DNA from: Rhodococcus jostii RHA1
Lineage (GTDB): Bacteria; Actinomycetota; Actinomycetes; Mycobacteriales; Mycobacteriaceae
Assembly (NCBI RefSeq): GCF_000014565.1
Contig: NC_008268.1
Coordinates: forward strand, 4,592,501-4,656,500
Length of the DNA: 64,000 nt
Reading direction: 5' to 3'
Position 1 is the first letter of the stretch, and every line of letters begins with the position of its first letter. A program made the translations under genes and the position numbers. Below the pieces are notes generated by a model. It was not told the DNA's origin. It was given only the letters and a program-made list of their open reading frames with translations, and did no database searches. Positions 1-64,000 of the stretch are shown here, in pieces.

Positions 1-2783
<2,783 letters not shown>

Positions 2784-2913
2784 AGAAGCTACGCGTCCAC
2801 TGTGCAGTATCTGAAACAACACACACGTTTCAGAACAGAAGAAAGAAGCACACCCCACCACCCACGGTGATGGGATGTGTCTTCGCTGATGTTCCGTGTG
2901 ACAGTTTCATAGA
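2784..2913 (+). other. 23S-5S internal transcribed spacer
   Basis: A 130-nt spacer separates 23S from 5S rRNA. It contains no tRNA that I can fold. An imperfect inverted repeat runs from about 2845 (GAAGCACACCCCA) to about 2884 (TGGGATGTGTCTTC), consistent with an RNase III processing stem around the 5S precursor. The processing role is inferred from the usual structure of rRNA operons. Confidence 0.7.
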
Positions 2914-3032
2914 GTTACGGCGGCCATAGCGGAGGGGAAACGCCCGGTCCCATTCCGAACCCGGAAGCTAAGCCCTCCAGCGCCGATGGTACTGCACCCG
3001 ACAGGGTGTGGGAGAGTAGGACACCGCCGAAC
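2914..3032 (+). rRNA. rrf: 5S ribosomal RNA
   Basis: A 119-nt sequence of typical 5S length. The 5' end GTTACGGCGG pairs with the 3' end CCGCCGAAC to form helix I. The conserved CCGAACCCGGAAGCTAAGC core lies at about 2956-2974 and the GGGAGAGTAGG loop E/helix IV region at about 3010-3020. It follows the 23S gene directly, as in a standard rRNA operon, and is followed within 10 nt by a strong terminator. Confidence 0.98.
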
Positions 3033-3040
3033 ATCCGTTA

Positions 3041-3075
3041 CCGAAAGCCCCCCAACCTTGTTGGGGGGCTTTCGG
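3041..3075 (+). terminator. rRNA operon terminator
   Basis: A perfect 15-bp stem (3041-3055 pairs with 3061-3075) closes a 5-nt CCTTG loop, 8 nt after 5S rRNA. Six consecutive G:C pairs make it very stable. No U tract follows, which is common in high-GC actinobacteria. Confidence 0.92.
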
Positions 3076-3246
3076 CATTCCCGGGGACATTCGCCGACCG
3101 CTATTTGATAACGCTGCGGTAACGTCCCCCCGGTTCCCCTATGGCGGATCGTTCGCCTGCGTAACGTGGCCCGGGCAGATCCGTTGGGATCGTGCCGTGC
3201 GGTGCGCGTCCTCCCGGATCACCCGAGGTGACGAAGGGAATCTGTG
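3076..3246 (+). promoter_or_regulatory. Leader region of the ehu operon
   Basis: A 170-nt non-coding stretch between the rRNA terminator and the first ABC-transporter gene. It must contain the promoter of the importer operon. I see a short direct repeat, GATAACG / GGTAACG, near 3107-3124, but no convincing -35/-10 pair or known riboswitch. The ribosome-binding site AAGGGA lies at 3234-3239. Confidence 0.4.
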
Positions 3247-4143
3247 GTGACGAGCACGATGTCGAAACAACGTCCGGCAGTCAGGGCGGCTGTCGCCTTC
3301 GCAGGCATGATGGTGGCCGCCGGCTCCCTGGCGGGGTGCACGAAGACCGACACGACCAGCGGCGGATCACTCCTCCAGCAGCTGCAGGACAGCGGAACGG
3401 TGACCGTCGGCTTCGCCGGCGAGGCCCCGTACAGCTTCGAGCAGGACGGCCAGCTGACCGGCGCCACCGTGGCCCTGCACCGCGAGATCTTCAAGAACCT
3501 GGGCATCGACAACGTCGAGGGCGTGAGTACCGACTTCGGAGCGCTCATTCCCGGACTGCAGGCCCGTCGCTTCGACGTCGTCAGCGCCGGCATGTCGATC
3601 CTGCCGCAGCGGTGCGAGCAGGCAGCGTTCAGTGAACCGGAGTTCAATTACACGACCGCGCTGATGGTGCCCAAGGGTAATCCCGCGAAGCTCACCGATA
3701 TGCAGTCGGTGCAGCAGAGCGGGGTGCGGATGGCCGCGATGACCGGGGCGATCGAATCAGACTACGCGCAGCAACTCGGGATCGATGCGATGCAGGTGGC
3801 GTCGCCGCAGGACGGAATGGACGCCGTCGCCAACGGGCGCGCGGATGTCTTTGCGCTCACCGGAATCTCACTGAACTGGCTGGCGCAGAACAACCCGCAG
3901 GCCCCGGTGGAGGTGACGAACTCGTTCGTCGCCGAGATCGACGGGGTACCCCAGGTCGGTGCCGGGGGCACGGTCTTCCGCAAGGAAGACACCGAGTTGC
4001 GAGACGCCTACAACGCCGAGCTGGCCAAGATCACCTCCGACAAGGACAAGTACCTGTCCATCGTCGGACCGTTCGGATTCACCGCGGAGGAACTGCCCGA
4101 TCCGAACCTGACCACCGCCAAACTCTGCGGCGGGGCCGGCTGA
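3247..4143 (+). CDS. ehuB: EhuB-like substrate-binding lipoprotein of an ectoine/hydroxyectoine-type ABC importer
   Basis: A family-3 periplasmic binding protein that would capture a polar amino acid or, by family resemblance, ectoine/hydroxyectoine outside the membrane. A hydrophobic signal segment ends in the lipobox LAGC with acceptor Cys31, so it should be a lipoprotein. The stretch containing FGALIPGLQARRFDVVSAGM and the following PQRCEQAAFSEP is very like EhuB proteins and unlike glutamate or glutamine binders. AAGGGA at 3234-3239 is 7 nt before GTG 3247; GTG 3244 and ATG 3259 are alternatives. It leads an operon with two permeases and one ATPase. Substrate assignment is by similarity only. 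Confidence 0.8.
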   Translation: MTSTMSKQRPAVRAAVAFAGMMVAAGSLAGCTKTDTTSGGSLLQQLQDSGTVTVGFAGEAPYSFEQDGQLTGATVALHREIFKNLGIDNVEGVSTDFGALIPGLQARRFDVVSAGMSILPQRCEQAAFSEPEFNYTTALMVPKGNPAKLTDMQSVQQSGVRMAAMTGAIESDYAQQLGIDAMQVASPQDGMDAVANGRADVFALTGISLNWLAQNNPQAPVEVTNSFVAEIDGVPQVGAGGTVFRKEDTELRDAYNAELAKITSDKDKYLSIVGPFGFTAEELPDPNLTTAKLCGGAG

Positions 4144-4165
4144 TCGTCGTAGAGGTCTGCTGCCT

Positions 4166-4897
4166 GTGAAGGAAAACATCGATGCCTTCCTCGATGCGTG
4201 GCCGAGCATCCAGGAAGGCATCGTCGTCACGCTCCAACTGACTGCGGGAGGCGCCCTCCTCGCGTTCGTCCTCGCGCTCGCGCTCGGACTGGCTGCGCGT
4301 GCGCACAACATCGTGATCAGGGGATCGGCGCGCGCGTTCATCGAATTCTTCCGGGGTACTTCGCTGTTGGTGCAGCTGTTCTGGTTGTTCTACGTGGTTC
4401 CGTTGTTCGGCTACCTCCTCGACCCGGTGCTTTGCGGGATCCTCGCGCTCGGGCTGAACTACGGCGCCTACGGAGCCGAGGTGGTGCGGGGCGCGATCAA
4501 CTCGGTGCCGCAGTCGCAATGGGAGGCGGCGACAGCCCTGGACTTCAGTCACTGGCAGCGGTTGCGCCGGGTGGTCTTCCCGCAGGCCTGGGCGGAGATG
4601 ATTCCTCCGTTGACCAATCTCCTGATCCAACTCCTCAAGGGCACGGCGCTCGCGAGCTATATCCTTCTGCAGGACTTGACCTTCGAGATCGACCAACTCC
4701 GGCAGACGACCGGAAACACGCTCTTCGCCTTCGGCGTCGGGCTCGTCATCTACTTCGTCATCGGCTACGTGCTGACACTGGTGATGAACGCGCTTGAGGT
4801 GCGGGCGAAGAATCGCCTCGGCACAGGTCCGTCCCTGCGTGAGATCTTCAGCCTCGCACCCTCCGATCCACGGGGACTGGAGGCGGCGAAGCAATGA
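4166..4897 (+). CDS. ehuC: EhuC-like ABC transporter permease
   Basis: Inner-membrane permease of the polar-amino-acid (His/Glu/Gln) class, 243 residues. Several hydrophobic helices are visible, and the cytoplasmic EAA loop that contacts the ATPase reads EAATALDFSHWQRLRRVVFP at about residues 118-137. GTG start, 22 nt after the binding-protein gene. The end overlaps the next permease by ATGA. Two different permeases encoded side by side imply a heterodimeric channel, as in Ehu systems. Confidence 0.82.
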   Translation: MKENIDAFLDAWPSIQEGIVVTLQLTAGGALLAFVLALALGLAARAHNIVIRGSARAFIEFFRGTSLLVQLFWLFYVVPLFGYLLDPVLCGILALGLNYGAYGAEVVRGAINSVPQSQWEAATALDFSHWQRLRRVVFPQAWAEMIPPLTNLLIQLLKGTALASYILLQDLTFEIDQLRQTTGNTLFAFGVGLVIYFVIGYVLTLVMNALEVRAKNRLGTGPSLREIFSLAPSDPRGLEAAKQ

Positions 4898-5538
4898 GCG
4901 TCCAGTGGAGTTGGGATCGAGCGTTCGAGGCACTGCCCGTGCTGCTCGAGGGTTTCAAGATCACCCTCATCGCTACCGTTCTCGGGTTCCTGATCTCCGT
5001 CGTTCTCGGTCTCGTCATCGCATTGATCCGGCAGGCGGCGCCGCGGTGGGTGAGTGTCCCGGTCCGCGCCGTCAGCGAGTTCATCCGGCTGACCCCGCTC
5101 GTCGTGCAACTGCTGTTCGTGTACTACACGTTCACGGGACTGTCGCCGCTGCAGATCGGTGTCGTCGTACTCGGAATCCACTATTCGACATACATGGCCG
5201 AGGTGTACCGGGCGGGTATTGAAGCGGTGCCCGTCGGCCAGTGGGAGGCGGCGCGGGCGTTGTCCATCGCGCCCACCCGGACGTGGCGTGCGATCATCCT
5301 GCCGCAGGCCATCCGGCGCGTCGTCCCGGCGCTGGGCAACTACGCGGTGTCGATGTTCAAAGACACCCCGTTCCTGTTCGCCATCACGGTGGTGGAGATG
5401 GTGACGGCCGCGCAGCAGTTCGGCGCCCGGCATTTCCAGTACCTCGAACCGTTGACGCTGGCGGGTGTGATCTTCCTGGTCGCCAGCTACCCGACGTCCC
5501 TGCTCATACGGCGATTGGAGAGACGTCTTGCCCGATGA
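4894..5538 (+). CDS. ehuD: EhuD-like ABC transporter permease
   Basis: Second inner-membrane permease of the importer, 214 residues, same class as the upstream gene. The EAA loop reads EAARALSIAPTRTWRAIILP at about residues 118-137. It starts inside the stop of the previous gene (ATGA) and its end overlaps the ATPase gene by 11 nt, so the three cytoplasmic and membrane components are probably translationally coupled. Confidence 0.82.
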   Translation: MSVQWSWDRAFEALPVLLEGFKITLIATVLGFLISVVLGLVIALIRQAAPRWVSVPVRAVSEFIRLTPLVVQLLFVYYTFTGLSPLQIGVVVLGIHYSTYMAEVYRAGIEAVPVGQWEAARALSIAPTRTWRAIILPQAIRRVVPALGNYAVSMFKDTPFLFAITVVEMVTAAQQFGARHFQYLEPLTLAGVIFLVASYPTSLLIRRLERRLAR

Positions 5539-6319
5539 CGCGAGCGCAGCAACCCCGATGATCCGATTCGACGATGTCGTGAAGCAGTTCGGCGACCACG
5601 TCGTGCTCGACCACCTGGACTTCCAGGTCGCGCGCGGTGACCGGGTGACCCTGATCGGTCCGAGTGGATCGGGGAAGACGACCATCCTGCGGCTACTGAT
5701 GACCCTCGAGAAGGTGAACGAGGGCGTCATCTGGGTGGACGGGGTACCGCTGACGCACGAGGAGAAGGGAAGCAAACTCGTGCCGGCGTCGGAGAAGTAC
5801 GTGCGCCGGATACGACGCCGGATCGGCATGGTCTTCCAGCAGTTCAACCTGTTCCCCAACATGAACGTGATCGAGAACATCACCGAAGCGCCGATCCACG
5901 TGCTCGGTCTGGACAAGGCCGCGGCCGTGACGAGGGCACGCGAGTTGCTCGAGACGGTCGGTCTGTCGGACAAGGAGACCGCGCACCCGACGCAACTGTC
6001 CGGTGGCCAGCAGCAGCGGGTCGCGATCGCGAGAGCACTCGCCATGGACCCCGACATTCTGCTGCTCGACGAGGTCACGTCGGCGCTGGATCCGGAGTTG
6101 GTGGCGGACGTCCTCGACGTGCTGAGGAACGTCGCGCGCACCACCGACATCACGATGCTGATCGTCACGCACGAGATGCAGTTCGCGCGGGACGTGTCGA
6201 ACCGGGTGATGATGTTCGACGCCGGGCGGGTCGTGGAAGAAGGCGACCCGGCGACGATCTTCACCGCGCCGAAGAACGAGCGCACCAAGACCTTCCTGAA
6301 GGCCGTATTGGCCGAATGA
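5528..6319 (+). CDS. ehuA: EhuA-like ABC transporter ATP-binding subunit
   Basis: Cytoplasmic ATPase that would power uptake. Walker A is GPSGSGKT at about residues 42-49, the signature is LSGGQQQRVAIARAL, Walker B is ILLLDEVTSALDPE, and the switch histidine follows in IVTHEM. Length (263 residues with the TTG start) is normal for the polar amino acid family. ATG at 5558 is a possible shorter start that would remove the overlap with the permease. Last gene of the four-gene operon. Confidence 0.88.
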   Translation: MPDDASAATPMIRFDDVVKQFGDHVVLDHLDFQVARGDRVTLIGPSGSGKTTILRLLMTLEKVNEGVIWVDGVPLTHEEKGSKLVPASEKYVRRIRRRIGMVFQQFNLFPNMNVIENITEAPIHVLGLDKAAAVTRARELLETVGLSDKETAHPTQLSGGQQQRVAIARALAMDPDILLLDEVTSALDPELVADVLDVLRNVARTTDITMLIVTHEMQFARDVSNRVMMFDAGRVVEEGDPATIFTAPKNERTKTFLKAVLAE

Positions 6320-6326
6320 TTCCCGG

Positions 6327-7331
6327 CTAGCTCGAACTGGTCGCGAGTTCCGTCTCCTCGGTGGCGGCGCGTCGGGCCAGCCGGCCCGCCATCCACGCGC
6401 ACACCAGCAACTGCAGTTGGTGGAACAGCATGAGCGGCAGGACGATCAGGCCGATCGGCTGGCTCGCGAACAGGACGGTGGCCATCGGAAGCCCGGTGGC
6501 GAGGCTCTTCTTCGACCCGCAGAACGTGATCGTGATCTGGTCGGCCCGGTCGAAGCCGAGTCGCTTCGACCCGAACCACGTGACGGACAGGACCACGCCG
6601 AGCAGCACCGCGCACACCGCGAGCAGAGCCAGGAGCCGGCCGACGGACAGTGTGCCCCAGATGCCCTCGTTCATTCCCTCACTGAATGCGACGTAGACGA
6701 CCAGCAGGATCGATCCCCGGTCGACGAGCTTGAGCGGTGCGCCGTGCTTCTTCACCCAGGGACCGATCCACCGTCGCACCGCCTGGCCGGCGATGAACGG
6801 GAGCAGGAGCATGACGAGAATGCCGATCGTGGAGGACGCGTCGAATCCTGCCCCCTCGCTCGTCATCAGCAATGCCACGAGGAGTGGTGTCACGAAGATG
6901 CCGAGGATGTTGGAGAACGAGGCGCTGACGATGGCGCCGGGCACGTTGCCCCGGGCGATCGACACGAAGGCGATCGACGACTGGACGGTCGACGGCAGCA
7001 GGCAGACGTAGAGGAGGCCCAGGTACAGCGGTTGGGTCAGGATCGTCGGAACCAGCACGCGCGCAGCGATTCCGAGTAGCGGGAAGATCACGAACGTCGC
7101 CGCGAGGATGGTGACGTGCAGACGCCAGTGACGCAGGCCGTGCAGCGCCTCCTGCGTGGACAGTCGGGCGCCGTAGAGGAAGAACAGAATTCCGACGGCA
7201 ACCTTCGTGGCCCACGTGAACGCGGTCAGGGCCGTGCCGTCCGCGGGGATCAGGCTGGCGATCCCGACGGTGATCAGGATGCCGAGAATGAACGGATCGA
7301 GTCTTCTGAGCAGCGGGATCTTCGTCAGCAT
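6327..7331 (-). CDS. Bile acid:sodium symporter (BASS) family membrane protein, YfeH-like
   Basis: A 334-residue protein with about ten hydrophobic segments, of the YfeH/SLC10A7 branch of the BASS superfamily. Family-typical parts are the LLPSTVQSSIAFVSIARGN segment in the middle and TFCGSKKSLATGLP toward the C-terminus. Members move organic anions or, for the SLC10A7 branch, have poorly defined roles, so the substrate is unknown. It ends 7 nt from the convergent ATPase gene and is divergent from a LysR gene 80 bp away, which may control it. Confidence 0.8.
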   Translation of the reverse strand: MLTKIPLLRRLDPFILGILITVGIASLIPADGTALTAFTWATKVAVGILFFLYGARLSTQEALHGLRHWRLHVTILAATFVIFPLLGIAARVLVPTILTQPLYLGLLYVCLLPSTVQSSIAFVSIARGNVPGAIVSASFSNILGIFVTPLLVALLMTSEGAGFDASSTIGILVMLLLPFIAGQAVRRWIGPWVKKHGAPLKLVDRGSILLVVYVAFSEGMNEGIWGTLSVGRLLALLAVCAVLLGVVLSVTWFGSKRLGFDRADQITITFCGSKKSLATGLPMATVLFASQPIGLIVLPLMLFHQLQLLVCAWMAGRLARRAATEETELATSSS

Positions 7332-7411
7332 GGTTCGACCGTAAGGAATGCGCGGATATTTCGAAAGACGATAGTCGCGTTTACTGTAATGCCGAACCGT
7401 GATAACAATGG
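7332..7411. promoter_or_regulatory. Divergent promoter region between BASS and LysR genes
   Basis: An 80-bp AT-richer gap between divergent genes, the usual place for a LysR regulator to bind its own and its target promoter. I cannot single out one T-N11-A box with confidence. Confidence 0.35.
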
Positions 7412-8275
7412 GTGATGTTCGATCCCGTTCATCTGCGGAGCTTTCTCGCGGTCGCGCGCACCCGCAGTTTCACCGCCGCGGCCCGGCGACTGAACCTGCG
7501 GCAGTCGACGGTCAGCCAGCACGTGGGAAAGCTGGAACTGGCCGCCGGGCGCCGCCTGTTTCTGCGGGACACGCATTCGGTCGATTTGACCGCGGACGGC
7601 TCGGTGATGGTGGGTTTCGCGACGTCGATACTCGAGCGGCACTCGGACGCCGAGCGCTACTTCACCCAATCCGGTGTGCGGGGACGCGTCCGGTTCGGGG
7701 CGTCCGAAGATCTGGTTCTGCACGAGCTACCTCATATTCTGGGCGAGTTCCGCCGCAGCCATCCGCTCGTCGATCTCGAACTCACGGTGGCGTTGAGCGA
7801 AGTGTTGTTCCGGCAACTGCACGAAGGCCGGCTGGACCTGGTCTTCGGGAAGCGTCGCAGAGGAGACCGGCACGGCGAACTGGTGTGGTCCGACCGGTTG
7901 GCGTTCTTCGCGGCCCCCGACTTCGTTCCGGATACCGAGGGGCCGGTGCCGCTGGTGACGTATCCGCCGCCGTCGATCACGAGGGAAGCGGCGCTCGACG
8001 TCCTGGAGAAATCCGGGCGCGGCGCGCGGGTGGCCTGTGTGACGGACAGTTTGAACGGGTTGCGGGCCGCGTGTCTTGCGGGTCTCGGTGTCGTGTTCCA
8101 TGCGGAGACGCTGCCGCCCGCGGGACTGGCGCCGGTGCGGATGCGCTCGTGCGACGAGTGGGGGCCCGCCGTCGACGTCGAATTCGTGCTGGAGGCCCGC
8201 CGGAGTGTTCTCAGCGAACCGGAGCAGGCGCTGCGCGCCGCCATCCTCGAGAACGCGGATCGACTGCGCGCGTGA
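7412..8275 (+). CDS. LysR-family transcriptional regulator
   Basis: 287 residues, normal for the family. The N-terminal winged helix-turn-helix contains SFTAAARRLNLRQSTVSQHV at about residues 19-38, followed by a substrate-binding-like effector domain. GTG at 7412 or ATG at 7415 may be the start. Divergent orientation to the BASS-family gene suggests that gene is its target. The effector is unknown. Transcription meets the convergent permease gene at a shared hairpin. Confidence 0.88.
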   Translation: MMFDPVHLRSFLAVARTRSFTAAARRLNLRQSTVSQHVGKLELAAGRRLFLRDTHSVDLTADGSVMVGFATSILERHSDAERYFTQSGVRGRVRFGASEDLVLHELPHILGEFRRSHPLVDLELTVALSEVLFRQLHEGRLDLVFGKRRRGDRHGELVWSDRLAFFAAPDFVPDTEGPVPLVTYPPPSITREAALDVLEKSGRGARVACVTDSLNGLRAACLAGLGVVFHAETLPPAGLAPVRMRSCDEWGPAVDVEFVLEARRSVLSEPEQALRAAILENADRLRA

Positions 8276-8302
8276 CCTCGGCGGGAAACCGCCCCGCCGA
8301 GG
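8276..8302. terminator. Bidirectional terminator between LysR gene and permease gene
   Basis: A perfect 10-bp stem CCTCGGCGGG / CCCGCCGAGG (8276-8285 with 8293-8302) with a 7-nt loop lies between two convergent genes and begins at the LysR stop codon region. Confidence 0.75.
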
Positions 8303-8313
8303 CCGTCGAACTG

Positions 8314-9888
8314 TCAGAAGATGAGCACCGACAGCGCGGTGGACAGCACCAGGCCGGACACCACGGGCACGAAACACTTCCTGGCGAGTTCGAGGACGGG
8401 CACACGGGCGAAGCCGGCCACCGCGATCAACGACGACCAGGCGACGAGCGTTCCACCGCCGGACCAGATGTTCCCCATCTGACCGATCGCCGCCAGGGTT
8501 GCGGGGTCCATCCCGACGGCAGGCCCGAGCGCGCCCGCGAGTGAACCGGTGAGCGGCAGCCCGGTGAATCCGGAGCCCTCGAGGCCCGCGATCATGCCGA
8601 TGGCGAGAATGCCGAACGACGTGACGAACGCGTTCTGCGGCAGGTGGGACTGCGCGGCGTTGACCAGGTCGAAGAGCAGCGTCGGACCGGTCGCGTCCGC
8701 GGGAAGCCCGAGAATGGCGGCGGAGAAGTCACCGTTGCCGATGAAGAAGAATCCGGCGATCGGGATCACGATGCCCATGGCCTTGAATGCGAAGACCAGG
8801 CCGTCGATCAGGTGCTCGGACGTCGTCTCGAGGAAGCCCTTCTTGTCGTTGGTCGCGGCCGCGGCGAACAGGATGAGCGCGGCGATGCCGCCGACCATCG
8901 CCGCCGCGTCGCCGCCCTTGAGGTCGGGCACCAGGTCGGTGAACTTGCCGACCATGAGGTAGACGATGAACGCCAGATACGCCGTGGGCACGAGTACTGC
9001 GAAAGTCTTTGCGGCGCGGATGCTCTTGAACGTGTCGTCGATGACCTGCCGCGCGGAGGCCGTGACGGGTTCGGCGAGGACCGCCGTCGACGTCGGGGGA
9101 GTGGCACTCGTCGCCGCTGCGGCCGGTGTGCGATTGATCGCGGCGCCGCCGGTGGGGGTCGCACCGCCGTCGGGGGCGTCGCCGCCGGGCTTGCCGAAGT
9201 CGCTCTCCGCGCGTGACTCCCAGTCGGTGAGCAGTTCCGGCGCGGGGCGGCGCATGTGCCTGCGCTGCGTGAAGTAGGCGATGAGGAGTGCGGTGAGACC
9301 GACGATCAGGGACATCACCAGGGCGCGGTCCGCGACGACGTCCGGATCGACTCCTGCCGACTTCGCCGACAGGCCCGGCGCCACCTTGATGATGTAGTCG
9401 GACGACAGCGCCATGCCCTGTCCGCAGATCGCGATCGCCATGCCGACCGCCATCGGGGGAAGGCCGGCGCGGATGGCGACGGGGATGAGGACGGCTCCGA
9501 TCAACGGAACCGCAGGGGTGGGCCAGAAGAACAGCGAGATCGTGTAGGTGACGACGGCCAGGACGATGAAGCTGCTGGTGCCGCCGCGCATGACGCGCCG
9601 GAACGGGGCGACCATCAACCGGTCGGCCCCCATCTGCCGGAGTGCGCCGAGCATCGCCGTCACCAGCGAGATGATGAGGAAGATGTTGAACAGCTCGCGG
9701 GCGGCGACGAGGCTCGCATTGAAAATCGACGCGAGGCCGGTGACGAGGCTGTCGGAGAACACGAAGGCGGTCAGGAACGTGCCGATGACGGCGGGGACGA
9801 CGATGTTCTTCCGCATGAGCATCGTCCCGAGGATGACGATGATTCCTCCGAGATACACCCAATGTGCGGCGGTGATACTTACATCCAC
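8314..9888 (-). CDS. Ion-transporter-superfamily permease (GntP/DcuC-like), substrate unknown
   Basis: 524 residues with about twelve hydrophobic helices in two halves, separated by a long hydrophilic Ala/Pro/Thr-rich linker at about residues 215-280. The re-entrant-like AICGQGMALSSDYIIKVAPG in the first half and IGQMGNIWSGGGTLVAW in the second half resemble carboxylate transporters of the ion transporter superfamily. GTG start at 9888 is preceded by AAGGGG. No substrate can be given; a carboxylate is a guess from fold. It is divergent from the MFS gene at 10188 and shares a regulatory region with it. Confidence 0.6.
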   Translation of the reverse strand: MDVSITAAHWVYLGGIIVILGTMLMRKNIVVPAVIGTFLTAFVFSDSLVTGLASIFNASLVAARELFNIFLIISLVTAMLGALRQMGADRLMVAPFRRVMRGGTSSFIVLAVVTYTISLFFWPTPAVPLIGAVLIPVAIRAGLPPMAVGMAIAICGQGMALSSDYIIKVAPGLSAKSAGVDPDVVADRALVMSLIVGLTALLIAYFTQRRHMRRPAPELLTDWESRAESDFGKPGGDAPDGGATPTGGAAINRTPAAAATSATPPTSTAVLAEPVTASARQVIDDTFKSIRAAKTFAVLVPTAYLAFIVYLMVGKFTDLVPDLKGGDAAAMVGGIAALILFAAAATNDKKGFLETTSEHLIDGLVFAFKAMGIVIPIAGFFFIGNGDFSAAILGLPADATGPTLLFDLVNAAQSHLPQNAFVTSFGILAIGMIAGLEGSGFTGLPLTGSLAGALGPAVGMDPATLAAIGQMGNIWSGGGTLVAWSSLIAVAGFARVPVLELARKCFVPVVSGLVLSTALSVLIF

Positions 9889-10187
9889 GGTGCGCCCCTT
9901 CGAAATAGGTACAGACTAGTGGCACTAGTCACAGTGCAGTGATACTGCGCGGGGCGTTTTCCAGGGTCAACGTCCAGAGTGCACATCGATAACCAGCGTA
10001 TTTGTGCATTGTGCCCGGCATTTTTCGCCGGGATTGCTTGTTGTCACGCGCAAGTAAAGGAATGCTCGGCAGAACCCGTTTCACGGAATCCTGTGTTCAT
10101 AATCAGGCTTGCCTAACCAAATGTGGCGAGCGGGGTGCGGCAGGGGTTTCCGGCGAGAACGGGCATCGCCGGAACGCGAATTCTCGG
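9889..10187. promoter_or_regulatory. 299-bp divergent control region with stacked palindromes
   Basis: This region separates the permease gene (minus) from the MFS gene (plus). It holds a 17-bp palindrome at 9914-9930 (GACTAGTG, one central base, CACTAGTC) and GCAGT-GAT-ACTGC at 9936-9948. AGTGCA boxes occur at 9933 and 9978. An inverted pair TGCACA/TGTGCA spans about 9980-10008. A CCCGGC/GCCGGG hairpin lies at 10014-10032. The upstream extension of the MFS reading frame through here lacks coding character. The palindromes look like operators; the proteins that bind them are not known. Confidence 0.6.
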
Positions 10188-11585
10188 ATGAAAGTGGACT
10201 CTATGAACACGGCGGTCGGTCAGGCTCAGAGTGCAACCGCGGGTGACGAACTCGGACCCGGCACGTCGCCCGCGCTGGCGGCGCTGCTCGCCGGAACGTT
10301 CGTCGGCACGGTCAGCAACAACATCGTCAACGTTCCGTTGAACGCGATCCTCACCGACTTCGACGCCGGTCTCGGCAGCGGCATCTTCGTCGTCGTCGGA
10401 TTTCTCCTCACCTTCGCGGCGACGATGCCGCTGGCCGGGTGGATCGGAGACCGGTTCGGGCGCAGGCGCGTGTACTGCGCGGCCCTACTGGGAACCGCGG
10501 TCTGTTCGCTCGGCGCGGCGCTCGCACCGTCCCTGCCCGTGCTCGTGATCTGGCGGTCGCTCGGCGGGATCGCCGCGGCCGCGTTCGCGCCCGCGGTCAT
10601 GGGCCTGATCGCGTGGCTGTTCGGGCCCCCACGGCGGGCGCGCGCCGTCGGCGCCTGGGCTGCGGTGAACGGGATCGGGCAGGCCGTGGGCCCGTCCATG
10701 GGCGGAATCGTCAGCGACTGGTGGGGCTGGCGGTGGGCGTTCGTGCCATTGGTGCCGGTCGCCCTGATCGGGTTCGCCGCAACCCTCCGCTACATCCCGC
10801 GCTACCCCGGCAAGAAGATGCGACTCGACGTGATCGGAGCGTCCACCGTCACGCTCGGCGCCGTCCTGCTGATCCTCGGCCTCACGACCGTCTCGATGGA
10901 GCAGGTGCCCGCCTGGGTCAGCATCGCGACCATCGGCGGCGGAGTCGTCGTCACGGCCGGGTTCGTGCTCCACTGCCGGCGGGCGGCGAACCCGTTCGTG
11001 CCCATCGACCTGGTGATCGAATCGCGGTTCCTGCGCAGTGCGCTCGCTGCCTTCACCCAGATGTTCGCGCTGGGGGCCCTGCTGCTCGCGCTTCCGCTCT
11101 ACCTGACGGGCTCGGGCAGTTCGACCACACAGGCGGGGCTGATGCTCTTCGTGCTACCGGTCGTCATGACATGCGTGGCACCCGTCGTCGGGCGTCTCGT
11201 CGACAGGATCGGGGCCCGGGTGGTGATGCGAACCGGGCTGGCCGTCTTGATCAGTAGTCAAGTGGCACTGGCGATCACGTTGTCCGCGGACGTCCGGAAC
11301 CCGGTCGCCGTCGGCGCCGTGCTCCTCGTCGCCGGAGTGGGGATCGGCATGGTCCAGACACCCGCCGCGGCCGGTTCGACCCGATCGCCCGCCGGGGCCG
11401 TCGGAACCGGCCTGGGACTGTTCAACCTCATCCGCTTCGGCGGCTCGGCCGTGGGCGCCGCCTGGGTGGGCGTGGCCGCACACCTGTCGGCCGATCCGTA
11501 CGGACTGCTGTTCGCAGTGGCGGCACTCGTCGTGCTCGCCGGATTGGCCGGGACGTTCGCCGGCGAGAACCCGGTGGCCGGCTGA
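10188..11585 (+). CDS. MFS drug:H+ antiporter-type transporter (DHA2-like)
   Basis: About 465 residues with 12-14 hydrophobic helices. Motif A appears as GWIGDRFGRRRVY between helices 2 and 3, and the antiporter motif C as GQAVGPSMGGIVSD in helix 5, which points to proton-driven export. ATG 10188 is chosen because the longer frame back to 10002 crosses the operator region; ATG 10203 is equally possible. The gene converges on pucR with only 3 bp between stops. Location next to the HDO operon suggests export or uptake of a related compound, which is inference. Confidence 0.8.
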   Translation: MKVDSMNTAVGQAQSATAGDELGPGTSPALAALLAGTFVGTVSNNIVNVPLNAILTDFDAGLGSGIFVVVGFLLTFAATMPLAGWIGDRFGRRRVYCAALLGTAVCSLGAALAPSLPVLVIWRSLGGIAAAAFAPAVMGLIAWLFGPPRRARAVGAWAAVNGIGQAVGPSMGGIVSDWWGWRWAFVPLVPVALIGFAATLRYIPRYPGKKMRLDVIGASTVTLGAVLLILGLTTVSMEQVPAWVSIATIGGGVVVTAGFVLHCRRAANPFVPIDLVIESRFLRSALAAFTQMFALGALLLALPLYLTGSGSSTTQAGLMLFVLPVVMTCVAPVVGRLVDRIGARVVMRTGLAVLISSQVALAITLSADVRNPVAVGAVLLVAGVGIGMVQTPAAAGSTRSPAGAVGTGLGLFNLIRFGGSAVGAAWVGVAAHLSADPYGLLFAVAALVVLAGLAGTFAGENPVAG

Positions 11586-11588
11586 GGA

Positions 11589-13283
11589 CTAGCGGGTCAC
11601 GATCTCGTGGTTGACGGTGTCCTGCACCTGGGAGAGCAGATCGAGACGGAGGGCCAGCCACAGCGTGAACTGGTTCTCGGGTTCCCGGATGTCCATGCCG
11701 ATGAGCCGTGACGTGCGATCGAGCTTGGCGATCATCGTGTTCCGGTGGATCCGGAGGCGCCGCGCGGCGGCATTGATGTTGCCGCCCTCCTCGAGGTAGG
11801 CGAACAGCAACTCCTCGGTGTCGGCGTGCGAACTCGACGCCCGAAGGGGACCCAGGACGTCACGGATGAGCCGTCGGCTCTCGTCGGTGTCGGTGGCGCG
11901 GGCGAGCACACTGAACCCGCGCAGGTCGTTGTAGGCCACCGAACCGGACAGCCCGAGCCGCTGGGCGATGCCCAGGGTGATGCGGGCCTCGCGGTAGCTG
12001 TCCCCGATATCGCGGGCGCCCGCCGCGGGACGTCCGTGGGCCACCGGAATCCGCTGACCCAAACGGGTTTCGAGATCGAGCGACATGGCGTGCGCGTACT
12101 CGCTGATCTCGGATTCGACACCAGGCGTGTCGACGGAGCTCAACGATCGGATCACCACGAGCACGTCGCCGATGACGGTGACGTGCGACCGTACGCCCGG
12201 ACGCGGCAGGACGCCGGCGGCGTAACGTGCCAGCCGGACCATGCTCGCGCCGGGCCGTCCCGACGCGCGGTCGACGAGACCGGGAGCGACGAACACGATG
12301 TAGTGCAGGTCCAGATCGATTTCGTGCAGCGCGGCCCGGGTGCGCAGGTCGTGGTCGTTGGCGAAGTTGCCGTGCACGAGGGCCTGGACGAAGTCGCCGC
12401 GTGCCCGCTCCTCGGCCTCGTCCACGCTCCGCTGCCGGAGCATCTCGGTGCCGATGATCGTCCCGGCCTGTTCGACGACCACCCGGTGCTGCGCGATATC
12501 GTGTCTGCGGGGGTTCGCCCCGGGCACGACGACCACGATCCAGCCCTCGTAGCGGCCGGCGAGTTGCATGGCCCCGGCGACTGCCGTCGTGGGCGCGAAC
12601 AGTCCCTCCGGATGCTCCAGGCGGAACACGTGAACGTTGTGCATCCGTGCCGGTGGTGATTCCTCGAGGCGCGGCAGGGCGTCCGCGAGAGCCTCCAGCA
12701 GGGCGACGGTGCCCGCGTCCTCGACATCCGGAAGTCCCGCGTGCGCGAGGAGGCGTCCCCGGACGTCCAGGGCGACGGCGACGTCCGAGGTCAGCGTCGC
12801 GACCTCGCGGATCAGCATCGGCAGGCCCGCGCCGCGGTGCAGCAAGCCCGCGAGCGACTGGTGCACGGTGAGGGCGTAGCGCATCACGTGCGCTTCCTGG
12901 GTGAGAGCGCGCTCGGCGAGGAGCCGGTTGAGTGCGGTGAACCCGACGGGAAAACCCAGCTCCACGACCGTCAGCCCGGTCGGCCAGACCGTGCCCGCGG
13001 GCGCCGACCCGTCGACGAGAAGGACCCCGGCTCCCCGCGCCACCAGCGATTCGAGTTCACGTCCGTGCGCGGGCAGCGTTTCGGGCCGGGTGTACACAGC
13101 GACCTCGGCGAGGGAGTCGGGCCTGCTCATCACCTCGCCCCACGGCAGGCACCACGTCACCGGACCGCTCAGGGCGTCCGTACCGGACAGCAGCCGGGCC
13201 GACGCGAGCAAAGGCTCTTCCAGCAGGCCGCGTAACGACAGTCGCTCGTCCTCTGCGGCCGGTGTCGTGGTGTCGTCCACTGC
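11589..13283 (-). CDS. PucR-family transcriptional regulator
   Basis: 564 residues. A GAF-like/PucR N-terminal sensing region is followed by a GGDEF-like middle part and a C-terminal HTH with GNINAAARRLRIHRNTMIAK at about residues 506-525, the hallmark of the PucR/CdaR helix-turn-helix. Family members are ligand-responsive activators of catabolic operons (purines, sugar acids, amines). GTG 13283 is chosen because GAGGAGG sits 7 nt upstream; a longer frame to 13328 lacks a ribosome-binding site. It is divergent from the GlcG/HDO operon and is its most likely regulator. Confidence 0.88.
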   Translation of the reverse strand, partial: AVDDTTTPAAEDERLSLRGLLEEPLLASARLLSGTDALSGPVTWCLPWGEVMSRPDSLAEVAVYTRPETLPAHGRELESLVARGAGVLLVDGSAPAGTVWPTGLTVVELGFPVGFTALNRLLAERALTQEAHVMRYALTVHQSLAGLLHRGAGLPMLIREVATLTSDVAVALDVRGRLLAHAGLPDVEDAGTVALLEALADALPRLEESPPARMHNVHVFRLEHPEGLFAPTTAVAGAMQLAGRYEGWIVVVVPGANPRRHDIAQHRVVVEQAGTIIGTEMLRQRSVDEAEERARGDFVQALVHGNFANDHDLRTRAALHEIDLDLHYIVFVAPGLVDRASGRPGASMVRLARYAAGVLPRPGVRSHVTVIGDVLVVIRSLSSVDTPGVESEISEYAHAMSLDLETRLGQRIPVAHGRPAAGARDIGDSYREARITLGIAQRLGLSGSVAYNDLRGFSVLARATDTDESRRLIRDVLGPLRASSSHADTEELLFAYLEEGGNINAAARRLRIHRNTMIAKLDRTSRLIGMDIREPENQFTLWLALRLDLLSQVQDTVNHEIVTR

Positions 13284-13458
13284 GGACCCTCCTCGGGTGG
13301 TCGAAAAGTGCAGTATGGCGGAGCGCACACCTGCACTGCTTATGCACTATGCCCTGATTTCGCCGAGATTGCCGGATAGTTTGACCATGGTTCCTCCGGC
13401 GATGCCGGTGATAGAAATCGGTGCATCACTTCCTCCCGAATACGCAACGGAGAAGACA
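13284..13458. promoter_or_regulatory. pucR / HDO-operon divergent promoter with AGTGCA inverted repeat
   Basis: The inverted repeat AGTGCAG (13307-13313) and CTGCACT (13331-13337) is separated by 17 nt; a third TGCACT follows at 13343-13348. The same AGTGCA hexamer recurs twice in the control region at 9889-10187. Its position between the divergent regulator and the catabolic operon makes it a candidate PucR-binding site. The ribosome-binding site GGAGA for the next gene lies near 13449. Confidence 0.5.
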
Positions 13459-13905
13459 ATGCATCAGGTTCACCGAATCACCCTCGACGACGCACTCCCA
13501 CTGCTCGCCGCGGGGCGCGCGAAGGCCGAGGAAATCGGCGTCAAGCAGACCCTGTGCGTCTGCGACGACGGCGGCAACGTACTGGCCCTGCACCGACTGC
13601 CGGGAGCGCGCCTCACCGGCGTCGACATCGCGATCGCCAAAGCGTTCACCGCTGCCGGCCACGAGCGGGCAACACACCTGTTCAACGAGGCTCCCGACGG
13701 TCCGGCGTTGCCCGGGAACGAGGCATTCGGCATCAGCCAGATGCTGCCGGGCAAGTTCGCGGTGTTCGTCGGCGGATTTCCCCTCGTCTTCGACGGCCAG
13801 ATCGTCGGCGGCATAGGCATCAGCGGCGGAAACGGCAAGCAGGACAAAGCCGTCGGAGCTGCGATGCTGGCCGAGTTCGAAGCCCTCGCCGCAGTACCCA
13901 GCTGA
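13459..13905 (+). CDS. GlcG/HbpS-family (DUF336) small protein
   Basis: 148 residues, full length for the family: small alpha/beta proteins related to HbpS (a heme-binding protein) and to GlcG, found in many catabolic operons. The segments LCVCDDGGNVLALHRLPGA, NEAFGISQMLPGKFAVFVGG and GQIVGGIGISGG are typical. The biochemical role is not settled for most members; heme or ligand binding is possible. ATG 13459 has GGAGA 7 nt upstream. First gene of the presumed operon, 152 nt before the oxidase gene. Confidence 0.85.
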   Translation: MHQVHRITLDDALPLLAAGRAKAEEIGVKQTLCVCDDGGNVLALHRLPGARLTGVDIAIAKAFTAAGHERATHLFNEAPDGPALPGNEAFGISQMLPGKFAVFVGGFPLVFDGQIVGGIGISGGNGKQDKAVGAAMLAEFEALAAVPS

Positions 13906-14057
13906 ATGCTCACGATGTGCCGACAACGTGCACATCGAAACCCTTCCAACGCAGTCACTTCGACCGTGGCCGGGCAGACCGCGAGTCGATAACGTCGAAT
14001 TCACTCCAGTCGGAGCATCCCCAACCATTCTCATACTCGAGGAAGACGAGGCACATC
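13906..14057 (+). other. Intergenic leader before the HDO gene
   Basis: 152 nt without a credible gene. The ribosome-binding site is GAGGAAGACGAGG just before ATG 14058. GTGCACATCGA at 13928-13938 also occurs at 9979-9989 upstream of the MFS gene, which may be chance. A second promoter for the oxidase gene could lie here. Confidence 0.35.
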
Positions 14058-14777
14058 ATGACCGAACTTCTAGGCAGGGACGATTTCCGCGCAGCTCTGG
14101 AGAACGCCATCAAGGGCCGCGAGGCGAAGAATGCGTCGTTCAGCAAGGCGTGGGCCGAGGGCAAGCTCGAGAAGCACCATTTCGCGCGGTGGGCGGAGAA
14201 CCACTACCACTACGTCGGCCCCTTCGCCGACTACCTCGCGAACATCTACTCGAACACCCCCGACACCTTCACCAACGCAAAGGATTTCACCCTCCAGAAC
14301 ATGTACGAGGAGGAACTGGCCGACATCCGGCACACCGACCTCCTCATCAAGTTCGCCGAGGCGTGCGGCACCACGAAGGAACGCGTCGAGGACCCGTCGA
14401 ACATGAACGCGATCACCCGCGGTCTGCAGTCCTGGTGCTACGCGGTGTCGCAGCGTGAGCACTTCGTCGTGGCCACAGCCGCGCTCGTCGTCGGACTCGA
14501 GTCTCAGGTACCGAGTATCTACAAGAAGCAGATCGTCCCGCTGCGTGAGGTATACGGGTTCACCGAGGACGAGATCGAATTCTTCGACCTGCACATCACG
14601 TCGGACGTCGTGCACGGTGAGCGTGGATACCAGATCGTGCTCGACCACGCCGATACCCCGCAGCTGCAGCAGCGTTGCCTGCAACTCGTGCAGTGGGGAG
14701 CCGAGATGCGCTTCTCGTACACGAAGGGGCTCTACGACACGTACGTGGCAACCGACCTCGAGCTCGCGACCGCCTGA
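14058..14777 (+). CDS. Heme-oxygenase-like diiron oxidase (HDO) / TenA-PqqC-fold protein
   Basis: 239 residues, all-helical TenA/PqqC fold size. The six ligands expected of HDO enzymes (CADD, UndA, BesC, SznF type) can be placed with exact spacing: E85 and H92 (E-x6-H), E148 (GLES), then H179, D183, H186 (H-x3-D-x2-H in HITSDVVH). PqqC and TenA, which lack a metal centre, do not keep this set. HDO enzymes use O2 and two irons for N-oxygenation or C-C cleavage of amines, amino acids or fatty acids. The next genes encode a Rieske protein and its reductase, a plausible electron source. Substrate unknown. Metal ligation is inferred from spacing, not shown. Confidence 0.85.
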   Translation: MTELLGRDDFRAALENAIKGREAKNASFSKAWAEGKLEKHHFARWAENHYHYVGPFADYLANIYSNTPDTFTNAKDFTLQNMYEEELADIRHTDLLIKFAEACGTTKERVEDPSNMNAITRGLQSWCYAVSQREHFVVATAALVVGLESQVPSIYKKQIVPLREVYGFTEDEIEFFDLHITSDVVHGERGYQIVLDHADTPQLQQRCLQLVQWGAEMRFSYTKGLYDTYVATDLELATA

Positions 14778-14786
14778 CCGTGCGCA

Positions 14787-14813
14787 GGGAGGGGCCCGCA
14801 TCGGGCCCCTCCC
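14787..14813 (+). terminator. Strong intra-operon hairpin after the HDO gene
   Basis: A perfect 12-bp stem (14787-14798 with 14802-14813), all but two pairs G:C, with a 3-nt loop, 9 nt after the oxidase stop codon. No U tract. It may attenuate transcription or protect the 3' end of a shorter mRNA carrying only the GlcG-like and oxidase genes. Confidence 0.6.
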
Positions 14814-14845
14814 GACGCAGGCATCTCGCCCGACAGGAGAGAACG

Positions 14846-15202
14846 ATGGAGACGAACTGGACCCGGCTGGTCACCGTCCGTGAGCTCGGCCGCCGCCGGA
14901 AACTTCGCGTCGAGGTCGGGGACACCGCGGTCGCCCTGTTCCAGGCGGACGACCGGATCTACGCCTTTCGTGATCTGTGCATCCATCAGGATCGGTCACT
15001 GGCGAAAGGCACCCTGCTGCACGGGCGGGTCATCTGCCCAGGTCACCAATGGGCGTTCGACCTCGACACCGGCTACGAGGAAGACCAGGACCTGTGCCAG
15101 CCGACCTACGCGGTGAAGGTCGAGGACGACATCGTCTACGTGGATCTCACCCGCAGCCCCGATTACGCCGAGACCGCGACTTCGCCGGCCGAAGTCGACT
15201 GA
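14846..15202 (+). CDS. Rieske [2Fe-2S] ferredoxin
   Basis: 118-residue soluble Rieske protein of the dioxygenase-ferredoxin type. The cluster motif is C45-x-H47 (CIHQDRSL) and C64-x2-H67 (CPGHQWAFD). It lacks a signal peptide or membrane helix, so it is cytoplasmic. It would take electrons from the FAD reductase encoded 16 nt downstream and pass them to an oxygenase; no Rieske oxygenase alpha subunit is present, so the upstream HDO is the natural partner. AGGAGAG at 14834-14840 is the ribosome-binding site. Confidence 0.9.
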   Translation: METNWTRLVTVRELGRRRKLRVEVGDTAVALFQADDRIYAFRDLCIHQDRSLAKGTLLHGRVICPGHQWAFDLDTGYEEDQDLCQPTYAVKVEDDIVYVDLTRSPDYAETATSPAEVD

Positions 15203-15218
15203 GAGAGCGAGTGACCCC

Positions 15219-16457
15219 ATGACGTTGAACACCATCGTCACCATCGGCGCCGGCCAGACCGCTGCCGTCGCGGCGCGCACCCTGCGGCGCCGAGGATTCG
15301 ACGGCAGGATCCTCCTCGTCGGCGACGAGTCGCACGCGCCGTATCAGCGGCCACCGCTGTCCAAGGAATTCCTTGCCGGGCAGGAGGATCGCGAATCGTT
15401 GATGCTGCTTCCCGACGCGTGGCGCGACAAGCAGAACGTCGAACTCCTCACAGACACGACGGTGACCCGGATCGACGTGAGCAGCGGATCGGTCCAACTG
15501 TCCGACGGGCGAAGCATCGCGGCCGACGCGGTACTCGTCGCGACCGGCGGCAGACCGCGCACGATGCCGGTGAACGGTCCTGCGCCCGAACGGGTGCACT
15601 ACCTGAGGACGATCGACGACGCCGAACGGCTCGCCGCCCACCTTCGTCCAGGCGTCGGTCTGGTGCTGATCGGCGGAGGCTTCGTCGGACTCGAAATTGC
15701 CGCCACTGCAACAGCCCTGGGAGCCGAGGTGACCGTCCTCGAAGCCGACCAGGTGCCACTCGCCCGAATCCTCGGGCCCGAGATGGGCGAGGTCTGCACT
15801 CGATTGCAACGGGAAAACGGAGTCACCGTCCGCGGCGGCGTCCGGGTCGACACCGTGACGACCAGGCCGGACGGCGTGCTCATCGCGCTCGACGGCGGAG
15901 AGGTGATTTCGGCCGACGTCGTGGTGGTGGGCATCGGGATCGTTCCCAACGTCGAAGTCGCGCAGGCCTCCGGCCTGGCCGTCGACGGCGGAATCCTCGT
16001 GGACGCGCAGGGGCGGACCTCGATTCCACACGTCTACGCCGCCGGCGACGTGGCAGCGCGCTTCTCCGACGCGGCAGGCAGGCACGTTCGCGTCGAACAC
16101 TTCGACAACGCGAGCAAGCAGGGGGCGGCGACCGCGAACCTCATGCTCGGACGGGTCGGAGTGGTGGACCCCGCGCACTGGTTCTGGTCCGATCAGTTCG
16201 GCAAGAACATCCAGTTCACCGGCACCGCCCGCTACACCGACCTGGTGTTCCGGGGCAGCGCCGACGGCGGCGAGTTCACCGCCTTCTATCTGGACAGCGG
16301 TGTCGTGCGCGGCGCCTTCACGCTCGACCGCGGCGACGAGATCAGCGCGGCCAGAGAACTGATCGGCCGGTCGATCGCGCCTGCCCGGTTGGCGGACGAG
16401 GACGTCGACCTGTTCGACCTGATGGACGATGACGAGGAATTGGTGACGGTGTCATGA
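15219..16457 (+). CDS. FAD-dependent ferredoxin reductase (BphA4/AlkT class)
   Basis: 412 residues, standard for the NAD(P)H:ferredoxin reductases of oxygenase systems. FAD-binding GAGQTAAVAA near the N-terminus, YQRPPLSKEFLAG after it, a second dinucleotide fold with IGGGFVGLEIAA at about residues 148-159 and the YAAGDVAA FAD motif at about 270-277. The conserved C-terminal reductase domain (HWFWSDQFGKNIQF) is present. It should reduce the Rieske ferredoxin encoded just before it. The stop overlaps the aldehyde dehydrogenase start (ATGA). Confidence 0.92.
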   Translation: MTLNTIVTIGAGQTAAVAARTLRRRGFDGRILLVGDESHAPYQRPPLSKEFLAGQEDRESLMLLPDAWRDKQNVELLTDTTVTRIDVSSGSVQLSDGRSIAADAVLVATGGRPRTMPVNGPAPERVHYLRTIDDAERLAAHLRPGVGLVLIGGGFVGLEIAATATALGAEVTVLEADQVPLARILGPEMGEVCTRLQRENGVTVRGGVRVDTVTTRPDGVLIALDGGEVISADVVVVGIGIVPNVEVAQASGLAVDGGILVDAQGRTSIPHVYAAGDVAARFSDAAGRHVRVEHFDNASKQGAATANLMLGRVGVVDPAHWFWSDQFGKNIQFTGTARYTDLVFRGSADGGEFTAFYLDSGVVRGAFTLDRGDEISAARELIGRSIAPARLADEDVDLFDLMDDDEELVTVS

Positions 16458-17896
16458 TCGAGGGACTCAATCTCATTGACGGGCAGTGGGTCCCGTCGTC
16501 TTCCGGAGCGACGTTCGAGCGGCGTAACCCCGCCGATCACGACGACGTGATCGGCGTGTTCCCGGATTCCACCGAGGCCGACGTGGATGCCGCCGTCAGC
16601 GCGGTGGCCAAGGCGGCGCCGCAGTGGGCCGCGACGCCCCCGGAACGCCGCGCGGCAATCCTGGAAGCCGCGGCCGGGCACCTCGAGGCACGGACAGGCG
16701 ACCTCGTCGAAGAACTCGTCCGCGAGGAGGGCAAGACCCGGGCCGAGGCGACCATGGAAGTCGGTCGGACTCCGATGAACCTGCGCTTCTACGCGGGCGA
16801 GGCGCTCCGCACCACCGGCAGCACGTATCCCACCCCGGGGGAGGGACTCGTCATCACCCTGCGTGAACCTGTCGGAATCGTCGGGGCGATCACCCCCTGG
16901 AATTTCCCGCTCAACATTCCGTCGCGCAAACTCGGGCCGGCGCTGGCCGCCGGAAACGTCGTGGTGTTCAAACCGTCCGAACTCACCCCGCTGATGGGAC
17001 AGCGGCTGGTCGAGGCGCTGCTGGCCGGGGGACTTCCGGCCGGAGCCCTCGCCCTGGTCCAGGGTTCCGGTCGCGCCGGCGGCGCGGTCGCGGCGGACGA
17101 GCGCGTCGATGCCGTGACGTTCACCGGCTCCACCCAGGTGGGCCGTGCGATCCACGCGGCGGTGGGTCCGTCTCGCCGCAGTCAGCTCGAGATGGGCGGC
17201 AAGAACCCCGTCGTGGTCCTGGGCGACGCCGACGTGGACAAGGCGGCCGCACTGATCGTCAAGGGCGCCTTCGGATTGTCCGGGCAGGCGTGCACGGGCA
17301 CCAGCCGGGTGATCGCGGTGGACGCGATCCACGACCGGTTGCTGGACCGCGTGGTCGAACTCGCCGAAGGGATCACCGTCGGCCCGGGCGCCGACCCGGG
17401 TGTGGGCATGGGGGCTCTCGCGAGCAAGGCGCAGCTCGCCAAGTTCCTCGAGTACGTCCAGATCGGCCGCGACGAAGGAGCCGAACTAGTCTGCGGCGGA
17501 GCAAGTCTCGACAGGGGGAACGGCTATTTCGCCGTCCCGACCGTGTTCGCCGGTGGCAGCCCCGACATGCGGGTGGTCACGGACGAAGTGTTCGGACCAC
17601 TGCTGGTCTTCCTGCGGGCGTCCGGCTTCGACGAGGCCGTCGCGCTCGCGAACGACACCGAATTCGGGCTCAGTGCGGGAATCGTCACCAACGACGTGAC
17701 GAAGGCTCTCGCATTCGCGGGCCGTTCCGAATCGGGTCTGGTGAAGATCAACCAGCCCACCACCGGCATGAGCATGAACGCGCCGTTCGGCGGATACAAG
17801 GCCTCGAGCACGCAGACCCACAAGGAACAGGCCGGCGACTCGATGATGCAGTTCTACCAAGCTGAAAAGACCGTCTACCTCAGCCCTTCGGCCTGA
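16454..17896 (+). CDS. NAD(P)+-dependent aldehyde dehydrogenase
   Basis: 480 residues, normal length. The oxyanion Asn150 lies in TPWNFP, the cofactor-loop motif FTGST is at 223-227, general base Glu246 is in LEMGGK and catalytic Cys280 is in GQACTGTSR. It oxidises an aldehyde to an acid. Translational coupling to the reductase (ATGA) implies the aldehyde is made by the upstream oxidase system. Sequence character is nearest succinate-semialdehyde/ketoglutarate-semialdehyde-type enzymes, but substrate cannot be read from sequence. Confidence 0.92.
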   Translation: MIEGLNLIDGQWVPSSSGATFERRNPADHDDVIGVFPDSTEADVDAAVSAVAKAAPQWAATPPERRAAILEAAAGHLEARTGDLVEELVREEGKTRAEATMEVGRTPMNLRFYAGEALRTTGSTYPTPGEGLVITLREPVGIVGAITPWNFPLNIPSRKLGPALAAGNVVVFKPSELTPLMGQRLVEALLAGGLPAGALALVQGSGRAGGAVAADERVDAVTFTGSTQVGRAIHAAVGPSRRSQLEMGGKNPVVVLGDADVDKAAALIVKGAFGLSGQACTGTSRVIAVDAIHDRLLDRVVELAEGITVGPGADPGVGMGALASKAQLAKFLEYVQIGRDEGAELVCGGASLDRGNGYFAVPTVFAGGSPDMRVVTDEVFGPLLVFLRASGFDEAVALANDTEFGLSAGIVTNDVTKALAFAGRSESGLVKINQPTTGMSMNAPFGGYKASSTQTHKEQAGDSMMQFYQAEKTVYLSPSA

Positions 17897-17925
17897 GACC
17901 TACCTGTCGACAGAGGGAGAAGACC

Positions 17926-18288
17926 ATGGAATTCACTCGCGTTGCGCGCTCCGGACAGGTTTCCGAAGGCATCGTGCGCCGCTTCTTTGCCGGCGAACAC
18001 GAGTTCGCCGTGGCCCGCCTCAACGGGAAGGCCTACGCCACATCCAACTACTGCACACACCTGGACTGCCTGCTCTCGTCCGGGAAACTCGTCGACGACG
18101 GCATCGGATGCTCCTGCCATGGAAGCGTATTCGATCTCGAGACCGGGGAACCCGTGTGCCCGCCGGCGACGGTGGCCATCAAGACCTACCCGGTCGAGGA
18201 ACGTGACGGCGAGATCTTCGTCGGCATCGACCCCGACGACACCAGTTCCGTCCCGCGCCGGCGGGCCGCGCGGGGGTGCATGAAGTGA
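17926..18288 (+). CDS. Second Rieske [2Fe-2S] protein
   Basis: 120 residues with C43-x-H45 (CTHLDC) and C62-x2-H65 (CSCHGSVFD). Extra cysteines Cys48 and Cys64 beside the cluster resemble those of respiratory-type Rieske proteins that carry a stabilising disulfide, unlike the first ferredoxin of the operon. No transmembrane helix. It may serve a different redox partner, or be an alternative donor to the HDO. It overlaps the start of the next gene. Confidence 0.85.
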   Translation: MEFTRVARSGQVSEGIVRRFFAGEHEFAVARLNGKAYATSNYCTHLDCLLSSGKLVDDGIGCSCHGSVFDLETGEPVCPPATVAIKTYPVEERDGEIFVGIDPDDTSSVPRRRAARGCMK

Positions 18289-19877
18289 ACCCTCGACCGT
18301 CCACTCTCTCCGCCGACGGCATGGTCTCGTCCAGTCATCCCGCGGCGAGCACGGTAGGTGCCCGCGTTCTGGCCGACGGAGGCAACGCCATCGACGCGAC
18401 TCTGGCCATGGCCGCGATGACCTGGCTGACGTTGCCGGGGCAATGCGGGATCGGCGGCGACGCGTTCGCCGTCGTCCGCGAACCGGACGGATCGGTGTGG
18501 ACGGTCGGGGGCAGCGGCTTCGGGCCGGACGGCGGTGACGTGGACTTCTATACCGAACGCGGGCTGCGGTCGATTCCCCTCGACGGGGCGCTGGCGGTGG
18601 CGGTTCCCGGGGCGCCGGCCGCCCTCGGCGCGTTGCACGCGGGTGGCGCCACCCGCTCGCTGACGGACCTCTGGGCACCGGCGGTGCGCGCGGCGGAGAA
18701 GGGGCTTCCCTGCTCGGCCAAGACTCGCGACGACGTGCGAGAAGCGCAGACCGCGATCGCCGCCGACCCCGGACTGCGTGCGGTGTACCTCCCGGACGGC
18801 CGATTGCCGCAGGTCGGGGAGCGGCTGCCGCAGCGCGACCTGGCCCTGACCATCGAGGCACTGGCGCGCGACGTGCACGGTTTCTACACCGGTTCCTTCG
18901 CTCAGCAGGCGGTCGAGGCGCTCCGCGCCGGTGGGGCGCCGTTCGGCGGGGACGAGTGGGCGGCGGGCGCCGACGTGCGACCGGAGGACGCGATCAGCGG
19001 GCACTACGCCGGCGCGGTCGTTCACCAGACACCCCTGCCCACCCCCGGATGGATGGTGCTCCAGCAGGCGGCGCTGAACGACGGCGTCATCGGCTTCTCG
19101 CCGTGGCTCACCGCTCCGGCAGTCGATCGCATGGCGCGAGCGGCCCGTCTGGCCTTCGAGGATCGGTTCGCGACCTGCGGCGCCGGCAACGACGGGTGGA
19201 GGGCCGTGCTCGAGCCGGCCGCGATCGGGGCGGCGAGAGACCGGCTGGACGGCCGTCGGGCGTCGTCGGGCGCCTTCAGCGTGAGCACCGGTGACACCAC
19301 CTCGACCGCGGCGGTGGATTCCGACGGCCGCGCGGTCAGTTTCATCCACTCGCTCGCCTTCACGTTCGGGGCCAAGACGACCGTCTCCGGCACCGGAGTG
19401 GTGCTGAACAACCGATTCGGACGCGGGGCCTATCTGATCCCGGGACATCCCAACGCCGCGGCGCCGCGGCGTAAACCGCTGCACACCCTGAACGCGTGGG
19501 TGATCACCGATACGTCCGGGAATCTCCTGCACGTCGGCAACACCCCGGGCGGGGACGGGCAGGTGCAGTGGAACATGCAACTGATCTCGCATCTGCTCGA
19601 TCACGGACTCGACCCGGCGGAGGCCGTCGCGGCACCCCGCTTCACGGTCTTCCCCGGCAGCGACGCCGATGTGATCGGCCGCCCGGCGGAACTGCGGTGC
19701 GAGTCCCGCATTCCGGAGGAGGTGCGCACGGAGTTGGAGCGCCTGGGGCACGACGTCGCACTGCAGGGTCCGTGGGCCGCCGGTGGAAGCGCGCAGATCA
19801 TCTCCCTCGACGTCGCGCGCGGCCTGCTGTCCGGCGCCGCCGACCCCCGCCAGGAAGGAATAGCACTCGGTGTCTGA
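18276..19877 (+). CDS. Gamma-glutamyltransferase-like N-terminal-nucleophile hydrolase, cytoplasmic
   Basis: 533 residues of the GGT family. The N-terminal SSHPAASTVGARVLADGGNA and the central GDTTSTAAVDSDG match the family; T341, first Thr of TTST, aligns with the nucleophile that cleaves the precursor into two chains. The usual TTHxS is TTSTA here, so the His is missing. Unlike classical secreted GGT there is no signal peptide, which suggests an intracellular hydrolase acting on a gamma-glutamyl amide or another acyl amide. ATG 18276 or GTG 18285 may be the start; both overlap the Rieske gene. Overlaps the RidA gene at the end. Confidence 0.85.
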   Translation: MHEVNPRPSTLSADGMVSSSHPAASTVGARVLADGGNAIDATLAMAAMTWLTLPGQCGIGGDAFAVVREPDGSVWTVGGSGFGPDGGDVDFYTERGLRSIPLDGALAVAVPGAPAALGALHAGGATRSLTDLWAPAVRAAEKGLPCSAKTRDDVREAQTAIAADPGLRAVYLPDGRLPQVGERLPQRDLALTIEALARDVHGFYTGSFAQQAVEALRAGGAPFGGDEWAAGADVRPEDAISGHYAGAVVHQTPLPTPGWMVLQQAALNDGVIGFSPWLTAPAVDRMARAARLAFEDRFATCGAGNDGWRAVLEPAAIGAARDRLDGRRASSGAFSVSTGDTTSTAAVDSDGRAVSFIHSLAFTFGAKTTVSGTGVVLNNRFGRGAYLIPGHPNAAAPRRKPLHTLNAWVITDTSGNLLHVGNTPGGDGQVQWNMQLISHLLDHGLDPAEAVAAPRFTVFPGSDADVIGRPAELRCESRIPEEVRTELERLGHDVALQGPWAAGGSAQIISLDVARGLLSGAADPRQEGIALGV

Positions 19878-20310
19878 GCAGGAATCCGTCGCCGCCGCCC
19901 CACGACCCCAGGGCCGCTACATTCCCGCGGTTGTGCACGACGGGATCGCGTACAGCGCCGGGATGACGCCACGCCGCGACGGTGTGCTCACGGTTACCGG
20001 CGTCGTCGGACGGGACCTGGACATCCCGCGGGCCCGGGAGGCGGCCGGGGTGGCGGCGAGGAACGCGGTCGCTGCGATAGCCGCGGCCGTCGGCGGCACG
20101 GCGGCCATCTCCCGGTGCCTGCGCATGAGCGTCTTCGTCGCGTGTGCCCCGGAATTTCGCGAACTGTCCGCGGTGGCCGACGGCGCGTCGGACGTGCTGG
20201 TCGAATGCCTGGGACTCGACGCGCTGCCGGTGCGCAGCGCGATCGGCGTGTACGCCCTGCCGTCCGGCGCCCCCGTGGAGATAGAGCTCACAGTGGCTGT
20301 CCGTGCATAG
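19870..20310 (+). CDS. RidA (YjgF/UK114) family protein
   Basis: 146 residues. RidA proteins hydrolyse reactive enamine/imine intermediates, releasing ammonia, or act as deaminases in catabolic operons. The conserved arginine and trimer-interface segment appear as LPVRSAIGVYALPSGAPVEI near the C-terminus. GTG start overlaps the GGT-like gene by 8 nt. Its presence suggests that an imine or enamine arises in this pathway. Last gene of the co-directional block before the GntR gene. Confidence 0.88.
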   Translation: MSEQESVAAAPRPQGRYIPAVVHDGIAYSAGMTPRRDGVLTVTGVVGRDLDIPRAREAAGVAARNAVAAIAAAVGGTAAISRCLRMSVFVACAPEFRELSAVADGASDVLVECLGLDALPVRSAIGVYALPSGAPVEIELTVAVRA

Positions 20311-20330
20311 ACCTGCACCCGGCTCCGGAG

Positions 20331-20345
20331 TATAAATACATCTTG
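20331..20345 (+). promoter_or_regulatory. -10 element of a probable leaderless GntR transcript
   Basis: TATAAA at 20331-20336 stands out in GC-rich DNA and ends 8 nt before the GTG start codon at 20345. No ribosome-binding site precedes the gene, so transcription probably begins at or next to the start codon. ATACA/TGTAT arms (20335-20339 and 20354-20358) bracket this point and may be the regulator's own operator. Confidence 0.5.
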
Positions 20346-20998
20346 TGTCTATGTTGTATTCTGCCGCGGAGCAGGCCTATCGCGAGGTCAAGGAGCTCAT
20401 CCTGTCGGGCGGTCTGCCCGGCGGTGAGCTGATCAGCGAGGGCGAGATCGCCGGACGCATGGGGCTCAGCCGCACCCCGGTGCGCGAAGCCTTCCTCCGG
20501 CTCGAGTCCGAGGGCTGGATGCGGCTGTACCCGAAGCGGGGCGCGCTCGTCGTGCCCGTCGCCGACGGCGAGGCAGAGCACGTGGTCGACGCCCGGCAAC
20601 TCGTCGAGACGCACAGCGTGCGGGTGCTGGCCGACCAGCCACACGCCCGCGAACTCCTCGTCGCCCGCCTGCGCGAAAACCTCGTGGAGCAGCGGGAGAT
20701 CGCCGAGCGAGGCGACGTCGCCGCCTTCAGCGCCGCGGACGCCGACTTCCATCGGATGATCGTCGAAGCGGGCGAGAATCCGCTGCTCGCGACGTTCTAC
20801 TCCAGCATCCGCGAGCGTCAGCGCCGCATGACCGCACACTCGATCACCCGTGACCCGGGACAGCTGCCCCGGATCATCGCCGACCACGAGCAGTTGACGG
20901 AACTCGTCGAGGCGGGTGACGCCGCCGGGTTCGACGCCGCGGTGCTCGTCCACATGCGCCGGGTCCACGCCCTCAACCCGAGAGGAGTTGCGCGATGA
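20345..20998 (+). CDS. GntR-family (FadR/VanR-like) regulator
   Basis: 217 residues. The N-terminal winged helix contains GEIAGRMGLSRTPVREAFLRL at about residues 37-57, diagnostic of GntR proteins, and is followed by an all-helical FCD-type effector domain with DxxFH (DADFHRMI) and a later HxxL-type metal-ligand region (DHEQL). GTG 20345 or ATG 20351 is the start. Its stop overlaps the MFS start (ATGA), so the two form a regulator-transporter pair beside the HDO operon. Confidence 0.88.
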   Translation: MSMLYSAAEQAYREVKELILSGGLPGGELISEGEIAGRMGLSRTPVREAFLRLESEGWMRLYPKRGALVVPVADGEAEHVVDARQLVETHSVRVLADQPHARELLVARLRENLVEQREIAERGDVAAFSAADADFHRMIVEAGENPLLATFYSSIRERQRRMTAHSITRDPGQLPRIIADHEQLTELVEAGDAAGFDAAVLVHMRRVHALNPRGVAR

Positions 20999-22251
20999 CC
21001 GTCGTCCGCGAATCCCCGATCGAGGTGCCGGAGACGCTCGCGTCGCCGCGCGCCTGGCTGCTGGTGGCCGCGACCATGTTCGCGGTGGCGTGGGGCGGCA
21101 ACGAATTCACGCCGCTCCTCGGCATGTACCGCGCCGATCACGGTTTCTCGCCGGTCACGGTCGATCTGTTCCTGTTCGCCTACGTCGTCGGGATCGTGCC
21201 CGCCCTCCTCCTCGGGGGACCACTGTCCGACCGGCTGGGCAGACGGCCGATCCTGCTCCCGGCACCGTTCCTGACGGTCGCCGGCTCCGTGCTCCTGGCC
21301 CTCGGCGCCGACTCCGCCGCCATGCTCATCGTCGGCCGCGTCCTGTGCGGTGTCGCGCTCGGCCTCGGCATGGCCGTCGGCGGCAGCTGGGTGAAGGAAC
21401 TGTCGACCGCGCCGTGGGATCCCGCGGCCACGGACGGTGCCGGTGCGCGTCGGGCAGCGATGAGCCTGACCGGCGGATTCGGCCTCGGTGCGGGCGTCGC
21501 CGGCGTCCTCGCGCAGTGGGCACCGCTGCCGAGTGTCCTGTCGTACGTCGTGCACAGCGCGATCGCCCTCGCCGCTGCCGTCGCACTGTGGCGAGCCCCC
21601 GAGACCCGCGCGGCCCAGCCGGTCTCCGAACGAGTCTCGCTCGCCCGCGACCTCGCGATCCCCTCCGCCGCACACAAGCGATTCCTGTTCGTGATCGCGC
21701 CGCTCGCACCCTGGGTGTTCGGCACGGCGGCCGCCGCCTACGCGGTGCTGCCGTCGCTGATGTCCGGGCACACCGGTGGGCTGCCGCTCGCGTTCTCGGC
21801 GCTCATGTGCATGGTCGGCCTCGGGGCGGGATTCGCGATCCAGGCGCTCGGCCGCAAGATCGACACCCCCCGCAACGCGCGTGCCGTCGTGGTGTCGCTG
21901 GTCGTCGTCCTCGTCGGAATGGGCGTTGCCGCCGTCGCCGCGTCGGCGCTGACCGTTCCGCTCGCGCTCGCCGCCGCCGTCGTGCTCGGCTGCGGATACG
22001 GCATGGCCATGGTGTCGGGACTGCAGGAGATTCAGCGGATCGCGGGCCCGGACGACCTGGCCGGACTGACCGCTGTCTTCTACTCGCTCACGTACCTGGG
22101 ATTCGGGACGCCGGCCGTGATGGCCTATCTGTCCGAGACGTTCCCGGCGGTGACGTACCCGAGAATGTTCCTCTTCGGCGCGATCGCGGCCGCCGGCTGT
22201 CTCGCGCTCGCACTCACCAAGTGGCGCGCGCACCTGCCCAACCCGGAGTGA
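20995..22251 (+). CDS. MFS transporter, 12-helix type
   Basis: 418 residues with about twelve membrane helices. Motif A reads GGPLSDRLGRRPIL between helices 2 and 3. Coupled by ATGA to the GntR gene, so probably induced by the same small molecule. Together with the HDO operon it could import the catabolised compound; the substrate is not identifiable. It ends 7 nt from the convergent M1 peptidase gene. Confidence 0.85.
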   Translation: MTVVRESPIEVPETLASPRAWLLVAATMFAVAWGGNEFTPLLGMYRADHGFSPVTVDLFLFAYVVGIVPALLLGGPLSDRLGRRPILLPAPFLTVAGSVLLALGADSAAMLIVGRVLCGVALGLGMAVGGSWVKELSTAPWDPAATDGAGARRAAMSLTGGFGLGAGVAGVLAQWAPLPSVLSYVVHSAIALAAAVALWRAPETRAAQPVSERVSLARDLAIPSAAHKRFLFVIAPLAPWVFGTAAAAYAVLPSLMSGHTGGLPLAFSALMCMVGLGAGFAIQALGRKIDTPRNARAVVVSLVVVLVGMGVAAVAASALTVPLALAAAVVLGCGYGMAMVSGLQEIQRIAGPDDLAGLTAVFYSLTYLGFGTPAVMAYLSETFPAVTYPRMFLFGAIAAAGCLALALTKWRAHLPNPE

Positions 22252-22258
22252 CCGCAGC

Positions 22259-23575
22259 TCACATCGGCGGCAGAGTCTTCTCGCCGAGCCAGGAATCCCA
22301 CAGCAGGCGCAGCGGCTCGTCGGTGTAGTGGGTGGCCAGGTCGGTGAACTGCTCGCTCGTGACGGTGGAGTGGCGATGGGCCAGCGTCCACTGCCGCAGC
22401 AGCCCGAAGAACTTGTCGTCGCCGAGCCGGCGTCGCAACGCGTGGAGTGTCAGCGCGCCGCGCTTGTAGACGCGGTCGTCGAACATCAGCTGCGGTCCCG
22501 GATCGGCGATCACCAGGTCCTGCGGTTTGCGGGCCAGGCCCTGATGCGCCTGCTGCGCGAGCTGGTGCGCCGAAGGCCCGCCGGAGTTCTCCGACCAGAT
22601 CCACTCGGCGTAACAGGCGAAACCTTCGTGCAGCCAGATGTCCCGCCACTGGCCGAGTGTCAGACTGTTGCCGAACCACTGGTGGGCGAGTTCGTGCGCC
22701 ACCAGACGTTCGTATCCGCGCCGGCCCGTGCAATGGTTGGCACCGAAAATCGACAGTCCCTGCGCCTCGAGCGGGATCTCCAGCTCGTCGTCCGTCACGA
22801 CCACCGTGTAGTCGGCGAAGGGGTACGGGCCGAACAGTCGGGAGAACACGTCCATCATCTGAGGCTGCCGGCCGAAGTCCACGTCGAACGTCGAACGCAG
22901 CCGCGGTGGGTGGACGGCGAACATGGGGACACCCCCGGAACCGAGGCTTCGGCGTTCGTACGGCCCGATCTGGATGGTGGCCAGGTAACTCGCCATCGGC
23001 TCGGTCTGCTCGTACACCCACGTCGTCTGGCTGGCTCGCGTCTGCTTGCTCACCAGCGCACCGTTGGCCACCGTGTAATACGGCGAATCGGTCGTGATCG
23101 CGATGCGGTAACTGGCCTTCGAACTCGGGTGGTCGTCGCACGGGAACCAGGACGCCGCCCCGTTGGGCTGGCTGGCAACCAGCGCGCCCTCGGACAGCTC
23201 CTCCCAGCCGACCTCACCCCACACACTGCGGATCGGTTTCGGCGAACCCCCGTACTGGACGGTGAGCACGAGGGCGCCGCCCGCGGGGATCGCCTGCGCG
23301 GGCGTGACGATCAGCTTGCCGTTCCGGTGCAACCACTTCGTGTTGCGGGAACCGTTGGTGGCGACCTTCGTGACGTGCAGATTGGACGCCAGATCCAGGG
23401 CGAACCGGGAGCGGGCCTCGGTGGTGACCGCGGTGATCGTGGCCTTGCCTGCCAGCCGGTTGCTGTGCACCTTGTAGGTGAGGTCGAGTTCGTACCGGGA
23501 CACCCGGTATCCGCGGTTTCCGTTCTGGGGGAGATACGGGTCGACCGGCTCGTCGATCCCCTTGTCAGCCTTCAC
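22259..23575 (-). CDS. M1-family (gluzincin) aminopeptidase
   Basis: 438 residues from GTG 23575, a short M1 peptidase with N-terminal beta-saddle and catalytic domains and no C-terminal ARM domain. The zinc site HELAHQ followed after 18 residues by E (in WLHEGFACYAEW) is intact. The exopeptidase GAMEN motif is replaced by LEAQG. GTG 23575 overlaps the stop of the Pls-like synthetase gene as GTGA, so translation is coupled; a longer frame to 23611 would overlap more. No signal peptide visible. The pairing suggests it processes or degrades the synthetase product, which is inference. Confidence 0.88.
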   Translation of the reverse strand: MKADKGIDEPVDPYLPQNGNRGYRVSRYELDLTYKVHSNRLAGKATITAVTTEARSRFALDLASNLHVTKVATNGSRNTKWLHRNGKLIVTPAQAIPAGGALVLTVQYGGSPKPIRSVWGEVGWEELSEGALVASQPNGAASWFPCDDHPSSKASYRIAITTDSPYYTVANGALVSKQTRASQTTWVYEQTEPMASYLATIQIGPYERRSLGSGGVPMFAVHPPRLRSTFDVDFGRQPQMMDVFSRLFGPYPFADYTVVVTDDELEIPLEAQGLSIFGANHCTGRRGYERLVAHELAHQWFGNSLTLGQWRDIWLHEGFACYAEWIWSENSGGPSAHQLAQQAHQGLARKPQDLVIADPGPQLMFDDRVYKRGALTLHALRRRLGDDKFFGLLRQWTLAHRHSTVTSEQFTDLATHYTDEPLRLLWDSWLGEKTLPPM

Positions 23576-26500
23576 GTGGCCGCCCAGGGGGCGATCGGAT
23601 TTCCCTGCCACCGCGTGGACGGCGGCACGGTGTCGCCGCGCATGACGAGCGAGGCCGGGCCGACCGTGGCGCCTTCGCCGATCCGGGCGGCGGGCAGCGC
23701 GACACAGTGCGGGCCGAGGGTGGCGCCGGCTCCGAGGATGACGGTGTCCATGGACATGATCCGATCATGGAACAGGTGAGTCTGCACGACACACCCCCGT
23801 TCCACGGTCGCGCCGTCGCCCAGCGTCACGAGATCCGCCTCGGGCAGCCAATAGGTTTCACACCACACACCCTTGCCGATGGTGGCTCCGAGGCCCCGCA
23901 ACCAGACGTTGAGGACGGCGGTGCCCGTCGCGGCACGGGCGAACCAGGGTGCGGCGACCGTTTCCACGAAGGCGTCCGACACCTCGTTCCGCCACACGAA
24001 CGAACTCCACAACGGGTGCTCGATCTTCCCGATCCGGCCGACCACCAGCCACTTCGCGATCACAGAGATCAACCCCGCGACCGCACCCGCGACGAGGAGG
24101 ACGACGCCGCTGGCCAGTGCCGCGAGCCAGAAGCCGATGTGGTGAGCCATCGCCTGCAGCGCGAACAGCACGCCGAGGCCGATTCCGAACGTCACCGTCA
24201 CCGGGATGAGGCGGCACGTCTCCACGACCGCGCGGGCCACCTTGAGCCGGACCGGGGGACGGAACGTGCGGGAGGCGTCGGTGTCGCCGGGCGCCCTGCG
24301 GAGGCGGACCGGGGGACTGCCCAGCCAGGACGAACCGGACTTCGCCTTCGACGGCGTGGCCGACAGCACCGCGACGAGACCGTTCTTGGGCACGCGCCGA
24401 CCCGGACCGGTCATCCCCGAGTTGCCGAGGAAGGCGCGCTTGCCGACCTTCGCGTGTTCGATGTGCATCCACCCCCCGCCGAGTTCGTAACTCGCGATCA
24501 TCGTGTCGTCGGCGAGGAATGCGCCGTCCGCCACGGTGGTGAACTTCGGCAGCATGAGCACGGTCGACGCTTCCACGTTCTTGCCGATCCGGGCGCCGAG
24601 CAACCGCAGCCATCCCGGCGTCAGGAGGCTCGCGTACAGCGGGAACAGGAACGTGCGGGCGGAGTCCATGAGGCGTTCGGTGGCCCACACCTGCCAGCCG
24701 ATGCGACTGCGGACCGGGTGGTACCCCTCACGCAACCCGATCGACAGCAGCCGGACGGACACGACCGTGAGGACCGCGAACACGGCGAGGCTGACGAGGG
24801 TCGCGGCGGGAAGGATCACCAGCGACTGGAGTACGGCGGACCCGATCGTGCCTGCGTCGCGGATCCACCACCCGATGACCACGATGCCGGCGACGAGGGC
24901 GAAGATCGGCAGTCCGGCGATGAGCATCGACGTCACGCCGAACGCGGGAACCCAGTAGGCCGCGCGGCGCGGGGTCTCCTCGGGCCACGGGTGGACGGCC
25001 TTGCCGACCTTGACCGCCGGTGAGCCGGCCCAGTGCTGATTGGCCTTGACGCGTCCGAATACGGCGGAACCCGCCTCGACCTCGGCGTTGCGCCCGATGG
25101 TGGCGCCGGGAACCAGCGTGGACCGGGCGCCCACCGACGCACCCGGACCGATCTTGATGGCACCGATGTGGACGACGTCGCCGTCCACCCAGTGTCCGGA
25201 CAGGTCGACCTCGGGTTCGATGGAGCATCCGTCGCCGAGCTCGAGCATGCCGGTGACCGGTGGGAGCGTGTGCAGGTCGACGCCCTTGCCGACCTTCGCG
25301 CCGAGCGCCCGCGCGTAGTAGAGCATCCACGGCGCGCCCGACAGGTTCGCGGCACCGCTGGCCTCGGTCAGGCGCAGCGCCACCCACAGCCGCAGGTGTT
25401 CGCTGCCGCCTCGGGGATACGTTCCCGGCTCGAGTCCGCGCAGCAGGATCCGCGAACCGATCACCGAGATCGCCATCCGGCCGACCGGGCTGATGAACGC
25501 GAAGAACGCGAGCAGAATCCACCACCACGACACCGTGGGCGCCCACGGCACCGTCGTGAACCAGGAGAAGACGTTGTTCGCGATGGCCAGCCACGTGACC
25601 CACTGCAGGCCCGTGAGCGTGGTCAGGGGAACGGTCGCCGCGATCTGCGCGAGCTGGCTCCGACGCGGAGTCGGCGTGACGAGGCGGGGTTCGGCGGCGT
25701 CGATCGGCGCCAGCTCGTCGAGGTATTCCGCGAGCGAACCGAGCCGCGGGTGGTCGTAGAGTTGCGCGACCGTCACCTCGGGGAACCGTTCGCGCAGCGC
25801 CGTGACCAGCTGGGCCGCCGAGAGCGATCCACCGCCGAGCTCGAAGAAGTCGTCGTCGGGGCCCGTGATCTCGGCACCGAGAATCGCCGTCCACAGCCCC
25901 GCGACCCAGGCCTGCGTGCCCTCGAGACCCAGTTTCTCCGCGGCGTCGTCGACACCCGGCGGAGGCCAGGGCAGGGCGTTCCGGTCGACCTTGCCGGACG
26001 TACGGGTGGGCAGTTCGTCGACCAGCACCAGCCGGGGAACCAGCGCCGCCGGGAGTTGCTCGGTGAGCGCGGTGTGCGCCGCCTTGAGGTCGAAGTCGGG
26101 GTTGGTGCTGGCCAGATAGCCGACGAGGACCTGGTGACCGGCACCGGTCCTGCGGACGGCCGCCGCCGCGCCGCCGACGCCGGGAAGGTTCTGCAGGGCG
26201 TTGTCGACCTCGCCCAGTTCGATCCGCCTGCCACCGAGTTTCACCTGATCGTCCGCGCGACCCTGGAACAGAAGTCCGCGGCGGTCGAGGCGGACGAGGT
26301 CGCCACTGCGGTACGCGCGATCCCAGCCGAGTGTCGGCATCGGTGCGTACTTCTCGGCGTCCTTCTGCGGGTCGAGGTACCGGGCCAGACCGACACCGCC
26401 GATGACCAGTTCGCCCACCTCGCCCTCGGGGACGGGTTCACCGGTTGCGTCGACCACTGCGAGGTCCCAGCCGTCCAGCGGGAGGCCGATACTGACCGGA

Positions 26501-27462
26501 CTCTTGCCGTCCATCAGGGCGCCGCACGCCACGACTGTCGCCTCGGTGGGCCCGTACGTGTTCCATACCTCGCGTCCGTCGACGGCGAGTCGCTCCGCCA
26601 GTTCGGGCGGGCAGGCCTCGCCGCCGAAGATCAGCAGGCGCACGGCCTCGAGGGCCTCGGCAGGCCACAGCGACGCGAGCGTCGGCACCGTCGAGACGAT
26701 GCTGACGTCGCGCGCGACGAGCCACGGGCCGAGGTCCATGCCGCTTCGCACCAGGGACCGGGGCGCGGGCACGAGGCAGGCGCCGTGACGCCACGCGAGC
26801 CACATCTCCTCGCAGGACGCGTCGAACGCGACCGACAGTCCGGCCAGCACCCGATCGCCGGGCCGGATCGGGTCTTCCTGCAGGAATATCCGGGCTTCGG
26901 CATCCACGAACGCCGCCGCGTTGCGATGGTTCACCGCGACCCCCTTGGGGGTGCCGGTGGAACCGGAGGTGAAGATGATCCAGGCGTCGTCGTCGACGGT
27001 CGGCGGACGGGCGCTCGGCGACTCGGCCCTGTCGGGGGCGGTGCCCGCGGTGATCCCGGTGCCGGTCATCACGCACCGGACCTGCGCCTCACCGAACACG
27101 AGTTCGGCGCGTTCCTCGGGGTCGTCCGCGTCGACCGGCACGTAGGCGGCGCCGACGGCGAGCGTCGCCAGGATCGCGACGTAGAGCGAGCAGGATCCGG
27201 ACGGCATTCGGATTCCGACGCGATCGCCGGCCCCGACTCCCGATTCGGCCAGGACCTCCGCGGTCTGCCGGATCTCCTCGAGCAGTTCCTGGTAGGTGAG
27301 CGACGTCGAGCCGTCGTCGATCGCCGGGGCTTCGGGGTTCGCCTCGGCCGTCGCGAACAGGATGTCGACGAGTGTGCGCGGCGCCGGTGCGAATTCACGG
27401 CGGAGGAATTCCCGGGGTATACGGAGCGACAGGTCCGAATCCGTCGGCGACTGGAGAGACAA
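23572..27462 (-). CDS. Pls/PosA-type single-module nonribosomal peptide synthetase with membrane-embedded C-terminus
   Basis: 1296 residues, close to the poly-epsilon-lysine synthetase Pls. Order: adenylation domain at about 30-500 (FTSGSTGTPKG core, YGPTE, SGKVDRNAL), carrier domain with phosphopantetheine Ser546 in LGGGSLSA, then three repeats of paired membrane helices and left-handed beta-helix hexapeptide domains at about 610-815, 840-1060 and 1085-1290. No classical condensation or thioesterase domain. The ten-residue pocket code read by hand alignment to PheA is DAETFGTVVK, like lysine codes of the DAE..G..VK type. It would activate a basic amino acid and join residues at the membrane. 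Product not proven. Confidence 0.85.
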   Translation of the reverse strand: MSLQSPTDSDLSLRIPREFLRREFAPAPRTLVDILFATAEANPEAPAIDDGSTSLTYQELLEEIRQTAEVLAESGVGAGDRVGIRMPSGSCSLYVAILATLAVGAAYVPVDADDPEERAELVFGEAQVRCVMTGTGITAGTAPDRAESPSARPPTVDDDAWIIFTSGSTGTPKGVAVNHRNAAAFVDAEARIFLQEDPIRPGDRVLAGLSVAFDASCEEMWLAWRHGACLVPAPRSLVRSGMDLGPWLVARDVSIVSTVPTLASLWPAEALEAVRLLIFGGEACPPELAERLAVDGREVWNTYGPTEATVVACGALMDGKSPVSIGLPLDGWDLAVVDATGEPVPEGEVGELVIGGVGLARYLDPQKDAEKYAPMPTLGWDRAYRSGDLVRLDRRGLLFQGRADDQVKLGGRRIELGEVDNALQNLPGVGGAAAAVRRTGAGHQVLVGYLASTNPDFDLKAAHTALTEQLPAALVPRLVLVDELPTRTSGKVDRNALPWPPPGVDDAAEKLGLEGTQAWVAGLWTAILGAEITGPDDDFFELGGGSLSAAQLVTALRERFPEVTVAQLYDHPRLGSLAEYLDELAPIDAAEPRLVTPTPRRSQLAQIAATVPLTTLTGLQWVTWLAIANNVFSWFTTVPWAPTVSWWWILLAFFAFISPVGRMAISVIGSRILLRGLEPGTYPRGGSEHLRLWVALRLTEASGAANLSGAPWMLYYARALGAKVGKGVDLHTLPPVTGMLELGDGCSIEPEVDLSGHWVDGDVVHIGAIKIGPGASVGARSTLVPGATIGRNAEVEAGSAVFGRVKANQHWAGSPAVKVGKAVHPWPEETPRRAAYWVPAFGVTSMLIAGLPIFALVAGIVVIGWWIRDAGTIGSAVLQSLVILPAATLVSLAVFAVLTVVSVRLLSIGLREGYHPVRSRIGWQVWATERLMDSARTFLFPLYASLLTPGWLRLLGARIGKNVEASTVLMLPKFTTVADGAFLADDTMIASYELGGGWMHIEHAKVGKRAFLGNSGMTGPGRRVPKNGLVAVLSATPSKAKSGSSWLGSPPVRLRRAPGDTDASRTFRPPVRLKVARAVVETCRLIPVTVTFGIGLGVLFALQAMAHHIGFWLAALASGVVLLVAGAVAGLISVIAKWLVVGRIGKIEHPLWSSFVWRNEVSDAFVETVAAPWFARAATGTAVLNVWLRGLGATIGKGVWCETYWLPEADLVTLGDGATVERGCVVQTHLFHDRIMSMDTVILGAGATLGPHCVALPAARIGEGATVGPASLVMRGDTVPPSTRWQGNPIAPWAAT

Positions 27463-27682
27463 TCCAGAATTCCTTCTCTGAGCGGGTGGTGGTGCGTACG
27501 GCTCGTTATCTCACGATCAGGTGGCCAGATGGTGAACAGTCGGTGGTCGGTAGGGCTTCTTCGACCATTCTTCACCCGCAGTTGCCGGTTCTCTCACCTC
27601 ACATGTCGAAGTTTCCCCCGCTACTTCGTCGTCTGGTCAGAAGGAGCACCCGAGTTCCTTCTTTTCGAGGAAGGATGACCTC
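27463..27682. promoter_or_regulatory. Divergent region between the Pls-like gene and the ECF42 module
   Basis: 220 bp without a gene. Toward the plus strand it holds the ECF42-type promoter at 27604-27630. The promoter of the Pls-like gene must lie at its left end but I see no clear consensus. Ribosome-binding site AAGGA lies 8-9 nt before 27683. Confidence 0.5.
27604..27630 (+). promoter_or_regulatory. Probable ECF42 promoter (TGTCGA / CGTC)
   Basis: TGTCGA at 27604-27609 and CGTC at 27627-27630 are 17 nt apart. This matches the published ECF42 target pattern, TGTCGA in the -35 region and CG(A/T)C in the -10 region. It lies 53 nt before the DGPF gene that is followed by the ECF42 sigma gene, so it is likely autoregulatory. 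Confidence 0.72.
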
Positions 27683-28384
27683 ATGTACTACCTGGCATTG
27701 CTGGCGGACGAGAAGAACGCCACCGAATGGCCACCGGACAGTCCGGAGTTCGCGGTGGCCGTTGCGCGCCACCAGGCGTTCACGGAGAGAGCGGGCTCCG
27801 CGATCGTCGGAGGTGGTGCCTTGTATCCGAGCGCGGAGGCGGCGACCATCCGGAACGACGGCGGCCGCGCGCTGATCACGGACGGTCCGTTCGCGGAGAC
27901 CGCGGAGGTGATCGGTGGTTTCTACGTCCTCGAGGGACCGAACCTGGACGAGGTGCTGAATGTGGCGCGGCACATCCCCGAGGCGATCATCGAGTTGTGG
28001 CCGATGTTCGAGTGGATGCCCGTGACCGATCAGACAGGCTGCTGGATGGCGCTGCTCCGCGAACCGGAGGCGGCGGCGGTGGCGCCGGGCACACCCCAGT
28101 GGGACGAGGGAATGGCCGAGCACGAGAAGTTCGGTCGCCTCGCCGGGTCCGCGGTGCGTGGCGGCGGGGCCCTCTATCCGCCGGACTCCGCGACGACGAT
28201 CCGCGTTCGCGACGGGGAACTCCTTCTCACCGACGGGCCCTTCGCCGAGACAGCCGAGGTCGCGAACGGCCTGTACGTGCTCGCAGCCGAGGACCGGGAG
28301 AGTGCGATCGCGTTGTCGGCGAAGATCCCGGTGACGCCGAAGGGCTGCATCGAGCTCCGGCAGATCGTCGCCTACGCCGAGTAA
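27683..28384 (+). CDS. DGPF/YCII-domain protein with tandem domains
   Basis: 233 residues made of two YCII-related (DGPF) domains: the DGPFAETAEV motif occurs twice, at about residues 71 and 190, each followed by a GxYVL strand. Most relatives have one domain, so this is an internal duplication or fusion. Such proteins accompany ECF42 sigma factors and their biochemical role is unknown. The stop overlaps the sigma gene start (TAATG), so the two are made together. Confidence 0.9.
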   Translation: MYYLALLADEKNATEWPPDSPEFAVAVARHQAFTERAGSAIVGGGALYPSAEAATIRNDGGRALITDGPFAETAEVIGGFYVLEGPNLDEVLNVARHIPEAIIELWPMFEWMPVTDQTGCWMALLREPEAAAVAPGTPQWDEGMAEHEKFGRLAGSAVRGGGALYPPDSATTIRVRDGELLLTDGPFAETAEVANGLYVLAAEDRESAIALSAKIPVTPKGCIELRQIVAYAE

Positions 28385-29619
28385 TGGACGGCGACACACT
28401 GAGCCGCGTCTTCCGGGAGGAGTCCGGTCGGGCGCTGGCGACCGTGGCACGGATGGTCGGCGACCTGTCCCTCGCGGAAGATGCGGTGCAGGAGGCGTTC
28501 GCCGAGGCGATCCGCAGCTGGCCGGAGGCGGGACTGCCCGAGAACCCGGGAGCCTGGATCACGACCGTCGCCCGCAACCGGGCACTGGACCGGTTGCGAC
28601 GGGAATCGTTGCGCGGCGACAAGGAGCACGATGCGGCGCGGCTCGTTCCACCTCCGGACGAGGAAGAGGTGTGGCCGGTGCGTGACGACCAGTTGCGGCT
28701 CATGTTCACGTGCTGCCATCCCGCGCTGTCCCCGGAGTCGCAGGTCGCGTTGACTCTCCGCCTGGTGGCCGGGCTGAGGCCGGCGGAGATCGCCCGGTTG
28801 TTCCTTGCCCCGGAACCGACCGTGTCCCAACGGCTCAGCCGCGCGAAGTCGAAGATCCGGACCGCCGGTATCCCGTTCCGGGTCCCGCCCGACCATCTGC
28901 TGCCCGAGCGGACCCCGCAGGTACTCGCGTGCATCTATCTGGTGTTCACCGAGGGCTATTCGGCCACGTCGGGCGACACGGCGATCCGCGACGAACTCTG
29001 CGAGGAGGCGCTGCGGCTCGGCCGGTTGCTGTGCGAGCTGATGCCGGACGAGGGTGAGGCGTGGGCGCTGATGGCGCTCATGCTGTTTCACGACAGCAGA
29101 CGCGCTCAGCGAACGGACGGCGTGGGCGATCTCATCCCCCTCGAGGAGCAGGACCGGCGGCGCTGGGACCGGGCGAAGATCGAGGAAGGCGTCGTGTGCC
29201 TGCGGGCCGCACGGCGCAGGGGAGGCGGTCCGTACAGCGCGCAGGCCACGATCGCGGCCGCCCACGCGACGGCGCCGGACTGGGCGGCCACCGACTGGAA
29301 CGCCGTCGTCGCCGGTTACGACGAACTCGGCACGTACGGTGACTCGCCCGCCGCTCGGCTCAATCGCGCTGTCGCAGTGAGCTTCCGGGACGGCCCCGAC
29401 GCCGGCCTCGCCGAGTTGGACGCACTCGCCGGGGAGCCGAGGCTGGCGCGGACGCACACCGTGCACGCGACCCGCGCCGACCTGCTGCGCCGAGCGGGCA
29501 GGCCCGCCGAGGCGAGCGCGGAGTACCGCGCCGCGATCGGTCTGGCGGCGAACGAACCGACCCGGCGATTCCTGGCGAGGCGGCTCGCGGAAGTGGACAG
29601 CGAGAACAGTGCCCGCTAG
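28384..29619 (+). CDS. ECF42-group RNA polymerase sigma factor with TPR-like C-terminal extension
   Basis: 411 residues. Sigma region 2 is at about 8-75 (LAEDAVQEAFAEAIRSW, NPGAWITTVARNRALD) and region 4 at about 103-160, whose HTH is LRPAEIARLFLAPEPTVSQR. The remaining 250 residues form a helical extension of the kind typical for ECF42 and needed for activity in studied members. No anti-sigma gene is adjacent, as expected for the group. The stop TAG shares CTAG with the stop of the convergent aguA. Confidence 0.92.
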   Translation: MDGDTLSRVFREESGRALATVARMVGDLSLAEDAVQEAFAEAIRSWPEAGLPENPGAWITTVARNRALDRLRRESLRGDKEHDAARLVPPPDEEEVWPVRDDQLRLMFTCCHPALSPESQVALTLRLVAGLRPAEIARLFLAPEPTVSQRLSRAKSKIRTAGIPFRVPPDHLLPERTPQVLACIYLVFTEGYSATSGDTAIRDELCEEALRLGRLLCELMPDEGEAWALMALMLFHDSRRAQRTDGVGDLIPLEEQDRRRWDRAKIEEGVVCLRAARRRGGGPYSAQATIAAAHATAPDWAATDWNAVVAGYDELGTYGDSPAARLNRAVAVSFRDGPDAGLAELDALAGEPRLARTHTVHATRADLLRRAGRPAEASAEYRAAIGLAANEPTRRFLARRLAEVDSENSAR

Positions 29620-30641
29620 ATCCGCCCGCGAGGCTGGTGCTGGGTGATGCAGTGGATGCCGCCGCCCCGCGCGAAGATCTGCCGGGCATCGACCGTGACG
29701 ACACGGCGACCGGGGTAGACGCTCGACAGGATGTCGCGGGCGAGGACATCGTGAGGGTCGTCGAAGCCGCACGCAATGACGCCGCCGTTGACGACGAGAT
29801 GATTGATGTAGCTGTAGTCGACCCAGCCCTCCTCGTCACGCAGGACAGTCGGGGCAGGTACCTCGACGATCCGCCACGGTGCACCGGAACGGTCACGGCT
29901 GTCGGACAGTACTTTCAGGATCTCGGCGGACACCTCGTGGTCGGGGTGGGATCGGTCGCGCTGGGAGTGCACGAGGGCCACCCCGGGTGCGGGCAGCGCC
30001 GCGACGATGTCGACGTGCCCCTTGGTGCCGAACTTCTCGGAATCCCGCGTGAGGCCGCGGGGGAGCCAGACCACGTGCTCGGCGCCGATCGTGCGCGCGA
30101 GTTCCGCCTCGACTCCCGCCGCGTCCAGGCCGGGGTTGCGCAGGGGGTCGAGTTGCACGGTCTCGGTGACGAGCACGGTTCCGCGACCGTCGACCTGGAT
30201 CCCGCCGCCCTCGTTGACCATCGACGACGGGACCGGCTGCGCACCGGACCACCGGGTGACGGCCCCGCCGATCGACCGGTCGCGATCCCAGGTGGCCCAC
30301 TCCTGTTGCCCCCAGCCGTTGAACGTCCAGTCGACGGCACCGAGGCGGTCGTCCTCGTCGAGGACGAACGTGGGCCCGATGTCGCGCATCCAGGCGTCGT
30401 CGAGGGGAGCCTCGACCACGTCGACGTCCGCGGACAGGTACTGCCGGGCGACGTCCCGGTCCGCCGGATCGACCACCATCGTGACCGGTTCGAATTCGAC
30501 GATCGCGTGGGCGACGGCCGTCCACGCGGTCCGCGCCTCGTGCGCGTCGTCCTCGGTCGCGGTCATCGAGGCCCCGAGGGGCGGGAACGCCATCCACACC
30601 CGTTCCTGCGGTTCGGTCTCACTGGGCATCCGCCAGGTCAC
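29616..30641 (-). CDS. aguA: Agmatine deiminase
   Basis: Peptidylarginine-deiminase-family enzyme, 341 residues, that converts agmatine to N-carbamoylputrescine and ammonia. N-terminal WRMPSETEPQERVWMAFP and the catalytic cysteine C331 in GGGIHCIT near the C-terminus are family hallmarks; DAWMRDIGPTFV and NEGGGIQVDG carry further active-site acids. GTG 30641 overlaps the aguB stop (GTGA); ATG 30629 is an alternative. Paired with aguB, it completes conversion of agmatine to putrescine. Confidence 0.9.
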   Translation of the reverse strand: MTWRMPSETEPQERVWMAFPPLGASMTATEDDAHEARTAWTAVAHAIVEFEPVTMVVDPADRDVARQYLSADVDVVEAPLDDAWMRDIGPTFVLDEDDRLGAVDWTFNGWGQQEWATWDRDRSIGGAVTRWSGAQPVPSSMVNEGGGIQVDGRGTVLVTETVQLDPLRNPGLDAAGVEAELARTIGAEHVVWLPRGLTRDSEKFGTKGHVDIVAALPAPGVALVHSQRDRSHPDHEVSAEILKVLSDSRDRSGAPWRIVEVPAPTVLRDEEGWVDYSYINHLVVNGGVIACGFDDPHDVLARDILSSVYPGRRVVTVDARQIFARGGGIHCITQHQPRGRI

Positions 30642-31636
30642 GACCGGGCCTCCGCGGCCGATACCGTCGTCGGAAGTCCGTAGGGGTGCGCGTGGTCCAC
30701 GGGATCCGTCAGCCGGGTGTACGTGTCCGGCCTGCGGGTGGTCAGGAACGGGAAGAGATCGAGCCAGTCCTTCCGCTGATCGAGGTCGAGATCGGCCACC
30801 AGGACCGCCTCCTCGTCGCGGGGAGCCGACACGAGCACGCGGCCGTACGGGTCGGAGATGAACGAGGAACCGTAGAAGTCGATGCCGCCCTCGTTGCCGC
30901 AGCGGTTCGGGACCACCATGAATGTGCCGCTGGTGATGCCGTTTCCGACGATCACGTGCTGCCAGATCGGCTGGGTGTCGAAGGACGGGACGCTCGGCTC
31001 CGACCCGATCGCGGTGGGGTAGACGAGGATCTCGGCGCCGCCGAGCGAATACATCCGCGCGACTTCGGGGAACCACTCGTCCCAGCACGTCGGCAAACCG
31101 ATGGCCGCACCGTCCAGTTCGGCCGGGCGGTGGACGGGGTAGGCGTCGTCGGCGGGACCGCCGCGGAAGTAGGTGTCCTCGTAATAGCCGGCGCTGACGG
31201 GGATGTGCAGCTTGCGGGTCCGGGAGAGCAGTTCACCGGACGGGGCGACGAGGATGGCCGTGTTGAAGCCGAGACCGTCCGGGCCGTCGGCTCGTTCGTA
31301 GAGGGAAGCGTGGACGCAGACCCCGTGCCGGGCAGCGGCGGCGGCCGCGAAACTGTACGTGGGGCCGGTCGTGAGGTCCTCGGCGTCGCGGCCGGGGGTC
31401 CCGGTCGCGCGGGTGTCGGCGGGGTACTTCGACAACGTGAGTTCCGGCAGGAACACCACCGCGGCGCCGAGTGCGGCGGCCTCGCCGATCGCGTCGGTCA
31501 ACGCGGTGCGCAGTGCGTTCGCGTCCGGTCGCCAGCGGTGCTGCACCAGCCCGGCCCGCAGCGGTGTGCGGGCGGATTCGGTGAAGCGCGCCGGTGAGGA
31601 CGGTGCGGGCAGTGCGGTGATCGTGCGAATGGTCAT
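30638..31636 (-). CDS. aguB: N-carbamoylputrescine amidase
   Basis: Nitrilase-superfamily hydrolase, 332 residues, releasing putrescine, CO2 and ammonia from N-carbamoylputrescine. The Glu-Lys-Cys triad is visible: E65 in FLPELTLS, K142 in RKLHIP and C184 in LPTCWDEWFPE. It has an N-terminal extension of about 25 residues compared with typical AguB. ATG 31636 overlaps the TetR stop (ATGA) and has GAAGGA 7 nt upstream. Pathway assignment is supported by the coupled agmatine deiminase. Confidence 0.9.
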   Translation of the reverse strand: MTIRTITALPAPSSPARFTESARTPLRAGLVQHRWRPDANALRTALTDAIGEAAALGAAVVFLPELTLSKYPADTRATGTPGRDAEDLTTGPTYSFAAAAAARHGVCVHASLYERADGPDGLGFNTAILVAPSGELLSRTRKLHIPVSAGYYEDTYFRGGPADDAYPVHRPAELDGAAIGLPTCWDEWFPEVARMYSLGGAEILVYPTAIGSEPSVPSFDTQPIWQHVIVGNGITSGTFMVVPNRCGNEGGIDFYGSSFISDPYGRVLVSAPRDEEAVLVADLDLDQRKDWLDLFPFLTTRRPDTYTRLTDPVDHAHPYGLPTTVSAAEARS

Positions 31637-32259
31637 CGATATTCCTTCGGTGTGGGTGTGACGGGAGTGTCGGCAGTGTGGTGGGTGGGCTCGGACATCA
31701 CGACGTCGATCGCGCCGAGCAGATGGGAGCGGGCGTCCTCGGTGGAGATCTCCTTGCAGAGCCACCGCCCGGACAGGCCCTCGACGAGGGCGGTCATCGT
31801 GACCGCGGTGGGCTGGGGGTCGAGCGAGCGGGAGATCTCGCCGGTGGCCTGCGCCTGCACGATCGCGTCGGCGATCTCCGACACCCACGCCGCGGTGGTC
31901 CGCGCGAGGGGATCCCGCAGCGCCTCCTCGTACACGGCGGAGGCGCGTAACTCGTTCCAGGCCAACGAGTTCTCCACGACCTCGGGACGGTCCTGGATCT
32001 CCCCGAGGAGGGAGCGGGTGAGGCGGTCGCGAGCGGAGTCGCCGGATCCCTCACCCTCGCTGCGGTACGCGCGGGCACGGTCGTTGATGTAGTTCAGGGC
32101 GGCCTCGAGGAGGCCGATGCGATCCTTGAAGTGGTAGTACAGCAGTCCCGGCGACACACCCGCGACCTCCGCGACATCGTTGACGCGAAGCCCGCGGATA
32201 CCTCGTTGGGCAATGGCCGTCGCGCTGGCCTTCAGAATCGCATCGCGTCGCTCGCTCAT
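31633..32259 (-). CDS. TetR-family regulator of the agmatine operon
   Basis: 208 residues. The N-terminal DNA-binding domain includes LRVNDVAEVAGVSPGLLYYHF at about residues 24-44; the C-terminal part has the BetI-like character of regulators that sense amines. AAGGAG precedes ATG 32259. It lies 28 nt after the permease gene and overlaps aguB, so it is cotranscribed and probably represses the whole operon from the palindrome upstream of the permease gene. Confidence 0.88.
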   Translation of the reverse strand: MSERRDAILKASATAIAQRGIRGLRVNDVAEVAGVSPGLLYYHFKDRIGLLEAALNYINDRARAYRSEGEGSGDSARDRLTRSLLGEIQDRPEVVENSLAWNELRASAVYEEALRDPLARTTAAWVSEIADAIVQAQATGEISRSLDPQPTAVTMTALVEGLSGRWLCKEISTEDARSHLLGAIDVVMSEPTHHTADTPVTPTPKEYR

Positions 32260-32287
32260 CGGTGAATCTCCTTCGGTTCGTGCCGTC

Positions 32288-33769
32288 CTAGGGCCTCGGC
32301 GCCTCGACCGGGGCCACGTGTTCGGGCCACAGTCGCAGCGCGACGAGGTAGCCGGCCACGGCGATGGCCGACGATCCGACAAGACTGACATCGACACCGT
32401 GCGCGATGTCGGCAAGGGGCCCGGAGTACAGCGACGTGTCGACGGCGAGGACGCCGAACACGGATCCGGCCGCCCACGGGATGACGGCGCGCAGGTTCCA
32501 GCCCCGGGTGAACCAGTAGCGTCCACCCTTGCGGCCCAGGTTGAAGACCTGGAGGTCGACCGCGTCGTACTGCCCTCGCCGCGCAACCAGGAAGCCGGCG
32601 ACGTTGATCGCGACCCACGGCGCGGCGAAACCGTTGAGCACCAAGGTCATTGCGGTGATCGAATCGACGGCGTCGACGACGAACACGCCGATGTAGAGCA
32701 GGGCCACCGCGAGCGCCGACGTGATCAGCGTGGTGTGGACGCGGCGCAACCGGGGGATCAGCGCTTCCAGGTCGAGGCCGCTGGCGTAGACGTTGAGGAC
32801 GCCCTGGCCGAGTCCTCCTGCGAGGGCGACGAGGACGATCGGCAGCACGTACCAACCGGGCGCCTCGGCCACCAGGTCGGCAACGTAGGAGTCGCTCAGC
32901 GTGGTGAACGTCGACGCGGTGAACGATCCGAAGGCCGCGGTCAGGAACAGCCCGAAGAAGATGCCTGCCATGGTGGCCGCGACGATCGCACGGTCGCTGA
33001 ACCGCACCCGGGAGATCCGCCTGCTGTAGTCGCCGAGCGTCGGGGCGTACGACAGCGGACCGCCGACGGCGAGGACCACGGCCAGAATCCAGGTGGGCCA
33101 GAACCCGCCGAGGAGATAGTCGCCGCTGCCCGCTCCGCCGTCGAAGCGACCCCCGAACGCGAACACACCGAGCAGGAGCAGCGCGGCGACGACGGGCAGC
33201 ACGAACTTCTGGAGCGCGACCACCGTGCCGTGGCCGAACAGCGCGACGGCCACGATCTCGGCGGCGATGATGCCGTAGCCGAGGGCGAGCATGCCGTTGT
33301 CGACCGGTGTGCCGAGCAGGCGGTGGGCGGCGGCGATCAGCGCGTCACCCGAGGTCCAGACCGCGATCGCGGCGTACGCGAGGGCGAAGAGCAGGGTGAG
33401 CCCCGAGCCGATCATCCGTCCGCTCACTCCGAAGTGCGCACCACTCGACACGGTGTTGTTCGTGCCGGTGCGCGGGCCGAGGAGTGACAGGGGAGCTATG
33501 AGGAGCGTGCCGAGTCCGATGCCGACCGCGCTGGCCGCGACCGCACTGCCGAAGCCGAGTCCGAACGTGATGGGGAGCCAGCCGAACACGATCACCGAGA
33601 ACGCCAGATTGCCGCCGAAGAACACGGCGAGCATGTTGAGCGGTCGCGAATCGCGTTCCGATTCGGGGATGTACTCCACGCCGATCGTCTCGACGTGTCC
33701 GAAGCGGTCCTCCGGCGGGGAGGGAGCGGTGTCGTCGACGGGCGTCGTCGGATCGAGATTCGTGGACAC
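32288..33769 (-). CDS. NCS1-family (purine/cytosine permease-type) transporter
   Basis: 493 residues, twelve hydrophobic helices. NCS1 hallmarks include NLAFSVIVFGWLP in helix 1, SGAHFGVSGRMIGS in helix 3 and the YDAVDLQVFN segment in the C-terminal half. Family members use Na+ or H+ to import nucleobases, hydantoins and related N-compounds. As first gene of an operon with aguB and aguA it probably brings in agmatine, putrescine or a precursor; this is inference from context. GTG 33769 has GAGG 6 nt upstream; GTG 33781 is the alternative. Confidence 0.85.
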   Translation of the reverse strand: MSTNLDPTTPVDDTAPSPPEDRFGHVETIGVEYIPESERDSRPLNMLAVFFGGNLAFSVIVFGWLPITFGLGFGSAVAASAVGIGLGTLLIAPLSLLGPRTGTNNTVSSGAHFGVSGRMIGSGLTLLFALAYAAIAVWTSGDALIAAAHRLLGTPVDNGMLALGYGIIAAEIVAVALFGHGTVVALQKFVLPVVAALLLLGVFAFGGRFDGGAGSGDYLLGGFWPTWILAVVLAVGGPLSYAPTLGDYSRRISRVRFSDRAIVAATMAGIFFGLFLTAAFGSFTASTFTTLSDSYVADLVAEAPGWYVLPIVLVALAGGLGQGVLNVYASGLDLEALIPRLRRVHTTLITSALAVALLYIGVFVVDAVDSITAMTLVLNGFAAPWVAINVAGFLVARRGQYDAVDLQVFNLGRKGGRYWFTRGWNLRAVIPWAAGSVFGVLAVDTSLYSGPLADIAHGVDVSLVGSSAIAVAGYLVALRLWPEHVAPVEAPRP

Positions 33770-33837
33770 TGCGGACCTCACATTCTGGGGCGGAGGTGAC
33801 AGTCATCACGTCCTGTTGGGAAATGAACGTATTCCAA

Positions 33838-33851
33838 ACTGAAAATTCAGT
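33838..33851. promoter_or_regulatory. Palindromic operator candidate for the agmatine operon
   Basis: ACTGAA-AA-TTCAGT, perfect 6-bp arms around AA, lies 69 nt upstream of the NCS1 permease start in an AT-richer patch. Size and place suit a TetR operator of the operon. The regulator-operator link is inferred from position. Confidence 0.5.
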
Positions 33852-34065
33852 CAAGGCCCGGGAGTGACGTGTGCCACCGAGGGCGGTGCGGAGTTTGCGC
33901 TGCTACGGCGACCGGACTAGATATATGTGTTACCTCTCGTCTCATGTATCCCTCTGTCATCGGAGTGCCTGTGCCTGTCGCCACCATCACCAATCGTCTC
34001 GCGAACCGGTGCCGGCTCCCCGAAGTGGGGACGACGTTCGGTCGACGCGACATCGAGGGTGGACG
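33852..34065 (+). other. Leader region of the MCE gene
   Basis: 214 nt upstream of the orphan MCE gene. ATATATGT at about 33921 may include a -10 element. A 41-codon frame from ATG 33944 to 34069 ends in a GTGA overlap with the MCE start; it lacks a ribosome-binding site and recognisable homology, so it is not called as a gene. Confidence 0.35.
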
Positions 34066-35313
34066 GTGAGGTCGCCGCTCGTCCGGTGGCAGCTGATCGG
34101 CTTCGTTCTCGTGGCCCTCATGGGCCTCGTCTACGTGGGTGCCAACTACGTGCGCCTGGGCAATCTCCTCGGGTTCGGCGAATACACCGTGAACCTCGAA
34201 TTGGAGACGTCGGGCGGCATCTTCACCAATGCGGAAGTCACGTACCGCGGCGTGCCGGTCGGCCGCGTCGGGGACTTGTCCCTGACCCCGGACGGCGTCG
34301 TCGTCGAACTGCGGATCGACACGAGCGCGCCCGACATTCCCGCGTCTGCGAAAGCCGTCGTGGCCAACAGGTCGGCGATCGGCGAGCAGTACGTCGACCT
34401 TCGGCCCGCCGCCGATCGCGAGCCCTTCCTCGCGGACGGATCCCGTATCGCCGTCGCCGACACGTCGACGCCGGTACCCGTCGAAGAATTGCTCGCCAGC
34501 ACACAGGGATTGGCGGAATCCGTGCCGATCGACGCGCTCCACACCGTCGTGACGGAACTCGGCGCGGCGTTCGACGGCAAGGGCGAAGACCTTCAGTCGC
34601 TCGCGGACTCGTTGTCGGGGCTGTCGGCGTCGGGCGCGGAATCGCTCGACCGGACGTTGGCTCTGGTGCGCAACGGTCGCACCGTGCTGGACACGCAGTC
34701 CGAACAGTCCTCGGCGATCAAGGATTTCAGTGCCGACCTGGACTCGCTCGCGGATCGGCTGCGCAGCAGCGACCCGGACGTCCGGCGGCTGATCGACAAC
34801 GGAAATCCGGCGAGCGATCAAGTGGGACAACTCGTCTCGGAGGCCGGACCGGGTGCCACGACGAACCTCGCCAACCTGTCCGCCACGGCGAAGACGATCG
34901 CGGTGCAGGCCACGGCTCTGCAGACCCTGTTCGTGTACCTGCCGGGGGTGGCGGCGGCGTCGTCGACCATTGCGCCCGACGACGGAACCGTGCACCTGGG
35001 CCTGGTGGCCGAGACAAACAATCCGCCGTCGTGCACCGTCGGCTACGAGGGCACCCAGGCGATCCTCCAGGAGATGAGGCGGAACGACCCGAACTTCGAC
35101 GACACGCAGCAGGACTTCCCGCAGAACACCGCCGCGTCCTGCGAAGCCCCACAGGGCAGTCTCACCGGCGTCCGCAGTGCGAACCGGATCGTGTTCGGCG
35201 ACCCCGCCACCGTTCAGCCGTGGGACTCCACGCCCAAGAAGGACCCGAACAAGCTGGACCTCAACCCGATTGCGAGTCAGCTCGCCCCGCTCCTCGGGGT
35301 GACCCCCAACTGA
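34066..35313 (+). CDS. Orphan MCE/MlaD-family protein
   Basis: 415 residues. One N-terminal membrane helix (about residues 8-26) anchors an MlaD/MCE domain at about 38-115, whose YRGVPVGRVGDL segment is typical; a long helical region at about 140-290 and a C-terminal Asn/Pro-rich tail follow. MCE proteins form tunnels for lipid or sterol transfer across the cell envelope and usually occur as six-gene mce operons with yrbE permeases; none are present here. GTG 34066 has GAGGG upstream. Partners must be encoded elsewhere, or it acts alone. Confidence 0.85.
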   Translation: MRSPLVRWQLIGFVLVALMGLVYVGANYVRLGNLLGFGEYTVNLELETSGGIFTNAEVTYRGVPVGRVGDLSLTPDGVVVELRIDTSAPDIPASAKAVVANRSAIGEQYVDLRPAADREPFLADGSRIAVADTSTPVPVEELLASTQGLAESVPIDALHTVVTELGAAFDGKGEDLQSLADSLSGLSASGAESLDRTLALVRNGRTVLDTQSEQSSAIKDFSADLDSLADRLRSSDPDVRRLIDNGNPASDQVGQLVSEAGPGATTNLANLSATAKTIAVQATALQTLFVYLPGVAAASSTIAPDDGTVHLGLVAETNNPPSCTVGYEGTQAILQEMRRNDPNFDDTQQDFPQNTAASCEAPQGSLTGVRSANRIVFGDPATVQPWDSTPKKDPNKLDLNPIASQLAPLLGVTPN

Positions 35314-35392
35314 CGCGAGTTCCGCGGCCCGGATCCCGGCCCTCCCGGTTTCGGGTTGACAACTGCGCGTCGATCCTGCAATCTTCGAAACA

Positions 35393-35513
35393 GGTCACGA
35401 GTACCAGCGTCAAGCCCCGGCTAGCTGGTCGGCAACCCTCCACCGCGGCGGGGTGCTCCGGGTGACGACCAGGCTGAGGTCCATACCGGACCCGGCAAGC
35501 GCGGACTCCGAGA
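35393..35513 (+). promoter_or_regulatory. SAM-IV-type S-adenosylmethionine riboswitch
   Basis: The segment has the SAM-binding core in S-box-like order: GTCACGAG, CAGCGTCAAGCCCCGGC at about 35406, TGGTCGGCAACCC at about 35426, the GCGGGGTGC / CCGGGTGACGACC strands, then a GGTCC/GGACC pairing at about 35478-35490 that could serve the 3' pseudoknot. This arrangement is the SAM-IV class known from actinobacteria. It lies immediately upstream of a PLP enzyme gene with which it is co-oriented. Boundaries are approximate. Confidence 0.85.
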
Positions 35514-35534
35514 GGGCACCGACCCTGCGACGAG

Positions 35535-35551
35535 TCCCTGACTACGAGGGA
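35535..35551 (+). promoter_or_regulatory. Ribosome-binding-site hairpin of the riboswitch expression platform
   Basis: TCCCT (35535-35539) can pair with AGGGA (35547-35551) around a 7-nt loop. The right arm is the ribosome-binding site of the next gene (GAGGG at 35546-35550). Masking of this site would give translational control, so the riboswitch may act without a terminator. I see no terminator hairpin between aptamer and gene. Confidence 0.55.
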
Positions 35552-35558
35552 TGTCGTG

Positions 35559-36854
35559 ATGACTGCTGTACTGACCGCTGACGTGTGTGTTGCCCCCCTA
35601 GCCCAGGTTTCGGGCTCCGACCTGCGGGTTCCGCTCGTTCAGGGAGGCGACTGTGCCTACGTCAACTTCGACTACGCCGCCAGTGCGCCGGCGTTGGCGC
35701 AGGTGACCGACCGGATCGGGGCACTGCTCCCGACGTACTCCAGCGTGCACCGCGGCGCCGGCTACGCGTCGCGGGTCTCGACCGAGTGCTACGAGAAGGC
35801 CCGCGACTCGGTCGCCCGATTCGTCGGAGCGAGTGAGGACCAGGTGGTGGTCTTCACCCGGAACACGACCGACTCGCTGAATCTGCTCGCCGGCTGCGTC
35901 CCCGGCAGCACCGTGGTCCTCGACATCGAGCACCACGCGAACCTGCTGCCGTGGAAGAACTCTCGCGTCGTGAGGGCGGCGGACGCGCTGGAGGAGACTA
36001 TCCGCCTGCTCGTCGCCGAACTGTGCTCCAAGCCCACCGCCCTGCTCGCGGTGACGGGTGCATCCAACGTGACCGGCGAGGTTCTGCCGATCGCCGCCCT
36101 CGCCGAGGTGGCGCATCGTTGCGGCGCACGGATTCTCGTCGACGCCGCTCAGCTCGCGCCGCACCGGCGCATCGACGTCGAGGAGTGGGGCGTCGACTAC
36201 CTCGCGTTCTCCGGGCACAAGCTGTATGCCCCCTTCGGTGCCGGTGTGCTGGTGGGCCGCCGGGACTGGCTGGACGCCGCCGAGCCCTATCTCGCAGGCG
36301 GCGGGGCGGTCCGGAACGTGACCGTCGAATCGACCCAGTGGGCGCCCGCCCCTGCCCGGCACGAGGCGGGAACCCCCAACGTGCTCGGCGCGGCGGCGCT
36401 CGCCGCCGCGTGCGATGCACTGTCCGAGCTGGACTTCGGCACGGTGGCCGCACACGAGGCCGCGCTCACCGGCCGGCTCCTCGACGGCCTCGGCTCCGTC
36501 GACGGCCTGGAATTCCTGCGGCTGTGGTCGGACGCCCCCGACACCGTGGGGATCGTGACGTTCACGATCGACGGGTTCGAGCCGGGAGAGATCGCCGCCT
36601 ACCTCTCCGCCGAACACGGAATCGGAGTTCGCGACGGGCGGTTCTGCGCCCATCCGCTGCTGGGGCGCCTCGGCAGGCCCGACGGCGCCGTGCGGGTGAG
36701 TGTGGGTCTCGGAAGCTGCTCAGAGGACGTGGATCGGCTGGTCGACGCGGTGCGCACCCTGGTGGCGGGCCGCCGGAGCTGGACCTACGCCAAGGAGAGC
36801 GGCCAGTGGAATCCGGTGCCGGAGACGCGTTTTTCGCGGGACGCGCTAGTATGA
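35559..36854 (+). CDS. Class V aminotransferase (cysteine desulfurase-like PLP enzyme)
   Basis: 431 residues, fold type I PLP enzyme. The Schiff-base lysine is K221 in FSGHKLYAPFGAG, preceded by the cofactor-binding LVDAAQLAPH segment. It is expected to act on a sulfur- or selenium-containing amino acid or a related amine; the riboswitch upstream links it to methionine/SAM supply. GTG 35556 is an alternative start. It lacks the C-terminal active-site loop cysteine motif that would identify a classical IscS, so a desulfurase role is not certain. Confidence 0.85.
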   Translation: MTAVLTADVCVAPLAQVSGSDLRVPLVQGGDCAYVNFDYAASAPALAQVTDRIGALLPTYSSVHRGAGYASRVSTECYEKARDSVARFVGASEDQVVVFTRNTTDSLNLLAGCVPGSTVVLDIEHHANLLPWKNSRVVRAADALEETIRLLVAELCSKPTALLAVTGASNVTGEVLPIAALAEVAHRCGARILVDAAQLAPHRRIDVEEWGVDYLAFSGHKLYAPFGAGVLVGRRDWLDAAEPYLAGGGAVRNVTVESTQWAPAPARHEAGTPNVLGAAALAAACDALSELDFGTVAAHEAALTGRLLDGLGSVDGLEFLRLWSDAPDTVGIVTFTIDGFEPGEIAAYLSAEHGIGVRDGRFCAHPLLGRLGRPDGAVRVSVGLGSCSEDVDRLVDAVRTLVAGRRSWTYAKESGQWNPVPETRFSRDALV

Positions 36855-37000
36855 CGGCATGGCATCGCAGGCTGGGAGCACAATGATTGCTCACTGGTGC
36901 CGTCGGCATGTCGATCTGTGCCGAACCGCCTCGGGTATGTGTTCGAGCTGACCGTTCTTCCAGCTCTGTTTCATTCACACGTCATTCCCGAGGAACCCCT
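36855..37000 (+). other. Gap between aminotransferase and luciferase-like genes
   Basis: 146 nt. GACGGCA near 36853 can pair with TGCCGTC at 36898-36904 across a long loop. A GAGGA ribosome-binding site lies before 37001. No gene or terminator is convincing. Confidence 0.3.
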
Positions 37001-37627
37001 ATGTCTCGAGACAATGCCTTCGTATCCCGTCCCCTTCGCATCGCCGTCGAACTGACCGGCTCCGGCCACCACCCGGCGGCCGAGGGTGCCACCGGCACGC
37101 GGCCGATCAACGGCGCGGACTACTGGGTGGACCTGACCGCCGACTCGACGGATCAGCTCGACCTCACGTCGTTCCCGCCGAACGTCGTCCGGATCCGGGC
37201 CTCCGATCTGCGTGAGGCGCAGCAGGAACGCGCGCGGATCCGCGCCGAACTCGTCGCCGACGGTCGCGACCCCGACAGCGTCACCGTCCTGGTGGACCTC
37301 GAGGTGCTCATCGCCGGAGAGGCCCGCGCCGCCCGCAAGGAGCTGGCCCTCCTCGACAGCGCCCTGGAGGCGCCGCGTGCTCCGGTGTCGTTGCAGTACA
37401 TCGGAACTCCGGTCGGCCTCGCCGGGCTCATCGCCGACATCCAGGCGGCCGGCGTCGCCGACGGTGTGACCGTGCTGCCGCTGTCGCTGCCCAGAGTTCT
37501 GGAGCAGCTCGTCGACGGCACCCTTCCGTGGCTGGAGGAGCGAGGTCTCGTCACCTCCGCCGACGCCGTCGACGAAGCGCTGCGCCGCTTCGACCTCCCG
37601 CTCCGCGAGCGGGTACTGGCATCCTGA
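37001..37627 (+). CDS. Shortened luciferase-like (NtaA/SnaA/DszA-family) protein
   Basis: 208 residues, about half the 430-450 of the NtaA/SnaA/DszA flavin monooxygenase family. The N-terminus keeps the first strand and GSGHHPAA, like the GxHPAAWR of the family. The C-terminal half (IGTPVGLAGLIADI, GVADGVTVLPLSLPRVLEQL, PWLEERGL) matches the last barrel strands. The central barrel with most flavin and substrate contacts is gone. The frame is intact with a good GAGGA ribosome-binding site, so it may be a working small protein rather than a decayed gene. It is tail-to-tail with a flavin reductase gene. Confidence 0.65.
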   Translation: MSRDNAFVSRPLRIAVELTGSGHHPAAEGATGTRPINGADYWVDLTADSTDQLDLTSFPPNVVRIRASDLREAQQERARIRAELVADGRDPDSVTVLVDLEVLIAGEARAARKELALLDSALEAPRAPVSLQYIGTPVGLAGLIADIQAAGVADGVTVLPLSLPRVLEQLVDGTLPWLEERGLVTSADAVDEALRRFDLPLRERVLAS

Positions 37628-37632
37628 CCAGG

Positions 37633-38280
37633 TCAGTTGCCGTCGTTCGCTGAACCGAGAGGAGTGGGCCGGTAATACCGGCCCTCGTGATACAGCAGGG
37701 GAGCCGAAGCGGAGTCGTCGTCTGCCTCGGCATGGACGCGGGTGACGAGGCCGATGACGAGCGTGTGATCGCCGACGGGGATCAGCTGGTCCACGATGAC
37801 CCGCAACCAGCTGGGAGTTCCGTGGAGGACCGGTTCGCCGGTGTCGAGTCGCGCCCAGAGCGACTCGTCGGCGAACCGCTGGTCGGCGCTTCGGGAGAAT
37901 CGCTGAGCCAGGTGCTGCTGGTGCTCCCCGAGGAGGTGGATCACCAGCGAATCCGCGGAATGAAGTGCATCGATACTGGACGACGTGTTCGCGATGTTGA
38001 ACGACACCAACGGTGGGTCCAGCGAGACCGAGGAGAACGAGGACGCGGTGAAGCCGACCGGGCCGGACCCCGAATCGAGGGTCACGATGGTGACGCCCGC
38101 CGGGTGACGGCGCAGGGCTGCGCGGTAATCCTCGGCGCCGATTCCGGGAGCGAGGTGAGGGTCGCGGGGGAGGTCCGAACCATCGACGGTTTCGGCGTTC
38201 TCGGCTCTGTCGGACAAATCATTCTCCGGGTCGGCCCGTGTGGGCACTGTGTCATTCTCGTTCACGTCACTCTCGTTCAC
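37633..38280 (-). CDS. Flavin reductase (HpaC/DszD-like)
   Basis: About 215 residues from GTG 38280. The core begins near residue 52 ([16 protein letters not shown]) and includes [21 protein letters not shown], the FMN-binding signature of the flavin reductase-like domain. The preceding acidic stretch of about 50 residues is unusual. It would supply reduced flavin to a two-component monooxygenase. TATAGT at 38300-38295 on the minus strand is a likely -10, which argues against the TTG 38295 start. Convergent with the luciferase-like gene, 5 bp apart. Confidence 0.85.
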
Positions 38281-38321
38281 GAGATCTGACGTCAACTATA
38301 GGGGCGTGAACCGCCCGGGAT

Positions 38322-38795
38322 TCAGTCGACGTCGATCGCCAGGCCCGCGGTGATCCGCACCAACTCGGAGAACGATGTGCGGAAGACCGTGTCCGGGTGC
38401 CCGGCGGCCGCCCACAGTTCCGCGTACTCCGACAGGGCGTTGTCGACGTACGTCGGAAGGTTCGTGGGATGTCCGAGCGGAGCGATACCCCCGATCGGCT
38501 GTCCGGTCGCGATCCGCACCATGTCGAGGGGCGCCCGGGTCAGATTTCCCTGCAGTCGTTTGCCCGTGTTCGCCAGATCCACCTCGTGCGCACCCGACAC
38601 GAGGAGCAGGATCGGATCGTCGTCCAGGAGGAAGACCAGCGACTTGGTGATGGCCCCGATATCGACCCCCAGAGACTCCGCCGCCTCGGCCGCGGAGTGG
38701 GTGGAGTCGGGCTGGGTCACGATCACCCCATGGTGTCCTCGCGCGATCAGAGTCTCGGCGACATGCGCGGCGTGGGGGTGCAGGGGCGTCGGCAT
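38322..38795 (-). CDS. YbaK/ProX-type aminoacyl-tRNA deacylase
   Basis: 157 residues from ATG 38795. The YbaK fold is recognisable by AITKSLVFLLDDDPILLLVSGAHEVD (K near residue 51), and by GQPIGGIAPLGH toward the C-terminus, the loop that lines the active site. Members hydrolyse mischarged tRNAs such as Cys-tRNA(Pro) or Ala-tRNA(Pro). A frame extending to 38855 overlaps the upstream gene and lacks support. Role in this locus is probably independent of its neighbours. Confidence 0.85.
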   Translation of the reverse strand: MPTPLHPHAAHVAETLIARGHHGVIVTQPDSTHSAAEAAESLGVDIGAITKSLVFLLDDDPILLLVSGAHEVDLANTGKRLQGNLTRAPLDMVRIATGQPIGGIAPLGHPTNLPTYVDNALSEYAELWAAAGHPDTVFRTSFSELVRITAGLAIDVD

Positions 38796-38829
38796 GAACC
38801 AAGAGTAGGTCCATTCCTCCGGCACGACA

Positions 38830-39921
38830 TCAAGAAGCGTCGTCCGACACGACATCGGAACGGGGCGTAGTCGATTCCGGCTTCCGGAGGCGCCGGGCGG
38901 TGAACCCGAACAGCAGTCCGAGCCCGACCGCGGAGTAGAGCACGAGGGCGAGCGCGGGCTGCCCCAGCCCCACGTCGTCGAAGTACACGATGCTTCGAAT
39001 TCCCTCGGTGCCGGCGCCAGGGGTGATCCAGCGTCCGATGGCCGCGTAGAAGGCGGGGATCACGTTCGAACCGAACGCACCGCCGGCGCTGGGATTGCCG
39101 AGAATGACGAAGACGGCGATCGCGAGGGGGACGGCGAGGATGCCGACCGAGGCGCGCAAACCCAGCGTGAACACGGCGGTGCCGAAGACGACACCTGTTC
39201 CGAGGAGCCACAGCGGGAACCAGTGGCCTGCGAACGTGCCGAGCACGTGAGTGGTGATCAGGGCGCCGAGGGCGCCGGACAGCGCGGCGTAGCCGAACAG
39301 GACAGCCGTGTGCACGGACGCCTGACGGAGGCTTCGCGGGGCGCCGACGAACAGGCCGATCGCCGCCGCGAGCAGGTAGCCGCCGACAACCCACCCGACC
39401 GCCAGATAGAAGCCGGACAGTCCGCGGTTGTCGTGCGCACCGACCGGAATTTCGTCGCGGACCGTGAACTGGCGACCCTGGCTGTTCTCCGCCTCGGCGA
39501 AGACCGATTCGAGCGCGCTGGAGATGGAACTGCCGCCCGCGCTCGCCGTGATCAGGGTGTCGGGGCCGACGGGGTTCATGACGAACGCACCCTGGATCTC
39601 GCGGTCGTGGAGGAGCCGCCGGGCTTCCGCGGTGTCCGAGACGACACGGGCGCGCAGCGGCCTGCCGTCGATCGCATCGAGCCGGTCGGCGACCTGCTGG
39701 TCCGTGCCTGCGGGCAGTCCCTCCGCCGCGACGACACCGATCTCGATGTCGCGGGGCGTGGGCTGATGGAACGCGGCCACGTAGCTGAGGATGAAGCCGA
39801 GCTGGAGGAGGAGAACGCCGAAGACCAGCGCGACCATCACCTTGGGTGCGCCGTACTTCGACACCGGACTGTCGTGGTGCACGGGAGCCGGGGTGGGGGG
39901 TTGGCTGTCGGTCATGGTCAT
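38830..39921 (-). CDS. DUF3533/YhgE-type membrane protein, likely efflux-related
   Basis: 363 residues: one N-terminal membrane helix (about 26-50), an extracytoplasmic domain of about 115 residues containing LHDREIQGAFVMNP, and five or six C-terminal helices. This is the architecture of DUF3533 and YhgE/Pip-like proteins related to ABC-2 permeases. No ATPase gene is adjacent. The gene is divergent from a TetR gene and the two share a 31-bp palindrome, so it is probably induced by a compound it exports. Confidence 0.75.
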   Translation of the reverse strand: MTMTDSQPPTPAPVHHDSPVSKYGAPKVMVALVFGVLLLQLGFILSYVAAFHQPTPRDIEIGVVAAEGLPAGTDQQVADRLDAIDGRPLRARVVSDTAEARRLLHDREIQGAFVMNPVGPDTLITASAGGSSISSALESVFAEAENSQGRQFTVRDEIPVGAHDNRGLSGFYLAVGWVVGGYLLAAAIGLFVGAPRSLRQASVHTAVLFGYAALSGALGALITTHVLGTFAGHWFPLWLLGTGVVFGTAVFTLGLRASVGILAVPLAIAVFVILGNPSAGGAFGSNVIPAFYAAIGRWITPGAGTEGIRSIVYFDDVGLGQPALALVLYSAVGLGLLFGFTARRLRKPESTTPRSDVVSDDAS

Positions 39922-39942
39922 CGGACGTCCTCGATCCTTGTC

Positions 39943-39973
39943 GATACCGTGGGTATTGAATACCCTAGGTATC
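39943..39973. promoter_or_regulatory. 31-bp palindromic TetR operator
   Basis: Left arm GATACCGTGGGTATT (39943-39957), central G, right arm AATACCCTAGGTATC (39959-39973). Thirteen of fifteen arm positions pair. It abuts the TetR start codon at 39974 and is 21 bp from the divergent membrane-protein gene, so a bound repressor would block both. Confidence 0.82.
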
Positions 39974-40624
39974 GTGACTGAAGATCGTCAACCGGACAGT
40001 CGTCACACCGAATGGGCGCCCACGACGCGTCCCGGACGTGACGTCGTGCGTCAGCGCCTCCTCGACGCCGCGGCGGAGGAATTCGCCGAGCGCGGCTTCA
40101 GCGCGGCCAGGCTCGCCGAGGTGGCACGCCGGGCCGGATTCACCAAGGGGGCGGTCTACTCGAACTTCGAGTCGAAGCAGGACCTGTTCGCCGAACTCTT
40201 CGCCGCGCGCTCACTCGAACTGGCGGGACGGGTCCTCGCCGAGATCGCCGGCATGAACCCCTCGGACGCCGCGGGCAAAGGCGGCGAGGCGATCGCGTCG
40301 TGGATGGTGCGCGAGCCGGGATGGTCGCTGCTGGTTCTCGAATTCGGCGTGCTCGCGGCACGTGACCCGCAGATCGCGCAGGCCTACCTGCGGGAGCGGC
40401 GGCAACTGCGGGGAAAGCTCGTCGAACTGATCGGTGAACGCGCGCAGGAATGGGGGGTCGACGACACGTTCGACGTCCGCACCACGGCCATCTCGCTGAT
40501 GGCCCTCATCTCCGGTCTCGTGCTCGAGCACTCCGTAGACCCCGAGGAAGTGGATCAATCGACGATGGGCGCCGCAGTCACCGCCCTGTTCGCGGGTGCC
40601 GTCGCGAGGGCCGGGCTGACCTGA
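39974..40624 (+). CDS. TetR-family repressor, divergent from the DUF3533-type gene
   Basis: 216 residues. DNA-binding segment ARLAEVARRAGFTKGAVYSNF at about residues 47-67 is typical of TetR proteins. The GTG start lies directly against the palindrome with no room for a ribosome-binding site, so the mRNA is probably leaderless and repression autoregulatory. ORF extension upstream through the operator is not plausible. Confidence 0.88.
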   Translation: MTEDRQPDSRHTEWAPTTRPGRDVVRQRLLDAAAEEFAERGFSAARLAEVARRAGFTKGAVYSNFESKQDLFAELFAARSLELAGRVLAEIAGMNPSDAAGKGGEAIASWMVREPGWSLLVLEFGVLAARDPQIAQAYLRERRQLRGKLVELIGERAQEWGVDDTFDVRTTAISLMALISGLVLEHSVDPEEVDQSTMGAAVTALFAGAVARAGLT

Positions 40625-40626
40625 TC

Positions 40627-41694
40627 TCAGGCGGTGTGCGCGACGACCCCGTCGAGGAAGCCGTCGATGTGCGCCCACGTGGAGTCCCTCGCCTTCGGGC
40701 CCGCGACGAGTCCCAGGTGGCTGCCCGGCGCGGACTCGAACCGCACCGACGGAGAACCGGTGAACACGTCCGTCGCCGCCCGGACCGACGGGATCGGGGC
40801 GATGACGTCCTCGGTGCCGCCGATCGCGAGAACCGGCACCGCGAGATCGGCCAGCGCGATCGCGCCGTTCCGGGTCTCGAAACTCCCCGCGGCGAGCGCG
40901 TTCCCGAGGATCAGCTGGGTGCAGACCTGGCGGAAGAACCGTGCGGGATAACCCGGCATGTCGGCCATGAACCGGTCGATGGACTCCATGCGCGCGAGGG
41001 TCTCGGTGTCGTGCAGGTTCCGGGCGATGAACCACGGCTTGGTGAGCTCGCGCTGAAGCGCGGTGAAGCGGTAGCTCGCCTGGACCAGCGGGGCAGGCAG
41101 CCCGCCCATCGCCTGAGTCGCGGTGGTGAGGGGGCGATCGCCGGTGAACCGGCCGACCATCCGCAGCGGCGCGATCATGGTCACCGACTCGTAATCGATC
41201 GGCGTGCCGATCGCCGTCACGGAACCGATCGGCAGATAGTTCCGGCACGCAGCCGTGAGCAGCGACATCGTTCCCCCGAGGCTCCAGCCGATGAGGTCGA
41301 CGGGTGCACCGTCGTGGAGTCGGGACACACGCTCGACCGCCGCCGGGATGAAGTCGTCTATCCAGTCCTCGAACCCGAGGCCGCGGTCGGAGTAGCCCAT
41401 GGTGCCGTAGTCGACGAGATACGCCGCCTTGCCCGAACCGGCCAGGTGCGCGGCCAGGCTCTGGCCCGGCCGGAGGTCGAAGCAGTGTGCGGGCGCCGCG
41501 AGCGGGGGGACGAGTAGGACGGGCCGGCCGCCGTCGGTCTCGGTGGCGTCGAACCGGTAGAGGTCCTGATGGGGCGCCTCGTGGATGCGCGTCGACGGGG
41601 TTCGCTGGACCGGCGCGATTCCGCCGCCGAAGGACAGTCGCCAGGCGTTGCGGGTCAGCGTGTTCAGCGTCGGGTTCCAGGCGATGTCGAGCAC
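40627..41694 (-). CDS. PhaC-like alpha/beta hydrolase
   Basis: 355 residues resembling the PHA-synthase-like branch of alpha/beta hydrolases (LDIAWNPTLN start, LVDYGTMGYSD, TGDRPLT). The nucleophile elbow is GWSLGG with Ser138, whereas true PHA synthases use Cys. GSHLGLVAG near the C-terminus supplies the histidine. It is therefore more likely an ester hydrolase or acyltransferase than a polymerase. GTG start with GAGAGGA upstream. It lies 75 nt after the FAD oxidoreductase gene on the same strand. Confidence 0.78.
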   Translation of the reverse strand: MLDIAWNPTLNTLTRNAWRLSFGGGIAPVQRTPSTRIHEAPHQDLYRFDATETDGGRPVLLVPPLAAPAHCFDLRPGQSLAAHLAGSGKAAYLVDYGTMGYSDRGLGFEDWIDDFIPAAVERVSRLHDGAPVDLIGWSLGGTMSLLTAACRNYLPIGSVTAIGTPIDYESVTMIAPLRMVGRFTGDRPLTTATQAMGGLPAPLVQASYRFTALQRELTKPWFIARNLHDTETLARMESIDRFMADMPGYPARFFRQVCTQLILGNALAAGSFETRNGAIALADLAVPVLAIGGTEDVIAPIPSVRAATDVFTGSPSVRFESAPGSHLGLVAGPKARDSTWAHIDGFLDGVVAHTA

Positions 41695-41769
41695 GGATTT
41701 CCTCTCGTGGCGGCGCAGATCGTTGAGGTATCTGTGACTTCAATATACAGGTAATCTCGCGGTCGCCCG

Positions 41770-43089
41770 TCAGCGGGAGGCGAGCAGAACCCGCAACACC
41801 GTCGCCGGCCGGAGCAGCGCCCCCGGACGGTCCAGAAGATGCGTCACCCGGAGGAACGCCGACCCCACGGCCGGGTCGACGGACGCCGCCCGATCGAGCC
41901 GTGACGTGTACGCATTGACCAACCGGACCCGCGCCGACCGCCGACCGGGCACGGCCGGGATCCGCAGGTCGTTGTCGACGGTAAGCGTCCACGCGGCATC
42001 GATACACCGGTTCGCCCCACGGAGGAACCGGCGACCGAGATGCGTCCGCCCCGACCGCAGGCAGTCCCGCAGGATCGTCGCCTCCACCGCGGCCACGCTC
42101 ATGCCCTGGCCGTAGATCGGGTTGAACGAGCAGATGGCGTCCGCGAACGGTAGATAGTTCGACGGCAGATCGTCCGCGGAATAGTGCCGCCGGACGGTCG
42201 TCGGGATCCGGTACCGCACTCCGGCGTCCACCGGCTCGGCCGTGCGCAGTGCGTCGTACATGTCGGGGGCGGGAAACGACTTCACGAAGTCGAGGAAACC
42301 GTCCGGGTCCAGTGGCGGCACGTCGTCCCCGTACCCGGCGAGAGTGACGATCCAGGTGCCGTCCTCCTGCACGCCCATGAATCCGCTGCGCGGACTCGAC
42401 GGTCCCGGCGCCATCCCGATGCCGGAATCCCCGTCCAGATGCGGCGGGTCGAGCCGGAAGTGCCTCGTCGCGTAGCTGACGTCCACGGCCAGCTGCGTCT
42501 CGGCCGGCGGCGCGAACCCCAGCTCGCCGAGCCGGGCGACAGTCTGCGAACTGCGGCCGGACGAGTCCACGACGAGATCGGTCTCGACGACCTCCGGCGG
42601 GACGCCGCCCCGGTGCTGCATGGTCACGCCGGTCACCCGGCCGCCGTCGACGGTGACACCCGTGACGTCGGAACGGTCCCGTATCCGCACGTTCGGCAGG
42701 GCCTCGACCCGGCTGCGCATCTGCCACTCCACGAGCGGCCTGCTCGCGAGAATGCCGGGGACGCCACTGATCTCGCGCGCCATCCGATGCCCGTCGACGA
42801 TCCACCGGATGTCGCCCAGTGCGTCGCCCGCGGTGGCGCCGAGGGCCAGGAGCTCGGACACGAACCCCGGCAGGAGGTCCTCCATCGCGGCCTGCCCGCC
42901 TGCGAGAAGCGCGTGCACGTGCCGGGCCTGCGGCACGCACCTGCGCGGGACGGCCGTGTCGGGCAGGATGTCGCGGTCGAGGACGACGACGCTCCGGAAC
43001 GAGCCGGCGAGAGCCGCCGCGGCAAGCAGTCCCCCCATTCCGGCGCCGACGACTACGGCGTTGCCGGCCGGGGTCGTCCGGTGCGTCAT
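41770..43089 (-). CDS. FAD-dependent oxidoreductase/monooxygenase
   Basis: 439 residues. An N-terminal Rossmann motif VVVGAGMGGLLAAAAL binds FAD, DLVVDSSGRSS is a second flavin contact, and YLPFADAICSFNPIYGQGMS matches the GD-type motif region of group A flavoprotein hydroxylases and related halogenase-like or geranylgeranyl reductase-like enzymes. Substrate is not identifiable. It may form a unit with the hydrolase gene downstream. Confidence 0.75.
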   Translation of the reverse strand: MTHRTTPAGNAVVVGAGMGGLLAAAALAGSFRSVVVLDRDILPDTAVPRRCVPQARHVHALLAGGQAAMEDLLPGFVSELLALGATAGDALGDIRWIVDGHRMAREISGVPGILASRPLVEWQMRSRVEALPNVRIRDRSDVTGVTVDGGRVTGVTMQHRGGVPPEVVETDLVVDSSGRSSQTVARLGELGFAPPAETQLAVDVSYATRHFRLDPPHLDGDSGIGMAPGPSSPRSGFMGVQEDGTWIVTLAGYGDDVPPLDPDGFLDFVKSFPAPDMYDALRTAEPVDAGVRYRIPTTVRRHYSADDLPSNYLPFADAICSFNPIYGQGMSVAAVEATILRDCLRSGRTHLGRRFLRGANRCIDAAWTLTVDNDLRIPAVPGRRSARVRLVNAYTSRLDRAASVDPAVGSAFLRVTHLLDRPGALLRPATVLRVLLASR

Positions 43090-43171
43090 GGCGGCTGTCC
43101 GTTCACAAGACGGTGCAGAGACCTCCAGGGTATTTCGCCTGACCTCGGAGAGCGGTGGTTACTCTGGAGTA

Positions 43172-44002
43172 ATGACCGAACAGAAGACCTGGAATGCGTT
43201 CACCGTCGAGCGCAAGGATCACGTCGCGCAGGTGACGCTCATCGGACCCGGAAAGGGCAACGCGATGGGCCCGGATTTCTGGAGCGAGCTTCCCGAGATC
43301 TTCGGGGAACTCGACACCGATCCGGACGTGCGGGCCGTGGTGATCGCCGGCTCCGGCAAGAACTTCTCCTTCGGTCTCGACCTGCCCGCCATGAGCGGCA
43401 GCTTCGGGTCCGTCCTCGCAGACAAGGCGCAGGCCGGCCCGCGTACCACGTTCCACGACATGATCAAGCGGATGCAGTCCGGCATCAACGCGGTCGCCGA
43501 CTGCCGCAAGCCGGTAGTCGCGGCCGTCCAGGGCTGGTGCATCGGCGGCGGCGTCGACCTGATCTCCGCGTGCGACATCCGCTACGCGAGCACCGACGCG
43601 AAGTTCAGCATCCGTGAGGTGAAGGTCGCGATCGTCGCCGACATGGGCAGCTTCGCCAGGCTGCCCGCCATCATCGGCGACGGCCACCTGCGGGAACTCG
43701 CGCTCACCGGCAAGGACATCGACTCCGGGCGCGCCGAGAAGATCGGTCTCGTCAACGACGTCTTCGCGGACGCCGACGCCGTCCTCGCCGCCGCGCACGC
43801 GACCGCGGCCGAGATCGCGGCGAACCCGCCGCTCGTCGTGCACGGCATCAAGGACGTCCTCGACCACTCCCGCGCGGCCGCCGTCGACGACAGTCTCCGC
43901 TACGTCGCCGCGTGGAACGCCGCGTTCCTGCCGTCGCAGGACCTGACCGAGGCGATCACCGCCGTCTTCGAGAAGCGCGCCCCCGAATTCACGGGCGAAT
44001 AA
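43172..44002 (+). CDS. Crotonase-family delta(3,5)-delta(2,4)-dienoyl-CoA isomerase-like protein
   Basis: 276 residues. The oxyanion-hole segments are GKNFSFGLDL and VQGWCIGGGVDLISACDIR. Three acidic residues, D129, E149 and D157, keep the exact spacing (20 and 8) of the catalytic acids D176, E196 and D204 of rat dienoyl-CoA isomerase, so isomerisation of dienoyl-CoA from unsaturated fatty acids is more likely than hydration. Divergent from the FAD oxidoreductase gene (82 nt), followed by a hairpin. Confidence 0.85.
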   Translation: MTEQKTWNAFTVERKDHVAQVTLIGPGKGNAMGPDFWSELPEIFGELDTDPDVRAVVIAGSGKNFSFGLDLPAMSGSFGSVLADKAQAGPRTTFHDMIKRMQSGINAVADCRKPVVAAVQGWCIGGGVDLISACDIRYASTDAKFSIREVKVAIVADMGSFARLPAIIGDGHLRELALTGKDIDSGRAEKIGLVNDVFADADAVLAAAHATAAEIAANPPLVVHGIKDVLDHSRAAAVDDSLRYVAAWNAAFLPSQDLTEAITAVFEKRAPEFTGE

Positions 44003-44018
44003 TCGGTCCGCTGACGCG

Positions 44019-44044
44019 GCCGCACCTCCGGGACGGGGTGCGGC
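44019..44044 (+). terminator. Hairpin after the dienoyl-CoA isomerase gene
   Basis: GCCGCACC (44019-44026) pairs perfectly with GGTGCGGC (44037-44044), 10-nt loop, 16 nt after the stop codon. Confidence 0.65.
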
Positions 44045-44155
44045 TGTGTCGCAGACGCTTATCCGCAGGTAAAGCCCAGTTCATCAGTTGCCCGAAACCT
44101 CGACGCCCTCGCATACTTGCGGACTACAAGTAAACGACAGCGCAGCGAGGAAACA

Positions 44156-45814
44156 GTGTCGAATTCGGTCGAAACGCCGGTGGCCTACACCCACCGGCAG
44201 ATCCTGGCTGTACTCAGTGGGTTGATGCTCGGCATGTTCCTCGCCGCGCTCGACCAGACGATCGTGGCGACGGCGATCCGGACCATCGCCGACGACCTCG
44301 ACGGGTATTCGCTGCAGGCGTGGGCCACCACAGCGTACCTCGTCACCGCCACCCTGGCGACGCCGCTCTACGGCAAACTGTCCGACATCTACGGCCGCAA
44401 GCCGTTCTTCATGTTCGCGATCACGGTGTTCGTGATCGGCTCGGTGATGTGCACGTTCTCGACGTCGATGTACATGCTCGCGGCCTTCCGCGCAGTGCAG
44501 GGACTCGGCGCAGGCGGTCTGTTCTCGTTGGCGCTCACCATCATCGGCGACATCGTCTCCCCGCGTGAACGGGCCAAATACCAGGGCTACTTCCTGGCCG
44601 TGTTCGGCACCTCCAGCGTCCTCGGCCCCGTCCTCGGCGGAGTGTTCGCCGGGCAGGACGTGATCCTCGGAATCGATGGCTGGCGTTGGGTTTTCCTCGT
44701 CAACGTGCCGGTGGGACTGGTCGCGCTCACGGTCGTCTCCCGCGTGCTGCACCTGCCGCGACGACCGAGCGGAAGCCGGCGGATCGACTGGTGGGGCGCG
44801 ATCGCCCTCGCAGTGGGTGTGGTGCCGCTGCTCGTGGTCGCCGAACAGGGGCACAGCTGGGGATGGGGCAGCTCGAAGTCGTTGGCGTGCTACGTGATCG
44901 GCGTCATCGGTGTGCTCGCCTTCGTGTCGGTGGAACTGGCGATGAAGGACGACGCACTCATCCCGATGCGCTTCTTCCGCAACAGCACCTTCGCGCTCGG
45001 TGTCGTGATCAGCCTCGTCGTGGGCGCCGTCATGTTCGGCGGCATCACCCTGCTACCGCAGTACCTACAGGTGGTGAAGGGCTCGAGCCCCACCCTGGCC
45101 GGGTTCCAGATCCTGCCGATGGTCCTCGGCCTCATGGCCGGCTCGGTGGTCAGCGGTCAGATGATCTCGCGGACCGGGCGGTACCGGTACTTCCCGATCC
45201 TGGGCACCGCCCTGATCGGGATCGGCGCGTTCCTGCTGCACACGCTGGCCGCGGACACCCCGATGCCCGTCGTGATGGTGTTCATGCTGATCCTCGGACT
45301 CGGTCTCGGAAACCTGATGCAGCCCCTCACCCTCGCCATTCAGAACGCACTGCCCCCGCAGGACATGGGGGTATCGACCGGAGCGGCCACGTTCTTCCGG
45401 CAGATCGGCGGCACCGCAGGCGTCGCAATCTTCCTGTCGATCCTCTTCTCCCGCCTCACCCCGGCCATCGGCGAGCGGGTGACAGCCGCCGCCGGCACAG
45501 CCGACTTCCGTCGAGCCGTGGCCGCGGCCGCACAGAGCAACGACCCCGCGGAGGCCGCCATGGGCCAGGGCATGCTCAGCCCCGACCACACCGGCGTCAG
45601 CGGAGTCCTCACGGACAGCTCGGTGATCGGAAAACTCGACGACGTGCTGGCCCTGCCCTTCCGGGAAGGATTCGCCGACGCAATCGGATCCGTCTTCCTC
45701 AGCGTGTCGATGCTCGCCGTCGTCGCCTTCGTCCTCACCCTGCTGTGGAAGGAAGTGCCGCTCCGCAGCGAGTCCGGCCTCCAGGCCGCGGCGCGGGGAG
45801 ACGCGCAGGAGTGA
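44156..45814 (+). CDS. EmrB/QacA-type MFS multidrug exporter (DHA2, 14 helices)
   Basis: 552 residues with fourteen hydrophobic helices. Signatures are LDQTIVATAIRTI in helix 1, GKLSDIYGRKPFF (motif A) and GPVLGGVFAG (motif C) in helix 5. It exports hydrophobic drugs or metabolites using the proton gradient. GTG 44156 is chosen for GAGGA just upstream. The loop of about 40 residues between helices 13 and 14 (RAVAAAAQSNDPAEAAMGQG region) is typical for actinobacterial members. No regulator gene is adjacent. Confidence 0.88.
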   Translation: MSNSVETPVAYTHRQILAVLSGLMLGMFLAALDQTIVATAIRTIADDLDGYSLQAWATTAYLVTATLATPLYGKLSDIYGRKPFFMFAITVFVIGSVMCTFSTSMYMLAAFRAVQGLGAGGLFSLALTIIGDIVSPRERAKYQGYFLAVFGTSSVLGPVLGGVFAGQDVILGIDGWRWVFLVNVPVGLVALTVVSRVLHLPRRPSGSRRIDWWGAIALAVGVVPLLVVAEQGHSWGWGSSKSLACYVIGVIGVLAFVSVELAMKDDALIPMRFFRNSTFALGVVISLVVGAVMFGGITLLPQYLQVVKGSSPTLAGFQILPMVLGLMAGSVVSGQMISRTGRYRYFPILGTALIGIGAFLLHTLAADTPMPVVMVFMLILGLGLGNLMQPLTLAIQNALPPQDMGVSTGAATFFRQIGGTAGVAIFLSILFSRLTPAIGERVTAAAGTADFRRAVAAAAQSNDPAEAAMGQGMLSPDHTGVSGVLTDSSVIGKLDDVLALPFREGFADAIGSVFLSVSMLAVVAFVLTLLWKEVPLRSESGLQAAARGDAQE

Positions 45815-45819
45815 GACGC

Positions 45820-45857
45820 CAACGGCGCCCACCCCCCGCGGGGGGTGGGCGCCGTTG
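45820..45857. terminator. Perfect 38-nt palindrome, terminator
   Basis: The arms 45820-45837 and 45840-45857 are perfectly complementary; the central GC is itself self-complementary. It lies 5 nt after the MFS stop codon and upstream of a tandem repeat, between convergent genes, so it can end transcription from both sides. Confidence 0.85.
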
Positions 45858-45874
45858 CCGCAAATATCGGGAGG

Positions 45875-46065
45875 CTCAGTGCCAGACGGTTCGCCGCCGG
45901 CTCAGTGCCAGACGGTTCGCCGCCGGCTCAGTGCCAGACGGTTCGCCGCCGGCTCAGTGCCAGACGGTTCGCCGCCGGCTCAGTGCCAGACGGTTCGCCG
46001 CCGGCTCAGTGCCAGACGGTTCGCCGCCGGCTCAGTGCCAGACGGTTCGCCGCCGGCTCAGTGCC
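45875..46065. repeat. 26-bp tandem repeat, seven identical copies plus a partial copy
   Basis: The unit CTCAGTGCCAGACGGTTCGC + CGCCGG starts at 45875, 45901, 45927, 45953, 45979, 46005 and 46031 with no mismatch. A ninth-base partial copy starts at 46057 and contains the ppa stop codon (46058-46060). Each unit therefore reproduces the DNA around the end of ppa, and the array seems to have grown by duplication of the ppa 3' end. Frames crossing it are artefacts. Confidence 0.97.
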
Positions 46066-46549
46066 CGCCGTTGTCCTTCAGACGCTTGAACGAGGCCTCG
46101 ACCTCGGCCTTCGCCTCGGCCACCCCGACCCAGTCGGCGGCCTCGACGTGCTTGCCCGGCTCGAGGTCCTTGTAGTGGACGAAGAAGTGCTTGATGGCAT
46201 CCAGTTCGAACTGCGGGACGTCGCCGATGTCCTGGATGTGATCCCAGCGCGGGTCGCCGGCCGGCACACACAGCACCTTGTCGTCGCCGCCGGCCTCGTC
46301 GACCATCTTGAACATGCCGACCGGACGTGCCTCGACGATGACGCCGGGGAACACGGACTCGGGGAGCAGGACCAGCGCGTCCAGCGGGTCGCCGTCCTCG
46401 CCGAGCGTGTTCTCGATGAAGCCGTAGTCGGCCGGGTAGCCGAACGCGGTGTAGAGGTAGCGGTCCAGCTTCACGCGACCGGTCACGTGGTCGACCTCGT
46501 ACTTGTTTCGCTGACCCTTGGGGATCTCGATGGTGACGTCGAACTCCAC
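46058..46549 (-). CDS. ppa: Inorganic pyrophosphatase
   Basis: Soluble family-I pyrophosphatase, 163 residues, hydrolysing PPi to phosphate. The metal-binding signature [10 protein letters not shown] at about residues 54-63 and the basic [15 protein letters not shown] at 16-30 are intact. GTG 46549 has GAGGAA 7 nt upstream. Its stop codon lies in the last partial unit of the 26-bp repeat, so its 3' untranslated region consists of repeat DNA. Divergent from dacB, an arrangement also found in mycobacteria. Confidence 0.95.
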
Positions 46550-46656
46550 GCCGATTCCTCGCTGTCGTGTCGATGATGATTCGGGGAGAGGATATCGGGT
46601 CGAGGATAAGGTTGGTTGTCTGACCACCCACGAATCACAGTGAAGACGGAGGCGCG

Positions 46657-48066
46657 TTGCCGGGCCAGGGAAAGAAGAAGATGGGCTCGTTGGCGGGACG
46701 CCACCGTCGGAACATGCGAATTCTGTTCGCGTCGGTCGTCGTCGTGGTGCTCGCGATGGCGGCTGTACTCGTGGTCGCGGTGACCGCGCACAACGCGTCG
46801 GCGGGCCGCGGTGAACTGACGATCGCGCCCGAACCGGCGCCGATCACGGCGGCCCCGCAGGTCACGCCGGTGCCGGACGACGCCCCGATGCCGACGGCGC
46901 AGGGGATCGCCGCCGCGGTCGGTCCGGCCGCCGCGAACCCCGACCTCGGCAAGTTCAGCGGAACGGTCGCCGACGCGGTCACCGGTCAGGTCCTGTGGAG
47001 CGTCAACCCGCAGACCCCGATGACCCCGGCGTCGACCACCAAGGTCCTCACCGCGGGATCCGCGTTGCTGGCGTTGCCGACCGACCGCCGTGTGACGACG
47101 AAGGTGGTGCAGGGCGCGACTCCCGGCGAGATCGTCCTCGTCGCCGGTGGTGATCCCACTCTCACCGCGAAACCGGTCGGGGAGAACGGCTACTACCCGG
47201 GTGCGGCGCACATCTCGCAACTGGTCGATCAGATCCGGAACGCGGGCATCCAGGTCACGAGCATCGTGGTCGACATCAGCATCTACTCGGGCGACACCAT
47301 GGCGCAGGGGTGGTTCCCGACGGACGTCGGCGCCGGATTCATCACCCCCACCGAACCGATCATGATCGACGGCGGACGGGCCGACCCGCTCGTGGACGAA
47401 TCGCCGCGCAGTTCGACACCCGCGCTCGACGCCGGGCGGACGCTCGCCGGTGCGCTCGGCGTCGCCCCGTCGGCGGTCACGTCGGGGGTCGCGGCGCCCG
47501 GTGCGGCTACCGTGGCGAGCGTGCAGTCCGCGCCGCTGCGCGACCGGTTGCGGCAGATGATGGAACACTCGGACAATGTGCTTGCCGAAGCGATCGGGCG
47601 GGAGGTTGCCATGAATGCCGGCGCGGAAGCATCGTTCGACGGCGCCGTCGCGACCATCGGCCAGACGCTGACCGCGGCCGGATTCGATCTGTCGGGGTTC
47701 ACCCTGCACGATGCCAGCGGGTTGTCCGTCGACGACCGCATCGCCCCGCACACGCTCGACCAGGTCCTCACGGCCGCCGCGGGCGACGGAAATCCCGCCC
47801 TGCGGCCGATGCTCGACTACCTGCCGGTGGCCGGTGCCACGGGCAGTCTGTCGGACCGGTACGCGTCGGGGAACCGCACGGGCGCCGGATGGGTGCGGGC
47901 GAAGACCGGCACCCTGTCCACGGCCAGCGCGCTCGCCGGCTACGTGGTGGACCAGAACGGGCGTGTGCTCACGTTCGCGCTGATGTCCAACGACCGCCCG
48001 CCGGAGGTCAGCCGTCCCGCGCTCGACGCACTGGCGGCCGCGCTCCGCACGTGCGGGTGCCAGTGA
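46657..48066 (+). CDS. dacB: D-alanyl-D-alanine carboxypeptidase/endopeptidase (PBP4 type, S13)
   Basis: 469 residues. A membrane helix at about 21-43 anchors the enzyme outside the cell membrane. All three penicillin-binding motifs are present: S126-T-T-K129, S305-D-N307 and K416-T-G418. It trims or opens cross-linked peptidoglycan. TTG start with ACGGAGG 5 nt upstream. The stop overlaps the next gene (TGATG). The dacB-DUF2342-tilS-hpt order is the mycobacterial/rhodococcal one. Confidence 0.93.
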
Positions 48067-49112
48067 TGGCCGCCGAGGGAAATGCCTTCAGCGGTGCCGT
48101 CGACTGGAAGCTTGCAGCCAGGACGGGGGTGAAGCTCGCGCGCAGCGGACCGGTGACGTCGCGGTACACCGCCGAAACCGTGGTCGCGGAACTGGCCGAC
48201 GCGTCGATGCGCGCGGAACTGCCCGTCCGGGAAGTCACCGGCCTCGCCGACGGACTTCCGGTGCCGACCGCCCAGATCCTCGACCGGGCCGGGTGGATCC
48301 ACGCCGCCGCGCACTCGATGTCGCAACTCACGGGCGGCGACGCCGCTCCCGGCACGCTGGTCGGCAAGCCGGCAGGCATTCAGGCCGGGGCGATGCTCGC
48401 GTACCTGTCGTCGGCGATCCTCGGCCAGTACGACCCGTTCACCGGCGACAACGGAACCCTGCTGCTCGTGGCGCCCAACGTGGTGTCCGTCGAGCGCACA
48501 TTGCGGGTGCGGCCCAGCGACTTCCGGCTCTGGGTGTGCCTCCACGAGGTGACGCACCGGGTGCAGTTCTCGTCCTCACCGTGGCTCACCGGATACATGC
48601 AGGAGTCGGTGGAGACCCTCGGATCCGCCGAGGACGAGTCCGTCACCGACATGGTCGGCCGATTGTCGTCCGCGCTGCGCGCCCGCGGGCGCACGGAACC
48701 GGACGAGTCGGGCGCACCGGGCGGCATCGTCGGACTGCTGCGCGCGGCCCAGGCGGAGCCGCAACGCGAAGCACTCGACCGTCTGCTGGTACTCGGCACC
48801 CTCCTCGAGGGACATGCGGACCACGTGATGGACGCCGTCGGCCCCGCGGTCGTGCCGTCGGTGGCCGCGATCCGGGCGGCGTTCGATCAGCGGCGCCGCC
48901 GCAAGAGCAATCCGGTGCAGCGTCTCATCCGGGCACTGCTCGGGATGGACGCCAAGATGGCGCAGTACGTGCGCGGCAAGGCATTCGTCGACGCGGTCGT
49001 GGACAGGGTCGGGATGGACCGGTTCAACGTCGTGTGGACCGGCCCCGACACCTTGCCGCGGCTCGCGGAGATCGACGCGCCGGACGCCTGGGTGTCCCGG
49101 GTTCTGGGCTGA
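48066..49112 (+). CDS. DUF2342-family zinc-dependent protease-like protein
   Basis: 348 residues. A gluzincin-like HEVTHR motif lies at about residues 159-164 and LEGHADHVMD at about 248-257 could supply the third ligand. The family is widespread in actinobacteria and sometimes annotated as associated with F420 biosynthesis; its substrate is not known. Cytoplasmic, no signal peptide. It overlaps dacB by one base and precedes tilS by 19 nt. Confidence 0.85.
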   Translation: MAAEGNAFSGAVDWKLAARTGVKLARSGPVTSRYTAETVVAELADASMRAELPVREVTGLADGLPVPTAQILDRAGWIHAAAHSMSQLTGGDAAPGTLVGKPAGIQAGAMLAYLSSAILGQYDPFTGDNGTLLLVAPNVVSVERTLRVRPSDFRLWVCLHEVTHRVQFSSSPWLTGYMQESVETLGSAEDESVTDMVGRLSSALRARGRTEPDESGAPGGIVGLLRAAQAEPQREALDRLLVLGTLLEGHADHVMDAVGPAVVPSVAAIRAAFDQRRRRKSNPVQRLIRALLGMDAKMAQYVRGKAFVDAVVDRVGMDRFNVVWTGPDTLPRLAEIDAPDAWVSRVLG

Positions 49113-49131
49113 TTCGAGGAAGGGCTGAGCG

Positions 49132-50112
49132 GTGATGGTGCTTCCCGAGGAGCCGGCGATCCTCGAGGTTCGTCACGCCGTGCGGCGCTGGATCGCGGCG
49201 CACGCCCCGGACGGTGAGATCGCGGTCGCGTTGTCGGGTGGCGCCGACTCACTGGCACTGACCGCGGCGGCCGCCGCCGAGGCACGGTCGGTGTGTGCCC
49301 TCGTCGTCGATCATCGGCTGCAGCCGGGTTCCGCCGACGTGGCCGACGAGGCGGCCGCCCGTGCCCGAGCGCTCGGCTGCGCGTCCGCCGAGGTGCTTCC
49401 CGTCGATGTGACCGGGTCGGGCGGACTCGAGGCGGCCGCCAGGCAGGCCCGTTACCGCGCCCTCGACTCGGCGCGCGGAACCCGTCCGGTGCTGCTGGGA
49501 CACACCCTCGACGACCAGGCCGAAACGGTGTTACTGGGGTTGTCGCGCGGTTCGGGCGGTCGATCCATCTGGGGGATGAGCGCGTACGACACCCCGTGGG
49601 GGCGTCCGCTACTGGACGTGCGCCGCGCGTTGACCCGGCAGGCCTGCGCGGAACTGGGACTGAGCCCGCACGAGGACCCGCACAACGCCTCCCCCGACTT
49701 CGTGCGGGTGCGGCTGCGCACCGAGGTGCTGCCGCTGCTCGAGGACGTCCTGGGCGGCGGCGTCGCCGGGGCCCTCGCCCGCACCGGGGAACACCTGCGC
49801 GAGGAAGGTGCGGTCCTCGACGCGATGGCCGCCGACGCCCAGGCAAAGGCCGTGGTGGAAGGCGAAATCGACACCGCCCTGCTCGCTCTGTCGGCGCCAC
49901 CGGTCCGCCGGCGGGTGCTGCGCAGCTGGCTCCTCGCGGCCGGTGCCCGCGGTCTCGGAGACACCCAGCTGCGGGCCGTGGACGACCTCGTCGCACGGTG
50001 GCGGGGACAGGGGCAGGTGGCGATCGGGGGCGGAACACCGGACGCGAGGTTCGTGGTCCGCCGACGACGTGGCAGGCTGAACGTCGGATTGGACGACCGA
50101 CGAAGGGTTTGA
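49132..50112 (+). CDS. tilS: tRNA(Ile)-lysidine synthetase
   Basis: 326 residues. The PP-loop ATP-binding motif is [10 protein letters not shown] near residues 38-47. TilS modifies C34 of the AUA-reading tRNA(Ile) with lysine so that it reads AUA as isoleucine; it is essential in most bacteria. The short C-terminal part agrees with actinobacterial TilS. GTG 49132 or ATG 49135 is the start. Directly upstream of hpt, 4 nt apart. Confidence 0.92.
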
Positions 50113-50116
50113 TCGC

Positions 50117-50671
50117 GTGTACGAAGGCGACATCGCATCGGTACTGATCTCCGAGGACGAGATCCGTCGACGTACCGTCGAACTGGCCGAGGAGATCGCC
50201 AAGCGCTACCCGGAGGGCGCCCCGGAGGGGGATCTGCTCCTGGTGGGTGTCCTCAAGGGCGCCATCTTCTTCATGACCGACTTCGCGCGGGCCCTCCCCA
50301 TCCCCACCCAGATGGAGTTCATGGCCGTCAGCTCCTACGGGTCGTCCACGTCGTCCTCGGGCGTCGTGCGCATCCTCAAGGACCTCGACAAGGACATCGC
50401 AGGCCGGCACGTGCTGATCGTCGAGGACATCATCGACTCCGGTCTGACGCTGTCCTGGCTGATGCGCAACCTGTCGAGCCGCAACCCCGCGTCGCTCGAG
50501 GTCGTCACGCTGCTGCGCAAGCCCGACGCCATCAAGGTCGACGTCAACGTCGCGAACGTCGGCTTCGACATTCCCAACGAATTCGTCGTCGGGTACGGCC
50601 TCGACTACGCCGAGCGTTACCGCGACCTGCCGTACATCGGGACCCTCGAGCCTTCCGTCTACGGCGGCTGA
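50117..50671 (+). CDS. hpt: Hypoxanthine phosphoribosyltransferase
   Basis: 184 residues. The PRPP-binding loop [14 protein letters not shown] at about residues 96-109 is diagnostic. The enzyme salvages hypoxanthine and guanine to IMP and GMP. In many actinobacteria tilS and hpt sit next to ftsH; here the kinase and amidase genes come between. GTG start. Confidence 0.94.
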
Positions 50672-50686
50672 TCTCCGCGCCGCCCG

Positions 50687-52771
50687 TCAGCGGACGGGTT
50701 CGTGGGATACGGCGAGCTCCAGCGCCCGCAGGTCCTGCTCCAGTTGCCGGAACAGCCAGTACACGCCGACGAACGCGAAGATGCCGCCGACGCACAGGAT
50801 GCGGACCGCGATGATCACCAGCGTGATCTCGTCGGGCGACAGGAACGTCACCCCGGCCACACCGGCCAGCGGAACCGAGGCGGCCACCGCGAGATACAGC
50901 GTGCTCCGGCGGTCGAGACCCCGCAGTTTGTGCGCGTCGGCGCTGCTGGCGATGTCCTGCGGCAGCAGGGTCGGGTAGATGCAGCGCACCGCGAAGAACG
51001 CCACCACGAAGAACGGGTACGCCACCGACACGGCACCGCACACGATCAATGATGCGATGAAGTGCACGTACGCGCCCGGCGGCACGTTCCCCGCCGCGAG
51101 TTGCAGGGAAATCGGATAGGCGATGCCCGCGATGACCCACAACCCGAACACCACGAGCACGACGCGGTCGCCGAGCAGCAGCGTGTCGGTGCGGGCCCGG
51201 GCCAGCGTCTGGCGGTCGTACGTTTTCCCCTTGCGCAGACCCCGCGGAACGAGCAGCGGATATCGGCACCAGTAGAGCAGCATGATCGCGCCCAACGGGA
51301 ACGCGATCGAATTGATCACCAATTGGATCGATTCGAACGAGTGCTGGGCCTCCGGCGTCAGATTGCTGATGATCAGCATCTTGTTGTGGTGATAGTTGTA
51401 GGCGCCCGCGAGGGCATTCGGCACCGCGATACCGATCACCAGAATCGGGAGGGCGAATCGGCGCAGCCGCATGCGCCAACTGTTCGGCGGCGGATCGACG
51501 AGGTCCCGGGCCCGCGGATTCAGGCACAGGTCGAATTGCTGGGCCAGTTCGGCGCCGGACGACCACCGGTCCTCCGGTTTCGGTGCCAGACACGTCAGCA
51601 GCACCCGTCGCAGCGACGGCGGGCAGTCGTAGGGCAACTGGTCCAGAAATTCGGGGTCGATGTCGCGGCTGCGGCGGTCCAGCATCGCTTCGAGTGCGAC
51701 GAGCGACTCGCTCGACACGTCCTCGTCCTCGAACGGACGCCGCCCGCACATCAGCTCCCACAGCATCACCCCGAGGGCGAAGATGTCGCTGCGGGTGTCG
51801 AGGTCCGCCGCCGTCCCCGGCATGCCGCGGTGACACGCCTCGAGCTGCTCGGGCGACATGTACGCCAGGGACCCGCCGAAGTAGGCGAGCGGTGACGCCC
51901 CGGTGACGGTGTCGCTGAAACTGATGTTGAAATCGGCTAGCTTCGGCACACCCTCGGCCGTCAACAGGATATTGGCGGGCTTGATGTCGCGGTGCAGGAC
52001 GCCGCGCTTACCGGCGTAGTCGAGGGCTTCGGCCAGTCGCCGCCCCAGCCACGCGATGGTCTCCGGCCAGGTGAGCGACGCGATCTCGTCCCGCACACTC
52101 GAGTCGGTGGGCCTGAGCTCGCCCTTCTCCCGCATCTCCTCGTCGACCACGTCCAGCAGCAGACTGCCCGTCCGGTCCTGTTCCGGGGTCACACGCACGC
52201 GGCGCAGCACCCGCAGCAGGGTGCCACCCGGCAGGTACTGCATGTAGAGGAGGCGTAGCTGGCGGTCTTCGAGCAACCGCTGGTCGAACACGCGCACGAT
52301 GTAGTTGTGGTCGAGCTGAGCGAGGGTCTGCGGCTCGTTCCCCTTGTCGTGCGAGATCTTCACCGCGACGAGTCGCTGCATCGACCGCTGTCGTGCCAGG
52401 AACACGCGGCCGAACGCGCCGCTGCCCAGGCCCATCAGCAAGTCGAAGTCGTCGACCTGCTGACCGACCTCCACATCGTCGAGAGCCGCATTGCTCGGCG
52501 GCTTGGTGATGAGCGTGTCCGGCTGCCTGGCGGTCACGGTCGGACCGGCGGCCGCGGTTTGTTCGGCGGCGGCGGTTTGTTCGGCGGCGGCGGTCTGCTC
52601 GGCGGTCATCGTCCGTGCGGACACGGTGTGCGCAGCAACCACCGTCGACGGGCCGGCCGCGACCGTCGCTTCGCTGCTCTCGTGTTCGGAGTTCGTGACT
52701 CCGACGGTCCGTTCGGCAGAGTCCGATCCAGCGGCCGATCCGTCTCTGCCCGACCCGTTTCCTCTGGTCAT
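50687..52771 (-). CDS. Membrane Ser/Thr protein kinase with DFN motif and polytopic C-terminus
   Basis: 694 residues. An N-terminal low-complexity region holds three EQTAAA repeats (about 58-75). Kinase domain at about 108-430: GLGSGAFG (114-121), K138, HRDIKPANIL (260-269) and the metal-binding motif D280-F-N instead of DFG. An extra segment at about 190-235 is inserted. The C-terminal 240 residues carry about six membrane helices, unlike PASTA kinases with one helix and an external sensor. It may sense a membrane state. Inserted on the minus strand between hpt and ftsH blocks. Confidence 0.88.
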   Translation of the reverse strand: MTRGNGSGRDGSAAGSDSAERTVGVTNSEHESSEATVAAGPSTVVAAHTVSARTMTAEQTAAAEQTAAAEQTAAAGPTVTARQPDTLITKPPSNAALDDVEVGQQVDDFDLLMGLGSGAFGRVFLARQRSMQRLVAVKISHDKGNEPQTLAQLDHNYIVRVFDQRLLEDRQLRLLYMQYLPGGTLLRVLRRVRVTPEQDRTGSLLLDVVDEEMREKGELRPTDSSVRDEIASLTWPETIAWLGRRLAEALDYAGKRGVLHRDIKPANILLTAEGVPKLADFNISFSDTVTGASPLAYFGGSLAYMSPEQLEACHRGMPGTAADLDTRSDIFALGVMLWELMCGRRPFEDEDVSSESLVALEAMLDRRSRDIDPEFLDQLPYDCPPSLRRVLLTCLAPKPEDRWSSGAELAQQFDLCLNPRARDLVDPPPNSWRMRLRRFALPILVIGIAVPNALAGAYNYHHNKMLIISNLTPEAQHSFESIQLVINSIAFPLGAIMLLYWCRYPLLVPRGLRKGKTYDRQTLARARTDTLLLGDRVVLVVFGLWVIAGIAYPISLQLAAGNVPPGAYVHFIASLIVCGAVSVAYPFFVVAFFAVRCIYPTLLPQDIASSADAHKLRGLDRRSTLYLAVAASVPLAGVAGVTFLSPDEITLVIIAVRILCVGGIFAFVGVYWLFRQLEQDLRALELAVSHEPVR

Positions 52772-52923
52772 TGCACATCGAGGGTTCTACTGGGCGGGTT
52801 CTCTGGGCACATCGAGGTTGTCTGGAGCGGTGTGAAGAGTCCCATCCAGGGACAAGCGAATGGTAACCCCACAGACCTACCGTATCCAGCGCGAATACTC
52901 GAAATGCCTGCTTCGCTGCACCA

Positions 52924-52936
52924 TATACTCGGGTAA
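52924..52936 (+). promoter_or_regulatory. -10 element of a leaderless amidase transcript
   Basis: TATACT at 52924-52929 is followed by six bases and then ATG 52936. There is no ribosome-binding site, so the mRNA most likely starts at the start codon. Confidence 0.65.
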
Positions 52937-54282
52937 TGGGGGACTCCCCGTTCACCTCAGCCGTCGTCGTCGCCGAGCAGGTTCGCTCGGGCGTCTCGAG
53001 CCCGATGGAGCATGTCGAGGCCGCGCTCGCGGCCATCGAACAGCGTGAACCGAAGATTCAGGCGTTCGTCACCGTCCTCGCCGAACAGGCCCGAGCCGAC
53101 GCGCTCGCCCTCTCCCGCAGGCCGGATCTGTCCACACTTCCGCTGGCAGGAGTGCCCGTCGCGATCAAAGACGTCATCTCGGTGGCCGGGCTGCCGATGC
53201 GCGAGGGATCGGGTGCGACCAGTGCCGAACCGAGGGTCGCCGATCACCCGGTCGTCGCGCGACTGCGGGCGGCGGGAGCGGTGGTCGTGGGCCTGACCAC
53301 CCTCCCCGAACTGGCGGTGTGGGGAACCACCGACGCGCCCGGCCACATCACCCGCAATCCGTGGAATCCGTCCCTGACCTGTGGGGGTTCGTCCGGGGGA
53401 GCCGCCGCCGCCGTCGCCGCGGGGATGGTGCCCCTGGCCCACGGGACCGACGGTCTGGGGTCGATCCGCATCCCGTCGGCGAACTGCGGAGTGTTCGGTA
53501 TCAAACCGGGCAGGGGAGTCGTGCCGTCCGAACTCGGCGCCACCTCGTGGTTCGGCATGGCCGAGAACGGGCCCATCGCCACGACCGTCGACGACGCTGC
53601 CCTCATGCTGTCCGTCCTCGCCGATCGACCCGAACTCGCGCGGATCGGCGCATCGGAACCGTTGCGGATCGCGGTGGCGGCAGGGTCGCCGACGTTCCTT
53701 GCCACGGTCGATCCGCAGTGGCGGGACGCGGCCGTGCGCGCCGGCACGGAACTGACCGGCTCGGGTCACGACGTCGAGCCCGCGACGTTGCCCTACCCGG
53801 TCAACCTGCTCCCCGTGCTCGCCCGCTGGACCGCGGGAACGGCCGCCGACGCGAAGGGACTCGATCTGCGGCGACTGCAGCCGCGGACCCGCAGGCACGT
53901 CGCGCTGGGCCGCGCGCTGGGCCGGTTCGTCCGCCCGGAGCAGGTGGGCAGGCTCGAAGAGTCGCTACGCGCTTTCTTCGAGAACTACGACGTGGTGATC
54001 ACACCCGCTCTCGCGCAGCCGCCGCTCGCGGCGACGACGTGGAGCGAGCGGTCGTGGCTGTCGAACATCGTGGCCAACGTGCGGTACGCCCCGCTCAGCG
54101 CGCTGTGGAATCTCGTCGGGTGGCCTGCGGCGAGTGTCCCCGTCGGCACGCACTCGCATTCGGGCACCCCGCTGGCCGTGCAGATCGCGGCGCCGCCCGG
54201 GGGTGAGGCCAGGATCCTGGCCCTGGCCGCTCACATCGAGCGGGTGGGCGGCGGTTGGCCGAGGGTCGCGCCCGCGCGGTGA
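52936..54282 (+). CDS. Amidase-signature family hydrolase
   Basis: 448 residues. The Ser-cisSer-Lys triad can be placed: Lys in GVPVAIKDV, the first Ser in [11 protein letters not shown] and the nucleophile Ser in [12 protein letters not shown]. Family members hydrolyse amides, including GatA-like enzymes; no gatB/C neighbours exist, so this is a stand-alone amidase with unknown substrate. Leaderless start is likely. Confidence 0.9.
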
Positions 54283-54493
54283 ACTCCCGCACATTCGGAC
54301 CCGGATCGAGTCCGAGGGAACCGATGGGCAACCGCATGCGTTGAAAGAAAAGAGACCGCTCCCAACGGCGGTTGGCTGCTACCTGGAGTCGCCGGGGTGC
54401 CTTCGCGGTAACCTGGTTTGTCCGGTTGGCAGCCGGAAGGCGCACCCGGAAGACCCGCACTCTCGAAAGGACCGGCCATATCGGCCGACCTGT
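54283..54493 (+). promoter_or_regulatory. ftsH upstream region
   Basis: 211 nt without a gene. GAAAGGA near 54466 is about 20 nt from ATG 54494, and CGGCC-ATATC-GGCCG (about 54474-54488) can fold between them, bringing the two closer. TAACCT near 54410 is a possible -10. Confidence 0.4.
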
Positions 54494-56764
<2,271 letters not shown>

Positions 56765-56824
56765 TCCGCCCGACACTAGGCTGTTGCTTCGGGACGATCG
56801 GTCCCGGTACTGGAGGAGTTTCGG

Positions 56825-57442
56825 TTGTCGGTGAATCATCTCGGTAGTGAGCCCGTGGCACTCGAGACGGGCCGGGTGTTCGATCAGCCGCGTGCCGAAG
56901 CTGCGGTGCGCGAACTGCTGATCGCGATCGGTGAAGATCCGGACCGTCCCGGACTCCGGGATACGCCCTCCCGCGTGGCGCGGTCGTACCGCGAGGTCTT
57001 CGCGGGCCTCTACACCGACCCGGACACGGTGCTGAACACGACGTTCGACGAGGGGCACCAGGAGCTGGTGCTCGTTCGCGACATTCCGCTGTACTCCACG
57101 TGTGAGCACCATCTCGTGTCGTTCCACGGGGTTGCCCACGTCGGGTACATCCCCGGTAAGACGGGCAAGGTGACCGGGCTGTCGAAGCTGGCGCGCGTCG
57201 TCGACCTGTACGCCAAGCGTCCGCAGGTCCAGGAGCGTCTGACCAGCCAGATCGCCGACGCCGTCATGCGCAAGCTCGACCCGCGCGGTGCGATCGTGGT
57301 CATCGAGGCCGAGCACCTGTGCATGGCGATGCGGGGCATCCGCAAGCCTGGTGCGAGTACCACCACCTCCGCGGTGCGTGGTCTGCTCCAGTCCAGCGCG
57401 GCCTCACGTTCCGAGGCTCTGGACCTTATTCTGCGGAAGTGA
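56825..57442 (+). CDS. folE: GTP cyclohydrolase I
   Basis: 205 residues. Converts GTP to 7,8-dihydroneopterin triphosphate, first step of folate synthesis. The zinc motif CEHHL at about residues 95-99 and the later [13 protein letters not shown] (second zinc cysteine) are present. TTG 56825 follows GGAGGAG by 6 nt. The stop overlaps folP (GTGA). Confidence 0.95.
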
Positions 57443-58296
57443 CCGTGATCGAGCTGCCCTCGCCAGGCCGAACCGTGGTGATGGGCGTCCTGAACGTCAC
57501 CACCGATTCCTTCTCCGACGGCGGACGCTTCCTCGATCGTGACGCCGCACTCGCGCGCGGTCTCGAGCTGAAGCGTCTCGGCGTCGACATCGTCGACGTC
57601 GGTGGCGAGTCCACCCGCCCGGGCGCGGCGCGGGTCGATCCCGACGTCGAAGCCGGTCGCGTCGCACCCGTGATCGCGGATCTGGTGGGCGAGGGCATCT
57701 GCGTCAGTGTCGACACGATGCGGGCGTCCGTCGCGGAGGCCGCGATCGAGGCGGGTGCGTCGATCATCAACGACGTCGCCGGTGGCCGCGCGGATGCCGC
57801 GATGGCCTCGGTGGTCGCGGACGCCGGAGTGCCGTGGATCCTGATGCACTGGCGTTCGGCTGCCGACTACGTGCACCGCGGCACCGCCGATCACTACGAC
57901 GACGTGGTCCGGGAGGTTCGGGACGAGCTGATGACCCAGGTCGACCTGGCCGTGAAGGCCGGGGTGGATCCGGGTTCCCTGGTGCTGGATCCGGGTCTGG
58001 GTTTTGCGAAGAACGCCGACCACAACTGGGCGCTGCTGAAGGCGCTGCCCGAGTTCAACGAGCTGGGATTCCCCGTCCTGATCGGCGCGTCGCGCAAGCG
58101 GTTCCTGGGTTCGCTGTTGGCGGATGCGGACGGGGAGCCGCGGCCGCCCGCCGGACGGGAGATCGCGACCGCCGTCGTTTCGGCGCTCGCCGCGACCCAC
58201 GGGGCGTGGGGAGTGCGCGTGCACGATGCGCAGGGTTCCCTCGACGCCATCGCGGTCGCCGAGGCCTGGGCAAAGGGTGCAGCCGGACGTGAGTGA
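57439..58296 (+). CDS. folP: Dihydropteroate synthase
   Basis: 285 residues. Joins p-aminobenzoate and the pterin diphosphate; sulfonamide target. [15 protein letters not shown] (loop 1), GGESTRPGA (loop 2) and GASRKRFLG (pterin pyrophosphate/pABA site) are all present. GTG start overlaps folE, and folB starts inside its end, so the folate genes are tightly coupled. Confidence 0.95.
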
Positions 58297-58651
58297 TCGA
58301 ATCGAGTTGCGCGGCTTGAAGGTTCGTGGAAATCACGGCGTCTTCGAACACGAGAAGCGGGATGGTCAGGACTTCTACGTCGACATCACCGTGTGGATGG
58401 ACCTCGCCCCGGCGGCCGCATCGGACGACCTCGACGACACCCTCGACTACGGCGGACTGGCCGAGCGCGCGGCCGCGATCGTCGCGGGGCCCCCACGGGA
58501 CCTCATCGAGACCGTCGCCGCGGAGATCGCGGACGGGGTGATGACCGACCCTCGCGTCCGGAGCACGGAGGTGGTGTTGCACAAGCCGTCCGCGCCGATT
58601 CCGCTGACGTTCGCGGACGTCGCGGTGGTCGCGCACAGGTCGCGGCCATGA
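58289..58651 (+). CDS. folB: Dihydroneopterin aldolase
   Basis: 120 residues, normal size. [20 protein letters not shown] near the N-terminus carries the conserved Glu; LHKPSAP near the C-terminus holds the catalytic lysine. Cleaves dihydroneopterin to 6-hydroxymethyl-dihydropterin and glycolaldehyde. GTG 58289 lies inside folP by 8 nt. Confidence 0.94.
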
Positions 58652-59160
58652 GTCGCGCGGTGTTGTCGATCGGATCGAACGTCGGCGACAGTCTTGCCCA
58701 TCTGCAGTCCGTTCTCGACGGGCTGGGTGACGCGGTCGTGGCGGTCTCTCCGGTGTATTCGACGGCGCCGTGGGGCGGTGTGGAGCAGCAGGACTTCCTC
58801 AACGCGGTTCTCGTCGTCGACGATCCCGCACTCGACGGTTACGGCTGGCTGCGACGCGGGCAGGAACTCGAGGCCGCCGCCGACCGGGTGCGGATCGAAC
58901 GGTGGGGCCCCCGCACGCTCGACGTCGACGTCGTCACGTGCGACGACGTCCGCAGCGACGACCCGGAACTGACGTTGCCGCACCCGAGAGCACACGAGCG
59001 TGCGTTCGTGCTGATTCCGTGGCTGGACGTCGAACCCGAGGCCGTCCTGCGGGTCGACGGGACGACGACCCGGGTGGATGCGCTGCTGCCACTGCTGGAC
59101 GACGACGAACGGGCCGGCGTGCACCGGACGCAACTCGTTCTGGACCGGCGGTCGCGATGA
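58648..59160 (+). CDS. folK: 6-hydroxymethyl-dihydropterin diphosphokinase
   Basis: 170 residues. SIGSNVGDS at the start, [19 protein letters not shown] in the middle and [16 protein letters not shown] (the two magnesium aspartates) identify HPPK. It makes the pterin diphosphate used by FolP. ATGA overlaps on both sides couple it to folB and the DUF3180 gene. Confidence 0.95.
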
Positions 59161-59648
59161 AGCCGGAACCGACGGGCACGATGAAACCCACCCGGATCTG
59201 GGATCTGCTGTTCCTGGCCGCTCTCGCCGTCGCCGCCACCTGGATCCTGGTCCGGGTGTTCTACGGCTCGTTTCCGCCGATTCCCGTGTACGCCGGGGCG
59301 TCGCTGTACCCGGTCGCGCTGATCGAGGTCGTGCTCGCGTTCATGGTGCGATCCCGGGTCAGCAATCATCAGGTGGGCGACGGACCGCGTCAGCTGCACC
59401 CGATCACCGCCGCCCGGGTGGCGGCGCTCGCCAAGGCGTCCGCGCTCGTCGGTGCCGCGACGGCGGGGGTGTGGGGCGGTTTCCTGCTGTACCTGCTTCC
59501 GCAGCGGTCGGTGCTCCGGGCTGCGGTCTCGGACACTCCCGGCGCGTGGGTGGGTCTCGTCGCCGCGCTTGCCCTCGTCGGCGCGGCGCTGTGGTTGGAA
59601 CATTGCTGCCGCACTCCCGACGACCCCTCGGACGAGCCGGCGCACTAG
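59157..59648 (+). CDS. DUF3180 membrane protein
   Basis: 163 residues with four hydrophobic helices. DUF3180 proteins follow folK in mycolic-acid actinobacteria. No biochemical role is known. Coupled to folK by ATGA. After its stop the next gene is 69 nt away and has its own promoter-like element. Confidence 0.88.
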
Positions 59649-59705
59649 GGCACAGGGGATCGCCGCAGGTCCGATGGAATGCGCGGCGCACCCTTCGCGG
59701 CCAAG

Positions 59706-59718
59706 TACCCTGGCACCA
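59706..59718 (+). promoter_or_regulatory. -10 element of a leaderless membrane-protein transcript
   Basis: TACCCT at 59706-59711, then GGCACC, then ATG 59718: the same spacing as at the amidase gene, and again no ribosome-binding site. Confidence 0.45.
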
Positions 59719-60692
59719 TGACGAATCCTGGTCGCCTCAAGTCTGCGCGCCGCAACAGGCGCAGCGCGAGCCAGATGATCGTTGCGGGGTTGCTCGCCCT
59801 CGCGGTGATCGCGTCCCTCTTCCTGATCTTCAGCGACAGCGTCCAACTCCTGCGGGTGGGCCTGGTGGCCGCACTGTGGGCCGCCACGGTCGGTGCCATC
59901 GCCATGACGAAGTACCGGCGCGAGTCGGCGCTCGACAAGGCGAAGGTCAACGACCTGCAGACCGTCTACGAGTTGCAGCTCGAGCGGGAGATCTCGGCAC
60001 GGCGCGAATACGAGCTCACCGTCGAGAAGCGGGTGCGCAGCGAGGTGCGCGCCGACGCCGAAGAACTTGCCGCGCTGCGTGCCGAACTCTCGTCGCTCCG
60101 CAAGAATCTCGAGGCCCTGTTCGACGGCGCGATGCCGACCGAACGGATCGCGCTGCGGGCGGATTCGACGCGTGTGCAGGAACTTGCAGGCGGGTCGTAC
60201 AGCAGTTACCAGCCTGCTGCGTCGGGCCTGTACATCCCAGGGGCGGGACATGCCGCCGGGGCGGGGCATCAGAGTGGTTCCGCCCAGTCGTCGCACCACT
60301 TCGCGAATCCGGACGACGATCCGGTCACCGCCGAGACGTCCATCGTCGAGCCCGCCTATGCCGGACACACCGAACCCGAGATCGAGATCGAGGTCGAGCC
60401 GGAACCGGAGCCCGAGCAGGTTGCCGAGACTCGGCAGGCTCCCGAGCCGGAGCCGGTCGCGGAGGTCGAGCCCGAACCTGTCGCGAAGCCCGAGCCGGAG
60501 CCCGACTCAGAGGCAGCGGCAGGGGCAGAGGCCGAGCCCGAAGCGCGGCCGGGCCGCCGACGCGCGCCCGAGGACGACGAACCGTCGGGTGCGCACGCCA
60601 ACGGGCTGTCGGTCGCCGAGATCATGGCCAACATGCAGTCGGCATCCGGGGCCGCCCAGAGCACCGGCGGCAGGCGTCGCCGGGCCGAATAA
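59718..60692 (+). CDS. Actinobacterial membrane protein with coiled coil and acidic Glu/Pro tail (DUF6779-like)
   Basis: 324 residues: two membrane helices (about 17-57), a charged coiled-coil segment at about 65-130, then a low-complexity region rich in EPEPEP repeats, ending in a basic RRRR(A)E tail. Homologues sit at this place in rhodococci and mycobacteria; function is unknown. The architecture suggests an envelope-associated scaffold. ATG 59718 is chosen over the frame start at 59679, which overlaps the -10. Confidence 0.82.
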   Translation: MTNPGRLKSARRNRRSASQMIVAGLLALAVIASLFLIFSDSVQLLRVGLVAALWAATVGAIAMTKYRRESALDKAKVNDLQTVYELQLEREISARREYELTVEKRVRSEVRADAEELAALRAELSSLRKNLEALFDGAMPTERIALRADSTRVQELAGGSYSSYQPAASGLYIPGAGHAAGAGHQSGSAQSSHHFANPDDDPVTAETSIVEPAYAGHTEPEIEIEVEPEPEPEQVAETRQAPEPEPVAEVEPEPVAKPEPEPDSEAAAGAEAEPEARPGRRRAPEDDEPSGAHANGLSVAEIMANMQSASGAAQSTGGRRRRAE

Positions 60693-60839
60693 GGCCGGAC
60701 GCGCCCGAGGATCAACCCGCATCGTGTGAGGCATATATCACTCTGCCTGCGCATGGCGGGCCGTGTTAGAGCCGGGCTATCCTCACCCTGGAACGTCTGG
60801 TACCCGCCGAGCGGGACTGGAACGAACGAGAGGACGAAG

Positions 60840-61766
60840 GTGACCTCTTTCGGGATCACTAATGGCCCTGCGCCTGCGAGGTTGACGGTAGGAATCGTCT
60901 CCGCCGGCCGGGTCGGTACAGCAATCGGTGCCGCGTTGGAGCGGGCAGGTCACGTCGTCGTCGCCTGCTCGGCCGTCTCCGACGCGTCACGTCACCGAGC
61001 CCGGACCCGGCTTCCCGAGACCGAGATTCTGCCGGTGGCAGAGGTCGCGGCCCGTTCCGAACTGCTCGTTCTCGCCGTCCCCGACGCCGAACTGCCGTCG
61101 CTGATCGCGGGGCTGGCCTCCACCCGTGCGGTGCCGAGTCGCGCGATCGTGGCCCACACGTCCGGCGCGAACGGCATCGGGATCCTCGACCCCCTTACCG
61201 AGCAGGGCGTCGTTCCGCTCGCGATTCACCCCGCGATGACGTTCACCGGGCACGACGAGGACACCGTCCGTCTCGCGTCCGCCTGTTTCGGCATCACCGC
61301 CGCCGACGATATCGGTTACGCGATCGCGCAGTCGCTGGTCCTCGAGATCGGCGGCGAGCCCGTCCGGGTCCGCGAGGACATGCGACCGCTGTACCACGCC
61401 GCTCTCGCCCACGGCAGCAACCACCTGGTGACGCTCGTCGTCGACGCCGTGGCCGCGCTGCGCGTCGCCCTCGAAGGCCAGGAACTGCTCGGCCAGGAGT
61501 TGATCGGCGACGATCCGAACGGCCTGGCCGAACGAGTTCTCCAGCCGCTACTGTCCGCGGCGCTCGACAACGCCCTGCGGCGCGGGCCGTCGGCGCTGAC
61601 GGGGCCGGTCGCGCGGGGCGATTCGGAAGCGGTCGCCACGCATCTGCGGGTACTCGAAGAGGTCGATCCGCGGATCGCGGCCGGCTACCGCGCCCTGTCC
61701 CTGAGGTCGGCGCAACGCGCCGGTGCGACACCCGAACTGCTGGAAATCCTGGAAGACCGGAGGTGA
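60840..61766 (+). CDS. Rossmann-like/DUF2520 protein, candidate ketopantoate reductase
   Basis: 308 residues. N-terminal NAD(P)-binding fold with [15 protein letters not shown] (GxGxxG-like), an SGANGIGIL segment, [12 protein letters not shown], and a helical DUF2520 domain with [11 protein letters not shown]. The gene is fixed directly before panC-panD-coaX, and no panE is seen here. By context it may reduce ketopantoate to pantoate, the step missing between panB and panC. GTG 60840 has GAGAGGA upstream; the stop overlaps panC (GTGA). Confidence 0.8.
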
Positions 61767-62710
61767 GTTCCGTGAGCGATCTGCAGGGCGGATACAAGCG
61801 CGGCGAACTGACCGTGCACCACGACCCGAGCGTGCTGACCCGGGTCTCGAAGGCGCTGCGCGGTGTCGGCCGCCAGGTCGCGCTCGTGCCGACGATGGGG
61901 GCCCTCCACACGGGCCATCTGGAGCTGGTGCGGCAGGCCAAGCTCACCGGCGCGGTGGTGATCGTCTCGATCTTCGTCAACCCGTTGCAGTTCGGCGCCG
62001 GCGAAGACCTCGACGCCTACCCGCGCACCCTCGACGCCGATCTCGAACTGCTGCGGGAGGCCGGAGTCGAGCTGGCGTTCGTGCCCACCGCAGCCACCAT
62101 GTACCCGGCAGGACCGCGGACCACGATCCATCCCGGACCGCTGGGCGCCGAGCTGGAAGGCGTGTCCAGGCCGACGCACTTCGCGGGCATGCTCACCGTC
62201 GTCGCCAAGCTGCTGCAGATCGCCGCGCCGAACGTCGCGTACTTCGGTGAGAAGGACTACCAGCAGCTGACGTTGATCCGGCAGATGGTGACCGACCTGA
62301 ACTTCGACGTCCGGATCTTCGGCGTGCCCACGGTGCGTGAGCACGACGGACTGGCACTGTCTTCGCGCAATCGCTACCTCGACGAGGCGCAGCGCAGCGC
62401 GGCGACGGCACTGTCCGCGGCCCTGATCGCCGGCGCCCACGCCGCGGCCGGGGGCGCCGAGGCGATCCTCGCCACCGCGCGCGAGGTGCTGGCGTCCGTC
62501 CCTGAGGTGGAGGTCGACTACCTCGAGGTGCGGGGCGTCGATCTCGGCCCCGCCCCCGAGCGGGGCGACGGCAGGCTGCTCGTCGCAGCCAAGGTCGGGA
62601 CCACCCGCCTGATCGACAACGTCGGTGTCGCCGTCGGCACCGGATTCCTCGAACGCGACGCCGAACCACCGTCGGACGCGTCGGCCGCAGACGAACTTCT
62701 TTCCCGCTAG
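61763..62710 (+). CDS. panC: Pantothenate synthetase
   Basis: 315 residues. Condenses pantoate and beta-alanine using ATP. The nucleotidylyltransferase motifs [30 protein letters not shown] and the KMSKS-like LSSRNRYL are intact. GTG 61763 (GTGA overlap) or GTG 61772 may be used. Followed by panD after 18 nt. Confidence 0.96.
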
Positions 62711-62728
62711 AAGAGTAAGGACCGGAAC

Positions 62729-63175
62729 ATGTTTCGCACCATGATGAAGTCGAAGATCCATCGCGCCACCGTCACGCACGCCGACCTGCACTACGTGGGC
62801 TCGGTGACGGTCGACCAGGATCTGATGGACGCCGCCGACCTTCTCGAGGGCGAGCAGGTGTGCATCGTCGACATCGACAACGGCGCGCGGCTCGAAACGT
62901 ATGTGATCGCCGGCGAGCGGGGAAGTGGTGTCATCGGGATCAACGGTGCGGCAGCGCATCTGGTCAAGCCCGGCGACCTCGTCATCCTCATCGCGTACGG
63001 CGTCATGAACGAGCAGGAGGTGCGCGACTACGAGCCGCGTGTCGTGTTCGTCGACGCCGCCAACTCACCGATCGAGCTCGGCGCCGACCCCGCGCACGCG
63101 CCGGAGGGCTCCGGTCTCATCACCCCGCGCATGCTGTCGACGCTCGACGCCGAGCGCGAATCCAGTTTGGTGTAA
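62729..63175 (+). CDS. panD: Aspartate 1-decarboxylase
   Basis: 148 residues. Makes beta-alanine from aspartate using a pyruvoyl group formed by self-cleavage at G24-S25 in HYVGSVTVD. The segment [16 protein letters not shown] is typical. Coupled with panC and coaX (3 nt to coaX), so beta-alanine supply and use are coordinated. Confidence 0.96.
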
Positions 63176-63178
63176 CCC

Positions 63179-63994
63179 ATGCTCCTCACCGTCGACGTCC
63201 GGAACACGAACATCGTTCTCGGACTGTTCACCGGGTCCGGCGAACACTCGAAGTTGGTGCAGGACTGGCGGATGCGCACCGACGCGAGGATGACGGCGGA
63301 CGAGCTGGCCCTCATCTTCCGGGGCCTCCTCGGCGCGCACACGGATCAGATCACCGGTGTGTCCGCGCTGTCGACGGTGCCGTCGGTGCTGCGGGAGATC
63401 CGCGTGATGCTGACGCGGTACTGGGGGCACGTCCCGCACGTGCTGGTGGAACCCGGGGTGCGAACCGGTGTTCCGCTGCTCGTCGACAACCCCAAGGAGG
63501 TGGGCGCCGACCGGATCGTGAACAGTCTTGCGGCGCATCACCTCTACGACGCACCGTGCATCGTGGTCGACTTCGGGACGTCCACATGTGTCGACGTCGT
63601 GTCCGCCAAGGGCGAGTTTCTCGGCGGCGCCATCGCGCCCGGCCTCGAGATCTCCTCGGACGCACTCGCGTCGCAGTCGGCGGCGCTGCGCAAGGTCGAA
63701 CTGGTGCGGCCCCGCTCCGTCGTCGGCAAGAACACCGTCGAGTGCATGCAGTCGGGTGCGGTGTTCGGTTTCGCCGGTCTCGTCGACGGGTTGGTCCGCC
63801 GCGTGCGCAAGGAACTGCCCGCCTTCTCCGGTTCCGACGTGGTGGTGATCGCGACCGGTGACCGCGCGCCGCTGATCATGCCCGAGACGGAAACCGTCGA
63901 CGAGCACGAACCGGATCTCACGCTCGAAGGCCTGCGCCTGGTCTACGAGCGGAATCAGGCTCGCCGGGGTGCGCGTCGCAGCCCGCTCGAGTGA
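63179..63994 (+). CDS. coaX: Type III pantothenate kinase
   Basis: 271 residues. Phosphorylates pantothenate, first step of CoA synthesis. N-terminal [14 protein letters not shown] (phosphate 1 loop), [11 protein letters not shown] and [12 protein letters not shown] (phosphate 2), then [11 protein letters not shown] are characteristic of CoaX rather than CoaA. The usual N-terminal DxGNT is DVRNT. The window ends 6 nt after its stop. Confidence 0.95.
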
Positions 63995-64000
63995 CGGGTT

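Follow-up and report, generated by a model that had tools for sequence, protein, structure and literature searches.

A putative multicomponent oxygenase of Rhodococcus jostii RHA1 with a heme-oxygenase-like diiron protein as its proposed terminal component

An eight-gene operon of Rhodococcus jostii RHA1 was analysed within a 64,000-nucleotide stretch of DNA (the window). As read from its sequence, it probably encodes a multicomponent oxygenase in which a heme-oxygenase-like diiron oxidase/oxygenase (HDO), and not a Rieske oxygenase, forms the terminal component, and which would act within a catabolic pathway. The eight genes had been predicted to be co-directional and mostly overlapping. All eight do lie on the forward strand at 13459-20310 (Table 1), but only three of the seven junctions overlap (reductase/ALDH by 4 bp, Rieske 2/GGT by 13 bp and GGT/RidA by 8 bp), the other four being gaps of 152, 68, 16 and 29 bp. 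The components that the original prediction listed in its title are present, although its list omitted the first gene, which encodes an HbpS/GlcG (DUF336) protein. The conserved module extends to the left of the eight genes and takes in the PucR regulator, an MFS transporter and a permease of ion-transporter fold (8314-13328). On the right, a GntR regulator, a second MFS transporter and a peptidase were considered as members and rejected, with matches in only 5 of 80 loci.

Table 1. Genes of the conserved module in the window.
Feature	Position	Strand	Family match or residues
Permease, ion-transporter fold	8314..9888	-	no Pfam/NCBIfam family
MFS transporter 1, DHA2-like	10098..11585	+	PF07690, 172 bits
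PucR-type regulator, divergent	11589..13328	-	PF13556, PF17853
HbpS/GlcG (DUF336) protein	13459..13905	+	PF03928, 112 bits
Predicted HDO, 239 aa	14058..14777	+	ligand residues E85, H92, E148, H179, D183, H186
Rieske ferredoxin 1	14846..15202	+	PF00355, 53 bits
NADH:ferredoxin reductase, FAD, BphA4/putidaredoxin-reductase type	15219..16457	+	PF07992 and PF14759
Aldehyde dehydrogenase (ALDH)	16454..17896	+	PF00171, 490 bits
Rieske ferredoxin 2	17926..18288	+	PF00355, 64.7 bits
GGT-fold Ntn hydrolase	18276..19877	+	PF01019, 288 bits
RidA-family protein	19870..20310	+	PF01042, 45.1 bits (cut-off 27.3)

Judged by its sequence, the 14058..14777 product is a member of the HDO family. The six predicted ligand residues are present with the spacing expected of an HDO (E-x6-H, E, H-x3-D-x2-H, giving three histidines and three carboxylates), and they are invariant in an alignment of 32 sequences that includes the window's protein. 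The predicted structure, for which a comparison with CADD and BesC had been proposed, has the heme-oxygenase-like helical fold and matches CADD, the six residues aligning with the CADD ligands. Among solved structures CADD gave the top fold match (Z 27.6), and the pABA synthases CADD and NePabS are also the nearest solved relatives by sequence. This relationship, together with a PqqC fold match within 1 of that of CADD (Z 26.7) and a PF03070 score of 35.6 bits over a cut-off of 22, could be taken to mean that the protein is itself a self-sacrificing or cofactor-making enzyme of the CADD or PqqC type, or a TenA thiaminase. However, the columns of CADD Tyr27 and Lys152, described as sacrificial residues in the portion of the source consulted (PMC11965152), hold Ser29 and Gln158, and the conserved neighbours are of catabolic type, none of them being a gene for folate or PQQ. 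Neither family cut-off was reached, the CADD profile (NCBIfam TIGR04305) scoring 96.1 bits against 200 and the PqqC profile (TIGR02111) 44.2 bits against 240, and PF14518 gave 121.5 bits. Profile scores and sequence searches placed the protein nearer to CADD than to TenA thiaminases or PqqC, and a self-sacrificing, cofactor-making or thiaminase role appears highly improbable.

Both electron-transfer components that had been predicted, two Rieske proteins and one ferredoxin reductase, were found. The two small Rieske proteins each carry the CxH...CxxH cluster motif (CIHQ...CPGH and CTHL...CSCH), and the closest solved relatives of the FAD reductase are putidaredoxin reductase and BphA4. As also predicted, the operon lacks a Rieske oxygenase, none of the eight products matching the alpha-subunit family in a Pfam search. 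The BphA3A4 Rieske dioxygenase and P450/putidaredoxin reductase systems have the same kind of NADH-FAD-ferredoxin chain; the present operon differs in its proposed terminal oxygenase, an HDO, and in having two Rieske proteins. One oxygenase with two Rieske proteins is unusual, and this counts against the proposed system. The gene order is strict. Rieske 1 immediately follows the HDO in 80/80 loci, and the order HDO, Rieske 1, reductase holds in 79 of them, the exception (L046) being a 3.3-kb contig without a reductase match. Rieske 2 directly follows the reductase in 21 loci, where the ALDH lies elsewhere (19 loci) or was not found (2 loci). Fusions join Rieske 1 to the reductase (L060), the reductase to Rieske 2 (L141) and all three (L080), and in some Streptomyces the FAD-double-Rieske chain is one tri-domain protein. 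Also counting against the proposed system, no FAD reductase match was present in the stretch read in L140 (genome G806) or L135 (genome G231). In 14 control neighbourhoods of other HDO-like genes there was no Rieske match or motif, a RidA match occurred in one and weak reductase matches in two. The strict order, the fusions and a different chain beside the betaproteobacterial HDO (below) support the predicted dedicated NADH-FAD-Rieske chain to the HDO, a putative chain in which either Rieske protein may come first.

Four betaproteobacterial loci were read from six records, the two Caballeronia loci being near-identical by annotation. Their HDO is 66-71% identical to that of the window and is adjoined by a BenC-like flavin/2Fe-2S reductase and plant-type ferredoxins, in contrast to the BphA4-type reductase of the window; ALDH, HbpS and the same permease are also encoded there. 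A bridge locus (L135) combines an HDO of 76% identity with a plant-type ferredoxin, a Rieske protein, a different RidA, a GGT of 30% identity, an OCD, HbpS and ALDH. Since L135 carries both OCD and RidA, the former as a simple replacement of the latter was ruled out. These loci also bear on the reading in which the reductase and the Rieske proteins work for a Rieske oxygenase whose genes lie elsewhere, with the HDO merely adjacent. The usual clients of BphA4-type reductases and of ferredoxins of this kind are Rieske oxygenases or P450s, and the two Caballeronia loci do carry genes for the alpha and beta subunits of a Rieske oxygenase at a distance of about 10 kb. Against this, inspection of the listed Cupriavidus stretches by eye showed no such oxygenase, the betaproteobacterial HDO has a different electron chain at its side, and Rieske 1 and the reductase stay with the HDO when other genes move, which makes an oxygenase elsewhere very unlikely as the client of the chain.

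A known parallel is provided by MboA/MboB of mangotoxin biosynthesis, where the gene for an HDO likewise lies next to that of a dedicated NAD(P)H reductase. The excerpts consulted of an April 2026 report present MboAB as what may be the first dedicated pair of HDO and redox partner to be characterised; for full conversion MboA requires MboB, a flavin/Fe2S2 reductase (PMC13185094). The original prediction's remark that a redox chain is missing from most characterised HDOs still holds, but MboAB is a characterised HDO that has its own reductase. In the window a reductase and electron carriers are similarly encoded with the HDO, but MboAB is a biosynthetic peptide acetylenase with one two-centre reductase, whereas in the window the operon looks catabolic and encodes two Rieske proteins and, separately, a reductase of BphA4 type. 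The first two-electron product of MboA forms with Fe(II) alone (same excerpts, PMC13185094), and by analogy the chain studied here might reduce the diiron centre for activation or repair only, turnover proceeding without a steady external supply of electrons. This is unlikely, however, given that the second MboA turnover requires MboB in the same account and that gene order and fusions in the present module suggest a steady partner.

A neighbourhood search for HDO, Rieske, reductase, GGT and RidA had been proposed, and the set was found to recur, all members being matched in at least 57 of 62 full-flank loci. Rieske 1, reductase, Rieske 2 and permease were matched in all 62, ALDH and PucR in 61, HbpS and RidA in 60, and GGT and MFS transporter 1 in 57. 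Because gene calls in the relatives came from a crude GC-based script, absences were judged by tblastn; by this measure GGT had no match in 5/62 full-flank loci and RidA in 2/62, and neither was found in the four betaproteobacterial loci. GGT and RidA may thus be accessory to the module. Within the family, the HDO occurred in 19 of 201 genomes, and a GGT orthologue in the same 19 and in one remnant locus.

The HbpS/GlcG protein matches the HDO in conservation, with a median identity of 91.7% across 39 loci from Mycobacteriales. It has no signal peptide apparent by eye, and counts EfgA, the PduO C-domain and NahX among its PDB relatives. Heme oxygenases take electrons from ferredoxin/reductase donors, so that the heme-oxygenase-fold protein, the reductase, the ferredoxins and a heme-binding HbpS could be imagined to degrade heme; Streptomyces HbpS senses and degrades heme, according to the part of the source consulted (PMC8153426). 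A role in heme or iron metabolism is very unlikely, however, as the protein has the full HDO ligand set and is closest to CADD, and ALDH, RidA, the GGT-fold hydrolase and an organic-anion-type permease are unsuited to heme breakdown.

The remaining genes are consistent with the predicted catabolic setting, which ALDH and RidA support. The nearest profile of the ALDH is 2,5-dioxovalerate (alpha-ketoglutarate semialdehyde) dehydrogenase (NF052305, 508.8 bits against a cut-off of 750), and this affinity held in all four lineages checked. The RidA-family protein, whose closest solved chain is PA0814 (9bk9), did not reach the subfamily model TIGR00004 (26.2 bits against 106.25) and is a probable enamine/imine deaminase. 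The permease matched neither Pfam nor NCBIfam and had no meaningful sequence match in the PDB; in a fold comparison of a middling-quality model it resembled NaS1/NaDC/INDY, ArsB and TRAP-M, and it probably takes up organic anions. A gamma-glutamylated substrate had also been proposed, and gamma-glutamylation features in the aniline and isopropylamine routes. In an alignment with E. coli GGT (2e0w), Thr341 of the GGT-fold protein falls at position 391, that of the catalytic Thr, while Ala, Arg, Arg, His and Thr occupy the columns of the gamma-Glu-binding residues Asn411, Gln430, Asp433, Ser462 and Ser463. As all five are changed, such a substrate is not supported and gamma-glutamylation by this protein was ruled out on residue grounds. 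The GGT family structures 2i3o and 2nlz, among the best solved matches, share with it an HT motif in place of the two Ser of E. coli GGT, and NCBIfam TIGR00066 was not reached (216.9 bits, cut-off 357.85). With Thr341 and without a gamma-Glu site, the protein is a probable amidohydrolase.

Taken as a catabolic oxygenase system, the module would work as follows. A nitrogen-bearing organic acid would enter the cell via the permeases, and electrons would pass, as gene order and fusions suggest, from NADH through the FAD reductase and the Rieske proteins to the diiron centre of the HDO. The HDO may then react the substrate with O2, an oxidation that would cleave or open it and yield an aldehyde (or semialdehyde) together with an imine (or enamine), and HbpS may bind or guard the reactive product or the HDO. 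From the chemistry of their families, ALDH would oxidise the aldehyde, the GGT-fold hydrolase would cleave an amide or lactam, RidA would deaminate the enamine or imine, and PucR would control the gene set. A cyclic-imino-acid-reductase-like protein accompanies the module in two lineages and, together with the ALDH affinity, hints at a five-carbon product. That its source is a small amino or N-heterocyclic acid, for instance a carboxylate of pyrrole or pyrroline, is a long shot, and pyrrole-2-carboxylate in particular is a guess. In agreement with the original prediction, no description of this gene set or its pathway was found in the open-licence papers searched.

About a dozen HDOs, mostly biosynthetic, have been functionally validated, as stated in the section of the source consulted (PMC13108848). 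As to how HDOs are supplied with electrons in the cell, MboAB is the only dedicated pair described in the literature consulted here. In the present module the electron chain of the HDO is genetically fixed across many species, and natural replacements and fusions name the partners, so that HDO electron supply becomes testable by reconstitution. On balance, sequence comparison leads us to lean towards a new class of multicomponent oxygenase, in which a catabolic HDO would be fed by an NADH-FAD-double-Rieske chain in many Actinomycetota, a Pseudomonadota lineage would run the same HDO via a BenC-type reductase and plant-type ferredoxins, and an undescribed breakdown route for nitrogen-containing organic acids would be opened. 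If true, Rieske-type electron chains would gain a new kind of terminal component, and a pathway at present concealed by names such as 'TenA family transcriptional regulator' and 'pyrroloquinoline-quinone synthase' would come into view.

The product of the second gene of the operon is a heme-oxygenase-like diiron oxidase/oxygenase (HDO), as identified by its predicted fold and ligand residues. It failed the tests for a CADD-type enzyme and for PqqC, and its profile scores make a TenA-like identity unlikely. Database labels for this HDO (listed proteins P0010, P0047, P0206 and others) read 'TenA family transcriptional regulator', 'pyrroloquinoline-quinone synthase' and even 'aldehyde dehydrogenase'. 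For this locus, the closest named records among those listed were Rhodococcus opacus ATCC 51881 (HDO 100% identical) and R. wratislaviensis NCTC13229 (HDO 99%). In the source genome (9.7 Mb, four contigs) the operon genes overlap at three of seven junctions, with gaps of 16-152 bp at the remainder.

Coordinates of the module and of features near it or its relatives
Feature	Position	Strand	Description
Left genes	8314-13328		Divergent PucR regulator, MFS transporter, permease
Permease	8314-9888		No Pfam family
Upstream of HbpS	13329-13458		Recurrent elements
Operon	13459-20310	+	HbpS/DUF336, HDO, Rieske1, FAD reductase, ALDH, Rieske2, GGT-fold hydrolase, RidA
HDO	14058-14777	+	239 aa
Open frame	23572-27462	-	1296 aa, directly right of the peptidase gene (by eye)
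Small protein, L129	10400-10720	-	Between two plant-type ferredoxins, beside betaproteobacterial HDO
Small protein, L130	13078-13428	-	As in L129
Other PF14518 gene	G000:C1:93763-94293		Source genome (L132, L142); the only other copy; 182 bits

Inspection by eye of 44 loci (L002-L045) found elements recurrent in many of them upstream of HbpS, namely TATGTGCA-n-TTGACC, GGTCA-n-TGACC and, about 20 bp on, a GGTAGAMAT-like box, which are possible candidates for PucR operators and -35/-10 boxes. The 1296-aa frame, also read by eye, is adenylation-like in its N-terminal region, contains a carrier-like motif and has a long C-terminal region of membrane and repeat-like character.

Scanning species genomes gave 410 relatives, and the loci of the best 80, some shortened by contig ends, were compared by tblastn. 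HDO and Rieske1 matched in all 80, the reductase (BphA4/putidaredoxin-reductase type) in 79, ALDH and Rieske2 in 75, PucR and the permease in 74, MFS and HbpS in 71, RidA in 69 and GGT in 68; GntR, a second MFS and a peptidase matched in 5 each. In the 62 loci that were complete for 10 kb on either side (E<=1e-8, partial matches counted), the permease, both Rieske ferredoxins and the reductase matched in all, PucR and ALDH in 61, HbpS and RidA in 60, and MFS and GGT in 57. The order HDO>Rieske1>reductase was kept in 79 of the 80 loci, followed by ALDH>Rieske2 in 54 and by Rieske2 in 21, where ALDH lay elsewhere (19) or was not found (2). Similar integral-membrane proteins that resemble the YoaK/DUF1275 family form two clusters, with median lengths of 252 and 261 aa, found in 24 and 10 of the 80 loci; the loci concerned fall within L014-L045 and L048-L074.

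HDO was present in 19 of 201 family genomes (E<=1e-20), and a GGT orthologue in 20 (E<=1e-100), these being the same 19 and G134. The module is therefore sparse and passed on as one unit. The G134 locus (L136) is a remnant that keeps a GGT orthologue, at 81% identity, and 36 residues of the Rieske2 tail, and the first 14 kb of its contig gave no match to HDO, Rieske1, reductase, ALDH or RidA. At phylum level, relatives at >=76% identity were found in 2 of 396 genomes, the source genome and G231, the other 37 matching genomes (E<=1e-8) reaching at most 32%. Median identities to the window across 39 Mycobacteriales loci were 92.0% for HDO, 91.7% for HbpS, 81% for Rieske2, 71% for ALDH, 70% for GGT, 69% for the permease and Rieske1, 60% for MFS, 59% for the reductase, 58% for RidA and 54% for PucR. 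The first two values indicate that HbpS is constrained as tightly as HDO.

As controls, we used 14 neighbourhoods (10.8-19 kb), comprising that of the source genome's second PF14518 copy and 13 of 41 weaker phylum-scan matches; four of the 14 have an HDO-like gene so divergent that it gives no match to the window HDO at E<=1e-5. None contained a Rieske motif or a match to Rieske1, Rieske2, HbpS, ALDH or GGT, including the 19 kb around the second copy. A weak reductase match was seen in two, an MFS match in one and a RidA match in one.

Six betaproteobacterial plasmid or chromid records match HDO at 66-71% identity, and four were read (L129, L130, L131, L134; 28.7 kb each). Here HDO is accompanied by ALDH (45-46%), HbpS (52-57%) and the same permease (46-51%). 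A BenC-like reductase (207 bits in L129, under the cut-off of 430), plant-type ferredoxins and a protein of the OCD family are also encoded there; in these stretches neither Rieske1 nor Rieske2 has a match, nor do the BphA4-type reductase, GGT and RidA. The small protein of ~106-116 aa, whose L129 copy had no match in a Pfam scan, might act in coupling. The class of G231, in which 3 of 296 genomes match, gave a third group of arrangements. All of them include HbpS and ALDH, and HDO stands either with a plant-type ferredoxin and a Rieske protein (L135, L140) or with Rieske1 and a fused reductase-Rieske2 (L141). Further genes of L135 encode an OCD protein, a GGT-fold protein at 30% identity and a different kind of RidA, scoring 100.2 bits against TIGR00004 (cut-off 106.25), in contrast to 26.2 for the window RidA.

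The permease belongs to a family without Pfam or NCBIfam model, its predicted structure is ion-transporter-superfamily-like, and in two phyla the family is linked to the module. In some loci, L013 and L019 among them, a further copy lies on the opposite side of the cluster.

Parts of the chain are joined in a single polypeptide in three relatives, as reductase-Rieske2 in L141 (520 aa), Rieske1-reductase in L060 (a stop-free frame) and Rieske1-reductase-Rieske2 in L080 (737 aa). A protein search with the latter found at least two further proteins, each 695 aa long and aligning over 98% of the query, one of them from Streptomyces winkii. Among the best 120 of 3050 matches, precomputed protein annotation places reductase and Rieske domains together in 35.

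According to the available text of a 2026 review (PMC13108848), about a dozen HDO enzymes are validated, those studied need no protein effector such as ferritin-like diiron oxygenases have, and the redox partner named is MboB. The mangotoxin pair MboAB may be the first characterised of its kind, as its paper states (PMC13185094). Our search combining Rieske with both HDO and heme oxygenase-like returned only the review, in whose available text Rieske refers to dioxygenases (PMC13108848), and the module was not found in the literature searched. Its proposed working resembles that of three-component oxygenases, but it is not one of the Rieske oxygenase systems.

The simplest reading is that the module encodes an HDO oxygenase that serves catabolism and has a dedicated electron chain. 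Electrons would pass from NADH through the chain to the HDO diiron site, as gene order, fusion and replacement suggest for every link; judging from family chemistry, an aldehyde product would go to ALDH, an imine or enamine to RidA, and an amide to the GGT-fold hydrolase.
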